From contig WGLV01000055.1 of NCBI GenBank assembly GCA_016125385.1, positions 36,695-100,694 of the forward strand: 64,000 bases of DNA. Reading direction: 5' to 3'. A program made the position numbers and the translations under genes. Shown here piece by piece: positions 1 through 64,000 of this stretch. The notes under the pieces were generated by a model. The model saw only the letters and a program-made list of their open reading frames with translations, made no database searches and was not told where the DNA came from. The DNA is from a bacterium. GTDB lineage: Bacteria > Hinthialibacterota > Hinthialibacteria > Hinthialibacterales > Hinthialibacteraceae. Position 1 is the first letter of the stretch. Each line of letters opens with the position of its first letter.

Positions 1-450
1 GATCAGCTCAGTGACATGCGGCTCGGTTATCTGGGTTTTATTTTTCAGAGTTTCAACCTGATTCTGCAATCGACCGTATCGGAAAACATCCAGCTGCCGC
101 TGTACTACATGGGCTGGGATCCACTAAAAAGTGAAGACCGGGCGATGGAACTGGCGAAGCGGGTCGGGCTAGAAGAACGGATGAACCACCGCCCAATGGA
201 GCTTTCGGGCGGTCAGCAGCAGCGCGTGGCCATCGCTCGCGCGCTTGCCAACGATCCGGCGATTCTGCTGGCGGACGAACCCACCGGAAACCTCGATTCG
301 GCGACCGGCAACGAAATCATGAACCTGTTGCTCGAACTGAACCGGCAGGGGAAAACCATCATTATGGTGACCCACGAACCCGAACTGGCGGAATTCGCCT
401 CTCATCGGCTGTTTATGAGAGACGGGCTGATCGAACGCATTGAAAGCTGA
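1..450 (+). CDS. ABC transporter ATP-binding protein (MacB/LolD-like), 5' truncated by window edge
   Basis: Open in frame from base 1 (DQLSDMRLGYLGFIFQSFNLI); Q-loop FQSFNL, signature LSGGQQQRVAIARAL, Walker B ILLADEPTGNLD, H-loop MVTHE. Confidence 0.93.
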   Translation, partial: DQLSDMRLGYLGFIFQSFNLILQSTVSENIQLPLYYMGWDPLKSEDRAMELAKRVGLEERMNHRPMELSGGQQQRVAIARALANDPAILLADEPTGNLDSATGNEIMNLLLELNRQGKTIIMVTHEPELAEFASHRLFMRDGLIERIES

Positions 451-457
451 GTGAACC

Positions 458-1723
458 ATGCTTGGAAAATACCGACGGGAAGTCAAACTGGGCGTCAAAA
501 ATCTGCTTCTGCACAAGCTGCGTTCGTTCCTAACCATGCTGGGTGTGGTGTTTGGCGTGGGCAGCGTAATCGCCATGCTCGCCGTGGGCGAGGGGGCCAG
601 CAAGGAGGCGCTCGACCGCATCCGTAAGCTGGGCAGCCAGAATATCCTGATTACTTCGGCGAAATCGATTGAGGAGGAAACCACTACGAACTCGCGCATC
701 TTCATGAGCGTGTACGGCCTGCTATATGAAGACGAAAAGCGCATCGCGGAGAGTTTTCCCGATATCAAAACCACCGTGCCGGTCAAGGAAGTCCGCAAAC
801 AGGCGAGGCTGGGCGAACGAACAATGGAACTGCGCGTGGTCGGAACGACTCCGCAATGGTTCGATCTGGTGCAGCGGCCGCTGGTCAGTGGACGCATCCT
901 GTTGCAACGCGACTTCGATGATTTCGCGAACGTTGTCGTGTTAACCGAGCATGGCGTTCGGAAACTGCTCGCGACCAAGAACACCATCGGTCAGACGTTG
1001 CGCATCGGAACGGAATATTTTGAAGTGATCGGCATCGTACAAAACGCGGGAGTGATCGGAGGCGACATCCAGACGCCGGACCAGGAGATCGACGCCTACA
1101 TCCCGATCAGCGTCGCGCAGGAACGCTTCGGCGACGTGCAGACGCGCACCGTGGCGGGTTCGCAAACGCGTGAGAAGATCGAGCTCAATCAGATCATCGT
1201 ACAGGTGGGTTCGATCGATCAGGTTGAAGCGGCGGCGGCGGGCATCGAAGCCATGCTGAAGCGGTTTCACAAAAAAGTCGATTACCGAATCAGCGTGCCG
1301 CTGGCGCTATTGCGTCAGGCGGAAGCCACCAAGCGGACGTTCAACATCGTGCTTGGTTCCATCGCGGGAATCAGTCTGCTGGTCGGTGGAATTGGAATCA
1401 TGAACATCATGCTGGCGTCGGTAACCGAGCGGACGCGCGAAATCGGCATCCGGCGCGCGATCGGGGCGAAGAAGAAACAGATCATTCTACAATTCCTGAT
1501 CGAAACCGTGGTGCTCTCCACCACCGGCGGCATGATCGGGATGGGCATCGGCATCCTGATTCCCTGGATTATCACGCAACTCGCGGGCATGCCCACCGTT
1601 GTCAGTCCATTCAGTCTGGTTTTATCATTAGGGATCAGCATGGGCGTCGGTATCGTATTCGGCATCTATCCCGCGATCCGCGCGGCGAACCTCGATCCGA
1701 TCGTCGCGCTGCGGCATGAATGA
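458..1723 (+). CDS. ABC transporter permease, MacB/FtsX family
   Basis: MacB periplasmic core N-terminus (LRSFLTMLGVVFGVGSVIAMLAVGEGA) and C-terminal FtsX domain (GGIGIMNIMLASVTERTREIGIRRAIGAKK); 7 bp downstream of the ATPase. Confidence 0.93.
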   Translation: MLGKYRREVKLGVKNLLLHKLRSFLTMLGVVFGVGSVIAMLAVGEGASKEALDRIRKLGSQNILITSAKSIEEETTTNSRIFMSVYGLLYEDEKRIAESFPDIKTTVPVKEVRKQARLGERTMELRVVGTTPQWFDLVQRPLVSGRILLQRDFDDFANVVVLTEHGVRKLLATKNTIGQTLRIGTEYFEVIGIVQNAGVIGGDIQTPDQEIDAYIPISVAQERFGDVQTRTVAGSQTREKIELNQIIVQVGSIDQVEAAAAGIEAMLKRFHKKVDYRISVPLALLRQAEATKRTFNIVLGSIAGISLLVGGIGIMNIMLASVTERTREIGIRRAIGAKKKQIILQFLIETVVLSTTGGMIGMGIGILIPWIITQLAGMPTVVSPFSLVLSLGISMGVGIVFGIYPAIRAANLDPIVALRHE

Positions 1724-1768
1724 CCGGCGTTCCCGTTACGGCATCCAAACCAACTCAGGGGGAGGATT

Positions 1769-2527
1769 ATGAAAACGTCATTCATACTCACGCATCGAGG
1801 GCTCGCATCCCTGTTCGCACTCACGGCTTTTTGCCTGATTTCCATATCGGCATGGCCGGCTGAAACCATTAAAACCGATCAAGGCGATCTGGTTATTCAT
1901 CCCATCCAGCACGCCTCGTTCGTCATGACATGGGACGGGAAGACGATATATAACGATCCGGTCGGCGGTGAGGAAGCCTATGCTTCATTCGCGAAGCCGG
2001 ACCTCATTCTTCTAAGCGATATTCACGGCGATCATCTGAATCCGGATACGCTGAACGCACTGGTCAGCGATAATACGGTGATCGTTGCGCCGCAGGCGGT
2101 CTATGACAAACTGGATTCGAACTTGCAGGCGAAAACCACCATCGTCGCTAACGGGGCAACGACGGAATGGAACGGTGTAAAAATTGAAGCGCTTCCGATG
2201 TATAACCTTACGCCGGACCGGTTGAAATATCACACAAAAGGGCGCGGAAACGGATACGTTTTGAATATCGGAGGAAAGCGGATTTACATATCAGGCGACA
2301 CCGAAGATATTCCAGAAATGCGTTCGCTGAAAAATATCGACGTCGCGTTCCTCTGTATGAACCTGCCTTATACGATGACGATCGATCAGGCGGAGGACGC
2401 GGTGCTGGCCTTCAAGCCCGCGATCTGCATCCCCTATCATTACCGGGGCAGCGACGTTGAAGCATTTAAGAAGTCAGTCGAGTCAAAGTCGGATGTTCAT
2501 GTTATATTATTAAAATGGTATCCATGA
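1769..2527 (+). CDS. MBL-fold (UlaG-like) metal-dependent hydrolase with signal peptide
   Basis: HIQHASFVMTWDGKTIYNDP, LLSDIHGDHLNPDTL, ISGDTEDIPEM; N-terminal hydrophobic signal; upstream ggggagg RBS. Confidence 0.85.
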   Translation: MKTSFILTHRGLASLFALTAFCLISISAWPAETIKTDQGDLVIHPIQHASFVMTWDGKTIYNDPVGGEEAYASFAKPDLILLSDIHGDHLNPDTLNALVSDNTVIVAPQAVYDKLDSNLQAKTTIVANGATTEWNGVKIEALPMYNLTPDRLKYHTKGRGNGYVLNIGGKRIYISGDTEDIPEMRSLKNIDVAFLCMNLPYTMTIDQAEDAVLAFKPAICIPYHYRGSDVEAFKKSVESKSDVHVILLKWYP

Positions 2528-2573
2528 TGGATTTAATGCTTGATTCAATTTTATTTTTCAGGGGAGACATGCC

Positions 2574-5500
2574 GTGCGTTATTACGCGCCTTCTATTGTA
2601 TTGTTCGCCATCTTCGCCTCAACGTTCAGCTGGGGGCAACCCGTCATCAACGAAATCATGTACAACTCGTCCGTCGATGGGCTGGAGTATATCGAGTTGT
2701 ACAACCCCGGCCCTGACGCCGCCGATTTGACCGGCTGGACGCTGAAAGATAACGTCAATCAGCATGAGTTCAAATTCACGTCCGGCGCCAGGATTAACGC
2801 GGACGCGTATTACGTCGTGACGGATCACGCCAGTCTCTTTCAACAGACGTATGGCGTCAAAGCCGATCAGGACGGCGTTTCTTTTAACTTTTCCAATTCA
2901 GGGGACGCGGTACGCCTGTACAACGCAAGCAAGACGCTCATCGAGTCAGTTGAATACGACGACAACCCGCCGTGGCCCGAAGAAGCGGATGGAGTGGGGC
3001 CTTCTCTTGAACGACGGAACCCCAGAGCGCCCGCCAATCTCCCTCAGTCATGGGCCGCATCAACGGGCCAGGGTACGCCCGGCAAGCGTAATTCCACGTA
3101 TACCGCTCAACTCGAACCACTGATCTCCGAGATCGACCACTATCCCAGGCTTCCAGCGCCCGGCGAGGACGTCACGGTCACCGCGCGCGTCACCGATATC
3201 GAAAACCAGGTATCGTCGGTTCGCCTGTATTACGGGATGAACCGGGGGACGACCTACACAGCCGCGGCGATGTACGATGACGGACAGCATGGCGACGGTG
3301 AAGCGAACGACGGCGTCTATGGAGCCACGATTTCAGGCGGAAGCACGGGAGACATCCTGCGATTTTACGTTCAGGCGCGAAACACGGATAACCTGACAGC
3401 GTTATCGCCCGCCGATGGGCCGGACCTGCCCTGCATGACCGTCTTCGCTCGCCCCGTCACGGGTGAAAGCGTTTCATTTCTTCAGGTCGTCATGCGGCCC
3501 GAAGTCAATCAGGATTTTCTGGCGCGATACCAAACCGACGAATATTTTCCCGCGACATTTTATGATGGCGACAACGTGTATTATCAGGTTCAGATTCGCC
3601 ATCGCGGGCGTTCTAGAATTCAGAACGGGCGCTTTAAAATCAAATTTCCCCAAAGTCAGTTGTACCGTGGAAAGATCAGACGGCTGAATTTCAACGGAAC
3701 CGACACGGCGACGATCATTCGTGAATATCTCAGTTTTCAGTTGTACCAGGACGCCGGGTTACCCAACATGGAAACCGAACTGGTCCGGCTGCATATCAAC
3801 GGAGAATCAACACGCGGAACGCCCTACCGAGTGTGCATCGAAAATCCGGATTCGGCGTTTCTTCAACGGCGTGATTATTTTCTGCGCGATGATGGAAATC
3901 TATACAAAACCACACTGGACGGGACGCCGCAAAACAAGGCGACGTGGCGATACATCGGCGACGACCCCGCGCTGTATAGCGGGTGTTACATTAAACAGAC
4001 GAATGAAGAAGAAGCCGATTACAGCGATGTGATTCGCTTCTGCAAAACGCTGGAAGAGTCGGAGCCGTGGGAGCCCGATTTTCAATCCAAGGTGTATTCT
4101 GTCTTGAATACCGACGATTTCATCCGCTGGATGGCGGTTTCAGCCTGCGTGGCGCATTGGGATTCCCCCTTCACGGATCACGGCCAGAATTACATATTGT
4201 ACAACAACCCCGCTACAGGTCAGTTTCACGTGCTTGCCTGGGACCTCAACGGAACGTTCAATTACACATCCAATCAAAACGATCTGAACTACCGCAAACT
4301 GTATACCCACATTCGTTCGACCAAGTTGCCCGCCATCAATAAAATACTCAGCCATCCGGTTTTCGGCGCACAGTATTACCGCGAAATCGATCAGCTGATG
4401 AACTCTCTGTTCTCGCAGAGTTCGATGGACGCGCGCATCGACCGCGCGCGGGATCAATTGAAATTATCAAACAGTTCCGTCAGTTTTTTAAAGACCTACG
4501 TGCGGCAGCGCAACATCGACATGGCGAACTGGATCAATCACGATCAGGGCGTGGCTTTTATTACGGAACCCGCCTATCAGGCGAACATCAAGGACGTGTA
4601 TCGCTATCGCGCCACAGCGGTCGACTATCGCGCCAATCAACCAGTGACGTACTCTTTAAGCCAAAGCCCCGGCTGGTTAAGCGTGGATGAAAAAAGCGGC
4701 GAGTTATTCGGCGTCCCCACGGAGGGAGGCGAGTTCCCGGTGAGGCTCGACGCGAAGACCAAAGGCGGAGTCACCATCTCTCAAACTTTCACGATCGCCG
4801 TGGAGGATTCTCTGCCCCGGTTGCTGGTCAATTTCAACGAACCGGGAAGCGCCATTCAGGACCATAGCACGTTTCAAAATAACGGAACCCTGCGAGGAAG
4901 CGCGAGCAAGACGACCGGCCGTCTGGGCAACGGCGTCATTCTCTCCTCCAACGCATATGCAACGATTCCACAAGATGATTCACTGAACCTGACCGGGGCG
5001 ATCACGGTTGAAGCCTGGATCCGGCCTAATTCGATCTCCAACGGAAACCCGACCATCATCACCAAGGGCAATACCGACGAATTCAATTATACGCTCATGC
5101 TTGGATACGGCCCCTGGAACTGGGACGCGATGGAACCCTGTTTCATGCCTCATCGTTTTGATATTGAAAATCGCGTGTACTACGGCCGCAAAGAAATCGA
5201 AGCGCGTCTGCAAAACAGGCAGTGGGTGCATATCGCGGGGACGTACGATTCGAGTCAGGAACTCGTTGGAGTGTACGCCAACAACTACCGGATCGTCAAA
5301 AGCGCCGCGCGTTGCGAAATGGTGGTCAACACTTCTCAACTCTCCATCGGCGTGAGCGGAAGTCTTGGTTTTCAAGGCGTTGTTGACGACATCAAGATTC
5401 TCCCGTTCGCCAAATCGGCGTTCGCGGCGGGGTTATGCCTGTCGAGCGTGGACGCCGCGGCCGTTTCATCCGCGCAACAACGGATTTCACTTTCACTTTC

Positions 5501-6206
5501 TGAATACCGCGACGACGCCGTCGATACCGGCGGTTTCTGCCTGTACGCCGAGCCAAACGGTGAATGGTTAAAACTACCCAGCCAGCCGCTTAGACCGGGA
5601 CAAACCGTTTCGTTCTGGCTCGACGATCTCGGGCTCGAAACACCGTTAGGCGACAGCGGATCGATCAGTCTCTACCCCATAAATTCATTCGGAGACTCCG
5701 CCAAAGAAACCATCCTCGATTACGCGGCGTGGGGCGCTCCCGCCGCCATGAACGAACCGGCGGTCAGTGCGGGCGTCTGGCTTCCCGGCCGGGCGATTGC
5801 ATTGAATGGCGGCGCTCCCAAAACGCTTTCGCTCAAACAATTCGCCGATAACGATGACATGGATGAAGACTGGCAGGCGCTTCCACAGCAACTGGAGGGT
5901 CCTGTATTGAGTGCGTTCCAGGTCGAAAACGGCGCGGCGGCCATCAGCCATCCCAACGTCACGCTCAACCTGACCGCAGGACAATCAAATGCGCCGAAAA
6001 CCATGCGGATTTCCAATTCGCCAGTCTTCACCGACGAGTGGAAGACGTATTCAAAAACCGCAAACTGGACGCTCTCGCCAGGAGACGGGATAAAAACCGT
6101 CTACATCCAGGTCGCGGATGGTAATGGCGAGAGGTCGCCAGTCTATACTGATACCATTGAATTACGCGCCGACACCATGATTCAACAATGGCGGCGTATA
6201 CAATAA
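2574..6206 (+). CDS. Secreted CotH-kinase-like protein with lamin-tail (LTD) and LamG-like domains
   Basis: Signal peptide; LTD (VINEIMYNSSVDGLEYIELYNPGPDAADLTGWTL); CotH-like core (RHRGRSRIQNGRFKIKFPQSQLYRGKIRRLNFNGT ... LAWDLNGTF); LamG-like (ITVEAWIRPNSISNGNPTIITKG). Confidence 0.82.
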   Translation: MRYYAPSIVLFAIFASTFSWGQPVINEIMYNSSVDGLEYIELYNPGPDAADLTGWTLKDNVNQHEFKFTSGARINADAYYVVTDHASLFQQTYGVKADQDGVSFNFSNSGDAVRLYNASKTLIESVEYDDNPPWPEEADGVGPSLERRNPRAPANLPQSWAASTGQGTPGKRNSTYTAQLEPLISEIDHYPRLPAPGEDVTVTARVTDIENQVSSVRLYYGMNRGTTYTAAAMYDDGQHGDGEANDGVYGATISGGSTGDILRFYVQARNTDNLTALSPADGPDLPCMTVFARPVTGESVSFLQVVMRPEVNQDFLARYQTDEYFPATFYDGDNVYYQVQIRHRGRSRIQNGRFKIKFPQSQLYRGKIRRLNFNGTDTATIIREYLSFQLYQDAGLPNMETELVRLHINGESTRGTPYRVCIENPDSAFLQRRDYFLRDDGNLYKTTLDGTPQNKATWRYIGDDPALYSGCYIKQTNEEEADYSDVIRFCKTLEESEPWEPDFQSKVYSVLNTDDFIRWMAVSACVAHWDSPFTDHGQNYILYNNPATGQFHVLAWDLNGTFNYTSNQNDLNYRKLYTHIRSTKLPAINKILSHPVFGAQYYREIDQLMNSLFSQSSMDARIDRARDQLKLSNSSVSFLKTYVRQRNIDMANWINHDQGVAFITEPAYQANIKDVYRYRATAVDYRANQPVTYSLSQSPGWLSVDEKSGELFGVPTEGGEFPVRLDAKTKGGVTISQTFTIAVEDSLPRLLVNFNEPGSAIQDHSTFQNNGTLRGSASKTTGRLGNGVILSSNAYATIPQDDSLNLTGAITVEAWIRPNSISNGNPTIITKGNTDEFNYTLMLGYGPWNWDAMEPCFMPHRFDIENRVYYGRKEIEARLQNRQWVHIAGTYDSSQELVGVYANNYRIVKSAARCEMVVNTSQLSIGVSGSLGFQGVVDDIKILPFAKSAFAAGLCLSSVDAAAVSSAQQRISLSLSEYRDDAVDTGGFCLYAEPNGEWLKLPSQPLRPGQTVSFWLDDLGLETPLGDSGSISLYPINSFGDSAKETILDYAAWGAPAAMNEPAVSAGVWLPGRAIALNGGAPKTLSLKQFADNDDMDEDWQALPQQLEGPVLSAFQVENGAAAISHPNVTLNLTAGQSNAPKTMRISNSPVFTDEWKTYSKTANWTLSPGDGIKTVYIQVADGNGERSPVYTDTIELRADTMIQQWRRIQ

Positions 6207-6229
6207 GCGAACTGGACGGTTAATTTGAA

Positions 6230-7438
6230 ATGAGCATGATTCATCGTCGACGATTCATCCAACACGCCTCAATGGGCGCGTTGTCCGCCTGCGCACTGTT
6301 TTCACGAAAAGGATTCGCCATGAGCGGTAATGAGTATCTGACGTTTATCGGAACGTACAGCACTCGCGGCAGCGAAGGCATCTATTCCTGCGTTTTCAAC
6401 GCGGGAACGGGCGAATTGACCCGTCTCGCCGCGACCGGCGGCGTCGACAATCCGTCATTCGTCTCTATTGATCCAACCAGGCGGTATCTGTACGCGGTAA
6501 ACGAGACGTCATCCTATCAAGGCAAACCGGGCGGATCGGTCAGCGCGTTTTCCATCAACTCTGAATCGGGCGCGCTGACTCCGATCAATCGGAAAGCAAC
6601 GCATGGCGCGGCTCCGTGTTATGTCACCGTCGATGCGAAAGCGAAATTCGTGTTGGTCGCCAATTATACGGGCGGAAACGTCGCGGTATTGCCAATTGAA
6701 GAAAGCGGCGCGTTGGGCGAAGCGTGTTGCGTCATACAACACAAAGGCTCCAGCGTGAATCCCAGCCGTCAGAAGGAACCGCACGCGCATTCCATCGTCT
6801 TGTCTAAAGACAATCGCTATACGTTCTCGCCGGACCTGGGCATCGACAAAATCATGATCGACCGGCTCAATCCTGAAACGGGTGAGTTGACGCCGAACGA
6901 TCCCCCCTTCGCGGCGGTCGCACCCGGCGCCGGTCCGCGCCATTTCACCTTTCATCCCAATGATCGTTTCGCCTACGTGATATGTGAACTGAATTCGACG
7001 ATCACCGCGTTCGCGTACGATGAAGATTCTGGCGCGCTGGAAACGCTGCAAACGGTTTCAACTCTGCCGGATGGATTCAGCGGTTCCAGCCATTGCGCCG
7101 ATATTCACGTTTCAGCAAACGGAAAATGGCTGTACGGCTCGAATCGCGGGCACGATTCCATCGCGATCTATCAGATCGGCGGCGATGGCCGGCTCACATT
7201 GTCCGGAATCGTATCCACTCACGGCAAGACGCCGCGTAATTTCAATATCGACCCAAGCGGGGGCTGGGTTCTCGCCGCGAATCAGGATTCGGATTCGATC
7301 ACTATTTTCAGCATCGATCACGAAAACGGTTTGCTGACCGAAACAGGACAGATCAGTATTCCCGCGCCGGTATGCATTCAATTCATGGGAGAGATGGGAA
7401 CGTCGGCGGTAAAAGACGCTTCCGCCTCCCCGCAATAA
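6230..7438 (+). CDS. Lactonase family protein (6-phosphogluconolactonase-like beta-propeller), exported
   Basis: GTYSTRGSEGIYSCVFNAGTGELT, LYAVNE, HPNDRFAYVICELNSTITAF repeats; N-terminal RRRFIQHASMGALSACAL twin-arginine-like signal. Confidence 0.87.
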   Translation: MSMIHRRRFIQHASMGALSACALFSRKGFAMSGNEYLTFIGTYSTRGSEGIYSCVFNAGTGELTRLAATGGVDNPSFVSIDPTRRYLYAVNETSSYQGKPGGSVSAFSINSESGALTPINRKATHGAAPCYVTVDAKAKFVLVANYTGGNVAVLPIEESGALGEACCVIQHKGSSVNPSRQKEPHAHSIVLSKDNRYTFSPDLGIDKIMIDRLNPETGELTPNDPPFAAVAPGAGPRHFTFHPNDRFAYVICELNSTITAFAYDEDSGALETLQTVSTLPDGFSGSSHCADIHVSANGKWLYGSNRGHDSIAIYQIGGDGRLTLSGIVSTHGKTPRNFNIDPSGGWVLAANQDSDSITIFSIDHENGLLTETGQISIPAPVCIQFMGEMGTSAVKDASASPQ

Positions 7439-7462
7439 AACCATGCCTCATTACAAAGCGAC

Positions 7463-7502
7463 AAAAAAGCCCCATCCTGAATACCATCGGATGGGGCTTT
7501 CA
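7463..7502. terminator. Bidirectional rho-independent terminator between convergent genes
   Basis: aaaaaagccccatcc tgaatacca(tc) ggatggggcttt; A-rich on one side and T-rich on the other. Confidence 0.8.
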
Positions 7503-7522
7503 CATTCATGGTCTCAAAAAAG

Positions 7523-9748
7523 TTACTCCAGCGTAAACCGCGCTTTCTTGCAATCGCTGGAGCTGGTTCCAACAAAGACTTCAAACTCGCCGGGTTCGGG
7601 TTGAAATTTCATGTCCTCCGTCCAGAAGGCGAGATCGCCGCTGTCGAGCGTGAATTCGACGGTTTTCGATTCGCCGGGATTCAGATGAATCTTGTCGAAA
7701 CCCCGCAGTTCCTTCACCGGCTGGGCAACGCTGCCCACCAGATCGCGAATGTAGAGCTGAACGACTTCGTCTCCCATCACGGAGCCTGTATTTTTCACAT
7801 CGACTGATACGGTCAGCGTATGGTTGATGTTGATCGTTTCCGCATTGAGACGCGGAGCTGAATATTCATACGTTGTGTAGCTTAAACCATAGCCGAACGG
7901 ATAAAGCGGTTCGTTGGGGCAATCAATGTATTTGGATACGTATGGGACGTCTTGAGGCGGGCGTGGCCGGCCCGTATTGAGATGATTGTAGTAAACGGGA
8001 ATCTGTCCCACGGCGGCGGGAAATGAGATCGGCAGCTTTCCGCTGGGGTTGTAATCGCCGAATAGTACATCGGCGATGGCGTGACCGCCCATCGTGCCGA
8101 GCTGCCACGCGTTGACGATGGCGGGCACGTGTTCGGCGCACCAGTCAAGCACCAGCGGACGCCCGGTCATGAGCACCATCACCACCGGTTTGCCAGCTTT
8201 TACCACCGCTTTGACCAGATCAAGTTGATCGCCGGGCAAGCCGATATGAGCTCGGCTTTTGGATTCGCCCGACATGTCGCCGTTCTCACCCACAACCAGA
8301 ATCACGCAATCGGCTTCAGCCGCGGCTAAAGCCGCGCGGTCGATCAACTCAGGAGGGCAGACTCCATGATCCCTGCAACCGGGTTCATAGGTCACCACGG
8401 TTTGAGTTGAAACTTTCGCCTTTACGCCTTCAAGGGGAGTGACGACTTCTTCATTTTTGCCCTGCGCGGGCCATGACCCCATCATGTCTTCAAATTTTTT
8501 GCTGTCGGCCAATTGGCCAATGACGGCGATCTTTTCGATGTTTTTCTTTAATGGAAGAAGGCCGCCTTCGTTTTTCAACAGAACGATGGATTCACGCGCC
8601 ACTTCACGCGCCGCCTGAAGATGCTCGTCCGACAAGGTGACTTTTTCCTTGCGGGCCGGGTCGATGTATTTGTATGGATCATCGAACATACCCAGTTCAT
8701 ACTTCACTCGCAGGACGCGGCGCACGGCGTCATCCACCCACTCTTCAGGAATCTCACCCTTGCTGACCAGTTCGCCGAGATAATCGAAATAGGCTTTGGA
8801 TTCCATATCCATGTCAGAGCCTGCAGCGATGGCGAGCTTTGCGGCCTCACGATTATCTTCGGCGACTCCGTGGATCACCATTTCACCGAATGAGTTCCAG
8901 TCAGAGACTACGAAGCCCTGGAAATTCCATTCGCCTTTGAGCACCTGCTTGACGAGAAACTTGTTTCCACTGGCGGGCATACGATCGAGAACATTGAAGG
9001 CGTTCATCAGGGTGGCGACCCCCGCGTTCACCGCCGCGTGAAACGGCGGAAGGTAGACCTCGCGCATCACGCGTTCGGAGACATCGACGGTATTGTAGTC
9101 ACGTCCCCCTTCCGCCGCGCCGTACCCAGCGAAGTGTTTGGCGCAGGCGATGATGGTGTCGGAACGGCTGAGGTCATCGCCCTGGAATCCATGAACGCGC
9201 GCCTCAGCGATGCGTGAGCCCAGGTACGTGTCTTCTCCCGCGCCTTCCATCACCCGGCCCCAACGGGGATCGCGGGCGATATCGACCATCGGAGCAAAAG
9301 TCCAATGCAATCCCGACGCGGAGGCCTCAATCGCCGCAATGCGCGCCGAACGTTCGATCGCCTCCAAATCCCAGCTGGCGGCTTCCGCGAGCGGGATGGG
9401 GAAAATGGTACGGTAGCCGTGAATTACATCATGCGCGTACAACAAGGGGATGCCGAGACGCGATTCTTCAACAGCGATTTTTTGCAGCGACTTCTGGTAA
9501 TCCAGATCGACGATGTTCAGAAACGATCCGATTATCCCCGAACGAACTGATTCCTCCAGATCGATGCGCCGGCCGTCCTGAGTCCCCGTTGCGTAGCCGC
9601 CGTTCAACTGATTGAGTTGCCCCACTTTTTCGGCGAGGTTCATTCTGGCCAGCAGATCGTCGACTTTCGCTTCGATACGTGGATCGTGCGCGAAAGCGGC
9701 GGCCGCGAACAATGGAGTCAGCAGGAGAGTGAGTAGCATTCGTTTCAT
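7523..9748 (-). CDS. Glycoside hydrolase family 3 beta-glucosidase/xylosidase-like, secreted
   Basis: GFVVSDWNSFGEM nucleophile motif, KHFAGYGAAEGGRDYN, fibronectin-III-like C-terminus (VKNTGSVMGDEVVQLYI); start refined to MKRMLLTLLLTPLFAAAAFA. Confidence 0.93.
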   Translation of the reverse strand: MKRMLLTLLLTPLFAAAAFAHDPRIEAKVDDLLARMNLAEKVGQLNQLNGGYATGTQDGRRIDLEESVRSGIIGSFLNIVDLDYQKSLQKIAVEESRLGIPLLYAHDVIHGYRTIFPIPLAEAASWDLEAIERSARIAAIEASASGLHWTFAPMVDIARDPRWGRVMEGAGEDTYLGSRIAEARVHGFQGDDLSRSDTIIACAKHFAGYGAAEGGRDYNTVDVSERVMREVYLPPFHAAVNAGVATLMNAFNVLDRMPASGNKFLVKQVLKGEWNFQGFVVSDWNSFGEMVIHGVAEDNREAAKLAIAAGSDMDMESKAYFDYLGELVSKGEIPEEWVDDAVRRVLRVKYELGMFDDPYKYIDPARKEKVTLSDEHLQAAREVARESIVLLKNEGGLLPLKKNIEKIAVIGQLADSKKFEDMMGSWPAQGKNEEVVTPLEGVKAKVSTQTVVTYEPGCRDHGVCPPELIDRAALAAAEADCVILVVGENGDMSGESKSRAHIGLPGDQLDLVKAVVKAGKPVVMVLMTGRPLVLDWCAEHVPAIVNAWQLGTMGGHAIADVLFGDYNPSGKLPISFPAAVGQIPVYYNHLNTGRPRPPQDVPYVSKYIDCPNEPLYPFGYGLSYTTYEYSAPRLNAETININHTLTVSVDVKNTGSVMGDEVVQLYIRDLVGSVAQPVKELRGFDKIHLNPGESKTVEFTLDSGDLAFWTEDMKFQPEPGEFEVFVGTSSSDCKKARFTLE

Positions 9749-9790
9749 GTTGGTTTCTCCATTTCGATGCAGTGCGGCGATGAGCAATCA

Positions 9791-12109
9791 TCAGCCAGCG
9801 GGATTCAGTTGACCGTCCAGCGTAATGATTTGCCCTGCATCCATGGCGATCTCTTTTTGCAGATCGCCGTAACGCAGATGCGCCGTTCCGCCCGCGAGAG
9901 ATTTTACGCTCGCCTTTACCAGTTTTCCGTCTTTCCACTCCAGCCCGATTTCAAAGGCGCCGCGCGCGCGCAGACCCGAAATGGAGCCGCTTTTAAGCCC
10001 GCCGGGTAACGCGGGCAGCAGGTTGATTTCGCCGGTATGGCTCTGCAACAGCATTTCGGTGATGCCCGAGGTTCCGCCAAAGTTGCCATCGATCTGGAAG
10101 GGCGGATGCGTATCGAACATATTGGGCAGCGTTCCGGTCGAGATAAGCTCGGTCAGCATCAGGTATGAATGATCGCCGTCGAGCAGCCGCGCCCAGAAAT
10201 TGACCTTCCACGCCTTGCTCCAACCGGTTCCGCCGTCGCCGCGATGTTCGAGCGATACCCGGGCGGCTTTGGCGAGGTCCGGCGTATTTAATGGAGTGAT
10301 CTCATTACCGGGATGAAGCCCCCACAAGTGTGAAACATGGCGGTGTTGATTGTTGGGATCGTCTTTATCTTCAAGCCATTCCTGTAATTGCCCGAATCGG
10401 CCGATCTGATTCGGCGCGATGCGCGCTTTCATGTCAACAAGTTGGGCGCGCAGGTCCTCATCCACGCCGAGTATCTCGCTGGCCTGAATCACATTGGAAA
10501 ACAGGTTTCGTATGATCTGGTGGTCCATGGTGGGACCAGCGACCAGCCCGCCGTTTTCAGGCGAGTTGGAGGGCGTACTGATCAGCCAGCCGGTTTTGGG
10601 ATCTTCAACCAGAAAATCAACGAAGAACAGCGCCGCGCCCTTCATGACGGGATAAGCGCGATTTTCGAGGAATGCGCGGTCATGAGTAAACGCGTAATGC
10701 AGCCACAGGTTCTGACAGAGCCAGGCGCCGCCGGTCATCCAGATGCCGTGATTGGTATGGTTGATCGGCGCCGCGCCGCGCCAAATATCGGTATTATGAT
10801 GAAGAACCCATCCACGGCAGCCGTAATGAACGCGGGCGACTTTTCCACCGGTGATCACGAGGTCGTCGAGCATGTCGAACAGCGGATCGGCGCATTCAGA
10901 CAGGTTACACATCTCGGCCGGCCAGTAATTCATTTCGGTATTGATATTCACCGTCCATTTGCTATCCCACGGCGGCTGCAGTTCCTGATTCCAGATGCCT
11001 TGCAGGTTGGCCGGCTGGCTGCCCGGGCGTGAACTGGAGATCAGCAGATAGCGTCCGTACTGGTAATACAGGACTACAAGTTGCGGATCGAACTCTTCCG
11101 CGAATTTTTTGATGCGGACATTGGTGGGTTGATCGGCGGCGGGTGTGGAACCAAGGTCGAAATGAACCCGATCGAATAACGTTTGATAATCGGCGACATG
11201 CTCAGCTTTGAGTTGCTCGAACGATTTTCCTTCATTCAATTTCATATCCGCGAGGCAATGTTCCGCCGGAACTTCGCCGATATCGCGGAAATTTTTATAA
11301 CTGGTGGCGGCGGACAGGCGAAGCGTAACCGCGTCAGCGTTGTAGACCGTTGCGCCGTCATCCGTTACTCCCACTTCCCCGCCCTCTGGCGTAACGCTCA
11401 GCCATGATTCGAATCGCATGATATTTAGATTTTCGGGTGAAAATTTTGAATCGTCGCCGGAATCAAGACGTCCGTGGAACTTCAGCAACGCCCCATGTTC
11501 CGTCGCCGCGTTCTCGAATTTGACCGCCTTGTGAGGAGAGGTCAGCGAGACGCCCATCGTGATGGCGCCAGGTTTATCGGCGGAGATTCGCATCACGATG
11601 ATGTTGGCCGGGTAACTGGAGAAAATTTCACGCCGATAGGTAACACCGTTACACTCGTATTGAACCGTCGCAAGAGCGTTATCGAGATCAAGAGTCCGGA
11701 CGTAATTTTGTACGTTTTTGTGGTCGGGGAACGAAAGCAGCACGTCTCCGAAAGGCTGATACGATTCCTGATGAACCGGGCGGCTCATCATGTCCCATGC
11801 GGCGTCTTCCGCTTCTTTTTGTTTACCCTCAAAGAGAAGCTGGCGTACGCGGGGAAGCGCTTCAAGCGCTTTGGGATTGATATAATCGCGCGGGACGCCG
11901 GTCCAGAGCGTATCTTCGTTGAACTGAATGCGTTCCGATTCAACGCCGCCGAACACCATCGCGCCAAGGCGGCCGTTTCCGATTGGCAGCGCTTCGACCC
12001 ATACCTTCGCGGGTTCGGTGTACCAAAGTTGCATCGCATCGTTCGCCGGAAACGCGGCTGGAGCCAGCAAACCTGTCATGACGAGTAATAAACTTAAGAA
12101 TCGTTTCAT
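9791..12109 (-). CDS. Glycoside hydrolase family 95 (alpha-L-fucosidase/galactosidase-like), secreted
   Basis: WYTEPAKVWVEALPIGNGRLGAMVFGG; HHNTDIWRGAAPIN; STPSNSPENG; HPPFQIDGNFGGTSGITEMLLQSH; signal peptide. Confidence 0.93.
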   Translation of the reverse strand: MKRFLSLLLVMTGLLAPAAFPANDAMQLWYTEPAKVWVEALPIGNGRLGAMVFGGVESERIQFNEDTLWTGVPRDYINPKALEALPRVRQLLFEGKQKEAEDAAWDMMSRPVHQESYQPFGDVLLSFPDHKNVQNYVRTLDLDNALATVQYECNGVTYRREIFSSYPANIIVMRISADKPGAITMGVSLTSPHKAVKFENAATEHGALLKFHGRLDSGDDSKFSPENLNIMRFESWLSVTPEGGEVGVTDDGATVYNADAVTLRLSAATSYKNFRDIGEVPAEHCLADMKLNEGKSFEQLKAEHVADYQTLFDRVHFDLGSTPAADQPTNVRIKKFAEEFDPQLVVLYYQYGRYLLISSSRPGSQPANLQGIWNQELQPPWDSKWTVNINTEMNYWPAEMCNLSECADPLFDMLDDLVITGGKVARVHYGCRGWVLHHNTDIWRGAAPINHTNHGIWMTGGAWLCQNLWLHYAFTHDRAFLENRAYPVMKGAALFFVDFLVEDPKTGWLISTPSNSPENGGLVAGPTMDHQIIRNLFSNVIQASEILGVDEDLRAQLVDMKARIAPNQIGRFGQLQEWLEDKDDPNNQHRHVSHLWGLHPGNEITPLNTPDLAKAARVSLEHRGDGGTGWSKAWKVNFWARLLDGDHSYLMLTELISTGTLPNMFDTHPPFQIDGNFGGTSGITEMLLQSHTGEINLLPALPGGLKSGSISGLRARGAFEIGLEWKDGKLVKASVKSLAGGTAHLRYGDLQKEIAMDAGQIITLDGQLNPAG

Positions 12110-12235
12110 AATTTGCAGAATCCCTTCCTCTCGATTTCAGATTGATTTCTCATCCCGGACGCGCGAATAATCCGGCGCGAATCGACAACTACTTTATCAA
12201 ATCATCCAATCTATTTCTAACGCTGGACAAGAAGA

Positions 12236-12265
12236 AGGCATGGCCGAAGAAACCCGGCCATGCCT
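12236..12265. terminator. Strong hairpin downstream of HEAT-repeat gene (terminator-like but weak T tract)
   Basis: AGGCATGGCCG-aagaaacc-CGGCCATGCCT perfect 11 bp stem. Confidence 0.45.
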
Positions 12266-12302
12266 GAATCGTCAAGAACTCTTTCAAGACATCCGCGAAA
12301 TA

Positions 12303-12923
12303 CTACATAGCGGCTTTCGCGGCGCGTTCGACCTGTTTGAATTCGCTGGCTGAGGCCAGTTTCGCATAAATCGCTTTCGCTTGTTTTGAATCTCCCGAAG
12401 CGGCGAAGCCTTCCGCACAACGGAAGAGACCTTCGCTGACGGCGAGCTGGTTCTGGCCGGACGTTTCGCCCAATGCGCTCAACAATGCTTTGGAAGCGCC
12501 CGAACCGCCGATGCTTCCCAGCGCGCGCGCCGCGGCCTGAACGGTCACGGGATAGGAATCGCTCAGCAATCCGGCAAGCGCTTTCACAGCTTTTCCGTCC
12601 TTCCGGACGCCCAGGCTGCCAATGACGCCAATGCGCTGCAACCCCTTCAGCTCGCTTAACGCAGAACGCAGAGCCGAATCGACGGAGCTATCGGCGATGG
12701 TCTCCAGACCATAGCGAGCCATGTGAGAGTGTTCGGCGCTGCCGAGCAACGCCGCCAATGGTTTGACGGATTTTTTTGTTCCAACGCGAGCCAGTTCGCG
12801 GCAGGCGTCGGCGATTTCTTTTCTGGAAGAGTCTTTCGACTCGATTACGGCGATCAGAGCCGCTTCGCCTTCAGCGGCTGAAACCGCGGTCAACGCCGCG
12901 ATGCGTGTTGCGGATAAACTCAT
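12303..12923 (-). CDS. HEAT-repeat / PBS-lyase-like repeat protein
   Basis: Repeated ~30-aa helical units (ALAGLLSDSYPVTVQAAARALGSIGGSGASKALLSAL); ORF start refined to MSLSATRIAAL preceded by gaaaggagaatgg-like RBS. Confidence 0.72.
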   Translation of the reverse strand: MSLSATRIAALTAVSAAEGEAALIAVIESKDSSRKEIADACRELARVGTKKSVKPLAALLGSAEHSHMARYGLETIADSSVDSALRSALSELKGLQRIGVIGSLGVRKDGKAVKALAGLLSDSYPVTVQAAARALGSIGGSGASKALLSALGETSGQNQLAVSEGLFRCAEGFAASGDSKQAKAIYAKLASASEFKQVERAAKAAM

Positions 12924-12964
12924 GATCCATTCTCCTTTCGGCCGAGCCGATGTAAACAACCCGA

Positions 12965-14311
12965 TTAGATAATCCAGGGTTCGCGCATGGCGCGCGAGCA
13001 AAGCCGATTCGCTTCGGGATCGTTGATGAACTCTTCTTTTTTCGGATCGTACTTCATGTCGCGCTTGAGCCACATACAGATATTGGCCGCGTGAACGGTG
13101 GCCATCGAGTAGTGCATGACCTTTTCATCCGCGACGCAATGTTTGCGGTTCTTGATGCAGTCAACGTAATTGCGCCAGTGATTCATGGGCCGGCCGGTAC
13201 GTTCCATGTATTCATTGACAACCTTGTCGAAATTTTCCAGCAATGCAGGTGAAGAGACTTCTGGTTTTTCATATCCATCGCCGACGGTCACCCAGCCTTC
13301 ATCGCCTTCATAGCGAACGGCGCAGGAGCCTTTCAGCATCTTCTTTTCCATGTCGCGGGTGAGAATCATCTTCACGCCGTTTTCAAACACGGTCACCATG
13401 CCTTCCCCATACGGATTGTTGACATAGCCGTATTCAAGCGCGGCGGTATTCTGCATTCCCATTGCAACCTGACATTGCGCGAAAGTGTGGGTTCCCCATT
13501 CACCGATGCAACTGGTATGAAAATCGTAAAATCCGCGCCAGCCGCCTTTGACGTATTCACTATTATATGGACGCCAGGGGCAGGGCCCGAGCCAGTGATC
13601 CCAATCGCATTCCTCTTTGGGCGGCAGGGGTTCTTCCGGACGCCAGTCATAGGACATCTCGGCGGCGTCCCACGGGGCGATGTGAGCATAGACGGTGTGG
13701 ACTTTACCGAGTTTGCCGGTGCGCAGCAACTCATTGGCGAAGGTGAAGTTCGCTTCGCTGAGGCGCTGGGTTCCGGTCTGGTAGATGCGCCCATAGCGCT
13801 CGGCGGTTTCAACCACGGCGCGGCCTTCTTTGATGGTCATGCAGGATGGTTTTTCGGAATAAACGTCTTTTCCAGCGCGCATCGCCATAATGGCGGCGAG
13901 AGCGTGCCAGCGGTCGCCGGTGGTGGAGAGCACCGCATCGATGTCGTTGCGCTCAGCGAGAAAGACGCGGATATCGTGGTAAAGCTGGCAATCATGATTG
14001 TCGTAACGCGCGTCAACGAGTTTTTTCGCGGCTTCGACGCGGCCTTTTTGCGGATCGCACAGCGCGACGAATTGCACTTCGGGTTCGCGCAGCAGCATGC
14101 GCAGGTCAAACGAGCCGCGATTGCCAATGCCGATGCCGCCGAAGACGATGCGTTCGCTCGGCGCCACCGCTCCATCCTGCCCCAGCGCCGAGGCGGGGAT
14201 CAGGGTGGGCGCCATCAACGCCGCGCCGCCCGCGGCGGATGTTTTCAGAAACCGGCGCCGGGTATGCGGAGTGGACATGGATTGCTTCAAGAGACGTTTT
14301 GAATCGGACAT
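12965..14311 (-). CDS. Gfo/Idh/MocA family oxidoreductase with twin-arginine signal
   Basis: RRRFLKTSAAGGAALMAPTLIPASALGQD; VFGGIGIGNRGSFDLRML Rossmann; DVYSEKPSCMTIKEGRAVV (EKP motif). Confidence 0.9.
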   Translation of the reverse strand: MSDSKRLLKQSMSTPHTRRRFLKTSAAGGAALMAPTLIPASALGQDGAVAPSERIVFGGIGIGNRGSFDLRMLLREPEVQFVALCDPQKGRVEAAKKLVDARYDNHDCQLYHDIRVFLAERNDIDAVLSTTGDRWHALAAIMAMRAGKDVYSEKPSCMTIKEGRAVVETAERYGRIYQTGTQRLSEANFTFANELLRTGKLGKVHTVYAHIAPWDAAEMSYDWRPEEPLPPKEECDWDHWLGPCPWRPYNSEYVKGGWRGFYDFHTSCIGEWGTHTFAQCQVAMGMQNTAALEYGYVNNPYGEGMVTVFENGVKMILTRDMEKKMLKGSCAVRYEGDEGWVTVGDGYEKPEVSSPALLENFDKVVNEYMERTGRPMNHWRNYVDCIKNRKHCVADEKVMHYSMATVHAANICMWLKRDMKYDPKKEEFINDPEANRLCSRAMREPWII

Positions 14312-14548
14312 TTGAATGCCTCCAGTGAAGTGGCCTTCGGGAGGATGTTGATTATCATACGAATACCAGTTCATTCTCTCCCCGAATGTGTCTGGCGATG
14401 ATATCAAATTCACAAGAGGATTTAAATCCTGACGAGTCATAAATTATTCATGCCATTTTGACAACAGCGCAGTGCATGTACCGCATGGAAATCGCTTTGA
14501 TTTGCTGTAAAATATGCGAATTATATCGAATAAAGCGATGCGGGAGTT

Positions 14549-16501
14549 ATGAGCAATCAATCAATCGCCATCCTGTTCTTTACCGCCATTGTGGTTTCAT
14601 CCGGGGCGTTCGGCCAAACCGACTTTACCCTGGACCTGTTTAACCAGTCGATCCAATCGAACTGCGCCTATTGCCACGGAGGGGACGAACCGGCGGGTAA
14701 TCTGGTTTTGGAGCCGTTGGATTCCATAGAGACGATCTCCGATCAGGTCGACCAATGGCTGAAAGTATTGCATCGCGTCGAGGCGCGCGAGATGCCTCCG
14801 AAGTTCGTCCCCGCCCTGGATGATGAACACCGCTCCGAATTAACCCACTGGCTTAAACAGGCGATCGACGAGATGGTGTGCGGCGATGCCCAGGTTCCCG
14901 GCCCGGCGCCGGTGCGTCGATTGAACCGGAACGAGTACGCCGCGACCATTCGCGATTTGCTGGGCATCCATTTCAATGCGGGACACGATCTGCCGGAGGA
15001 CGGCGCCGGAGGCGCGGGATTCGACAACGCCGCTGAAACGCTGTTTATCTCGCCCGTTCATCTGGAACGTTATTTCGAAGCAGCCCGGGAGGCGCTTGAT
15101 TACGCCGTTGCGGACGCGGGCGCTCGCCGGTTGCTTTTCATCGCGCAACCGGGAGATTCGCTGAGTGAAACGGACGCGGCGCGGACGATTCTGGAGCGGT
15201 TCGCCTCGCGCGCGTTTCGCCGTCCCGTCAAAGAGGATGAGCTGCAGCCCCTGCTCGCGCTGTTTCAGGCCGCGTTCAAACGGGACGGTTCCTTTGAAGA
15301 AGCGGTGTTGTACGCCATGCGCGCGGTGTTAATCTCGCCGAATTTTCTATTTCTTATTGAAACGCCGAACACCACCAGTATGGTCAGGCCGGTTAACGAC
15401 TATGAACTCGCCTGTCGCCTTTCGTATTTTTTATGGTCGAGCATGCCCGACGATGAGCTATTCGCTCTTGCGAAAAATCAGGAGTTGCATCGGGCGGGCG
15501 TTTTGGAAGAACAGATCGATCGCATGCTGTCCGAACCCAGCATCGGACGCCGTTCGCGCTCTCTCGAAGACCTGAAGTCGCAGGAATTCGCGCAGAATTT
15601 CGTCAGCCAATGGCTGGGTACGCGCGAACTGGGCCGTAATCTCAAACCCGATCAACGGCTGTTCAAGCAGTACAATCAGGACCTTGAAGCCTCAATGCGG
15701 TATGAACCCGTCTATTTTTTCCACCGCATCGTCGACGAGAATCTGTCTCTGTTGAATCTGATCGATTCGGATTTCACCTACGTCAGCGAGCGGTTGGCGA
15801 GATTGTACGGTATCGACAAACAGGTTGAAGTGAATAATCAGCAGATGAATTTCATCCATTTACCCGCCGGCAGTCATCGCGGCGGCGTAATGACGATGGC
15901 GGGCGTTCTGGCAGTGAGTTCGTACCCTCATCGCACCAGTCCGGTATTACGCGGCAAATGGGTTCTTGATTCATTACTCGGGACGCCGCCTCCCCCACCA
16001 CCACCCAACGTGCCTCCGTTGCCCGAAGTCGACGATCAACCCACGCCGACCACCGTGCGCGAACGCCTGACGCAGCATCGTCAGAATCCGGTATGCGCTT
16101 CCTGTCACGACCGCATCGATCCTATTGGATTCGGGCTGGAAAATTTCGACGCGATCGGACGATGGCGAACGGAAGATCACGGGAAACGGATCGACGCGTC
16201 AGGAACCCTGCCGGACGGGCGAACATTCGACGGGCCGGAAGAACTGAGAAAAGTTCTGATGGATAACAAAGACCTGTTCATCCGCAATCTGACCGTCAAA
16301 ATGATGAGCTACGCTCTCGGACGAGGGCTGACGCTGGAAGACCAGTGTACGGTCGACATGATTGTTGAAACTCTGCAATCGAATGATTACAAAGCGAGAA
16401 CCCTGATCGCCGAAATCGTAAAAAGCATCCCGTTCCGTTACCGGCGCGCTCATGAGGCTCCGGTCGGTTATGGCGATGACGTTGTTGTTTTATCAGACTG
16501 A
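14549..16501 (+). CDS. DUF1592/DUF1588/DUF1585-type planctomycete-like cytochrome protein
   Basis: Signal peptide; CAYCH and CASCH c-heme motifs; RLNRNEYAATIRDLLGI; FLFLIETP; HRTSPVLRGKWVLDSLLGTPPPPPPPNVPPL; CHDRIDPIGFGLENFDAIGRWR. Confidence 0.9.
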   Translation: MSNQSIAILFFTAIVVSSGAFGQTDFTLDLFNQSIQSNCAYCHGGDEPAGNLVLEPLDSIETISDQVDQWLKVLHRVEAREMPPKFVPALDDEHRSELTHWLKQAIDEMVCGDAQVPGPAPVRRLNRNEYAATIRDLLGIHFNAGHDLPEDGAGGAGFDNAAETLFISPVHLERYFEAAREALDYAVADAGARRLLFIAQPGDSLSETDAARTILERFASRAFRRPVKEDELQPLLALFQAAFKRDGSFEEAVLYAMRAVLISPNFLFLIETPNTTSMVRPVNDYELACRLSYFLWSSMPDDELFALAKNQELHRAGVLEEQIDRMLSEPSIGRRSRSLEDLKSQEFAQNFVSQWLGTRELGRNLKPDQRLFKQYNQDLEASMRYEPVYFFHRIVDENLSLLNLIDSDFTYVSERLARLYGIDKQVEVNNQQMNFIHLPAGSHRGGVMTMAGVLAVSSYPHRTSPVLRGKWVLDSLLGTPPPPPPPNVPPLPEVDDQPTPTTVRERLTQHRQNPVCASCHDRIDPIGFGLENFDAIGRWRTEDHGKRIDASGTLPDGRTFDGPEELRKVLMDNKDLFIRNLTVKMMSYALGRGLTLEDQCTVDMIVETLQSNDYKARTLIAEIVKSIPFRYRRAHEAPVGYGDDVVVLSD

Positions 16502-16590
16502 CCGGTCAAAATCGTGGTAAAGTATACGGAACCAATCATCAGCGCCGCCGTCACAACTCCATGCGATGAACTCTGGCTGGAGGCGAATTC

Positions 16591-17937
16591 ATGAGTATCA
16601 AATCGCGCCCGATCTCGCGCAGAACACTGTTGAAAGGCGCGGGCGCCGCATTAGCCCTGCCCTGGCTCGAAGCCATGTCGCCGGCACGCGCGCACGGCGC
16701 TGAATTCACTCCCAAACGCATGGCCGCGATGTTCATGCCCAATGGCGTACATCCCGGCATGTGGACGCCCGAGAGTGAAGGCCGGGATTTCAAAATATCG
16801 CCCACGCTGGAACCGATGGCCGATCTGAAAGACGATCTGCTGGTGCTGACCAACCTGTGGAACCAGGGAAGCAACACCGGCGACGGCCACTACGTCAAAG
16901 CTGCGGGTTACCTGACCTGCACGACGATCAACAAAACCGTCGGCGTCGATCTGAACAGCAACGGGATCTCAATGGATCAGGCAGCGGCGCAACGGATCGG
17001 CTCGCAAACGCCTTTGCCGTCGCTCGAGCTCGGTACCGAGCCGGTGCAGACCGGCGTTGACTCCAACGTGGGCTATACGCGAGTATACGGCGCCCATATC
17101 GCATGGCGGACTCCCACGAGCCCATTGGCGAAAGAGATCAACCCCCGGCTGGTGTACGAGCGTCTGTTCCGTGCGAGCCGGCAGGACCCCGACGACGCCC
17201 GGCAGGACAAACCGCTGCTCGACCTTGTATTGGCGGACGCCAACCGGCTGCGCGGCAAACTGGGTTCAGCCGATCAACAACGCATGGATGAATACCTGCA
17301 TTCGGTACGCGCATTGGAAACCCGCATTGAGCGCGCCAGCCGTCAGGATGAACATCAATGGACGCCGCGCGCCGACGTCGAAAAGGCAGCCCCCCGCCCC
17401 GCTGGAATTCCGCCCGAACACGCTGAACACGTGCGGCTGATGATGGACATGATGATTCTCGCGTTTCAAACCGACACGACGCGCATCTGCACCTTCATGT
17501 TTGGCAACTCGGTCAGCAATATCAATTTTTCGTTTCTCGACGGGGTTGATGGCGCCCATCATTCCACTTCACACCATCAGAAAAACGAAGACATGCTGAG
17601 GCAATACCAACTCATCAACCGCTGGCACGTCGAACAATACGCCTATATGGTCAGGCGCCTGAAAGAAATTCGTGAAGGCGAGCAATCACTGCTCGACAAT
17701 TCAATGGTTCTGTTCGGCTCGGGGCTGCGCGACGGCGACAGCCACAATCCACACAATCTGCCCATGCTGCTGGCGGGCCGAGCGGGCGGACGCATCGCGA
17801 CGGGCCAGCATTTGAAATACCATGAAGACACGCCGCTGGCGAATCTGTACGTTTCCATGCTCGACGCCTTCGATACTCCAGTGGAGCGCTTCGCCGACAG
17901 TACAGGCCCCCTGCCTGGCGTATTAGCGACGGTGTGA
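16591..17937 (+). CDS. DUF1552 domain-containing protein with Tat-like signal
   Basis: ISRRTLLKGAGAALALPWLEAM; FMPNGVHPGMWTPESEG; TSHHQKN; directly follows DUF1592 gene, the usual partner. Confidence 0.9.
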   Translation: MSIKSRPISRRTLLKGAGAALALPWLEAMSPARAHGAEFTPKRMAAMFMPNGVHPGMWTPESEGRDFKISPTLEPMADLKDDLLVLTNLWNQGSNTGDGHYVKAAGYLTCTTINKTVGVDLNSNGISMDQAAAQRIGSQTPLPSLELGTEPVQTGVDSNVGYTRVYGAHIAWRTPTSPLAKEINPRLVYERLFRASRQDPDDARQDKPLLDLVLADANRLRGKLGSADQQRMDEYLHSVRALETRIERASRQDEHQWTPRADVEKAAPRPAGIPPEHAEHVRLMMDMMILAFQTDTTRICTFMFGNSVSNINFSFLDGVDGAHHSTSHHQKNEDMLRQYQLINRWHVEQYAYMVRRLKEIREGEQSLLDNSMVLFGSGLRDGDSHNPHNLPMLLAGRAGGRIATGQHLKYHEDTPLANLYVSMLDAFDTPVERFADSTGPLPGVLATV

Positions 17938-18063
17938 AAGTTCAATACGCTGTGAGAGTTCCATTCGGATTCATCAATGTGAAAATCACGTTTTTCATGT
18001 AATTTTCACGGGTTGTACCAAAACCAATCTTTGACAATCTCGATAGATAACACGAGGCGCCCG

Positions 18064-18267
18064 ATGAAAATAAAGATGGTCGTTCATGAAGCGGAAGATG
18101 GCGGATTTTGGGCTGAAGTTCCTTCGATTCATGGTTGCGTCACGCAAGGCGATACGCTTGATGAACTCATGCACAACATTCAGGAAGCGGTTGAATTGTG
18201 TTTATCTATTGACGTTCGTGACTTTGAAATTACAGAACGGGACCGGATCGTGGGGATCGCCGTGTGA
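18064..18267 (+). CDS. hicB: HicB-family antitoxin
   Basis: MKIKMVVHEAEDGGFWAEVPSIHGCVTQGDTLDELMHNIQEAVELCL partial RNase-H-fold HicB core; start refined from ORF track. Confidence 0.87.
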   Translation: MKIKMVVHEAEDGGFWAEVPSIHGCVTQGDTLDELMHNIQEAVELCLSIDVRDFEITERDRIVGIAV

Positions 18268-18470
18268 AATCGATTTCTGGAAAAGAATTCGCTCGGATTC
18301 TTGAAAAACATGGCTGGGAACTACGGAGGAGTAAAGGAAGCCATCACGTCTACATGAAATAAGGTCTGACTATTCTCCTGACCGTTCCGATTCATGAAAA
18401 CAAACCGTTGAAAACAGGTTTGCAAAACCACCTCATGAAACTCGCAGACATTAAAGAAACTGATCTGTAA
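18264..18470 (+). pseudogene. hicA: HicA-family toxin interrupted by an in-frame TAA (18360-18362)
   Basis: GTG start overlapping hicB stop (GTGA); VKSISGKEFARILEKHGWELRRSKGSHHVYMK*GLTILLTVPIHENKPLKTGLQNHLMKLADIKETDL*; frame intact on both sides of the stop. Confidence 0.87.
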
Positions 18471-18491
18471 AACCATCCACTGTATTCATGC

Positions 18492-18530
18492 AACGAAAAA
18501 ACGCCTCCGCTGCCGGAGGCGTTTTTCGTT
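18492..18530. terminator. Bidirectional terminator between hicBA and the convergent Gfo/Idh/MocA gene
   Basis: aacgaaaaaACGCCTCCG-ctgc-CGGAGGCGTtttttcgtt. Confidence 0.85.
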
Positions 18531-18547
18531 TCGTTACATTGAAACGG

Positions 18548-19783
18548 TTACACGGTCGCGGTGGTCGCCGCTTCGTCGAGATGGGCTCGCTTGCCGTTTT
18601 TGTACGCCACGTTGGCGAGATGGGGTCCACAGACCGCGCTATGGCCCACTTCAACCGGCGCGTTGGGTTCCTTACGCGATTTGACGCACTCGATGAAGTT
18701 GTCAACGTGCGGCTGGCTGGGCAGATCGCCCTTGAAGTCGATGTGCGGTTTACCCGGAAAATCGCTGTCCTTGGGTTTGTCTTTATCAAGATAGACCTGA
18801 AAGCCGTTGCGGTGCAGGTGCATGGTTCCATCGACGCCCTGGAACATCACGTGCCACCAGTCGTAGTAATTGCTGGTGTAGTTGATCGTCCATGTGGCGA
18901 TGAAGTTTTTGTATTGCAGCGTGGTGGTGAACACGTCGGGCGTATCGGCGCCTTCCATCATCTTGATATAGCCGAAGCCGTCGCCAGCCAGCGGGGTTCC
19001 CTGATTGGCGTACCACTGAACCACGTCCATAATGTGCGTTCCCTGATCGTTCGAGATGCCCCCAGAGAAGGGCCAGAACACCCGCCAGTTACGAACATAT
19101 TTCGGCTGGAATTCAATATCCGTATGCGGCCACTGGAAGCGATCCCAGTCGATTTCATATCCGAGCGGCTTGTTATTCTGAGGACCTGACGAATTCCAGT
19201 TCCACTGCGCTTTCACGAAGGTAATGTCGCCCAGAACGCCGGAACGAACCACTTTCAGGCCTTCATGAATCAGGGGCGCGCTGCGGCGTTGCATGCCGAT
19301 CTGGACGATGCGGTCTGTCTTGCGCACTTCCTTGACCGCCCAGGCGCCTTCTTCGATCGAGTGAGACATCGGCTTTTCGCAATACACGTCCTTGCCCGCC
19401 TGCACGGCCGCCACCATCATGCGGCAATGCTGATGTTCGGGGGTTCCGATGACCACGGCGTCGATATCCTTGCGGTCGAGTAATTCATTGAAGTCGCGGT
19501 ATACGTCGATCTTGCCATCGTTATTCCGCTGGGCGTCTTTGACGCCCTGAGCGATACGGGGCTCGGAAACGTCGCAAATGGCGGCGAATTTGACGCCCTG
19601 ATGCTGATGCATGTTCATCACGGCGCGGCCACGGCCTCCGGAACCGATCAGCCCCATCACCAGATTATCATTCGCACCGAAGACGCGGTTGGATACGATC
19701 ATGGGCGCGGACATCGCGGCGCCCGCCGCCAGCGAGGCTTTGATCGCCCCTCGTCTTGTAAGCTGGTCATTCATCATCATTGC
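18548..19783 (-). CDS. Gfo/Idh/MocA family oxidoreductase, exported
   Basis: TRRGAIKASLAAGAAMSAPMIVSNRVFG signal; VMGLIGSGGRGRAVM; DVYCEKPMSHSIEEG. Confidence 0.9.
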   Translation of the reverse strand, partial: AMMMNDQLTRRGAIKASLAAGAAMSAPMIVSNRVFGANDNLVMGLIGSGGRGRAVMNMHQHQGVKFAAICDVSEPRIAQGVKDAQRNNDGKIDVYRDFNELLDRKDIDAVVIGTPEHQHCRMMVAAVQAGKDVYCEKPMSHSIEEGAWAVKEVRKTDRIVQIGMQRRSAPLIHEGLKVVRSGVLGDITFVKAQWNWNSSGPQNNKPLGYEIDWDRFQWPHTDIEFQPKYVRNWRVFWPFSGGISNDQGTHIMDVVQWYANQGTPLAGDGFGYIKMMEGADTPDVFTTTLQYKNFIATWTINYTSNYYDWWHVMFQGVDGTMHLHRNGFQVYLDKDKPKDSDFPGKPHIDFKGDLPSQPHVDNFIECVKSRKEPNAPVEVGHSAVCGPHLANVAYKNGKRAHLDEAATTATV

Positions 19784-19831
19784 CTCCAGGGTTTTGAATA
19801 TTGAACCGCAAGCGAAACTGGGCACGCTCGC

Positions 19832-20551
19832 TTATTTCAAGACTTTGATGCGGATGTTTTTCCACCGGATCTGTTTACCGACTTTCTTTTCATCGTTGCC
19901 CACGCTGTGAACCTGTAGCGCAATGAAACCTGTATGCGTCATGTCGTCGGTCAGGTCGGCGGCGGGGACGCCATTGATCCAGGTTTTGATGGAATCGCCC
20001 TTCGCTTCGATGCGGTAGTGGTTCCAGTCGTTATGCTTGAAGGCGGCGCGCGCTTCTTTGTACTTGTCGCCTTCGAGATTGTTGAGCCAACCCCGACGGC
20101 CTTCATCATAGATGCCCGCCGACCAGGCGCGATCCGATGGATCGATTTCGACCTGATAGCCATGAACGCGGTCCGCGGCGACTTTGATTTCCTTGATCTT
20201 TCCATCATCGCCGACGGTTACGTAGGTTTTGGGCGTTCCATAAACATTGCTGCGGATCTGGATTCCCGAGTTCAACAGGTCGTCCACACGATAATCCACT
20301 TCGAGAATAAAATTGGTGTAGAGCTTATTGGTGCAGAGAAAACTGTTGCTGGTATTAGGGACTGACGTACCGACAATGACGCCGTCTTCCACCGTGTATT
20401 CGGCTTTTCCTCCGTGCTGTTCCCAGCCTTCCAGATTCTTGCCGTTAAACAGATCGACGAAGCCGTCGTCATCGGCGGCCATCGCCGGCGCGGCCGCGAT
20501 CAGCAGGGCGGCGCAAAACAAAAACAGGCGACTCAAATCACGTTTCATCAT
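19832..20551 (-). CDS. DUF1080 (3-keto-disaccharide hydrolase family) secreted protein
   Basis: Signal peptide; [76 protein letters not shown]. Confidence 0.92.
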
Positions 20552-20787
20552 GTCCTCCAAAATAGATGGATTGATTGTGCAATACGCGAGGGATGCATCA
20601 TTTTCATGTAATGTTTGTAACATAATACCTCGCCAATGTTAAGCGATCACCGCGATAAGCGTAGCACACTCCATTCAACGATTCATTTCGCCGACGATTA
20701 CGCGCATCAGGGCTTTTCAACCTTCACCCCAGCACATGCGGCGTGAAATAATGTTCGCGTTCAAAACCATCCAGGAAGGAAACCGAT

Positions 20788-22080
20788 ATGAACATTCGTC
20801 TGACATCTTTGGCGTTTCTCATGCTCATCCTGACGACGCCGGCAGGCTATACCGGCGATTCGCTGAACGCGAAGGAACTCGGCGTCAGCGGCGACGGCAA
20901 AACCGACGACGGACCGGTGTTGCAAAAGATTTTGCAACAGGCGGCGGATCAGGGAGGCGGTGAAGTCTATCTACCCGCTGGACAGTATCGCATTGAGGAT
21001 AGCATCCAGATTCCATCCGGCGTCACATTGCGGGGCGTATGGGAAGCTCCGCATCACGCCGATCAGGTATGGGGCAGCGTTTTGCTGGCGGTGGGGCATG
21101 AAGGTGAAGAAGACGGGCCCGCATTGATACAACTATCCGCCAACTCATCGGTGCAGGGGCTGACAATATTTTATCCCAATCAGACCATGGAAGACATCAA
21201 AGTGTATCCGTGGGCGATTGAAGGCGAGGGCATGCACGGCAGCGTTATTGACGTTACGCTGACCAACGCGTATCAGGGCGTCTCATTCGGACGCAAGCGG
21301 AATGAATTGCACCTTATTCGCAACGTCTATGGATGCTGCCTGCGGCGCGGCGTGTTCATCGATCAATGCACTGACATCGGCCGCATTGAAAACGTGCATT
21401 TCAACCCGCATTACTGGGCGCGCGCGAAAATGAACGAGATCGAAGGCGCCAAGCCTCCCCGTGGGATGCGCGATCTGATCTCTTACCTGAACGCGAATTG
21501 CGAAGCGTTTATTTTCGGGCGAACCGACTGGGAATACGTGCTTAATACTTTCGCGTATGGATTCGATAAATGCTACAAGTTTATCGAAACCGAACACGGC
21601 GCCTGCAATGGCAACTTTCTCGGTATCGGCGCCGACGGCGGCAACCACGCGGTTTGGATGGAAGCCACACAACCGCCCGGCCTGCTCATCACCAATGGAG
21701 AATTCGTCACAATGGCGGGCAAGGAATCGATTCAGATCGTCGCGACGGAATCGTACAAAGGCGTGGCTCAGTTCAACAACTGCTCGTTCTGGGGCCCGAC
21801 CGACATGTGCGCCTCCATCAAAGGAACGGGATTCGTTTCGTTCCAGCAGTGCAATTTCGTACAATGGGGTCTTCAAGGCAAAAAGAGTCCCGCTTTAAAT
21901 TTTGAAAGCGGGAATGCGGCGGTGCATTCGTCATTCTTCCAGGACGCCAAACCGCATATTCTTCTGGGCCCCAAGGTGAGCAGCGCTGTGATTTCAGGAA
22001 ACCAGTTCAAGGGTGATATTCAGATTGATAACCAGAGTCAGGGTGACGTACAGATCATGGGGAACGCCTCAATTCATTAA
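20788..22080 (+). CDS. Right-handed beta-helix protein (pectate-lyase-3/GH28-like), secreted
   Basis: AKELGVSGDGKTDDGPVLQKILQQAADQGGGEVYLPAGQYRIEDSIQIPSGVTLRG. Confidence 0.82.
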   Translation: MNIRLTSLAFLMLILTTPAGYTGDSLNAKELGVSGDGKTDDGPVLQKILQQAADQGGGEVYLPAGQYRIEDSIQIPSGVTLRGVWEAPHHADQVWGSVLLAVGHEGEEDGPALIQLSANSSVQGLTIFYPNQTMEDIKVYPWAIEGEGMHGSVIDVTLTNAYQGVSFGRKRNELHLIRNVYGCCLRRGVFIDQCTDIGRIENVHFNPHYWARAKMNEIEGAKPPRGMRDLISYLNANCEAFIFGRTDWEYVLNTFAYGFDKCYKFIETEHGACNGNFLGIGADGGNHAVWMEATQPPGLLITNGEFVTMAGKESIQIVATESYKGVAQFNNCSFWGPTDMCASIKGTGFVSFQQCNFVQWGLQGKKSPALNFESGNAAVHSSFFQDAKPHILLGPKVSSAVISGNQFKGDIQIDNQSQGDVQIMGNASIH

Positions 22081-22110
22081 CGCCGTCCAATAATTGAGCC
22101 AATATTCAGA

Positions 22111-22150
22111 AACGCGCCAATCGCTTATACGCAATTTGGCGCGTTTTTTT
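22111..22150 (+). terminator. Rho-independent terminator
   Basis: AACGCGCCAA...TTGGCGCGTT followed by TTTTTT. Confidence 0.8.
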
Positions 22151-22255
22151 GCGCAAATTGGCGTACAAATCGACAAAAAATACCTTACACTACTCTCCAG
22201 TTGATCAAAATTTGCTGATTCTTTTCTAATGGATTGCTGTGGAGGAAATACCAGA

Positions 22256-24214
22256 ATGCGTTTTTCATTCACAACCCTGCTGATCGGGTGCCTCACTCTC
22301 GTTGTCCAAACCACTCAGCCCACCCTCTCCGCTGAAAGCGCAAAAGTGGACTTACGCGTAAATGATACGCGCGAACCGATTTCTCCGTATATATACGGTC
22401 AGTTCATCGAACATCTGGGCCGTTGTATCTACGGCGGCATTTGGGCCGAGATGCTTGAGGACCGCAAGTTTTATTTCCCCGTTAAAGATGAGTTCAAACC
22501 GTGGAAAACCTTCACGGATGACAGTTATTGGAAAGGCGGAGATTTTGAGGTTCTTACCGGATCGCCCTGGCGGGTCATCGGCGGTAAGAACATCGTCCGC
22601 ATGGATGAAACAAACCCTTATGCGGGCAAACACTCGCCTGTCATCACTCTGCCGGGCGGCGAACCGGTGGGAATCGAACAGGGCCGGTTGGCCGTACGAT
22701 CCGGGAAAACCTATACCGGGCGCGCCATGCTGGCGGGTGATCCGTCCGCCGGTCCGGTAACGATTGAACTCGCCTGGGGCGAGGGCGACGACCAACGCAC
22801 CGCCGCCGTCTTGCCCCGACTGGATCGTGAATACCGAACGTTTCCCTTTTCTCTGAAGGCATCGGGCGACAGCGATCATGCCGTTCTGCGCATCACAAGC
22901 ACTGGAAAAGGCGAGTTGCGCGTTGGCGCGGTTTCATTGATGCCTTCGGATAACGTGGAGGGATTTCGCCCGGATGTATTGCAACTACTGCGCGAACTGA
23001 ACTCCCCCGTGTACCGCTGGCCGGGCGGGAACTTCGTCAGCGGTTACGACTGGACCGACGGTCTCGGCGAACGCGACCGGCGCCCGCCGCGAAAAAATCC
23101 CGCATGGACCGGCGTTGAAGCGAACGATGTCGGCATCCACGAGTTCATGCGGTTGTGCGAGTTGCTCGATACCGAGCCCTACATCGCGGTTAACACCGGG
23201 CTGGGTTCAATCAAACACGCCGCCGATGAAATCGAATACTGCAACGGTTCACCCGATACGCCGATGGGCGCATGGCGCGCGGCGAACGGTCATCCCGAGC
23301 CCTACGCGGTGAAATGGTGGGGTGTTGGGAATGAAATGTTCGGCAATTGGCAGCTGGGTCACATGCCGCTCAGCGAATACGTGAAAAAGCATAATGCCTG
23401 CGTGGATGCGATGCGCGCCGTCGACCCCGACGCGGTTCTGGTAGCGGTGGGTGAAGCGGGCGACTGGAGCCGCACCATGATGAGCCAGTGCGCCGATCAT
23501 ATGGACCTGATCAGTGAACACCGCTACTGGAGAGATAAACCCGATCTCGTCGAACACGTCGAACAACCGATGAAAGGCATTCAGGATATCGTCGACGCGC
23601 ACCGCCAGTACCGCAAAGAAATCGACGGACTGGCGGAAAAAGACATCCGCATCGCGCTGGATGAGTGGAATTACTGGTACGGACGATACGTCTACGGCGA
23701 ACTGGGCGTTCAATATCACCTGCAGGATGCGCTGGGAATCGCGGAAGGCCTGCACGCCATGTACCGCAACAGCGACATGATCTATATGGCGAACTACGCT
23801 CAGACGGTCAACGTGATCGGCGCCATCAAAACCAGCCGAACCGAGGCGTGTTTCGACACGACCGGGCTCGCGCTGAAGATGTATCGCGAGCATTTCGGAG
23901 AGATTCCCTTCGAGGTCGGCGGAGTTCCCGCCCCGCTCGACGCGGCCGCCGCCTGGACGAAAGACCGGAGCGCAATCACATTATCCTTGGTCAATCCATC
24001 AACAGATACTGTCACCTTGGAGTTGAATTCAGGAGTAAAACTCGAACCGCAAGGTAAGGCATGGACCATCGCGGGAGACGACAAAATGGCCTACAACCAG
24101 CCCGGTGAAAAACCTGGCGTGGTTATCAGAGAAGCAACGATTACGTTGGATCAGAACAAAATCATCATCCATCCGATGAGCGCTACCATTTTTCATTTCA
24201 ATGTATTACATTGA
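22256..24214 (+). CDS. Alpha-L-arabinofuranosidase, GH51-like, secreted
   Basis: PISPYIYGQFIEHLGRCIYGGIWAEML; PVYRWPGGNFVSGYDWTDGLG; WWGVGNEMFGNWQLGHM (acid/base); IALDEWNYWY (nucleophile); start at ATGCGTTTTTCA behind gtggagga. Confidence 0.92.
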   Translation: MRFSFTTLLIGCLTLVVQTTQPTLSAESAKVDLRVNDTREPISPYIYGQFIEHLGRCIYGGIWAEMLEDRKFYFPVKDEFKPWKTFTDDSYWKGGDFEVLTGSPWRVIGGKNIVRMDETNPYAGKHSPVITLPGGEPVGIEQGRLAVRSGKTYTGRAMLAGDPSAGPVTIELAWGEGDDQRTAAVLPRLDREYRTFPFSLKASGDSDHAVLRITSTGKGELRVGAVSLMPSDNVEGFRPDVLQLLRELNSPVYRWPGGNFVSGYDWTDGLGERDRRPPRKNPAWTGVEANDVGIHEFMRLCELLDTEPYIAVNTGLGSIKHAADEIEYCNGSPDTPMGAWRAANGHPEPYAVKWWGVGNEMFGNWQLGHMPLSEYVKKHNACVDAMRAVDPDAVLVAVGEAGDWSRTMMSQCADHMDLISEHRYWRDKPDLVEHVEQPMKGIQDIVDAHRQYRKEIDGLAEKDIRIALDEWNYWYGRYVYGELGVQYHLQDALGIAEGLHAMYRNSDMIYMANYAQTVNVIGAIKTSRTEACFDTTGLALKMYREHFGEIPFEVGGVPAPLDAAAAWTKDRSAITLSLVNPSTDTVTLELNSGVKLEPQGKAWTIAGDDKMAYNQPGEKPGVVIREATITLDQNKIIIHPMSATIFHFNVLH

Positions 24215-24269
24215 TGAATATCCGCTGGCGGTATGAGCGGAAACTTTTGCGCTAAAGGATGGGTGAGGA

Positions 24270-24953
24270 ATGGTATTTCAAATCGCCGGACCCCGTTGCG
24301 GGGATCGAATTACGCGTCATGGCAGGCGTTCGGGTTTTACTTTGATAGAGTTGTTGATCGTCGTCGCGATTATCGGAATTCTGGCGGCGATCGCGGTTCC
24401 GAACTTTCTGAATGCTCAAACACGGGCCCGCGTGGCGAGAACGAACAGCGATCTGCGAACCATCGCGCTCGCCATTCAGACGTACCAGGTGGATCGGAAT
24501 GCTTTTCCGCCGAATCAAAGCCACCTGGTGGTGGATTTGAAAGTGTTAACCACGCCTGTGGCGTATCTGTCGAACATCGGTCTGGTTGACATTTTTAAAC
24601 CCGAACAGGGAAACACCGGAAACGCCGTGCAGAGTTATCTGTACTACCTGTACAAAGCCGATCCGGTCAATAAATACACTTGGATCGACGCGGTCAGTTA
24701 TCAGCAGTTCTCCACCGACGGGTTTTGCCTGTCGAGTTGGGGGCCGGACCGAGTTCAGGGCTCACGCGTTAATAATGACCCGAATGGGGCCTCGCTGGGT
24801 CCGCCGATTGAGTGGGTTTACATACAGACGCGCCTTGGCAACCCCAACGCGTTGGGCGGAGTCTACGCGCCCAGCAATGGATTAACCAGCGGTGGAGACA
24901 TCGGAAGATGGGGTGGCAGCGTACCCGGAGTACCAGTGATTCTGGGTGGATGA
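24270..24953 (+). CDS. Prepilin-type N-terminal cleavage/methylation domain protein (type II pseudopilin-like)
   Basis: SGFTLIELLIVVAIIGILAAIAVPNFLNAQTRARVARTNSDLRTIALAIQTYQVDRNAFPP. Confidence 0.92.
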   Translation: MVFQIAGPRCGDRITRHGRRSGFTLIELLIVVAIIGILAAIAVPNFLNAQTRARVARTNSDLRTIALAIQTYQVDRNAFPPNQSHLVVDLKVLTTPVAYLSNIGLVDIFKPEQGNTGNAVQSYLYYLYKADPVNKYTWIDAVSYQQFSTDGFCLSSWGPDRVQGSRVNNDPNGASLGPPIEWVYIQTRLGNPNALGGVYAPSNGLTSGGDIGRWGGSVPGVPVILGG

Positions 24954-25092
24954 TAAGACTCTATTTTCGCCGGACGAACGAAGGTGCGTCACAAGCGGAA
25001 ATTGAACGAATTCGATAAAAAAAGCCCGCGACTTCCCAGTGCGCGAGCAAAAGCCAGAGATGAAACCCATATATCCGTAGGGTTGTAATGTG

Positions 25093-25127
25093 GTTCCCGA
25101 TTGTGCGCAAACGGGAACTTTTTTTTA
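25093..25127 (+). terminator. Rho-independent terminator
   Basis: GTTCCCG-attgtgcgcaaa-CGGGAACTTTTTTTT. Confidence 0.8.
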
Positions 25128-25185
25128 TCCAATCGTATTTGCATTAAAGTTTGATTAGTATTAGCAAAACTGCAACACGTTATTA

Positions 25186-26361
25186 TTGAAAACGGATTGG
25201 ACTCAAAAATCAATGCGAACCGTCGTCTTGCCGATTGAAAGCTCCCGCTCATCCGGACGGCAACTGCTGCGCGGCGTCGCGCGTTATTCGCGTTTGCATG
25301 GTCCGTGGCGCTTTTATTGGGAACCAGGCGGATTGGATGAAATCGTCCCGAGACTGAAAGAACTCAAGGCGGACGGAATCATCACACGAGACTCAAGCCG
25401 GTTACCCAACCTGCTGCAATTCGGCATCCCGACAGTCATCATCGAACATCATTTTGAACGAAACCCCGAACAGACCGTCATTTACACTGATTCAACCACC
25501 ATCGGCGAAATGGCCGCCGATCACCTGGCGTCATGCGGATTCAGACACTTCGCCTTTTGCGGGTATTCGGATAAACCGTGGTCTATCGCCCGGCGTCACA
25601 GTTTTGTAGCCAGGCTCAACCAGCAGGCGCTATTCACCAATGTGTTTGAATCTCCAACCGCGATCGATCATTTTTCATCGGCTGGTGAACAACAGCGACT
25701 CGCCTCCTGGCTGAAAACGCTCCCCAAACCCGTCGGCGTCATGGCGTGTAATGACGACCGGGGACAGCAAGTCTTGAGCGCGGTTCAACTCGCCGGATTA
25801 AAAACACCCGACGACGTGGCGCTCATCGGCGTCGATAATGACGAGTTGATCTGCGAATTCTCCGACCCGCCCATGAGCAGCGTCGCGTTGAACTTCGAAC
25901 GAGGCGGCTTTGAAGGCGCCGCTCTGCTCGATCGGCTGATGAATGGCGAATCGCCTGACGTCACTGAAGTCATCGTTCAACCAACGCATCCCGTGGTGAG
26001 GCAATCGACCGATATTATGGTGCTGGAGGACGCCGCTGTGGTCGATTCACTGCGTTTCATCCGTATGAACGCCGTACAAAACATCTGCGTGTCCGACGTG
26101 GTCGAGGCCGGCTCGCTCTCGCGCCGAGCGTTGGAAAAACGCTTCCGCGACCAGTTAAACCGATCGATTCTCGAAGAGATCCGCCGCGCCCGCACCAAAC
26201 AGATTTCCAGCCTGTTAATCGAAACCGATATGTCAATCACCCAGATCGCCATCGAATTGCGCTTTCAGAGCGAAGAGCATATCTCGCGGTATTTCAAACG
26301 AGAGATGAAAATGACGCCCCGTGAGTTCCGCAAAACCTATGGTCGCAAGGCCTCAAAATAA
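25186..26361 (+). CDS. XylR-type AraC-family transcriptional regulator (LacI-like sensor + AraC HTH)
   Basis: RSSGRQLLRGVARYSRLHGPWRFYWEPGG; PVGVMACNDDRGQQVLSAVQLAGLKTPDDVALIGVDND; C-term HISRYFKREMKMTPREFRKTYG. Confidence 0.9.
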   Translation: MKTDWTQKSMRTVVLPIESSRSSGRQLLRGVARYSRLHGPWRFYWEPGGLDEIVPRLKELKADGIITRDSSRLPNLLQFGIPTVIIEHHFERNPEQTVIYTDSTTIGEMAADHLASCGFRHFAFCGYSDKPWSIARRHSFVARLNQQALFTNVFESPTAIDHFSSAGEQQRLASWLKTLPKPVGVMACNDDRGQQVLSAVQLAGLKTPDDVALIGVDNDELICEFSDPPMSSVALNFERGGFEGAALLDRLMNGESPDVTEVIVQPTHPVVRQSTDIMVLEDAAVVDSLRFIRMNAVQNICVSDVVEAGSLSRRALEKRFRDQLNRSILEEIRRARTKQISSLLIETDMSITQIAIELRFQSEEHISRYFKREMKMTPREFRKTYGRKASK

Positions 26362-26381
26362 GCGGGCGTTCTCATCAGAGG

Positions 26382-27926
26382 TTATTTCTTCGACTGCTCG
26401 ATCGCGCGCTGCACCAGATTGGGATGATCGGTCTGGATCAGGTCGATTCCATACGAAATCGCTTTTTTGTAATCCCCCAGGCTTTCATGATCGCCGAGCG
26501 CATCCGAAAAAACCTTAACGCCCTTCGCGTGACAGGCCCTAATCAGTTCGGGGCTCAGCGAGTCCCAACTCGTGTCAACCGCATAGGGTTTGAAGTGGGT
26601 CATGATGGCGGCGAGATCTTCAATGCGTCCGAGTGGCGGCATGGTCTTGATGGACGGTTCAATCTTGACCAGCGCCTCCAGTTCATCCACGCTCCCGTAT
26701 ACGGCAACGTCATCAATCATGCCATGCTCGCGCAGCGCGGCGATCAGTTTGACAGGATCGGCGTCCTTATCATCCAGATAAAAGCGGCCGCAGCCCTTCA
26801 TGGCGTCGAGCGCTTCATCCAATGTTGGAACTTTTTCATCGTGATATGGCTTTCCGAACCACGCCCCCGCACTGACAGAGCGAAGGCGATCCAGCGTCAA
26901 CTCACGCACCAGTGAATCGAGCGGCGTGGTGCGGCCCGCGCCTGAATCATGCATCAGCGCGAACTGGCCGTCGCTGGTGGTACGCACGTCGAGCTCAATA
27001 TAATCGCACCCCAGTGAAATGGCTCCATGAATCGAAGCCAGCGTGTTTTCCGGCGCGAGCGACGATGCGCCGCGATGCGCTGAAATCATGCAATGAGGTT
27101 TGTCTCCCACCGCATGACGGAACCACGCCGCTTGGATTTCATCCGGGCGATCCGTCTGCAGATAATCAACTCCCATGCCGATGGAGGCGTTCCACACAGC
27201 GGGATTGTCGTCATCATCCAGTGACTTGACCTGAACGGCAACGCCCTTCGCGTGCGCGGCTTTGACCAGCGCGGGCGTCAGATCTTTGTAATTAACCTCA
27301 ATGATGGCGACTGAAAAATCGCTTACCAGCTCGGCCAGTTCTTCCTCATCGTGGCATTTCGCCATGTAATTCAGGTCTTTCACGCCAAGCGTTTTAAATT
27401 CATTCAACAATTTATGTCCACCGTATATCACGGTCTGATTCTCCATGCCGGCGTCGCGGATTTCGCGGACCAGCAACGCAGGATGCACGTCTTTGCAATC
27501 GATATAGATGTTGATTTTGTTCCTGGCGAAATCCAGCGCCTGCCTGAACGAAATAAGCCGCTCATCTTTGAATCGAGGCGCAAACCACGATCCAGCGTCG
27601 AGAGCCTGAATCTCTTTCAAGGTGTGTTCTTTTATCTTTCCCTGTCCGTTCGTTTTCTCATCCAGCGAGGAATCATGATAAACAACATGTTGGCCATCAC
27701 TGGTAAGCCTGACGTCGATCTCGATCCATTCAAATCCCTCCTCGGCCGCAATTCGGTACGCGGGCCGGGTATTTTCAGGAGCGGCCATCGCGGCGCCTCG
27801 ATGGACCATAACTTGCAGAGGCCTTGGCGGGTTATACGCCTGGAAAAAATCAGCGGTGAAACCAAGCGGTGAGCACAGCGCCACGAGCAGACTCACTAAG
27901 AACAAGTACGGTTTACAGCGGCTCAT
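26382..27926 (-). CDS. Glycerophosphodiester phosphodiesterase family protein with two tandem GDPD domains, secreted
   Basis: Two copies of HRGA...APENT...IE(I/L)DVR(L/T)TSDGQ...HD (first at ~aa 43, second at ~aa 282); signal peptide. Confidence 0.9.
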   Translation of the reverse strand: MSRCKPYLFLVSLLVALCSPLGFTADFFQAYNPPRPLQVMVHRGAAMAAPENTRPAYRIAAEEGFEWIEIDVRLTSDGQHVVYHDSSLDEKTNGQGKIKEHTLKEIQALDAGSWFAPRFKDERLISFRQALDFARNKINIYIDCKDVHPALLVREIRDAGMENQTVIYGGHKLLNEFKTLGVKDLNYMAKCHDEEELAELVSDFSVAIIEVNYKDLTPALVKAAHAKGVAVQVKSLDDDDNPAVWNASIGMGVDYLQTDRPDEIQAAWFRHAVGDKPHCMISAHRGASSLAPENTLASIHGAISLGCDYIELDVRTTSDGQFALMHDSGAGRTTPLDSLVRELTLDRLRSVSAGAWFGKPYHDEKVPTLDEALDAMKGCGRFYLDDKDADPVKLIAALREHGMIDDVAVYGSVDELEALVKIEPSIKTMPPLGRIEDLAAIMTHFKPYAVDTSWDSLSPELIRACHAKGVKVFSDALGDHESLGDYKKAISYGIDLIQTDHPNLVQRAIEQSKK

Positions 27927-27944
27927 ATTCGATTTCCCTTCAAG

Positions 27945-27976
27945 AAAAAAGACGATTTTTTAAAAATCGTCTTTTT
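27945..27976 (-). terminator. Rho-independent terminator of the 28033-29241 gene
   Basis: AAAAAGACGATTTTTAAAAATCGTCTTTTT self-complementary hairpin. Confidence 0.75.
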
Positions 27977-28032
27977 ATCCTGCTTCTTTCGGATTCAGAT
28001 TCTGTTTGAGATGCATTAAATCCTGATTCGAG

Positions 28033-29241
28033 TTAGATCAGTTTTTCCTTCACGGGATCCCATTCAACGCGTTTCCCTTCCCGGTACGACATGTTGGAAA
28101 GGTGCGCGCCGATAATGACTTTGTGTCCCATCGCGGCGGGTGAATTAGGCTGTTCACGGCTGCGGATGCAATCGAGGAAATTCTGCATGTGCGCGGTACC
28201 TTCATCGCCGCGCTCCCACTCATCCACTTTCTTGTTATCGAGGTCATAAACCCGGAACCACCCGTCGCGCTCCTGAATCAAACTGCCTTCGGTTCCGTAA
28301 AACGCGGCTCCGTCGCCTTCGTATCCGTTCATGAACTGCACGTCGAAGACGATGGCGAAGGTGGAACAATCAAGAATAGAGTGAACGTTGTCGGGCGTCT
28401 CCCAGCGGGGGTAGTGATAGTTACCGCCGTTGCAGGCAACACGGACAGGGCCAACGCTTTCAGTCACCCACATAACCACATCGAGCATGTGCGGGCCGAT
28501 ATCGGTCATCAAACCGCCGGCGTAATCCCAGAACCATCGCCACGCCGAACAGCGTTCCGCGTCGAAGGGACGATCCGGCGCGCTCCCGAGAAAACGCTTC
28601 CAGTCAATCCGATCGGGATTATACAACACCGGGTCTTTGGCGCGTTCCTGATAGGGATCGACCAGGCGATAGCGGCAGTCCCAGGTTCGAACCCACTTGA
28701 TTTCACCTATAGCCCCCGCCGCCACGACGTCGTGGGCGTGTTTCCAGTGTCCGCCGCTGCGTCGCTGGTTACCGACCTGAACGATCTGGTTGGACGCTTC
28801 CACAGCTTTGACCATTTCACGGCCCTGTTCGATCGTGCGTGAAAACGGTTTTTCGGTGTATGCGTCTTTTTTCGCCGCCAGCGAATCCATCAGAAGATCG
28901 TGATGCCAGTGGTCGGGGCCCGCGAGGATGACGGCGTCGATATCGTCACGAGCGAGCAAGTCTTGATAATCGCGGTATCGGTCTGTTTTTTTCTGAAGGC
29001 GTTCTTCACAGCGGTCGATCATGGCGTCATTGACATCGGCCAGGGCGACGATGTCGGCGCCCAGACGCATCGCCGTACGAAGCCGGTCCGATCCGCGATC
29101 GCCTACGCCAATGCCGCCGATACGGATTTTATCGTTGGCCCCAAGCGCGGATGGCGGAGCGAGCCGGGTGACCGCGGCGGCGCTGACGCCCAGCGATACC
29201 GCGCTTTTCATGAAACGTCTGCGAGTCGATTGATTGGTCAT
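28033..29241 (-). CDS. Gfo/Idh/MocA family oxidoreductase with twin-arginine signal
   Basis: TRRRFMKSAVSLGVSAAAVTRLAPPSALGAN; RIGGIGVGDRGSDRLR; DAYTEKPFSRTIEQGREMV. Confidence 0.9.
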   Translation of the reverse strand: MTNQSTRRRFMKSAVSLGVSAAAVTRLAPPSALGANDKIRIGGIGVGDRGSDRLRTAMRLGADIVALADVNDAMIDRCEERLQKKTDRYRDYQDLLARDDIDAVILAGPDHWHHDLLMDSLAAKKDAYTEKPFSRTIEQGREMVKAVEASNQIVQVGNQRRSGGHWKHAHDVVAAGAIGEIKWVRTWDCRYRLVDPYQERAKDPVLYNPDRIDWKRFLGSAPDRPFDAERCSAWRWFWDYAGGLMTDIGPHMLDVVMWVTESVGPVRVACNGGNYHYPRWETPDNVHSILDCSTFAIVFDVQFMNGYEGDGAAFYGTEGSLIQERDGWFRVYDLDNKKVDEWERGDEGTAHMQNFLDCIRSREQPNSPAAMGHKVIIGAHLSNMSYREGKRVEWDPVKEKLI

Positions 29242-29333
29242 ATTTGCTCTCCGTAATGAAGTGGATCACGATAACAGTCATGAAAAAATCGTCACGGATG
29301 GAGACCAGGATGGGTTTTATCGCCATTACATCG

Positions 29334-29360
29334 TTTTGCGTGAGCATCGCTCACGCAAAA
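29334..29360. repeat. Perfect inverted repeat (12 bp arms, 3 nt loop)
   Basis: TTTTGCGTGAGC-atc-GCTCACGCAAAA. Confidence 0.9.
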
Positions 29361-29433
29361 TCGGATTCAGGCGATCACTGCAGAAAGTAAGGTATCAAAA
29401 AAAAAGACGAAGAGAAAGCGGCGGATCAAGCGA

Positions 29434-30051
29434 TCAGGGAGTCGCCGAATCCACGGACGCGGTCGAAGACTGGATCAGATCGGTCGCGTTTTGAATCGTA
29501 TCGGCGCGCGGGCGTTTACGCAGACGAGGGTCTTTGATTTCCATGTCGGGGGTAATGCCGTTAACGTCGAGATAGGTGGAGCTGGTGAAGGTGAAGAGAT
29601 ATTGTTTTCCGTCTTTTTTAATAACCGCGATGTTCTGGTGATAGGGATCAACTTCTTCAGAAACATTGCAGAGGATGTACACGTTTTCGGGTTTACGGTA
29701 CCCCGCGAAAGTAAAATCGATCACCAGAAAACTCTGATCGTCTTCTTCCGCAAAGCGAGCGTCGTTCATCACCAGTTGCAGCTGGCGGCCTTCGGATAAT
29801 GCCTTGATCTTATTTGCGAAATAATAATACATCACCTGCTGAGCCGCTTCGATTTCCTCTTTAGAGAGAACCTGATCCATGTTTTTGTCAGCGGCGAACA
29901 GTTCAATTGTGTTGATATAAGGAAAACGTAATTCAAAACCGATTTCTTCGTCCTTAATCGTCACCGTTGAAAAAGAATAGCTGTTGAGATGAGCGTAAAC
30001 CAACGACGGCGCCGCCAGCACCAGTATGAACGGAAACACATATCGTTTCAT
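29434..30051 (-). CDS. Hypothetical secreted protein with EF-hand-like loop (resembles periplasmic N-terminal domain of HupE/UreJ-type proteins)
   Basis: Signal peptide; HLNSYSFSTVTIKDEEIGFELRFPYINTIELFAADKNMDQVLSKEEIEAAQ. Confidence 0.6.
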   Translation of the reverse strand: MKRYVFPFILVLAAPSLVYAHLNSYSFSTVTIKDEEIGFELRFPYINTIELFAADKNMDQVLSKEEIEAAQQVMYYYFANKIKALSEGRQLQLVMNDARFAEEDDQSFLVIDFTFAGYRKPENVYILCNVSEEVDPYHQNIAVIKKDGKQYLFTFTSSTYLDVNGITPDMEIKDPRLRKRPRADTIQNATDLIQSSTASVDSATP

Positions 30052-30139
30052 AAAACGCCTCTCCAACAAACAAACGGCGCGGGAATTCCGCGCCTGAGCG
30101 ATCATGGTTAGGTCTTGATAACGAATACCGCCGCGCTGA

Positions 30140-30427
30140 TTACTCGGTCACGCGCGGAACGCGGAAAAAACGGTCTTCACGGTCCGGCGCGTTTTTAAGC
30201 GCTTCATCGATCTCAAGGCCCGGTCCGACGACGTCATCCCGCATCACGTTTTCCATAGGGACGGCATGCGAAGTCGGTTCAACGCCCTCGATATCAAGTT
30301 CTTTCAGTTTTTCGACGTATTCTAGAATTTCGCCGATATGGCGCGTATACAGCTCGGCCTCGTCGTCCGATAGCTCAAGCCGTGACAACAAAGCAATATG
30401 TTTCAGTTCATCCCGTGAAATACTCAT
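30140..30427 (-). CDS. gatC: Asp-tRNA(Asn)/Glu-tRNA(Gln) amidotransferase subunit GatC
   Basis: ISRDELKHIALLSRLELSDDEAELYTRHIGEILEYVEKLKELDIEGVEPTSHAVPMENVMRDDV. Confidence 0.95.
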   Translation of the reverse strand: MSISRDELKHIALLSRLELSDDEAELYTRHIGEILEYVEKLKELDIEGVEPTSHAVPMENVMRDDVVGPGLEIDEALKNAPDREDRFFRVPRVTE

Positions 30428-30456
30428 ACGTTTTCCTCATGCCGGCGATCGCCAGG

Positions 30457-31095
30457 TCAGCTAGAGTCCGCCGTGGACCGGTTTCCCGACTCCATGCCAT
30501 GATCCGTCTCATCATCCTCGTCTTTTCCGGCGGGAGGCGGAACCAGCAGAATCGGCTCGTTCGCGTTTTCTTTTGGCAGAATCTTATGGATCAGGATATT
30601 AACTTCACGCAGATTTGACAGGCCCAGAGTCTCTTTCAATTCACGATTGAGTTTCTGTTGAAACTCCCGCATGAAATCTGGGATGTTACGATGGAGTTCG
30701 AGCACCATTTTCAGATCGATATCGAGCATCCCATCGATCACTTCCGCATGGACCTGCAATTCACGTACGCCGGGTTCATTGCGGCCTTTGCGCTTGATAA
30801 AATCCTCCACCGCGTCGAGGGAGATTCCAATGGGGCCGTCTTCTTTGGAAAGAATCAGATGTTGACGCAGACGCGGTTCAAAACCCAGCGCGTAAAGCAA
30901 TAGATACATCGCCAGCGCGAGAAAGCCGAATCCCGCCGTGAACATGAGCGCGATTCCCCAGCCAAAATCAAGCATGCGCTCAATCAGCAGGGCGATGTAA
31001 ATCACGAATTCGGAATCCCACAAAACGAGGAATAAGCAAAACGCCGAGAGAAAAAAGAAGGCGATGGAAGAAAGTATGTTAACCAGCGTTTTCAT
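30457..31095 (-). CDS. Alkaline shock response membrane anchor AmaP-like protein
   Basis: Two N-terminal TM segments followed by Asp23-like core; directly downstream of Asp23/Gls24 gene. Confidence 0.68.
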   Translation of the reverse strand: MKTLVNILSSIAFFFLSAFCLFLVLWDSEFVIYIALLIERMLDFGWGIALMFTAGFGFLALAMYLLLYALGFEPRLRQHLILSKEDGPIGISLDAVEDFIKRKGRNEPGVRELQVHAEVIDGMLDIDLKMVLELHRNIPDFMREFQQKLNRELKETLGLSNLREVNILIHKILPKENANEPILLVPPPAGKDEDDETDHGMESGNRSTADSS

Positions 31096-31113
31096 AAAGG
31101 ACTCGATGCCGCT

Positions 31114-31530
31114 TCAGTTGACCACAACCGCTTCGTCGGATTCATGCTCGATGAGCAGAGGTTCTTCCATTTTGGGGTGTTCAAAGACGGATTCAACATT
31201 GACGGCGACATGGCGAACGTTGATGCCCGCGCCGAGTTGGATGGATCGTGCGATTTTGCCTTGTAGTTCGCGCGCTTCCTTAATGATGCGCGCACCGAAT
31301 TCAACGCTCAGAGTCAGAGTGATTTCAACATTGCCTTCGACGAAGTTGATTCGGATAAACTTTTCAGATGTTTTACGGCTGACGTCTTCACCCGGTTTGA
31401 CGCCGGGGAAGCGGAAATTGTGTGTTTTGGCCACTTCGCGGATGATGAAGCGGCGCACGATGGCGGGAGATATCTGAACCCGGCCCAATTCGGTATCAAA
31501 AAAACCGATCATTCCATCCTTCTCCAACAC
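31114..31530 (-). CDS. Asp23/Gls24 family envelope stress response protein
   Basis: LGRVQISPAIVRRFIIREVAKT ... VEITLTLSVEFGARIIKEARELQGKIARSIQLGAGINVRHVAVNVESV. Confidence 0.8.
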   Translation of the reverse strand: MLEKDGMIGFFDTELGRVQISPAIVRRFIIREVAKTHNFRFPGVKPGEDVSRKTSEKFIRINFVEGNVEITLTLSVEFGARIIKEARELQGKIARSIQLGAGINVRHVAVNVESVFEHPKMEEPLLIEHESDEAVVVN

Positions 31531-31599
31531 GAAGCGTTTCGTCTCAAATTATAATGGTTTTCAGATTCCATGACAGGTGAAGTAATGTTCGCCATCATG

Positions 31600-32865
31600 T
31601 CAGGCGTCATTTTCATTATGTTGAAGTGAAAACGGATTCACAATCAAAAATAGCGTTAACATCAGCAATCCCGCCAGTTTTTCATTGAGCAGCAGGGTCA
31701 TCCACCCCGTGGTAAAGGCTCCGCTCCAGTAATTAAAAGGCGTCATCATCAATATCAGCCCCAAGCCGTATACCCACACAAACCGGGCGCGGCCGCTGAA
31801 CACAACGCGCAGCCCCAACGCCATCGCAAAAAACGCCTGCACGAGATAATGATCCCACATCAGGCTGGGCAAAAGCAGCATGGCTATGGTCCATAGCGAG
31901 AATTCCCAGGGAAGGAGTTCATCAGACCGGCGGCGCGTCATCCCCAGCAGCGAGGCGGCGATCAACGCGGCGGTCAGGTATGACGCGGCTTTCGCCATCG
32001 CGGGAGAATCAATCACGCCCGTAGTGGATGGATTATGAGTCAACAGGCGATACCAGACCGCCGACGGGGCCTGGTTGTGGGGTTCGACATGAAAATGCGC
32101 ACCATACGCCGCCCAGGTTGATGATCCGTAACCCATCGCTCGGGCTTCATGTAAAAACTCCAGGTGAGGGGTGACTCCCAGCACGGCGATCGAAATCGCC
32201 CCCGTCGCCGCCAGAGTCAGCATCCCCATGAAGAAGCCTTTCCATTTGCCTTTCCAGAGCAGATACAGCAAGAGAAACGCGGGGCTGACTTTCACCGCCG
32301 CGCCCAGTCCCAGCCAGACGCCCGCGCCGGTTTCCCTGCCCTGAATCAACGCTCGAAGCGCCAACATCAAAACAAGTAACAGGAAGGGATTCATCTGCCC
32401 CGCCCAGTAGCTGCGCTGAAGCGGGAAAAAGACGGCTGAAAACAAAAGCAGTGCGCCCCACCAGAACGATTGCGGTTCGTTTTCATCGCGCAAGCAGTGG
32501 ATCACGATCGCCAGCGAGAGGAGGAACGCGGCGTGCGCGGCCAGATTAAAGACCAACCAGGCGGCGTGATACGGCAACCACGCCAGCGGAATCAGCAACA
32601 AGGCGAAAAAAGGGGGGTAAACGAATGGATTGATGGGTACCGGTTGACCCGATCCGTCGCTAAGCAACTGGTTGGCGGAGAGAAACATCAGTTCAGGATT
32701 ATAAAAATCGCCGCCGCGCCCGGCCAGATATCCCGCCAGGTAGAGGTGTTTGAAATCGTTACGCGAGGTGACGAAGATCGTATCGATTCCCTGATGCTGG
32801 GTGTAGAAGAACACACCCATTACGCACAGAACCAATCCGAACGCCTTCAGACCAAACCGATTCAT
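31600..32865 (-). CDS. Glycosyltransferase family 87 / DUF2029 integral membrane protein
   Basis: Multi-TM; NDFKHLYLAGYLAGRGGDFYNPELM; NPFVYPPFFALLLIPLAWLPYHAAWLVF; LGLGAAVKVSPAFLLLYLLWKGKW. Confidence 0.85.
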   Translation of the reverse strand: MNRFGLKAFGLVLCVMGVFFYTQHQGIDTIFVTSRNDFKHLYLAGYLAGRGGDFYNPELMFLSANQLLSDGSGQPVPINPFVYPPFFALLLIPLAWLPYHAAWLVFNLAAHAAFLLSLAIVIHCLRDENEPQSFWWGALLLFSAVFFPLQRSYWAGQMNPFLLLVLMLALRALIQGRETGAGVWLGLGAAVKVSPAFLLLYLLWKGKWKGFFMGMLTLAATGAISIAVLGVTPHLEFLHEARAMGYGSSTWAAYGAHFHVEPHNQAPSAVWYRLLTHNPSTTGVIDSPAMAKAASYLTAALIAASLLGMTRRRSDELLPWEFSLWTIAMLLLPSLMWDHYLVQAFFAMALGLRVVFSGRARFVWVYGLGLILMMTPFNYWSGAFTTGWMTLLLNEKLAGLLMLTLFLIVNPFSLQHNENDA

Positions 32866-33105
32866 GCTTTTGATTGCGACCCTGTACGCGGCGTTTATTT
32901 TACCGGACCGCCGCGAATTGATATCCCGTATTTAACCGCCGAGAGCCGTCATTCGATAGGGTTTGATGAGGCGATTCTGAACATGCGGGAAACCACGGCG
33001 CATTTACAAGACGGCGGCTCGCCGATACGATTTAAAGGACCGGCAAAGCATGGGTATTGAATGGAAAGACGAACCGTGACGCTCGCCCCGGTTCGAGGAT
33101 GTTTC

Positions 33106-33795
33106 ATGAATTCTTATGACAGGCAATTACTGGACATGTTGCAAAATCAGGTGACCGCGCGCGGGATCAACGATGCGCGCATCCTGGAAGCGATGCAGCG
33201 CGCGCCGCGTCATCTTTTCGTACCGGAGGCCAGTCTCGACAAGGCGTATGACGATCATCCTCTCGCCCTGCCGGCGGAACGAGCCACCATCTCTCAACCC
33301 TACATGGTGGCGTATATGACCGACGCGTTGCGATGCCCGCCGCAATGCCGAGTGCTCGAAATCGGTACCGGATCCGGTTATCAGGCGGCGATTCTGTCGT
33401 TTCTCTGCCGCGAAGTTTTCACCATCGAACGCTACGGCAATTTACGCAACCAGGCCGAAACGACCGTTCACGAACTGGGCAGGATGAACGTTCATTTCAA
33501 GACGGGCGACGGGCTGGAAGGTTGGCCTGACAAAGCTCCATTCGACCGGATCATCATCACCGCCGCCGCACGCAAACCTCCCAAGGCGCTTGCCGAGCAA
33601 CTCGCGGAAGGTGGATCGATGCTGATTCCTCTGGGCGATTCGCAGATTCAGACGTTGACCCGCGTTACTCGAACCGAATCAGGGTTTGAGGCGGAAAAAC
33701 TGATCCCCTGCGTTTTCGTACCCATTATCTCCAATCGCCGCTCTTTAACCGAAGACGAAGACGCCTGCGATTGGATCGAACCCATCGAAATATGA
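33106..33795 (+). CDS. pcm: Protein-L-isoaspartate O-methyltransferase
   Basis: RILEAMQRAPRHLFVPEASLDKAYDDHPLALPAERATISQPYMVAYMTDAL; VLEIGTGSGYQAAILS. Confidence 0.93.
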   Translation: MNSYDRQLLDMLQNQVTARGINDARILEAMQRAPRHLFVPEASLDKAYDDHPLALPAERATISQPYMVAYMTDALRCPPQCRVLEIGTGSGYQAAILSFLCREVFTIERYGNLRNQAETTVHELGRMNVHFKTGDGLEGWPDKAPFDRIIITAAARKPPKALAEQLAEGGSMLIPLGDSQIQTLTRVTRTESGFEAEKLIPCVFVPIISNRRSLTEDEDACDWIEPIEI

Positions 33796-34955
33796 CCGGC
33801 CTCACATCCGCGCAAGCGCTCTTTTTCCAATCCGCCATACAGAACGCGATTCGCGGTCAGCGCGGCGTCCTTAAACTGCGCATATTGCGCGCCGACGATT
33901 CCATCGCGGCGGAACTATCGTCCGAATCGTCCGAAACGGATTTCGTCATTCAGACGGACGGCCGAAAAACCGGCGAGCACATCGTTCGCGGCAATGCGGC
34001 TGAAACGGCGTTGAAGATGCTGACGGAACACGGATCGCGCCTGACGATCGACGATGGGAGGCAAGCCGTACGGCTCGGTGTTCAGAAAGGCAAGTTGACT
34101 CGCGAAACCCTGCCCTCCCAGGCGGCGGAACTAAAAACGCCGATGTGGGCGGTGGGCAAAGCCACCCATCTTGACCCGCGCGAAGCGGCGCCGCTCTTAC
34201 AAACCATCGGCCTGATGACGCCGGAAGGCGAGATCAAGGCTCCGATGCGAAAAAAATTCAAACAGGTCAACCATTTTCTCGACCTGATGGCGCCGATCCT
34301 GAAACGGGAATCTCCCAACAAAGTCTTCACGCTGGCCGATTGCGGCTGCGGAAAGTCTTATCTGAGTTTTGTGCTCTTCTGGTATCTAAGGCGAGTATTG
34401 AATCGAAACGCGCGCTTTTACGGCGCGGATACGTCGGAAAACGTCATTGAAGAAAGCCGGCGGCGCGCGGAGCAACTGCAACTCGACGACATGCGTTTTG
34501 AATGTGCGGCGATCCGGGAGGCTCAACTCCCCGACCAGATCGACCTGCTGGTCAGCCTGCACGCCTGCGATACGGCCACCGACGAGGCGCTCGCCGCTGG
34601 GGCGGCGCGGGGAGCGCGAGCGCTGGCCGCCGCGCCCTGCTGTCAGCATGAATTCGCCCGCCAGATCCAGTCGGCGCCGCATTATCCCATCTCCCGTCAC
34701 ACGCTGTTCAAACACCGTTTCGCTGACCTGCTGACCGATATGGCCCGCTCCTTGTTTTTGGAAGCGCACGGTTATACCGTCGCGGTAGGCGAGTTCGTTT
34801 CGGTCGAGGAAACGCCGAAAAACCTGCTGTTGCGTGCCGAACTGGGCAACGCGAACGCCGAGCAACGCGCCCGGGAATACCAGCGTTTCAAAGAGGCGTA
34901 CGGCGTCTCGCCTTCGATTGACGCCTTGTGGATGGCGCAGACCTCCCGAATCTGA
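33792..34955 (+). CDS. Class I SAM-dependent methyltransferase (METTL25/RRNAD-like)
   Basis: FTLADCGCGKSYLSFVLFWYL motif I; SLHACDTATDEALAAGAARGARALAAAPCCQHEF; ATGA overlap with pcm stop. Confidence 0.78.
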   Translation: MTGLTSAQALFFQSAIQNAIRGQRGVLKLRILRADDSIAAELSSESSETDFVIQTDGRKTGEHIVRGNAAETALKMLTEHGSRLTIDDGRQAVRLGVQKGKLTRETLPSQAAELKTPMWAVGKATHLDPREAAPLLQTIGLMTPEGEIKAPMRKKFKQVNHFLDLMAPILKRESPNKVFTLADCGCGKSYLSFVLFWYLRRVLNRNARFYGADTSENVIEESRRRAEQLQLDDMRFECAAIREAQLPDQIDLLVSLHACDTATDEALAAGAARGARALAAAPCCQHEFARQIQSAPHYPISRHTLFKHRFADLLTDMARSLFLEAHGYTVAVGEFVSVEETPKNLLLRAELGNANAEQRAREYQRFKEAYGVSPSIDALWMAQTSRI

Positions 34956-34971
34956 CGGAACGGCCCCGGCG

Positions 34972-36312
34972 ATGAGGAAACGATCCAACGAAACAACCCG
35001 GCAATGGCTTCACGTCGCGGCGTGTTCATTCGCGCTGCTGTTGCCTTTTCTGCCGGCCCCCTGGGCTTTCGCGCTGGCGGCTTCGGCTTTTGTCCACAAC
35101 ATTCTCATCATGCCGCGGTACGCGCCTCGCATCTATCATGAGAGCGAACGGCTGACAGAAGGTATCGCGACCTATCCGCTGATGGTCGCAATGCTGATTC
35201 TCCTTTTCCCCGACCGAATGGATTACGTCGCCTGCGTGTGGGGCGTTCTCGCGTTTGGAGACGGGTTCTCCAACATGGCGGGACGCCGGTTTCCTCTGGC
35301 CCACCTGGCTTGGAATCCCCAAAAAAGCCTGGGCGGTTTTCTGGCGTTCGGCTTCATGGCCACGCTGGCGGGCGGCTTCTTTCTGTGGTGGGCTGGACCG
35401 GAGATTTCTCTATTTCACCTGATTATGGTTGCGTGGTTCACCGCCTGGTTCTCCGCTGTATTTGAAACCTTGCCTTTACCGTGGGACGACAACATCACCG
35501 TCACCTTCGCCGCCGCGCTGGCGGTCAGTCTACTCTGGCCTCTCGATTTTTCACTGCAAGCGCAAACCGCTGGATTGAACTGGTGGGGCATCGCGATGGC
35601 GATCAACCTGTTGCTGGCGGCGGCCGCGCTTTCCGCCGGATGGGTTTCAGGCGCGGGCGCATTGGGCGGGCTGGTGATCGGCACGGTGATCTTTGTCATG
35701 GGCGGGATGGATTTTTACCTGTTGCTCGTGCTCTTTTTCGTTGCGGCGTCCGTCGCGACCCGTCTGGGTTACCATGAAAAAACATCGATGGGCGCCGCGC
35801 AGGAAAACCACGGGCGGCGCGGAGCAAAGCATGCGCTGGCGAATTGCGCCGTCCCCCTGCTGGCCTCTCTCATGTTCGGATTAACCGACGGCGCCGATTT
35901 CTGGCTGGCGATCTTTTATTGCGGAGCGCTGGCTACCGCGCTCAGCGACACGATTTCAAGCGAACTGGGCCAGCTGTATGGCCGTAATCCGTTCATGCCC
36001 GGCGCGTTCCGCATTGTACCGCCGGGAACCCCAGGCGCGATCTCGATTGAAGGGACGCTGTGCGGGATGGCGGCGGCGCTGATTTTCGCCGCAAGCGCCT
36101 TCATCATGCAGACCATTTCCTTGAATTCCCTGCCCGCCGTGATGCTGGGGGCCTGGATCGGTTTTTACGCCGAATCCCATATCGCCGCGTACTGGAAAAA
36201 TCAGGATATCGAAGTCAATAACGAATGGATGAACCTGCTGAATACCCTGCTCGGCGGGTGCATGGCGGTCGTCATCGCTTATCTGACCCAACGCGCCATA
36301 CTCTTTGTATGA
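34972..36312 (+). CDS. DUF92 (VTE6-like) protein with N-terminal phytol/dolichol-kinase-like (VTE5-like) membrane domain
   Basis: N-term VWGVLAFGDGFSNMAGRRFPLAHLAWNPQKSLGGFLAFG; C-term SAGWVSGAGALGGLVIG ... DTISSELGQLYGRNPFMPGAFRIVPPGTPGAISIEGTLCG. Confidence 0.82.
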   Translation: MRKRSNETTRQWLHVAACSFALLLPFLPAPWAFALAASAFVHNILIMPRYAPRIYHESERLTEGIATYPLMVAMLILLFPDRMDYVACVWGVLAFGDGFSNMAGRRFPLAHLAWNPQKSLGGFLAFGFMATLAGGFFLWWAGPEISLFHLIMVAWFTAWFSAVFETLPLPWDDNITVTFAAALAVSLLWPLDFSLQAQTAGLNWWGIAMAINLLLAAAALSAGWVSGAGALGGLVIGTVIFVMGGMDFYLLLVLFFVAASVATRLGYHEKTSMGAAQENHGRRGAKHALANCAVPLLASLMFGLTDGADFWLAIFYCGALATALSDTISSELGQLYGRNPFMPGAFRIVPPGTPGAISIEGTLCGMAAALIFAASAFIMQTISLNSLPAVMLGAWIGFYAESHIAAYWKNQDIEVNNEWMNLLNTLLGGCMAVVIAYLTQRAILFV

Positions 36313-37052
36313 ACGAAGAAGCCATTCACCACGCGCGTGAAGTGTTGAATTCCGCGGGAAGCGTGTTCGTGCTGACCGGTGCTGGCGTTTCGGCGGAAAG
36401 CGGGGTATCGACGTTTCGCGGCCAGGGCGGTTTGTGGAACAAGATCGATCCGATGACGGTCGCCACCCCGGAAGCGTTTGCACGAGATCCCGAGTATGTC
36501 TGGCGCTGGTATGACGCCCGCCGCGCCGAATTGCAGCATTGCCGCCCCAATCCGGGGCATTTCGCGCTCGCGCAACTGGAACGCAATATCAGTGACTATT
36601 TTCTGCTAACTCAAAACGTCGACGACCTGCACGAACAGGCTGGTTCACGGAATCTCGCGCATATTCACGGGCGTATCTGGGAGGTTCGTTGCACGCGCGA
36701 AGATACCGCATGGGAAGACCGTCGCGCTCCGCTGCCCGAGATTCCTCCGCGATGTCCGCAATGCGGCGCCCTGCTTCGCCCCAACGTGGTATGGTTTGGC
36801 GAGATCATCAACCGTGAAGCGATCGATCGAACGGAGCGATTTCTCGCCGAACGCGAAGTCGATACGGTAATCATCGCCGGAACGCAGGCCCAGTTTCCCT
36901 ACATCATTCATTGGGCTCAATCGAGCCGGGGCGCGCGTGGAACCCTGATCGAGATCAATACGGAGGAGACGGCGTTTTCCCCCTACGCCGATCTGTCGCT
37001 ACGTGGAGCGTCTGGCGTCATCCTTCCTCAAATCGTTCGCGATTTTGCCTAA
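36309..37052 (+). CDS. SIR2 family NAD-dependent protein deacylase
   Basis: VLTGAGVSAESGVSTFRGQGGLW; LTQNVDDLHEQAG; HIHGRIWEVRC; CPQCGALLRPNVVWFGE; ATGA overlap with upstream gene. Confidence 0.94.
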   Translation: MNEEAIHHAREVLNSAGSVFVLTGAGVSAESGVSTFRGQGGLWNKIDPMTVATPEAFARDPEYVWRWYDARRAELQHCRPNPGHFALAQLERNISDYFLLTQNVDDLHEQAGSRNLAHIHGRIWEVRCTREDTAWEDRRAPLPEIPPRCPQCGALLRPNVVWFGEIINREAIDRTERFLAEREVDTVIIAGTQAQFPYIIHWAQSSRGARGTLIEINTEETAFSPYADLSLRGASGVILPQIVRDFA

Positions 37053-37338
37053 TTAACGGCGCTTTTTCACGTTAACTCAATTTTCACGCTCAATCGGCTA
37101 TACTGTTATCGTCGTCAGGAAAACGATCGGATTGATCGAAGCGGAAATCGGTTTTCCCTATGATTTTCGCGGGCTTATTCATAGTTCAATTTGAACGTTT
37201 TCCGATAGTATCCATTGAACTCACCGCACGGCAAGGATCGCCTCGACAATGTCGCACTGCGGTCCGGTTAACCACATCATCGCTTAAACACAAACACACT
37301 CATGGAATTCAATAAAAACGGATTGAGGATTTTTTGAT

Positions 37339-38940
<1,602 letters not shown>

Positions 38941-39040
38941 ATGGAATGGCGTGCTGGTTCCATGAACGGGAAAGGCTATACTTTGCCGCTACCGAATCCA
39001 TAGAACACAAGCGGTCTCCAGTAATTATCCAATCAAACGC

Positions 39041-41449
39041 ATGGCGAACCAAAGCAACGAATTAATAACGCCGTCTCCAAAATCTCGCGCCCGCTGGACG
39101 CGGCGTGCCTTTCTTCTCTTTCTCGGCGCGGCTGTCGCTTACCTGATCATGCGGCCCAAACGGCCTCCGATGATGCAATCGAAAAAGCGATTCATCATTC
39201 TTGGTTTCGATGGCGCCGAGCCCAAACTGATCGAGAAATACTGGGATGAATTACCCAACCTGCAAGCGCTGGCGAAACAGGGGACCTGGTCTCGCCTGAA
39301 AAGCACCTCCCCGCCCGAATCGCCGGTCGCCTGGTCATCTTTCGCCATCGGCGCCAATCCGGGCAAGCATGGCGTGTATGATTTTCTGCGGCGCCCATCG
39401 GGATCGTACATCCCCACCGAAGAATCGTTCGTCGGGCGTCAGTTGCCGCGATTTATTTTCGACAGCATCCCGATCCGGATGCCTAAGGCGATTAACCAGC
39501 GCGGGGGCGTGGCTTTCTGGGACGTATTGAGCGATCACGGACTGCCCACCACGTTGCTGGAAGTGCCCTGCACGTTTCCACCGCCCCGATTGAACTATGG
39601 ACACACGCTTTCCGGATTGGGCGTCCCCGACGCGCGCGGCATGCAGGCGACATTTCATCACTTTATTCATGAGCCGGATGACGACGCCGCATCGTTGCAG
39701 GAAACCACGTTCGGAGGCAAAGTCGAGCGGCTGAAAAAAGTGAGCGATACGTTCGTGGGCGAAATCTGGGGGCCATACGATCCCATTATTACCCAGCATA
39801 AAAACGACAAAGAGAAGGAGCTACTACTCGCCGGGCTGGAGTGGACGGAATGGAACGCTCACCTGATCTCCATGCAGGGCGGCGGCGACGCCCAACCCTC
39901 CAGCATGGAGGCCACGCGCGAGTTTTTCGGCAAGCATGTCATCCAGCCATTCTCGTTGTTTACTTACCTTCGTGACGACGATTTGCGCCCACGCATCGAC
40001 GCGCTGAGAGGCTTTTTTGAAGCGGGGCGCCCGTTCGTCAAGCAATCCGGCGCGACCGCGCCGGAAGCGCGTCAGGCCATTGACGATGCGCTCAAGAAAT
40101 GGCGGTCTCTCGACAGCGAAATCGACGGACTCAGCAAACCGATCAAGGTTCCGGTGCGAATTAAAGCCACCGGCGGCGGTGCGGAAATCAGCGCGGGCGG
40201 GCAGACGCAAACCGTTGCGCTGAACGAGTGGAGCGACTGGTTTTCTATTACTTTCGAAATTACATCGTTGATCGCCGTACACGCCATTTGCCGATTCATC
40301 CCTCTCGAACTGGGCGAGCGCATCAGCGTGTTCATGACTTCGCCCGACATCGATCCACGCAAGCCCCCCGTTCCCATCTCTCATCCCGGCGGCTTTTCGA
40401 AGCAACTGGTCGACTGGACGGGCGCGTTGTTCAAGACGCGCGGATGGGCGGCGGAAACCCACGGACTCAAGGACGGGCATCTCTCCGAAGAAGGATTCGT
40501 CAGCGACCTGCTCGATCTGATGGCCATGCGCGAGAAAAAGACCTTCGAAACCTTCCGGCGAACTCGGAACAACGTGTTTGTTTCCGTCTTCTCCGAAACC
40601 GACCGGGTCAGCCATATGTATATGCGATACGAAGATGAGGGACATCCGCTGTACAACGCCGAGGAAGCGGCGAAATACGGCGGAGCGGTGAAAACCATCT
40701 GGAAACGCATGGACGCCATCGTGGGCCGCATGATGAAAGAGATTGAGGAGGACCCCGATGCGGTGCTGATCGTCATGTCGGATCATGGCTTTCAAAGCTG
40801 GCGCTATCAGGTCAACCTCAACACCTGGCTTTGGAAAAACGGGTATATCACATTAAAGGGCGAGTCGCCTCTGGATGGCGACATGAAGCTGGAAGACCTG
40901 TTGAAGAAAGACGCGAACTCGTTTTTCCATGCGGTGGATTGGGCGAAAACCAAAGCCTACGCGCTGGGGCTCGGACAGGTGTACATCAACCTGAAGGGGC
41001 GCGAACCCATCGGTTCAGTCGATGCAGCCGATTACGACGCATTATGCCGCGAAATCTGTGACGGGCTGCTTGCTCTGCGCGATGAACGGCCCGGGCGTAA
41101 CGGCGTCAACGCGATCACCACCGCTCAGACACGCGGCGAAATCTGGTCAGGTGAATACGCCGATGACGAACACGACTGTCCCGACATTCAGGTCGGCTTT
41201 AATGAGCACTACCGAGTTTCGTGGCAAACCTGCCTGGGTGGTTTTTCGGCGGAAATCATCGAGGACAACCTTGAAAAATGGAGCGGCGACCATTGCAGTT
41301 TCGCCTCCGAGCATGTTCCCGGAGTGTTTTTCTGTAACCGGCAGATCACGATTGACTCGCCCGCCATCTTCGATATGGCGCCAACGGTATTGAAATATTT
41401 CAACTTGCCGGTTCCATCCGCGATGGAGGGCCGAAATCTTTTCTCGTAA
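39041..41449 (+). CDS. Alkaline phosphatase superfamily (type I phosphodiesterase/nucleotide pyrophosphatase-like), membrane-anchored
   Basis: FIILGFDGAEPKLIEKYWDELPNLQALAKQGTWSRLKSTSPPESPVAWSSFAIGANPGKHGVYDF; VIVMSDHGFQSW; N-terminal TM. Confidence 0.87.
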   Translation: MANQSNELITPSPKSRARWTRRAFLLFLGAAVAYLIMRPKRPPMMQSKKRFIILGFDGAEPKLIEKYWDELPNLQALAKQGTWSRLKSTSPPESPVAWSSFAIGANPGKHGVYDFLRRPSGSYIPTEESFVGRQLPRFIFDSIPIRMPKAINQRGGVAFWDVLSDHGLPTTLLEVPCTFPPPRLNYGHTLSGLGVPDARGMQATFHHFIHEPDDDAASLQETTFGGKVERLKKVSDTFVGEIWGPYDPIITQHKNDKEKELLLAGLEWTEWNAHLISMQGGGDAQPSSMEATREFFGKHVIQPFSLFTYLRDDDLRPRIDALRGFFEAGRPFVKQSGATAPEARQAIDDALKKWRSLDSEIDGLSKPIKVPVRIKATGGGAEISAGGQTQTVALNEWSDWFSITFEITSLIAVHAICRFIPLELGERISVFMTSPDIDPRKPPVPISHPGGFSKQLVDWTGALFKTRGWAAETHGLKDGHLSEEGFVSDLLDLMAMREKKTFETFRRTRNNVFVSVFSETDRVSHMYMRYEDEGHPLYNAEEAAKYGGAVKTIWKRMDAIVGRMMKEIEEDPDAVLIVMSDHGFQSWRYQVNLNTWLWKNGYITLKGESPLDGDMKLEDLLKKDANSFFHAVDWAKTKAYALGLGQVYINLKGREPIGSVDAADYDALCREICDGLLALRDERPGRNGVNAITTAQTRGEIWSGEYADDEHDCPDIQVGFNEHYRVSWQTCLGGFSAEIIEDNLEKWSGDHCSFASEHVPGVFFCNRQITIDSPAIFDMAPTVLKYFNLPVPSAMEGRNLFS

Positions 41450-41529
41450 AAGACGAGTGAGCCGCTCATTGAGACGAACCCTCTCCAAGGCTACAATACT
41501 GTGTTTGTAACCATTATTTCTCATTGAAT

Positions 41530-41561
41530 CCATGCGCCACGAAGAGATTGATGGCGCATGG
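41530..41561. terminator. Hairpin between phosphodiesterase gene and purA (weak T tract)
   Basis: CCATGCGCCA-cgaagagattga-TGGCGCATGG followed by gttttg. Confidence 0.55.
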
Positions 41562-41685
41562 GTTTTGTCTGGGCGCCGTTAATTATTCGATCCGTTCGCA
41601 AACCGCTATCCGCTTCAGATTTTGATGACGGAGCGTAAACGTGCGCGGGAATAAGCGACGCACCGCCGAATGATCTCATTTTTGA

Positions 41686-43005
<1,320 letters not shown>

Positions 43006-43010
43006 GACCC

Positions 43011-43043
43011 GAGAGCCTTCGAAATTCGAAGGCTCTTTTTTTT
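43011..43043 (+). terminator. Rho-independent terminator after purA
   Basis: GAGAGCCTTCGAA-att-TTCGAAGGCTCTTTTTTTT (overlapping palindrome) with long T tract. Confidence 0.88.
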
Positions 43044-43220
43044 ATTGGAATGTTACACCAAATGTAACTATACTCTACAATAAACTTATGGCGTTTCCCG
43101 TCGACAATAGATGGTAAGCGATTTGCTTCTGATACCAATCGATACGATCTCATCGGTTTTTCACAAAAGCCGGGATGAGAGCGGCGTTTATCTGTGGAAC
43201 AATCAGGATCAAACTAACCG

Positions 43221-46200
43221 GTGCGAGGCAAGTACGTGAAACGGTTTTTCTTTACCCCGATCATTCCAGCGATAGGAACCCTGCTGGTCAGTCTGTTATC
43301 GGCGGCGCCCGTCTCCGCTTCTCCGTTCGGCGTTTTCGAATCCGCGAGGCTGGCGGCTGCGGCGCAGATCAACCAGGCGACGATTGAAACGCTGGCGGGA
43401 ACCGGAGTCGCTGGATATAACGGTGACGAGATTGAGGCAAGTTTTGCCCGGTTGAATTTTCCCCAGGATGTCGCGGTTCAACCGAACGGCGGAATTCTGA
43501 TCGCCGATATCAACAACCATCGCGTCCGGCGAATCGATCCGAATACACGTCGCATCACGACCTTCGCGGGGACGGGAGAAAACGCTTCGACCGGCAATCT
43601 GTTGTACGCCACTGAGGCCGCTGTCGCCTCTCCACGCGGTCTGGCGGTGGATTCATTTGGAAACGTGTACATCGCCACCCTCCACCAGATTCGCGCGGTA
43701 CGGCCCGATGGCATCATCGATCTGTACGCGGGATCGGTGGAAGGCGATAACGCAGACGGCGTTCCGGCGAGGGAAGCAAAATTCCGTACATTGGGGGGCA
43801 TGGCGGTCGACATCGACGGCGGCGTAATCGTCGCCGATATTCTCAATCATAAAATCCGTAAAATCCGCCCCGACGGCATCGTGGTTACGCTGGCGGGCAC
43901 AGGACTGCAAGGCAGCAGCGGTGACGGCGGCCCCGCCACATTAGCCACGCTGAATACTCCGGTCGACGTGGCGGTTCACCCGTCCGGCGACATCTACATC
44001 GCCGAGAGACTGGGTAACAGCATTCGAGTCATCCGCGATGGAATCATCTACACCGCCTATTCGAAAAATCTCGATTCCACGTTTTCAGGCCCGCGCGCGC
44101 TGACGATTTTTAACGGCGCTTATCTGTATTTTTCTTCAGACGATCAACGCCTCAGGCGGCGTAATCTCTATAACGGCTTTGCTGAAAATGTGGCGGGAAC
44201 CGGGCAGGCAGGCAACTCGGGCGATGGAGGCCCCGCGATCTCGGCGCAATTAAGCGGGCCGGTAGGCATCGCCGCCGACGCAAACGGACGCATCCTCATC
44301 GCGGATTCGTCGAACAATGCTCTGCGTCGCGTGGACATCCCCCGCGAAGACATCCCCGCAACGCCGACGCCGGGGCCGACGGCGATCCCCACGACAACGC
44401 CCACGCCAACACCGACGATCTTCCCTACCCGAACGCCTCGGCCTCGTACGCCGACGCCAACCCAGACGCGGATACCAACGTTCACGCCGACCGCGACGCC
44501 GACCCCCTATCCGGAAGGACAACTGGCTCCTGACATTCCCGGCGGCATCTCACCGCAACCGAATTACGTCTTTTTCACCAATGAAACCAGCGTCAACGTT
44601 CCGTTTGCGCCTTCCACCGGCAAGTCGAAGATCATGCTGTCGTCGAGCCCGGATGGAACGGGCGGAATCCTGACGCGCGACACCATCGGCCTCACGGTCA
44701 CGCAATCGTCCGGCGTTGTAAAAAGTACAACGATCACGTTTTCGGATATCTCGACGCCGAAAGTCGCGCAAGATATCTCATCGCTGTTTGGCGAAGGACG
44801 GCACAAGGTTTCCGTCCGCCTGATCGATTCGAAGGGCGCCGGATATTCAAGTTTCGCTCTGTATGTCGTGGTGTTCACGTCGCCGGTGTTGTCCGACATT
44901 CCCGATATCCGGGTACTGACTGGCGAAAACGTGGACAAGGTGATCGATCTTGATGCGTTCATTTACGATCAGGACACGCCGGTTGAAGACATCATCTGGT
45001 CGGTGACTTCAACCGATCCGGAAAATCCGAAACTGTTGCGAGGGGCGGATAACACTATCAGCGTGGAGTCCTCATCGAGGCCCCGTGAGAAAAGTTATCT
45101 CGTATCCGCATCGGACGGTATCTTTACCGTTTCGGAAACAGTCAAAGTAAAAGCGTCGAGTTTCCGAGTAACCGATTTCATTCTGCCCGACGCGCCCATC
45201 CTGCAGGATTTCGCTTACACATCCGCGTATTCGCTGCATTATTTCACTGAGCCGCCGGGCGTGAACATCGCAGACGTCCCGTTCCAGGCGACGTTTACGG
45301 CGGGTCAGGGTCTGAAAGCCGCGCACGCCGCGCATGGCGAGTTGTTCCTGATTCCCGATTTTCCGGGCGAGAAGATCAACAAACCGATGACGGTATCGTT
45401 CGTGGGCAAACGAGTCAGCAACCCCGACGATTATGACGGTGCGATCCTGCACACATCATCCATCATTCCGCCAAAGGGCCGCGTGGGTATTCGCCATTAC
45501 AATTTCAACGCGGACAATCTGTCTCAAACCGGATGGATCAATACATCGCCCGCCGCGAACGCCGGCGACGCGTTTATCGGTCCGATTCCATCGGAACCGC
45601 TGCCCGACATTACGGATGGCTGGGGGCTTAACGTCCTGATCGATCCGGGCGAAACGGTCACGCTGATTTCAGAACCGATACCCCTGCCTGAAGGCCCCGC
45701 GACAATCTCCACCTGGTTCGCGGTGGAAAAACTGGGACCCAACAAAGACGACAAACCCACCGTTATGCTGGCGCTGGCGGAAAACAGTTCAAACCTTTCG
45801 CTGACGTCAGTCACCCGGGGCGAGATCATTGGCGACAGCGTCTATCAATACCTGCACACATCATACGACGTGCTGGGCCCGGGCGTACGAGCGTTGTTGC
45901 AGATAACCGGAACGCAACAAAGCGGCCGTGCCGAAGTCTACATTGATAACCTTCGAGTTTATCCCATGGAGAGGGACGTTGACTACGCTCTCGGCGACAC
46001 GCGCGTTCCAGTACACTTCGATGGCTCATTTGAGTCGGTATTACGTGGATTGGGTATTCTGGTGCATACCAACGACACGGTCACTTTCGGCGGCTCCGCC
46101 TACCTGACGAAAAAAACCAACCGTACGATTCATCCAGGTGGTCTCAATCAGTCTCTGGTGTTATCGCTTGACGAACCGACTGCCGCCCTGCAGGTTGAGA

Positions 46201-46577
46201 TCGGCCCTAATCCCATCGATCCCTCGTTTTATCCGCGCGCGCTGACCACGAGCGTACACGTGCAAAAAATGGTTGACGGCGGAGGATTCTTTGCGCTGGG
46301 GCTGCAAAATTACGACCAGCTCGCGGTAACGTTTATCTCCAACGACCGTATTCCCTCAACGGGCTGGCGCGAAGTTTCGGCGACAGGAGTATTCAGCCGT
46401 CCAGGTCCGGTCGAGCCAACCATCATCCTGCAGAATCAGAACGTGGAAGGAGCCATACCCGGCGTCATTCTGGATGGCGCCATACTGGCCGTGGATGACA
46501 TCGAACTGGAGGCGTTTCAGGATTCGAAATATTTATGGGACAGCAAGCAGTTGCCGAAAAACGTGACGGGGCAGTAA
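43221..46577 (+). CDS. Secreted NHL-repeat beta-propeller protein with Pro/Thr-rich linker
   Basis: Repeated NHL units (NFPQDVAVQPNGGILIADINNHRVRRID; SGPVGIAADANGRILIADSSNNALRRV); signal peptide; PT-rich linker. Confidence 0.87.
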   Translation: MRGKYVKRFFFTPIIPAIGTLLVSLLSAAPVSASPFGVFESARLAAAAQINQATIETLAGTGVAGYNGDEIEASFARLNFPQDVAVQPNGGILIADINNHRVRRIDPNTRRITTFAGTGENASTGNLLYATEAAVASPRGLAVDSFGNVYIATLHQIRAVRPDGIIDLYAGSVEGDNADGVPAREAKFRTLGGMAVDIDGGVIVADILNHKIRKIRPDGIVVTLAGTGLQGSSGDGGPATLATLNTPVDVAVHPSGDIYIAERLGNSIRVIRDGIIYTAYSKNLDSTFSGPRALTIFNGAYLYFSSDDQRLRRRNLYNGFAENVAGTGQAGNSGDGGPAISAQLSGPVGIAADANGRILIADSSNNALRRVDIPREDIPATPTPGPTAIPTTTPTPTPTIFPTRTPRPRTPTPTQTRIPTFTPTATPTPYPEGQLAPDIPGGISPQPNYVFFTNETSVNVPFAPSTGKSKIMLSSSPDGTGGILTRDTIGLTVTQSSGVVKSTTITFSDISTPKVAQDISSLFGEGRHKVSVRLIDSKGAGYSSFALYVVVFTSPVLSDIPDIRVLTGENVDKVIDLDAFIYDQDTPVEDIIWSVTSTDPENPKLLRGADNTISVESSSRPREKSYLVSASDGIFTVSETVKVKASSFRVTDFILPDAPILQDFAYTSAYSLHYFTEPPGVNIADVPFQATFTAGQGLKAAHAAHGELFLIPDFPGEKINKPMTVSFVGKRVSNPDDYDGAILHTSSIIPPKGRVGIRHYNFNADNLSQTGWINTSPAANAGDAFIGPIPSEPLPDITDGWGLNVLIDPGETVTLISEPIPLPEGPATISTWFAVEKLGPNKDDKPTVMLALAENSSNLSLTSVTRGEIIGDSVYQYLHTSYDVLGPGVRALLQITGTQQSGRAEVYIDNLRVYPMERDVDYALGDTRVPVHFDGSFESVLRGLGILVHTNDTVTFGGSAYLTKKTNRTIHPGGLNQSLVLSLDEPTAALQVEIGPNPIDPSFYPRALTTSVHVQKMVDGGGFFALGLQNYDQLAVTFISNDRIPSTGWREVSATGVFSRPGPVEPTIILQNQNVEGAIPGVILDGAILAVDDIELEAFQDSKYLWDSKQLPKNVTGQ
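44350..44515 (+). repeat. Low-complexity Pro/Thr-rich coding repeat (TPTP linker)
   Basis: TPTPGPTAIPTTTPTPTPTIFPTRTPRPRTPTPTQTRIPTFTPTATPTPYPEG. Confidence 0.9.
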
Positions 46578-46578
46578 C

Positions 46579-47022
46579 TCAATCTTCGGCGCCGGATTCG
46601 GTTTGGAGTTTTTTCACGAGAGTGAGGCAATTGCGGTCGTTCTTGCGGTCGTAGTGCATTTCATCCATAAATTTCTGCATGATAAAGCGGCCCAGCCCGC
46701 CGACTTTCCGTTTACAGATATCGGCGCTCAGATCGGGATGAGTAGGCTTGGTCTGGTCGAACGGTAATCCTTCATCCTCAATGACAATCACGAACTGGTC
46801 GCCTTTGAGACGCCAGCGAATCCAGATTTTCCCGTCCTTACGGCCTTTGTATCCATAACAGGCGATGTTGGTGCAGGCCTCGTCAACGGCGGTCTCGAGT
46901 TTCCAGAGATTTCCATCCGCCATCCCCATGTCTTTGGCGGCCTGACAGACCATTCCACAGATCGAGGGAAGTTCCTCGATAGAGGCGGTGAAAACGGCGT
47001 TATGTTCGCTCTTAATCGGCAT
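46579..47022 (-). CDS. ATP-binding protein, RsbW/SpoIIAB-like anti-sigma/serine kinase (HATPase_c_2)
   Basis: KLETAVDEACTNIACYGYKGRKDGKIWIRW (N box), VIVIEDEGLPFDQTKP (G1), VGGLGRFIMQKFMDEMHYDR (G2). Confidence 0.88.
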   Translation of the reverse strand: MPIKSEHNAVFTASIEELPSICGMVCQAAKDMGMADGNLWKLETAVDEACTNIACYGYKGRKDGKIWIRWRLKGDQFVIVIEDEGLPFDQTKPTHPDLSADICKRKVGGLGRFIMQKFMDEMHYDRKNDRNCLTLVKKLQTESGAED

Positions 47023-47284
47023 ATTCAAAACAGACGGGATTCTCCCATTCAGATTCACCCCCCAATTCGCTCCTGACTGGAATTTTATCACAAGCGCCTC
47101 TAACTGCAAACCAAGCAACTACGATATTGCTGAAATGCTCGGAACATGTTGAGGGCATTACACATCGAAGCGAATTTCCGTATAGTGGCCGCAAGCGGGA
47201 GAACAGGTCAATCTTAACGGATTACTCGTTTCTCTAATTGCACCCGCTCTATGTAACTGATTATCACATTATTGAGGAGACGCC

Positions 47285-48655
47285 ATGCAGCCCGAGTTTT
47301 ATCGCCCCGCGGATCCCCACCACACCATCGTCGACAGTCTACGCGATTCGCTGCGTTTTACGACGCGCCATTGCCTGACCACATACCGGGGCAACCTGTG
47401 CGCGACTTCCACTTTCGTCGATCCCAATGCCCAGCCCGCTCACTGGCATGAATTCGGCGACATTGAAGGCGTTGGCTGGGCGGCGAACGCCGTGGGTGGA
47501 GCGCTACTCATCCTGAAATACGCGAAATTCTTCAACGATGCTCGCATGAGCGCGATCGGACGTTCAATTTTGTTTCATGCGCTGGAGGGTGGTTTTTTTC
47601 ATAACGACGGGCGCGTAACGCCCTATCGTGAGATATCGACAGATAAGCGATATCTGAATTACATGACCGACGCAAGGTCGGAATTCTGGTTTTGTCCGGG
47701 TTCAATCGCTCACATTTGTCTTCAGCTGATATGGGCTTCCGATGAAGTAGAGAATCCCTTGAGAGACCGGTTGCGCGAGACAGCGATGCAGACGGCGGAT
47801 TACTTATGGAAACACCACGCGACCACCAGCAATGGCTGGTATCCAAGGCGATGCAAACCCGATGGCAGCCCAACTCATCTGAACTGTTACGGAGACCCCG
47901 ACCGGCAGTATGAAAACAGCGGAGACGGCGTCTATCTGCTCTGGCTCTGGGCGGAACTGACCCGGCGGGGATGGCGCGACCGGGAAAAGGAAGTGCGCCG
48001 AGCGTGCGCCGTGTTTCGCGATATCGGCGGCGCATTCGGCAGCATCAACCACGACACCTATGACGATCATGAAAACGCCGCGTACAGCGTGGCGTTCCGG
48101 TGTTTACGCCGCGCCGCCAGCCTGTTGCGCGACCCAGCGCTGTATGAATGGGCTGTTTCGAACTGCCTGCACGGTCTGGAACGATTTGAGATGACCGAAG
48201 ACCGCAACGGCGTTGAAACGCGCGGACTGCTCTACATGGAAGACAGCTGGGACTGCGCCTATCTGTGGGAAAACGCCGAAGCGGCGCTTGCGTATTTTGA
48301 AGCCGCATTATCCACCCGATTGAGATCGTACGAAATGAAAGGGCTCACGATTTTACGAGCCGCCGCCCGCCATCACTACGGCGAACTGGGCTTTCTCAGC
48401 GAAGGGATTGATTGGAACAATCACAACGGGCAATATCGGAATGTAAACGGCGTCAACATTCCCATCCACGTCAACGAAGCCGTGTACGGCGCGGTGAATT
48501 ATACGCAACCATTTCTGAATAACATGTACATCGCCGCACCGACTCTGTTTTACCTCGAACGACTCGCCTCCCGGCGCGAGACGGGGAATGGATCGGAGTT
48601 GCTTGACTGCGAAGAGAATCCATTGGTTATAATGTCGGAGTTTCAGTCTATCTAA
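47285..48655 (+). CDS. Hypothetical (alpha/alpha)6-barrel-like protein (six-hairpin-glycosidase-like)
   Basis: Helical repeat composition with aromatic/acidic motifs (YLWKHHATTSNGWYPRRCKPDG; QYENSGDGVYLLWLWAEL; EDSWDCAYLWENAEAALAYFEAAL); family not recognised. Confidence 0.5.
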   Translation: MQPEFYRPADPHHTIVDSLRDSLRFTTRHCLTTYRGNLCATSTFVDPNAQPAHWHEFGDIEGVGWAANAVGGALLILKYAKFFNDARMSAIGRSILFHALEGGFFHNDGRVTPYREISTDKRYLNYMTDARSEFWFCPGSIAHICLQLIWASDEVENPLRDRLRETAMQTADYLWKHHATTSNGWYPRRCKPDGSPTHLNCYGDPDRQYENSGDGVYLLWLWAELTRRGWRDREKEVRRACAVFRDIGGAFGSINHDTYDDHENAAYSVAFRCLRRAASLLRDPALYEWAVSNCLHGLERFEMTEDRNGVETRGLLYMEDSWDCAYLWENAEAALAYFEAALSTRLRSYEMKGLTILRAAARHHYGELGFLSEGIDWNNHNGQYRNVNGVNIPIHVNEAVYGAVNYTQPFLNNMYIAAPTLFYLERLASRRETGNGSELLDCEENPLVIMSEFQSI

Positions 48656-48675
48656 ACGAATGCGGGGATAAAACG

Positions 48676-49539
48676 ATGAAAAGTTTTCACTTTGTTCTGG
48701 CGGCCGCCGCTACGGCGTGCCTCTTTTGTCTATCCAGTCAGGCGAGCGGAGTGTATTGCCGCTACGAACATTTCGGCGCGCATTACGGCCAGGTGGATGG
48801 AAACGAAATCATCCAGCTCAGCGCGGCGCCGTGGGCGGGTGGCGAGCCCACCGGAGTGCGGGTTCCCGTATCAGACGTACGACTGTTGCACCCCAGCGAA
48901 CCGCAAAAAATATTCGGTATCTCGGGCAGTTTTCAAGAAGCCTGGAAGGGTAAGGGCGCCCCATGGAACACGATCCGCTGGTTTTTAAAACCACCGACAT
49001 CCGCCGCCTCTCCCAATGAGGTCATCGTCTTGCCCGATTCGCTCGACGAAGCGCTGGTTGAAGTCGAAGTAGTCATCGTTATCGGCAAGCGAGTGAAAAA
49101 CGCCTCGCCGGATGAAGCCAGAGACGCCATCTTCGGCTATACCGCCGGGAATGATATGGTGGGCTCAGCGACCTCCTATCACACCAATAATGGCGAATCG
49201 GAAGAGCAGGTCGAAACGCTGCTCGGCCCCGGCCTTAAGGTGGGCGATGGATTTTCGCCCTTCGGCCCGTACATCTATACCGATCTCGATACCAGCAATC
49301 TGGCGCGCACGTTGACGGTGCAATCGCCCAATGGGAACAAGCTGGTTCATCAGGACAACACCAAAACGATGGCGTACTCCATGCAGAAAATCGTCAGCGA
49401 CCTCTCGCGCGTCTGCTCGCTTGAACCAGGCGACATCATTTTCTCTGGCGCGACCAACGCCCTGCCCGCTCACACTGGAGACCGGGTCACGCTCAACATC
49501 GATGGCCTCGCGCCGCTGACGAACACAATATCCAAGTAG
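48676..49539 (+). CDS. Fumarylacetoacetate hydrolase family protein with N-terminal signal peptide
   Basis: FAH core: VEVEVVIVIGKRVKNASPDEARDAIFGYTAGNDMV; GPGLKVGDGFSPFGPYI; MQKIVSDLSRVCSLEPGDIIFSGA; MKSFHFVLAAAATACLFCLSSQAS. Confidence 0.87.
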   Translation: MKSFHFVLAAAATACLFCLSSQASGVYCRYEHFGAHYGQVDGNEIIQLSAAPWAGGEPTGVRVPVSDVRLLHPSEPQKIFGISGSFQEAWKGKGAPWNTIRWFLKPPTSAASPNEVIVLPDSLDEALVEVEVVIVIGKRVKNASPDEARDAIFGYTAGNDMVGSATSYHTNNGESEEQVETLLGPGLKVGDGFSPFGPYIYTDLDTSNLARTLTVQSPNGNKLVHQDNTKTMAYSMQKIVSDLSRVCSLEPGDIIFSGATNALPAHTGDRVTLNIDGLAPLTNTISK

Positions 49540-49548
49540 GAGAATCTC

Positions 49549-50427
49549 ATGGCGTTCATCACCACAACCAGCAACCGCCGCACGATTTTGAAGCAATTGA
49601 TGTTCGGTGCGGCGGCCCTTACGTTGGCGCGTCCGGCGTTCTCTCAGGATTCAACCCGCTGGGCGTGGCTGTCAGACACTCACGTTCCCCAGGACCCCAC
49701 GAATGAATATCGAGGATTCAAACCGTACGACAATATCCAGACCGTGGTGGCGGATATTCTGAAATACAAACCGGAAGGCGCCATGATCTCGGGCGATCTC
49801 GCCCGGCTGGAAGGTTTTCCGGAAGATTACGCCGCGTTCAGAAAACACGTTGAAGCCATGATGGACGCGATGCCGGTCTGCATGGGACTGGGCAATCACG
49901 ACCACCGCGCCAACTTCATCGCCGCGATGAAAGACCGCATCGTGAACGAACAAAGCGTGCCCGGTAAGCATGTGGTGGTCGTCGATACCGGTCCGGCGCG
50001 CATGATTATGCTCGATTCACTGATGTTCACCAACAAGACCCCCGGCCTGTTGGGCAAGGCTCAACGCACCTGGCTGGAGGACTACCTGCGGCCGAGCGGC
50101 GACAAACCGGTCATTCTGTTTGTGCATCACACCTTGGGAGACGGCGACGGCGAACTGCTTGATTCGGAACTCTTTCTGCGATCCGTCAGTCGGATCCCGT
50201 CAGTAAAAGCGGTCGTATACGGCCACTCGCACGTATACCGCTTTGACACGCTGAACGGCGTTCATCTCATCAATATTCCCGCCGTCGGCTACAATTTCCG
50301 TGATCAGGATCCGGTTGGATGGATTGAGGCTTCGGTCACAAGACATGGCGCCGACCTGACGCTGCACGCCATCGCGGGCGCGAAAGACGGCGATGGCAAG
50401 ACGACATCGCTTGAGTGGCGGGCCTGA
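49549..50427 (+). CDS. Calcineurin-like metallophosphoesterase, exported
   Basis: WLSDTHVPQ, MISGDLARLEGFPEDY, MGLGNHDHR, FVHHTLGDGDG, VVYGHSHVYRFD. Confidence 0.88.
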   Translation: MAFITTTSNRRTILKQLMFGAAALTLARPAFSQDSTRWAWLSDTHVPQDPTNEYRGFKPYDNIQTVVADILKYKPEGAMISGDLARLEGFPEDYAAFRKHVEAMMDAMPVCMGLGNHDHRANFIAAMKDRIVNEQSVPGKHVVVVDTGPARMIMLDSLMFTNKTPGLLGKAQRTWLEDYLRPSGDKPVILFVHHTLGDGDGELLDSELFLRSVSRIPSVKAVVYGHSHVYRFDTLNGVHLINIPAVGYNFRDQDPVGWIEASVTRHGADLTLHAIAGAKDGDGKTTSLEWRA

Positions 50428-50456
50428 CGCTTCAGCCGCTCGAAAAAAGGAACGAC

Positions 50457-51446
50457 ATGACGTACGACTTTCTCCATCGGCCCCGGCGGCTCCGGATGAA
50501 GACTCGGATGCGCGACATGGTGCGCGAAAACCACCTTCGCCACGACGATCTGATCTACCCGCTGTTCGTCACGTATGAAGCGGATGCGAAAAAACCGATC
50601 GCGTCCATGCCGGGATGCTTTCAACACGGACTCAACCGGATAGGCGAGGTTTGCCGCGAAATCGAGGGGATGGGTATTCCCGCCGTCATCCTCTTTGGCT
50701 TGCCCGAGCACAAAGACGAACGCGGTTCATCGGCCTGTGCGCCGGACGGCGTCATCGCAAAAGCGGTCGCATCCATCAAACAAGCGTGTCCTTCGCTCAT
50801 CGTGATGACGGATGTGTGTTTGTGTGAATACACTTCACACGGTCATTGCGGCGTATTAAAAGGTGAAGAGATTCTCAACGATGAAACGGTTGAAATTCTT
50901 TGCCGTGAGGCGGTAACGCACGCCAACGCGGGCGCCGACGTCATCGCGCCGTCGGACATGATGGATGGCCGCGTCGCCGCCATTCGCGAGGCGCTGGACG
51001 CGGCGAGTCACCTCTATACGCCGATCATGGCGTACTCGGTGAAATACGCGTCGGGATTCTACGGCCCGTTTCGTGACGCGGTCGAATCGGCGCCATCGTT
51101 CGGCGACCGCCGCTCGCATCAGATGGACCCGCCCAACCGGCGTGAGGCGTTGCGCCAGGCGCGCATTGATCTGAACGCGGGGGCCGACGTGCTGATGGTG
51201 AAGCCCGGCCTGCCCTACCTCGATATCATCCGCGATCTGAGAAATGAATTCGATGTTCCGCTCGCGGTGTATAATGTCAGCGGCGAGTACTCGATGCTGA
51301 AAGCGGCTGCTGAAAAAGGCTGGCTCGACGAGAGGCGAACCGTGATGGAGACCATGCTGGCGTTCAAGCGCGCCGGCGCGGACCTCATCCTGACCTACCA
51401 CGCGCTCGACCTGGCGCGTTGGCTGAACGAAGGGGACGGAGCATGA
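50457..51446 (+). CDS. hemB: Porphobilinogen synthase (delta-aminolevulinic acid dehydratase)
   Basis: RPRRLRMKTRMRDMVRENHLRHDDLIYPLFV; DVCLCEYTSHGHCG (Zn-type Cys triad); APSDMMDGRVAAIREAL; YSVKYASGFYGPFRDA; MVKPGLPYLDIIRD. Confidence 0.97.
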   Translation: MTYDFLHRPRRLRMKTRMRDMVRENHLRHDDLIYPLFVTYEADAKKPIASMPGCFQHGLNRIGEVCREIEGMGIPAVILFGLPEHKDERGSSACAPDGVIAKAVASIKQACPSLIVMTDVCLCEYTSHGHCGVLKGEEILNDETVEILCREAVTHANAGADVIAPSDMMDGRVAAIREALDAASHLYTPIMAYSVKYASGFYGPFRDAVESAPSFGDRRSHQMDPPNRREALRQARIDLNAGADVLMVKPGLPYLDIIRDLRNEFDVPLAVYNVSGEYSMLKAAAEKGWLDERRTVMETMLAFKRAGADLILTYHALDLARWLNEGDGA

Positions 51447-52324
51447 GCGTAAACCGCCGGCGTTTTCTGACCACCAGCGCAATGGCGGCGGCCGCCGCCA
51501 CGGCCCAAGCTGGCGCAAACAACATGTCGAAGCCGGACAGCGCCGCCATCTGCCGCATCTCATCGCGCGAATTCGTGATCCCCGGCGATACCTTCGCCGA
51601 TAAACTCGAGATCATGCAGACCTGGGGCTTCAACGCCATCGAACTCGACGGGGCGCGGCTGCCTGAACGCCGTCAGGAAATTCGCGACGGGCTTCGCGGC
51701 AGCGACCTCGGCGTAAGCGCGGTATGCTCGGGATACGACGGCGTATTGTGTCATGAAGACCCCGCCGAACGCCGCAAAGCGATCGACTCGGTGAAACGCA
51801 TTCTTGACGCCGCCGCTGAATTTCACCCGACCGGTCTCATCATCGTGCCCGCCTTCAACGGTCAGACGAAATTGTGGTACGTACCCGCGCGTGAGGCGCT
51901 GATCTCGCTGTTGCCCGAACTCGGCGAACACGCCCATCAATGTGGAACGCAGGTGCTATTGGAGCCGCTCAACCGCAACGAGTCATGGTATCTGCGATTT
52001 CTCGCCGACGCCGCCTCCATCTGCCGTGAGATCAATCACCCCGGCGTAGCCATGATGGGTGACTTCTTTCATATGGGCATTGAAGAACCCAGCGACTACG
52101 CCGCCTTCATCGCCGCGCGCGACTACCTGGGCAACGTTCATCTCGGCAGCAGGCAACGATACCTGCCCGGGCAGGATGAACGCGACTTCCGCCCCGGGTT
52201 CCGCGCACTGAAAGAGATCGGCTACAAAAAATTCATCAGCCTGGAGTGTTTTCCTCAAGTCGATCCGAAAAAGGAAATTCCCGTCTCGCTGGCGTTTTTA
52301 CGCCAGCAATGGCGTGAAGCCTGA
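51443..52324 (+). CDS. Sugar phosphate isomerase/epimerase (xylose isomerase-like TIM barrel) with Tat signal
   Basis: RRRFLTTSAMAAAAATAQA; LEPLNRNESWYLR; VAMMGDFFHMGIEEPSDYAAFIAARDYLGNVHLGS; FISLECFP; ATGA overlap with hemB. Confidence 0.87.
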   Translation: MSVNRRRFLTTSAMAAAAATAQAGANNMSKPDSAAICRISSREFVIPGDTFADKLEIMQTWGFNAIELDGARLPERRQEIRDGLRGSDLGVSAVCSGYDGVLCHEDPAERRKAIDSVKRILDAAAEFHPTGLIIVPAFNGQTKLWYVPAREALISLLPELGEHAHQCGTQVLLEPLNRNESWYLRFLADAASICREINHPGVAMMGDFFHMGIEEPSDYAAFIAARDYLGNVHLGSRQRYLPGQDERDFRPGFRALKEIGYKKFISLECFPQVDPKKEIPVSLAFLRQQWREA

Positions 52325-52357
52325 TTCAAGCCGTCCCTTCAAACGGCGGGATAAATC

Positions 52358-53287
52358 TTGTTTCGCATCCCCGACGCGCACAACTGGCCGCATGAACTGA
52401 TCGACGCCGTTCATCAGGGCGATGCGCGGGCGTGGCTGCCTCGGCTGCCATCCGAATGCGTCTCACTGATCGTCACCAGCCCGCCATACTGGAATACGGT
52501 CGATTATCATTCACCGGGCCAGATCGGCCAGAGCACGTATGAAGATTATCTATCCGAATTAACGCCGGTATGGCGTGAATGCGCACGGGTACTGATCCCG
52601 AACGGAAAACTCGCGATCGTCGCGCCGATCATGCCCGTCCCGAAAAAGGTGCTGAATGACGCGCATACGCGCCATCTGAATAATATCAGCGCGGACATCG
52701 AACGCACCATTCTCGACGGCGTCGAGAGCCTCTCTCGCTTCAGCCTATTCGTCTGGCAAAAACAAACCACGCAAAAAATGTTCGGCAGTTACCCCTATCC
52801 ACCGAACATCTATGAAGACAACACCGTCGAATTCATCTGCGTGTACGTAAAAGAAGGCAAAACGATTCTGCCTCCCCGCGAAATCAAAGAAGCCAGCCGC
52901 TTGTCGCAAACGCAATGGCGCAACCTCACCATGCAGGTGTGGCCGCTCTATCCCGCGGACGTCAAGCGATCGGGCGGGCACCCCTGCCCCTTTCCTGAAG
53001 CGATTCCTCAACGGTTGATCGCGATGTACACCTTTCGCGCTTCACCCGAACAGGAATTCGCCGGCGACGTTGTTCTCGACCCCTTCGCGGGAGCGGGCGC
53101 TGCGTGTCTGGCGGCGAAAGCAATGGGCCGGCGATATATCGGATGTGAACTGAATTCCGATTACGTTCGCATCGCCCGCGAACGGATCGAACAGGAGACG
53201 CTTGACCCTGAAGCGTATATTCTCGATCCCAATCGGGTGCGGCGGGCGATTACGGTGGAATCATTGAGAACAACCGGTTCGATATGA
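52358..53287 (+). CDS. Site-specific DNA methyltransferase (N6_N4 family, motif order IV then I)
   Basis: SLIVTSPPYWNTVDYHSPGQIG; VLDPFAGAGAACLAAKAMGRRYIGCELNSDYVRIARERI; TTG start. Confidence 0.9.
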   Translation: MFRIPDAHNWPHELIDAVHQGDARAWLPRLPSECVSLIVTSPPYWNTVDYHSPGQIGQSTYEDYLSELTPVWRECARVLIPNGKLAIVAPIMPVPKKVLNDAHTRHLNNISADIERTILDGVESLSRFSLFVWQKQTTQKMFGSYPYPPNIYEDNTVEFICVYVKEGKTILPPREIKEASRLSQTQWRNLTMQVWPLYPADVKRSGGHPCPFPEAIPQRLIAMYTFRASPEQEFAGDVVLDPFAGAGAACLAAKAMGRRYIGCELNSDYVRIARERIEQETLDPEAYILDPNRVRRAITVESLRTTGSI

Positions 53288-53363
53288 TATAATTTCTGCG
53301 TATATTTTAATTTCTAAAAGGATCAGTTTGCGCGCCTTTTCACGAATTCCTGGGGAGGAGATC

Positions 53364-54005
53364 ATGAAAAATGGTTTTACGCTGATTGAATTGCTGATCG
53401 TGGTGGCGATTATCGGAATTCTCGCCGCTATCGCCGTGCCTAATTTTCTCAACGCCCAGATCCGCGCCAAGACGGCGCGCTGTTACGCCGATATGCGTTC
53501 GCTGGCGACGGCCATTGAAGAACTGCGTCTCGATCGGGGCGTGCTGCCGGTCGACTGGTGGGATGATGATGACGACTGGGGACACAAGCGGCTCAGCGAC
53601 GTGTTTAACTACGTCGGCGCGGGCCCCGATATGGAAGCGCGCGGCAAAGACGCTGTGCTCGCTCCGTTGACCAGCCCGATCGCATACATCGGCTCGATTC
53701 CCCAGGACCCGTTCCAGACCGGGCCGGATAATGGGAATCCGTATTATTATTACGTCGATAACGACCCCGAGGGCAAGCGCGAAGACCACGACTTCCCCGT
53801 CTTCAAACAGGCAACCGCGCACCTTTATGGCAACGAATGGTTGCACGAGGGCGACTGGGCGCTGGGCGGCATTGGCCCTGACGGCGCGTGGTATCAGGAC
53901 CCGAATGGGCGCGACGTGCGCGAGTTTCGCGGGCTGCATTACGAAGCCAGCAATGGTCTTACCAGCCGCGGCGACATCATTCTCACCAACCGCGGGCTAC
54001 GGTGA
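53364..54005 (+). CDS. Prepilin-type N-terminal cleavage/methylation domain protein
   Basis: MKNGFTLIELLIVVAIIGILAAIAVPNFLNAQIRAKTARCYADMRSLATAIE; ggggaggag RBS. Confidence 0.93.
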   Translation: MKNGFTLIELLIVVAIIGILAAIAVPNFLNAQIRAKTARCYADMRSLATAIEELRLDRGVLPVDWWDDDDDWGHKRLSDVFNYVGAGPDMEARGKDAVLAPLTSPIAYIGSIPQDPFQTGPDNGNPYYYYVDNDPEGKREDHDFPVFKQATAHLYGNEWLHEGDWALGGIGPDGAWYQDPNGRDVREFRGLHYEASNGLTSRGDIILTNRGLR

Positions 54006-54028
54006 ATAGCAGTCAGATCACTTTATCA

Positions 54029-54065
54029 AGGCGCGCTTTTGTTATTCACGAGCGCGCCTTTTTCA
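54029..54065 (+). terminator. Rho-independent terminator
   Basis: AAGGCGCGCT-tttgttattcacg-AGCGCGCCTTTTTC. Confidence 0.8.
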
Positions 54066-54150
54066 TCTTCTGACAATGACTTTTCCACGCTATGCTGACT
54101 CGCTTTGAAAGAACCAGGTAAATCCAATCTCTCTCACAGGAGCAAGCCCC

Positions 54151-54540
54151 ATGTCACGACAGAACGTCCTGACCGGATCGCCGTATGAAGACAGCATCGG
54201 ATTTTCGCGCGCGGCGCGCGTGGGGAATTTCATCGCCGTCTCGGGCACCGCGCCCATCGCGCCCGACGGTTCCACCGCCGCCCCCGGCGACCTCTACAAA
54301 CAAACGCTGCGCAGCCTCGAAATCATCGAAAGCGTCATCGAAAAGGCAGGCGGTAAACGAAGCGACGTGATCCGCACCCGCCTCTTTCTCACCGATATCA
54401 AGCGCTGGGAAGAAGCCGCCAGGGCGCATGGCGAGTTTTTCTCATCCATCAAGCCGGCGTGTTCGTTCGTCGAAGTGAAGGGCCTGATCCGCGAAGACTG
54501 GCTGGTTGAAATCGAAGCCGACTGCGCGATTTCTGAGTAG
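54151..54540 (+). CDS. RidA family protein (YjgF/YER057c/UK114)
   Basis: GSPYEDSIGFSRAARVGNFIAVSGTAPIAPDG; KRSDVIRTRLFLTDIKRWEEAARAHGEFF; LVEIEADCAI. Confidence 0.92.
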   Translation: MSRQNVLTGSPYEDSIGFSRAARVGNFIAVSGTAPIAPDGSTAAPGDLYKQTLRSLEIIESVIEKAGGKRSDVIRTRLFLTDIKRWEEAARAHGEFFSSIKPACSFVEVKGLIREDWLVEIEADCAISE

Positions 54541-54551
54541 AGTCAATCCTA

Positions 54552-54583
54552 TCGCCCCTCCGTGAGAGAGGGGCGATTTTTTT
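54552..54583 (+). terminator. Rho-independent terminator
   Basis: TCGCCCCTC-cgtgaga-GAGGGGCGATTTTTTT. Confidence 0.88.
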
Positions 54584-54681
54584 ATTGCATCAAACCGATT
54601 TCTAATTCATACTGAACATTCCCGCACTACATAATCTTCAGCTCCGGCGCCCATCATTCTCAAGTCTCAAGGAAACTGTTT

Positions 54682-55242
54682 ATGTCACGAAACGGATTCA
54701 CACTGATCGAGTTGTTGATCGTGGTCGCGATCATCGGCATACTCGCCGCCATCGCGGTTCCGAACTTTCTCAACGCGCAGATTCGCGCCCGTATGGCGCA
54801 GGCGCAGGCGAATGAAAAAACATTCGCCGACGCCAACATGATGTACCGGCTCGACCGAGCGAAGTTCATGCCGCATATCGGCGGTCATCCCGCCTGGCAG
54901 AACAAATACCTGACGACTCCTATTCCTTATGTATCATCGACCAGCGTGTTGAATGATCCGTTTCAGAAGAAAGGCGGCGACCAGCAAACGGATATCTGGG
55001 CGCACGGCGAATTGCATCAGGACCCGGTGAGGGATCATCCCGCGCTGCTCAATCAGTATTTCAAAAACATCCCTGAATGGAAGCAGCCGCTGGAGAACAA
55101 CCCCAAAGAAGCATGCGTCATCATCTCGGCGGGTCCGGACGGCGCTTTCAGCCTGTTTCAGAATGGCATCTTCGGGCATCCCATCTACGCTCCCACCAAC
55201 GGGCTGACCAGTTTCGGCGACGTGCTGAGGCTGGGCTTCTGA
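54682..55242 (+). CDS. Prepilin-type N-terminal cleavage/methylation domain protein
   Basis: MSRNGFTLIELLIVVAIIGILAAIAVPNFLNAQIRARMAQAQANEKTFADANMMYRLD. Confidence 0.93.
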   Translation: MSRNGFTLIELLIVVAIIGILAAIAVPNFLNAQIRARMAQAQANEKTFADANMMYRLDRAKFMPHIGGHPAWQNKYLTTPIPYVSSTSVLNDPFQKKGGDQQTDIWAHGELHQDPVRDHPALLNQYFKNIPEWKQPLENNPKEACVIISAGPDGAFSLFQNGIFGHPIYAPTNGLTSFGDVLRLGF

Positions 55243-55269
55243 TTCAACGCCGGTCAATCCGATCAATCA

Positions 55270-55305
55270 TGCCGCCTCTTTCACACGGGAGAGGCGGTTT
55301 TTGTT
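55270..55305 (+). terminator. Rho-independent terminator
   Basis: GCCGCCTCT-ttcacacgg-gAGAGGCGGTTTTTG. Confidence 0.8.
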
Positions 55306-55351
55306 TATTCCATCCCGATTTCCTTACGATATCTCCTTCACACCCTATACT

Positions 55352-56443
55352 ATGAGTAAATTGGTCAGTTTTTTGAGGACCTTACGAAACACAAGCCGAT
55401 TGATACGCATGAATCCAACTCGAAAGAAATCCCGTTTTTACTACAAACACATCGGCGATCTGCGCAAAGACTTGCGTGAAGCGATTCCCGCCGATTTGTT
55501 GCGCGAGTTGCACCAACCGCGCCCGTGGCGTCATTTTTTTACGCTGGGGCGGCAGATCGTCCTGCTTGCGCTGGGGTTGTGGATGGCGGCGTCGTTTGAT
55601 GCGATCTGGCTATGGTTTCCGGGTTCAGTTATCGCGGGTTTCGTGATATTCGACTTCACCGTACTGCTGCACGAGGTGGTGCATCACGCGGTGTTCACAA
55701 CTCGCCGATCGTTCGCCTATGCGGTTCTGGGATGGCTCTACGCCCTTCCCAGCGGCATCTCTCGAACTCAGTTCACTCACTGGCATCTCGACCATCATAA
55801 CGAACTCGGCTCATGGACCGACGATCCCAAGCGCTCTCATCTGACTCCCCGGACGGTCAAGCGCTGGGTGAAACTGCTCTACATGACGCCCGCGTTATTT
55901 CCGATCTATTTCAGAGCCGCGGCGCGTGAAACAGCGGGGTATCCACCTGAATTAAAGTCAAAGATCGCATTCGAGCGAAAGATCACCATCGGATTGCACC
56001 TGACGGCGATAGCGCTGTTGTTGACCTTCGCTGGTCCATGGTTGTTTTTCAAAGTGTACGCGGTCCCCTATTTCTTCATTTTTCCCATCGCGTTCACCAT
56101 CAACCGCGCGGGACAGCATTACAGCATCAATCCAGGCGACCCGGCGCAATGGTCCACCCTGATGAAGGGGAGCTGGTTCTGGGATTTCGTCTATCTCAAC
56201 TCCAACTATCACCTGGAACACCACTATTATCCGGCGATTCCGTTTTATAACCTTCCACGGCTTCAACAAGCGCTGAAACCGTTTTACCGCGCGCGCGGCA
56301 TGCGCTATGAAACCTACGGCGGCGTACTGTACGGCTGGTTCATTCTGAATCGCGCGCCACACGCGGACTGGAGCCAGCCGCCACGGGACGCGTCCGGCCC
56401 CCAGGACATTCACTCGGCGATGTCTGAAACCCTGTTTCCCTGA
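55352..56443 (+). CDS. Fatty acid desaturase family protein
   Basis: His boxes HEVVHHAVF, HWHLDHHNELG, HLEHHYYPAIPFYNLPRL; start uncertain (55301/55352/55409). Confidence 0.9.
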   Translation: MSKLVSFLRTLRNTSRLIRMNPTRKKSRFYYKHIGDLRKDLREAIPADLLRELHQPRPWRHFFTLGRQIVLLALGLWMAASFDAIWLWFPGSVIAGFVIFDFTVLLHEVVHHAVFTTRRSFAYAVLGWLYALPSGISRTQFTHWHLDHHNELGSWTDDPKRSHLTPRTVKRWVKLLYMTPALFPIYFRAAARETAGYPPELKSKIAFERKITIGLHLTAIALLLTFAGPWLFFKVYAVPYFFIFPIAFTINRAGQHYSINPGDPAQWSTLMKGSWFWDFVYLNSNYHLEHHYYPAIPFYNLPRLQQALKPFYRARGMRYETYGGVLYGWFILNRAPHADWSQPPRDASGPQDIHSAMSETLFP

Positions 56444-56552
56444 ACAATCTTTCCCTAGCCAAACCGCCAAACCCGCCTTTATAATCGGACCACTGTATTT
56501 TGTATATTCCGCGAGTCTCGTTTCTCGCTATGGATGGCAAGGAGATGCTTGA

Positions 56553-59500
56553 ATGTTGAAACGAATTCACTGGATCGCGCTGATTGCAATCATCGCACTG
56601 GGGACATGGTCTCCAGCGGCCTTCTCCGATGACGATAGCGGCAAAGCTACGGAAGAGATCAAAGCTTCAACCTCGGTTTCAGCCGAAGAAGGCGAAACCG
56701 AAGTCAACGTGGACGTCGACGTTGAAGCGAAAGGCGGCTCCGGCGGCAAAACGAAGACGAAATCGAGCGAAGACACCAACAACTCGATCGATAGCCTGGA
56801 TATCGAAAACAGCGGGATTCAGTTCAACTTCATCAACTCGAACGTCACCATCAACGGCGGAACCATCAAGGCGGAGATGAACTCAGGCGCGAAGGCCAAA
56901 GCCGAAGAACAGAAAAAGCCCGCCCCGGGCGGAAAACCAGGCGGCGGCTCTTCTCAAAAGCCTGAAAAACCGGAAGCCTACGATGAAGCCATCAAAGACG
57001 CCACCAAGACGGAAGGCCTGTTTGACGTCTTCACCAAAGAAGACCACTCCGTCCTGTGGGAAGTGGATGAAAATCAACTCGGCAAGAACTTTCTGCTGAC
57101 CGCGAAATTCGCCACCGGGCTGGGCGAAGGCTCCATGCTGAAACCCGGCACGTATCTGGGCGCGCCGTACATCAACGGTGGAAACATCATCTACTTCAAA
57201 AGCCACGATAAAAACATCGAAATATACGAACGCAACATGCGCTATAACGCGCCGAAAGACTCGACCGAGCAGCGCGTGCTCGATCTGCAATACCGCGATT
57301 CGCTGATCGCCGCCCTCCCCTATTCCGCCACGAACCCCAAGACGGGCGGTTATCTGGTCGATATGACCAAGATTCTGCTCGCCGATTATTTCCAGGTGAA
57401 TGACTACCTGCGCAGTTCGGCGGGGGCGGGGTATGCGCTTGACCGCCAGAACAGCTACATCATGGAAACGAAAACGTTTCCGGAAAACGTTGTGACCCGC
57501 ACCCTCTATCAGTATCGCACCGGCGCCCCGGTCGACGTGATGTCGGTTCCCGACGGACGCAGCGTTCCGGTCGAGATTCTCTTTAACGTTCAGCCGTTGA
57601 AAGACAATCCGCAATTCGCCGCGCGCCAACCCGATCATCGTATCGGATATTTCCTGCAGGCGCAGATCAACTTCGACAACGATCAGGAACAGACCTACTG
57701 GGACCGCTACATTTCCAAGTGGGACCTGCGCAAAGCCACGCCGAGCGCCGAGATGTCGCCGCCGGTCAAACCGGTGGTGATGTGGCTGCAGAACACCATG
57801 CCGGAAAAATACCGCAAGCCGGTACGCGACGCCATTCTGGAATGGAACAAGGCGTTTGAAAAAGTGGGCATCAAAGGCGCTATCGTCGTAAAAGAGCAGC
57901 CGGACGACGCCGACTGGGACGCGGCGGATTCGCGTTACAACGTGGTTCACTGGAACGAATCGCTCAGCGGCGGATATTCAGGCATGGCGCAGTGGGCCGC
58001 CGATCCGCGCGACGGTGAAATTCTGAGCGGCGGATTTCTGCTGGAAGGCGAATCGGTGCGCAGCCTGTTAAAACTGCGCGGCGTGGAAGAAATCAACCCG
58101 GTCAATCAGCTGAAAGAAAAAATGCAGGACGACCGCTGGCTGAAGCCCAACCACGAACAGCATCGTCTCGACGCGAACGCGGCTTATCAACCGATGTGCA
58201 GTTACGGCCGCGAACTGGCCGAACAGTACACCGACGCCCTCCTCATGGAAGCGGCGGATGAAGGCGGCATGCCCGATCAGAAAACGCTCGACAAATACGT
58301 TTATCAATATCTGTTTTCTGTAGCCGTGCATGAAATGGGTCACGTACTGGGGCTTCGCCACAATTTCAAAGGAAGCACCCTGCTTTCGCTCGATCAGACG
58401 CAAAACACCGCCGTCACCCAGAAGTTGAGCCTCTCATCCAGCGTGATGGATTACCTGCCCATCAATTTCGCACCGAACGGCGAAACCCAGGGTGATTATT
58501 CCGAACCGACCATCGGGCCGTATGACTACCTCGCGATAGAATACGGTTACATCACGGTTCCGGGCGAGGCAAAAACCGTTTCAGCCTCCGCTTCCGCCGT
58601 GTGCGATTCGGCGACCTGCGCGACGGCCGCCAGCATGAGCGGCAGCGCGGTTGAATGCGCAACTTGCGAATCGGCGACGGAATGCTGCGAAAGCTGCCCG
58701 ATGAAAGCCGACGGCAAAAACGCCGACGCTATTCTGAGTTCTATCGGCGAAAAAGCCGAACTCAATCAATATGCTTTCGGTACCGATGAAGAGGCCGATT
58801 ACATCGATCCGTTCATTCAGCGGTTCGACTTGAGCAATAATCCGCTGGCCTTCGCAAAACAACAGGCGGAAAAGGCGATCGACACCATCCCCAAACTGCC
58901 CGGCATCGTCAAGGAGGGAGATGATTACTCCATCGTTCGCTACGGGCTCAGCCGCATGCTGAACAAGTATTTCTACACGGCGGATTACGCCCTGATCTAC
59001 ATCGGCGGCACCCACATCAACAAGGTGAAAAAAGGCGGTGAAAACGACGACAAACTGCCGCTGGACCCAGTCTCAGCCGCGAAGCAACGGGAAGCGCTCG
59101 ACTACATCGTTACCAAGTTGTTCTCGAACGACGTATTCAACGTCGATCCGCAGGTATTGCAGCGCATCGATAACATCAACTGGTTCCATTGGGGTTCGTT
59201 TAATGACGTAGTCGGCGATTACCCCATCGTCTATGCGGCGAATTATTTCTATGACTACATTCTGTTCCGGCTGTTCTCGCCGGCGACCATCGAGAATATT
59301 CTCGATAACGAAAAGCAGACCGACGCCAAGGCGATCAAGTTCACCCTGCCGGAACTGTTCCGTACTGTGGAGAACGGCGTATGGAGTGAAGTCAAATCGT
59401 TCAAAGCCGACGAAGTCACCAACCAGATCAGCAATCAGAATCCGTTGATTTCCGCCAATCGCCGCGCCTTGCAACGACTGCATCTCAAGGCGATGATCGG

Positions 59501-59720
59501 GCTGGCGCTCGAACCCTACAGCGGAACGCCGGAAGACGCTCGAACTCTGGCGTGGGGCGTATTACAACGATTGAGCGAAGACCTGCAGGACGCGCTGGAT
59601 CGCGCCAGGCAGGGTGACGCCGATCTGGACGATTACACTAGCGCGCACCTCTCCGAATCGCTTACCAAAATCAAAAGGGCGCTCGACGCCGACCTGAATG
59701 TGGGGGTCGATTTCTGGTAA
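56553..59720 (+). CDS. Zinc-dependent metalloprotease (DUF5117/DUF4953-type), secreted
   Basis: HEMGHVLGLRHNFKGS (HExxHxxGxxH) ; PVKPVVMWLQNTMPEKYRKPVRDAILEWNKAFEKVGIKGAIVVKEQPDDADWDAADSRYNVVHW; YDYLAIEYGY; signal peptide. Confidence 0.88.
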   Translation: MLKRIHWIALIAIIALGTWSPAAFSDDDSGKATEEIKASTSVSAEEGETEVNVDVDVEAKGGSGGKTKTKSSEDTNNSIDSLDIENSGIQFNFINSNVTINGGTIKAEMNSGAKAKAEEQKKPAPGGKPGGGSSQKPEKPEAYDEAIKDATKTEGLFDVFTKEDHSVLWEVDENQLGKNFLLTAKFATGLGEGSMLKPGTYLGAPYINGGNIIYFKSHDKNIEIYERNMRYNAPKDSTEQRVLDLQYRDSLIAALPYSATNPKTGGYLVDMTKILLADYFQVNDYLRSSAGAGYALDRQNSYIMETKTFPENVVTRTLYQYRTGAPVDVMSVPDGRSVPVEILFNVQPLKDNPQFAARQPDHRIGYFLQAQINFDNDQEQTYWDRYISKWDLRKATPSAEMSPPVKPVVMWLQNTMPEKYRKPVRDAILEWNKAFEKVGIKGAIVVKEQPDDADWDAADSRYNVVHWNESLSGGYSGMAQWAADPRDGEILSGGFLLEGESVRSLLKLRGVEEINPVNQLKEKMQDDRWLKPNHEQHRLDANAAYQPMCSYGRELAEQYTDALLMEAADEGGMPDQKTLDKYVYQYLFSVAVHEMGHVLGLRHNFKGSTLLSLDQTQNTAVTQKLSLSSSVMDYLPINFAPNGETQGDYSEPTIGPYDYLAIEYGYITVPGEAKTVSASASAVCDSATCATAASMSGSAVECATCESATECCESCPMKADGKNADAILSSIGEKAELNQYAFGTDEEADYIDPFIQRFDLSNNPLAFAKQQAEKAIDTIPKLPGIVKEGDDYSIVRYGLSRMLNKYFYTADYALIYIGGTHINKVKKGGENDDKLPLDPVSAAKQREALDYIVTKLFSNDVFNVDPQVLQRIDNINWFHWGSFNDVVGDYPIVYAANYFYDYILFRLFSPATIENILDNEKQTDAKAIKFTLPELFRTVENGVWSEVKSFKADEVTNQISNQNPLISANRRALQRLHLKAMIGLALEPYSGTPEDARTLAWGVLQRLSEDLQDALDRARQGDADLDDYTSAHLSESLTKIKRALDADLNVGVDFW

Positions 59721-59744
59721 GAGAACCTAATACCGGTGAAATTC

Positions 59745-59775
59745 AAAATCGCCCCTTAGGGGGCGATTTTTTTTG
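59745..59775 (+). terminator. Rho-independent terminator
   Basis: AAAATCGCCCC-ttag-GGGGCGATTTTTTTT. Confidence 0.88.
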
Positions 59776-59850
59776 CCCGCGCGCGCCTTTGCGAGCGAAT
59801 AAGGCTGGAATATGGTATCGGACAAGCCATTCAGGAACGGAAGAAAATAC

Positions 59851-60309
59851 ATGACCCAGGACAACGTGGAAGTCATTCTCTACACGGACGGCGCGTGCAG
59901 CGGGAATCCCGGCCCCGGCGGGTGGGCGTTCATCCTGCACCACAACGCGACCGGGACGCGCAAGGAAGCCTTTGGAGCCGACAAGGAAACCACTAATAAC
60001 CGTATGGAGATGACCGCCGTGATTCAGGGGCTCTCCAGCCTCAAACGGCCCGTTTCCGTGCGAATCGTCACCGATAGTGAATACGTCATGAAGGGCGTGA
60101 CGCAATGGATGGCGAACTGGAAAAAAAACGGTTGGCGCCGCAAAACCCGCAGTGGCTGGGAACCGGTAAAAAACGTCGAATTATGGCAGAAACTGGACGA
60201 ACAGGTCCAGAAGCACAACGTCCAATTTGAGTACGTCAGGGGGCACACAGGACATCCTGAAAACGAACGGTGCGATGAGCTCGCCGTCGCGGCGTACAAG
60301 AACCTCTGA
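59851..60309 (+). CDS. rnhA: Ribonuclease HI
   Basis: [80 protein letters not shown]. Confidence 0.96.
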
Positions 60310-60474
60310 AGGATGAAAAAACGCGGAAATCTTTTTCTCATCCGGTTGACAAACGCGGGGTTTGCGCCATAAATACATACCGTTGTCACGCGCTTGTCCC
60401 ATGCGGAATTTCACGTACAATGATGAACGTAGTTTCGCGTAAGACAGGTTGATTCAATCCGGAAATCACCTTCA

Positions 60475-60547
60475 GTCCCCATCGTCTAGAGGCCTAGGAC
60501 ACCGGCCTTTCACGCCGGCAGCAGGGGTTCGAATCCCCTTGGGGACG
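60475..60547 (+). tRNA. tRNA-Glu (anticodon TTC)
   Basis: GTCCCCA acceptor pairing TGGGGAC, anticodon stem/loop CCGGC-CTTTCAC-GCCGG, T arm AGGGGTTCGAATCCCCT; discriminator G; CCA not encoded. Confidence 0.96.
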
Positions 60548-60581
60548 TTCACTTTTCAATTCATATTCCGTTCCAGATAGA

Positions 60582-60609
60582 AAAAGGCGAACCAGTGGTT
60601 CGCCTTTTG
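60582..60609. terminator. Bidirectional terminator between tRNA-Glu and convergent pyrF
   Basis: AAAAAGGCGAACC-agt-GGTTCGCCTTTT. Confidence 0.85.
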
Positions 60610-60654
60610 TATTCGAGCTGATTTGATTCCAAATCATGTTGAATGACGATCGAT

Positions 60655-61506
60655 TCAGTCTTCCTGATCTTCAATAGGCTGATTGAAGAAGGTCTTGCTC
60701 TGATCGACGAACATCTCCGCTTCACGGCGGGCGGCTTCAGCGAAATCCGCGCCAGCCGACGCATTGATGATCGCGCGCGAGACGTTGATGACCAGGTTTC
60801 CGCTTCTGGCGTCGCCCGCAAATAACACCTCTTCCAGATCGCCTCCCTGAACGCCCACGCCAGGACAAAGAATGCTGATATCCGGCCCCAGCGTTTCTCG
60901 AATCTCGGCGAGTTCTTCAGGCGCGGTGGCGCCGGCGACCGCGCCAAGGTTGCCGTTTTTGTTCCACTTTTTGATTTTATCGGCGACCAGACGGTACATC
61001 GGTTCCGAATCGCCGTTGGTATCCGAGGCCAGCTTGCGGGTTTGCAGATCGCGGCGCGACGCGTTGGAGGTAAAGCACAACACGTAACAACCTCGATCGT
61101 CATAATCGCGGAACGGCGCAATGGATTCTTCTCCCATGTATGGGTTCAGTGTAACGGCGTCGGCGTAGAACGCCTCAAACGCCGCTTTGGCGTAATACTC
61201 TGCCGTATGACCGATGTCTCCCCATTTGACGTCGAGAATCACGGGAACGTCCACCGCATGCGCGGCCCGGATGGTTTTACCGAGAGCGGTGACGCCCTCT
61301 TCGCCCCGATAGATATAAAAGGCGAAATTCGCTTTATAACAACACGCCAGATCGTGCGTGGCCTCAATCAGATTCTGATTGAAGCGCCACAAGGGATTGG
61401 GATCGGCTTTAATGGAGGCGGGCAGTTTTTCATACACGCCATCCAGGCCGATGCACAACACACTCTGCAGTCGCTGAATTCGTTCCCGTAACTGTTTTTG
61501 GTACAT
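60655..61506 (-). CDS. pyrF: Orotidine 5'-phosphate decarboxylase (long, type 2-like)
   Basis: LCIGLDGVYEKLPASIKADPNPLWRFNQNLIEATHDLACCYKANFAFY; PVILDVKWGDIGHTAEYYAKAAF; VNPYMG-type loop (TLNPYMGEESIAPF). Confidence 0.95.
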   Translation of the reverse strand: MYQKQLRERIQRLQSVLCIGLDGVYEKLPASIKADPNPLWRFNQNLIEATHDLACCYKANFAFYIYRGEEGVTALGKTIRAAHAVDVPVILDVKWGDIGHTAEYYAKAAFEAFYADAVTLNPYMGEESIAPFRDYDDRGCYVLCFTSNASRRDLQTRKLASDTNGDSEPMYRLVADKIKKWNKNGNLGAVAGATAPEELAEIRETLGPDISILCPGVGVQGGDLEEVLFAGDARSGNLVINVSRAIINASAGADFAEAARREAEMFVDQSKTFFNQPIEDQED

Positions 61507-61685
61507 GAAACCACTTTCCCGAATGGAGCGGAATGATTTGACGTTGTGATAGGTTATAGTGCGTTTTCACCAATTTGTGTATAGGCGTGGAATTTGTCAG
61601 CCTACGGAATCCGCACGATTCTCAGACGGTTGCGACATCCCGTTCAACCACTGGACACCACAGTCAAAGCGGCGACAATACAACT

Positions 61686-62117
61686 ATGATTTATTTAAGC
61701 GAAAACGCCCACGATAAGGTTCAACAGCTGCGTCATGATCAAAACCGCCCTCACGCCGCCCTGCGCGTCGCCGTGCTGGGAGGCGATTGCGCTGGACTGA
61801 AGTATTTTATCGGGCTCGACGAGTTCCGCAGCGCCGACGACCTCGCGGTCCGATGCGGCGATGTAGACATCTTCACCGATTCGACCAGCGCGCCCTACCT
61901 GTGGGGCGCGGAAATCGAATGGATCGAGGTGGAGGATGACGCGGGCTTCGTCGTGCTGAATCCCAATAAGGGGCGCAGCCGGGGCGGTTGCAGCCAGCAG
62001 GAAGAAGGACAAGGCTGTATGACGCTTGGAGATGGCAAGCATTGCGTCAAACCGAATAAATGCAAATCCTGCGTCGATTCATCAAAAGAACCCATTTCCA
62101 TTTCGCTGCTCGACTGA
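61686..62117 (+). CDS. HesB/IscA/ErpA-like iron-sulfur assembly protein with atypical Cys-rich C-terminus
   Basis: ISLSENA-like start (MIYLSENAHDKVQQLRHDQ), LRVAVLGGDCAGLKYFIGLDE, FVVLNPNKGRSRGGCSQQEEGQGC. Confidence 0.82.
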   Translation: MIYLSENAHDKVQQLRHDQNRPHAALRVAVLGGDCAGLKYFIGLDEFRSADDLAVRCGDVDIFTDSTSAPYLWGAEIEWIEVEDDAGFVVLNPNKGRSRGGCSQQEEGQGCMTLGDGKHCVKPNKCKSCVDSSKEPISISLLD

Positions 62118-62127
62118 TCGCCCGCGC

Positions 62128-62565
62128 ATGGCTGGATACAAGACCCACATCGCCGGAGCCCTGCTGTTCTGCGGCTTTCTCTATATGTTTCCATTCTGGG
62201 ATCCCCTGCCCTGGCCCGGCAAAACCGCCTGTGTTCTTATCGCGGTGTTTTTCGGTTTATGGCCCGACGTCGACACCAAAAGCAAGGGACAACTCATCTT
62301 CCTGACGATCTTTGTCGTCGTTGATTCAATCCTGATCCTGCGGCGTGAATTCGAACGCGCGGCGTATCTGGGTCTGTTGATCGTGTTACCCGTCATGGCG
62401 CGGCATCGCGGCTGGACGCACCAATGGCTGGCGATGCTGTTGATTCCCGCCGGGTTGTTCCTGATCGCGCTTAAATATTCAGGCGCGTCTCCCCATGACT
62501 TGTTGCCCTATTTACTCGCCGCGCTGCTGGGATACGCCAGCCATCTTGTCATCGACCGGTTTTGA
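62128..62565 (+). CDS. Metal-dependent hydrolase, YdjM-like inner membrane protein
   Basis: MAGYKTHIAGALLFCGFL; LWPDVDTKSKGQ; RHRGWTHQWLAMLLI; LLGYASHLVIDRF. Confidence 0.82.
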   Translation: MAGYKTHIAGALLFCGFLYMFPFWDPLPWPGKTACVLIAVFFGLWPDVDTKSKGQLIFLTIFVVVDSILILRREFERAAYLGLLIVLPVMARHRGWTHQWLAMLLIPAGLFLIALKYSGASPHDLLPYLLAALLGYASHLVIDRF

Positions 62566-63698
62566 GATTCTCCTCGCAACACGTGCGTCTTGCGCCGGGG
62601 CTGTGGAGCAGCGGCTTCCCGACGCGTCATGACGACCTGCCAGACCTGGTTGGTCCGGGCACGAAAGGCCCCCGCGCAGGTTAAAAGGTAAAATTCCCAC
62701 ATCCGTTTGAAGCGGTGATCATAGTGGGACATTAACCGGGGCCAGGCCCGCTGGAAGTTGTCATTCCACGCCATTAGAGTCTTGTCATAATGCGGCCCCA
62801 GGTTATGCCAGTCTTCCACCACGAAGAGTTTTTCCACCGCCTTGCCGATCTGCGCGATGCTGGGCAGCATGCCGTTTGGAAAGATGTAGCGGGTAATCCA
62901 TTCGTTACAGTCATGTTCGGACGTATTTCCACCGATAGTATGTAACAGAAAGAGGCCATCGTCTTTCAACGTTCGATGGACGACCTCCATAAAGGCACGA
63001 TAGTTTTTATAGCCGACGTGCTCGAACATCCCCACAGAGACGATCTTGTCAAAGCGGCCTTCAATCGCCCGGTAATCACAATCGAGAAACTGTACAGGAA
63101 GTCCCCGGCAAAACTCCCTGGCGAAATGGAGTTGTTCGCTGGATATGTTTACCGCCGCCACCCGGCACCCGTATTTTTCAGCCGCATATCGAGCGAGACC
63201 GCCCCATCCACAACCAATGTCCAGAACATGGTCATCGGCTTTCAGTTCCAGTTTCTGACAGATGAGTTCCAGCTTGTTGATCTGCGCCTGAGCAAGATCG
63301 TTCGTTTCATCGAAATACGCGCAACTGTACTGTTTGTGGGGTTCATCCAGAAAAGAGAAGAAGAGATCGTTGCCGAGGTTGTAATGTCTGTCGGCGATCG
63401 TATGAGATCGCCTTTTTGATTGGAGGTTTATGAGAAGGGCTGGCAGAAGGTGCAGGTGACGCCAGAGGTCGCCGCGGATGATTTCCTGTATTCGGCCTCG
63501 TAACAGCCGGTTAGCCATTTCATCGAGCCGGCCGCATTCCCACCATTCATCCATATACGATTCGCCTAATCCAAGGAACTGGTCTCGCCAGATTCTGTCG
63601 TACCATTTTTCATTTCTGACGTGAATATCCCAGGGATTGGGGCCGTCAATTTGAATTCCAGCATCATTCAGCCATTGTCGAATGGACTCCGCAATCAT
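62508..63698 (-). CDS. cfa: Cyclopropane-fatty-acyl-phospholipid synthase
   Basis: HYNLGNDLFFSFLDEPHKQYSCAYF; VLDIGCGWGGLARYAAEKYGCRV; VSVGMFEHVGYKNYRAFM; FLLHTIGGN. Confidence 0.95.
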   Translation of the reverse strand: MIAESIRQWLNDAGIQIDGPNPWDIHVRNEKWYDRIWRDQFLGLGESYMDEWWECGRLDEMANRLLRGRIQEIIRGDLWRHLHLLPALLINLQSKRRSHTIADRHYNLGNDLFFSFLDEPHKQYSCAYFDETNDLAQAQINKLELICQKLELKADDHVLDIGCGWGGLARYAAEKYGCRVAAVNISSEQLHFAREFCRGLPVQFLDCDYRAIEGRFDKIVSVGMFEHVGYKNYRAFMEVVHRTLKDDGLFLLHTIGGNTSEHDCNEWITRYIFPNGMLPSIAQIGKAVEKLFVVEDWHNLGPHYDKTLMAWNDNFQRAWPRLMSHYDHRFKRMWEFYLLTCAGAFRARTNQVWQVVMTRREAAAPQPRRKTHVLRGESQNRSMTRWLAYPSSAASK

Positions 63699-63926
63699 GC
63701 TACGCCTCCTCATGTTCGGGAATCACACCAAGCCTGTATCCAGCGATCAATCAATTCATATTCGCATCTTTCATTTTGAACAGGATACGCACCAGAACGA
63801 TAACCACTTCAGAAAAGCCAAGCGTTTGTTCTCTATTTATTATACATGCCATGACAAAATGAGATGGACCCTATGATTTGGACAGGTTTTTCCGGCTTTT
63901 AAGTGGATCGCTCTGGTTTGGGATTC

Positions 63927-64000
63927 TCATGCACAGTCCCTCATGAGGGACTGTGCATGCCGGTTCGTGTAATACACCTCATCGGGGGTGCGTCTGTCAA
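63927..64000 (-). mobile_element. 3' end of an integrase-core (IS3/IS481-like) transposase, truncated by window edge
   Basis: Minus strand reads ...DRRTPDEVYYTNRHAQSLMRDCA*; RTPDEVYY matches the C-terminal signature of IS3-type OrfB transposases. Confidence 0.72.
63928..63959. repeat. Perfect 32-nt palindrome overlapping the transposase 3' end
   Basis: CATGCACAGTCCCTCATGAGGGACTGTGCATG equals its own reverse complement. Confidence 0.97.

Follow-up and report, generated by a model that had tools for sequence, protein, structure and literature searches.

The window analysed here, a stretch of 64,000 nucleotides from a bacterium of the family Hinthialibacteraceae (contig WGLV01000055.1, positions 36,695 to 100,694), contains a gene for a secreted DUF1080 protein followed on the same strand by one for an exported Gfo/Idh/MocA oxidoreductase, and the two are read, at a probability of about one half, as a two-gene operon for extracytoplasmic oxidative glycoside cleavage in which the oxidoreductase has been exchanged. 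Both genes lie on the minus strand. The DUF1080 gene (ORF 19832-20623) matches the Pfam profile PF06439 with 152.9 bits (cut-off 26.8), and the oxidoreductase gene (ORF 18548-19825) matches PF01408 with 74.6 bits (cut-off 24). The likely start of the DUF1080 gene is at 20551, with GGAGG just 5' of it, which yields a secreted single-domain protein of 239 residues (19832-20551), placed by Pfam, AlphaFold2 and Foldseek in the subfamily of the 4JQT N-terminal domain. Its translation begins with a probable Sec signal peptide (20477-20551), modelled at lower confidence as a helix of residues 3-19. The Gfo gene likely starts at 19780, 19777 or 19774, again with GGAGG just 5', and encodes about 410 residues (18548-19780) with the Tat-type N-terminus MNDQLTRRGAIKASLAAGAAM; the signal region (TRRGAIKASLAAGAAM...VFG, with TRRGAIK) covers 19672-19780, and its twin arginine is invariant in the alignment. 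Depending on the Gfo start, the genes are 51-57 bp apart, as against about 48 bp in the preliminary description, whose order of a secreted DUF1080 protein and a signal-bearing Gfo protein downstream on the same strand was borne out. The 51-bp gap (19781-19831) holds the GGAGG ribosome-binding site, and no terminator was found on its inspection. Just past the Gfo stop lies a perfect 13-pair stem with A-run and T-run flanks (18497-18526), a probable bidirectional terminator. On the other side, the divergent intergenic region 20552-20787 is, from the gene layout, a probable promoter region common to the DUF1080 gene and a pectate-lyase-like gene (20788-22080); it contains no strong sigma-70 match. 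The pectate-lyase-like gene was considered as a conserved partner and rejected, its orthologues being located on other contigs. Given this layout, the short gap and the terminator-like stem, the DUF1080 and Gfo genes probably form one operon, and the same features favour oxidative cleavage by the pair.

The oxidoreductase next to DUF1080 differs between the window and its relatives. Two genomes from other genera of the same family (G001 and G002) carry the two nearest DUF1080 orthologues, 68-69% identical to the window protein, and in both the next gene on that strand, 49-57 bp further on, is a Gfo gene, an order that also favours oxidative cleavage. The Gfo proteins at these sister loci are only 29-32% identical to the window Gfo and fall in a separate clade of the tree. 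That of G001 scores 362 bits over residues 11-414 of 436 against NCBIfam NF058561 (BT_2158_fam, glycoside 3-dehydrogenase; equivalog cut-off 750 bits), a further point in favour of the same reading. The window Gfo reaches 113 bits against this cut-off of 750, over its N-terminal half only and below dozens of other Gfo genes of its genome; it is not a close relative of the characterised glycoside 3-dehydrogenases. Orthologues of the window Gfo (60-80%) are present in G002, G003, G004 and G006-G008, and none adjoins a DUF1080 gene. The low score and the scattered orthologues both weaken the oxidative cleavage reading, and conserved linkage of this particular orthologue pair, on which the preliminary description had staked its pathway, failed: the Gfo orthologues lie elsewhere and another Gfo subfamily occupies the slot. 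No orthologue of the sister Gfo was found in the window genome (best match 43%), which holds five near-full-length BT_2158-like genes elsewhere (350-485 bits). Outside the module, a gene for a cytochrome-type PSCyt/PSD protein and a DUF1552 (HXXSHH) gene (14549-17937, plus strand) serve as syntenic markers. Their orthologues on contig C39 of G001 are 59% and 71-73% identical, respectively, and are separated from the DUF1080-Gfo pair there by about 7-10 kb; at E below 1e-100, G001 was the one relative found to have the DUF1552 orthologue. The window and G001 thus seem to share a related neighbourhood in which different proteins occupy the Gfo slot, and the presence of these neighbours near a DUF1080-Gfo pair in G001 again favours oxidative cleavage. 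The best reading of the sequences is that the oxidoreductase partner of DUF1080 was exchanged between the window lineage and the sister genera; its direction, loss in the window lineage as opposed to the others, we infer tentatively from two genomes against one. The idea that the window locus retains one part of an ancestral DUF1080-Gfo1-Gfo2 operon, as seen in Flavobacteriaceae, and the sister loci another was rejected, because in the tree the flavobacterial Gfo1 and Gfo2, the sister Gfo and the window Gfo each branch in a clade of their own.

It is possible, although on the unlikely side, that the DUF1080 protein is a 3-keto-glycoside eliminase/hydratase supplied with substrate by a BT2158-like dehydrogenase encoded elsewhere, and that the adjacent Gfo, placed there by a recent rearrangement, serves another pathway. 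The five BT_2158-like genes would provide such a dehydrogenase, and the orthologues of the window Gfo away from DUF1080 agree with it, including that of G002, whose neighbour is a Tat-signal PF01261 protein. However, the chance that a random gene beside DUF1080 is a Gfo gene on the same strand is only about 1% (73 Gfo genes / roughly 4,500 genes x 0.5, the gene number being estimated), and the window Gfo occupies exactly the position of the Gfo of the sister genera, at a similar gap. In G002 (L027:5717-7946) the window-Gfo orthologue comes about 50 bp after the PF01261 gene, a layout which may point to PF01261 as the usual partner of this Gfo clade. As a separate observation, the window encodes an LTD/CotH/laminin-G protein at 2574-6206; its 59% orthologue in G004 (L125:3175-6813) closely adjoins a BT_2158-like Gfo whose G001 and G002 orthologues are the partners of DUF1080.

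The AlphaFold2 model of the DUF1080 protein (pLDDT 93.8) has the beta-sandwich of the solved PF06439 members. The best Foldseek match is 4JQT (E 3e-24), followed by 3OSD, 8TDA and 8RR2 at about 5e-10; 9FBE and CBM66 were also matched. In sequence the protein groups with the N-terminal domain of 4JQT (E 5e-65), to which it is 52% identical when the folds are aligned, and lies far from the characterised enzymes, to which it is weakly similar (E about 1e-4, in the N-terminal part). 4JQT (BT3469), a functionally unassigned structure that was released in 2013, shares the subfamily and the same Q-x-E and Q-x-H; its first domain is fused to a further DUF1080 domain, one with E-x-Q and Q-D-H, whereas the window protein corresponds to the first domain only. 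The residues Q133, E135, H215, N94, R100 and E150 are invariant in 36/36 diverse relatives. The DUF1080 profile alignment was used without the ThuA-fused row L067; fusions of DUF1080 with a ThuA-like domain, in either order, were recognised by eye at L012, L014 and L067. In the profile alignment His215 (LQVH, codon 19907-19909) aligns to the histidine of QDH and is the equivalent of the His-to-Asn site of 9FBE, which reads QDNG where the deposited sequences of 8RR2, 8TDA and 3OSD read QDHG. An H275N variant of the Bacteroides thetaiotaomicron lyase was reported in 2026 to be hydration-deficient (PMC13273386). BT2157 is 290 residues long (PMC11003636), and since this length makes the numbering fit, the Asn site of 9FBE was taken as H275 and, from the alignment, His215 as the putative equivalent of this hydration histidine. 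The match of the fold to BT2157 and 8RR2/9FBE, together with the position of His215, favours oxidative cleavage.

The window protein thus has in common with 8RR2/9FBE, BT2157 (3OSD, 8TDA) and Alistipes AL2 (8V31) the PF06439 beta-sandwich, an NSG motif and the histidine of Q-x-H, but it differs from them in two features of the active site. In two independent alignments Gln133-Val-Glu135 (20147-20155) takes the place of the E-x-Q seen in the characterised enzymes (within PEYQVLD), with the order reversed to Q-x-E, and the loop of about 20 residues ahead of Q-x-H is absent. Of the catalytic residues of characterised members, named in the preliminary description as decisive, the hydration histidine is therefore kept (36/36), while the E-x-Q pair is reversed and the loop missing; the structural comparison likewise confirmed the fold but placed the protein in another subfamily, the 4JQT N-domain type. 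By these alignments the active site is related but rearranged, and the protein belongs to an uncharacterised subfamily with an invariant Q-x-E. The name 3-keto-disaccharide hydrolase is a loose one that says more than the evidence does, eliminase/hydratase being the term used for the solved relatives. The reversed E-x-Q and the missing loop, and likewise the lack of a PF01261 gene in the operon, weaken the case for oxidative cleavage. The first two would also fit a single-domain DUF1080 protein acting as a non-catalytic carbohydrate-binding (CBM66-like) or altered beta-sandwich, with no 3-keto cleavage by the pair, as would the fold match to CBM66, which exceeds those to the enzymes once target length is taken into account (TMt 0.77 versus about 0.5). 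Such a role is improbable, however, as the six residues invariant in all 36 relatives suggest an active site, the hydration histidine is kept, and 4JQT and the enzymes give better E-values than CBM66 does, by sequence as well as by fold.

The coupling of the two families was determined in the 80 loci that encode the closest relatives of the window DUF1080. A same-strand Gfo gene is located directly downstream of 33/77 DUF1080 genes and of 4/351 other genes in the same loci. DUF1080 followed by Gfo is thus a real genomic arrangement, far above chance across phyla, and the excess supports the preliminary description and favours oxidative cleavage. The downstream-Gfo cases come almost wholly from two-domain DUF1080 proteins (33/53), mostly of Flavobacteriaceae. 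Single-domain DUF1080 relatives outside the family, mainly of Planctomycetota and Verrucomicrobiota, have a Gfo gene downstream in 0/26 cases, which weakens the reading, and because the window protein is single-domain the general coupling backs the window pair only indirectly. The genome totals 31 PF06439, 73 PF01408 and 31 PF01261 matches in 5.5 Mb; the families being so numerous, mere co-presence of DUF1080, Gfo and PF01261 genes in the window means little, and it is direct same-strand adjacency of DUF1080 and Gfo that is rare by chance. It is very unlikely that the two genes adjoin by coincidence and are functionally unrelated, for although both families are very numerous in this genome, they are strongly coupled in the collected loci, and the two closest orthologous loci show the same arrangement.

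Precedent for oxidative cleavage by the window pair is provided by several described proteins. BT2158 of B. thetaiotaomicron works in the periplasm as a glycoside 3-dehydrogenase (PMC11300592), and the BT2159-BT2156 operon serves to convert glucosinolates (PMC12385236). BT2157 was described as a 3-ketotrehalose hydrolase and CCNA_01705 was proposed to be a 3'-ketolactose hydrolase (PMC9007349). Planctomycetes are known to carry many DUF1080 genes, which have been connected with the breakdown of xanthan (PMC5673643). The window pair matches in outline a route of oxidation, elimination, hydration and reduction that is already known in gut bacteria. Like the BT2159-BT2156 operon, which belongs to a 3-keto pathway for glucosinolates and disaccharides, the window pair places an exported Gfo beside a secreted DUF1080 protein of the same fold with the hydration histidine kept; unlike it, the Gfo is not BT2158-like, the DUF1080 protein belongs to another subfamily (about 20% identity), and the pair stands alone as two genes rather than four. 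The window Gfo itself keeps the GSGGRG, EKP and GG...D.G.H..D motifs, and its AlphaFold2 model (pLDDT 79.8) resembles, by Foldseek, sugar and inositol dehydrogenases, DgpA and glucose-fructose oxidoreductase. With the 8TDF and 8TDH dehydrogenases, DgpA, and the glucose-fructose and aldose-aldose oxidoreductases it shares the Rossmann fold, EKP and D.G.H, but only 16-20% identity by fold alignment. No characterised member of its clade was found.

The gene pair, its signals, the fold, the conserved histidine, the statistical coupling of the two families and the change of partner are direct findings; by analogy with these systems we infer the chemistry, its C3 regiospecificity, the redox cycle and the nature of the substrate. 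The Gfo protein would fold with NAD(P) inside and then be exported by the Tat system, as is glucose-fructose oxidoreductase, in which NADP is tightly bound. Since the compartment that receives the enzyme has no free NAD, it would be expected to keep its cofactor bound and to run a closed redox cycle, as glucose-fructose oxidoreductase does. The exported enzyme would oxidise a sugar hydroxyl, presumably that at C3, after which the secreted DUF1080 protein would expel the aglycone by beta-elimination and/or hydrate the resulting 2-hydroxy-3-keto-glycal. The predicted product is a 3-keto sugar, reducible by the same or another oxidoreductase. The oxidoreductase slot is occupied by a BT2158-like glycoside 3-dehydrogenase in the sister genera and by a distant Gfo paralogue in the window lineage, and the exchange of partner may have altered the substrate or left C3 oxidation to one of the five BT2158-like enzymes encoded elsewhere. 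The oxidise-cleave-reduce pathway of the preliminary description thus survives in part: family coupling, gene order at the sister loci, fold and histidine agree with it, and the linkage of the pair, the Gfo type and the E-x-Q pair do not.

The other genes named in the preliminary description are present in the window: Gfo genes at 12965 and 28033, GH95, GH3, GH51, a Lactonase gene and a Tat-signal PF01261 gene at 51419-52324; the region around the pair is rich in glycosidase genes. For the glycosidases and the PF01261 gene there is no sign that they share the operon, and the layout gives no support for linking the pair to them. The DUF1080-Gfo operon contains no PF01261 gene, the nearest being 31 kb away behind hemB. 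This PF01261 gene overlaps the end of hemB (50415-51446), and its product is weakly similar to 5-keto-L-gluconate epimerase (111 bits, cut-off 300). The GH3 and GH95 genes (7523-12109, minus strand), about 3 bp apart, are a probable operon, perhaps for fucosylated glycans. Elsewhere in the window genome, contig C52 (L030:4247-8325) encodes PF01261, Gfo, PF01261 and two-domain DUF1080 proteins, all on one strand; its Gfo scores 333 bits to levoglucosan dehydrogenase. With the PF01261 component that the window pair lacks, this locus is a fuller candidate 3-keto module. On contig C48 (L033:4450-7409) a BT_2158-like Gfo gene is followed on the same strand, at a distance of about 1 kb, by a Tat-signal DUF1080 gene, and this Gfo (389 bits to BT_2158_fam) matches the characterised dehydrogenase better than does the window Gfo.

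Gfo-DUF1080 operons are already known in Bacteroides; what is new here is the exchanged oxidoreductase and the uncharacterised Q-x-E subfamily of DUF1080. Tentatively, this subfamily (the window protein and the 4JQT N-terminal domain) might be a distinct eliminase class for other 3-keto sugars or linkages with an interchangeable oxidoreductase partner, at least six separate Gfo clades occurring beside it across phyla, and the recent exchange seen here might reset its substrate range. Such genomes carry dozens of DUF1080 and of Gfo genes, nearly all of them unassigned. A locus in which the cleaving enzyme was kept and its oxidising partner replaced makes it possible to test directly whether oxidise-eliminate-hydrate modules are naturally interchangeable and which of them determines the substrate, and the Q-x-E subfamily, including 4JQT, is a clear target for enzymology.
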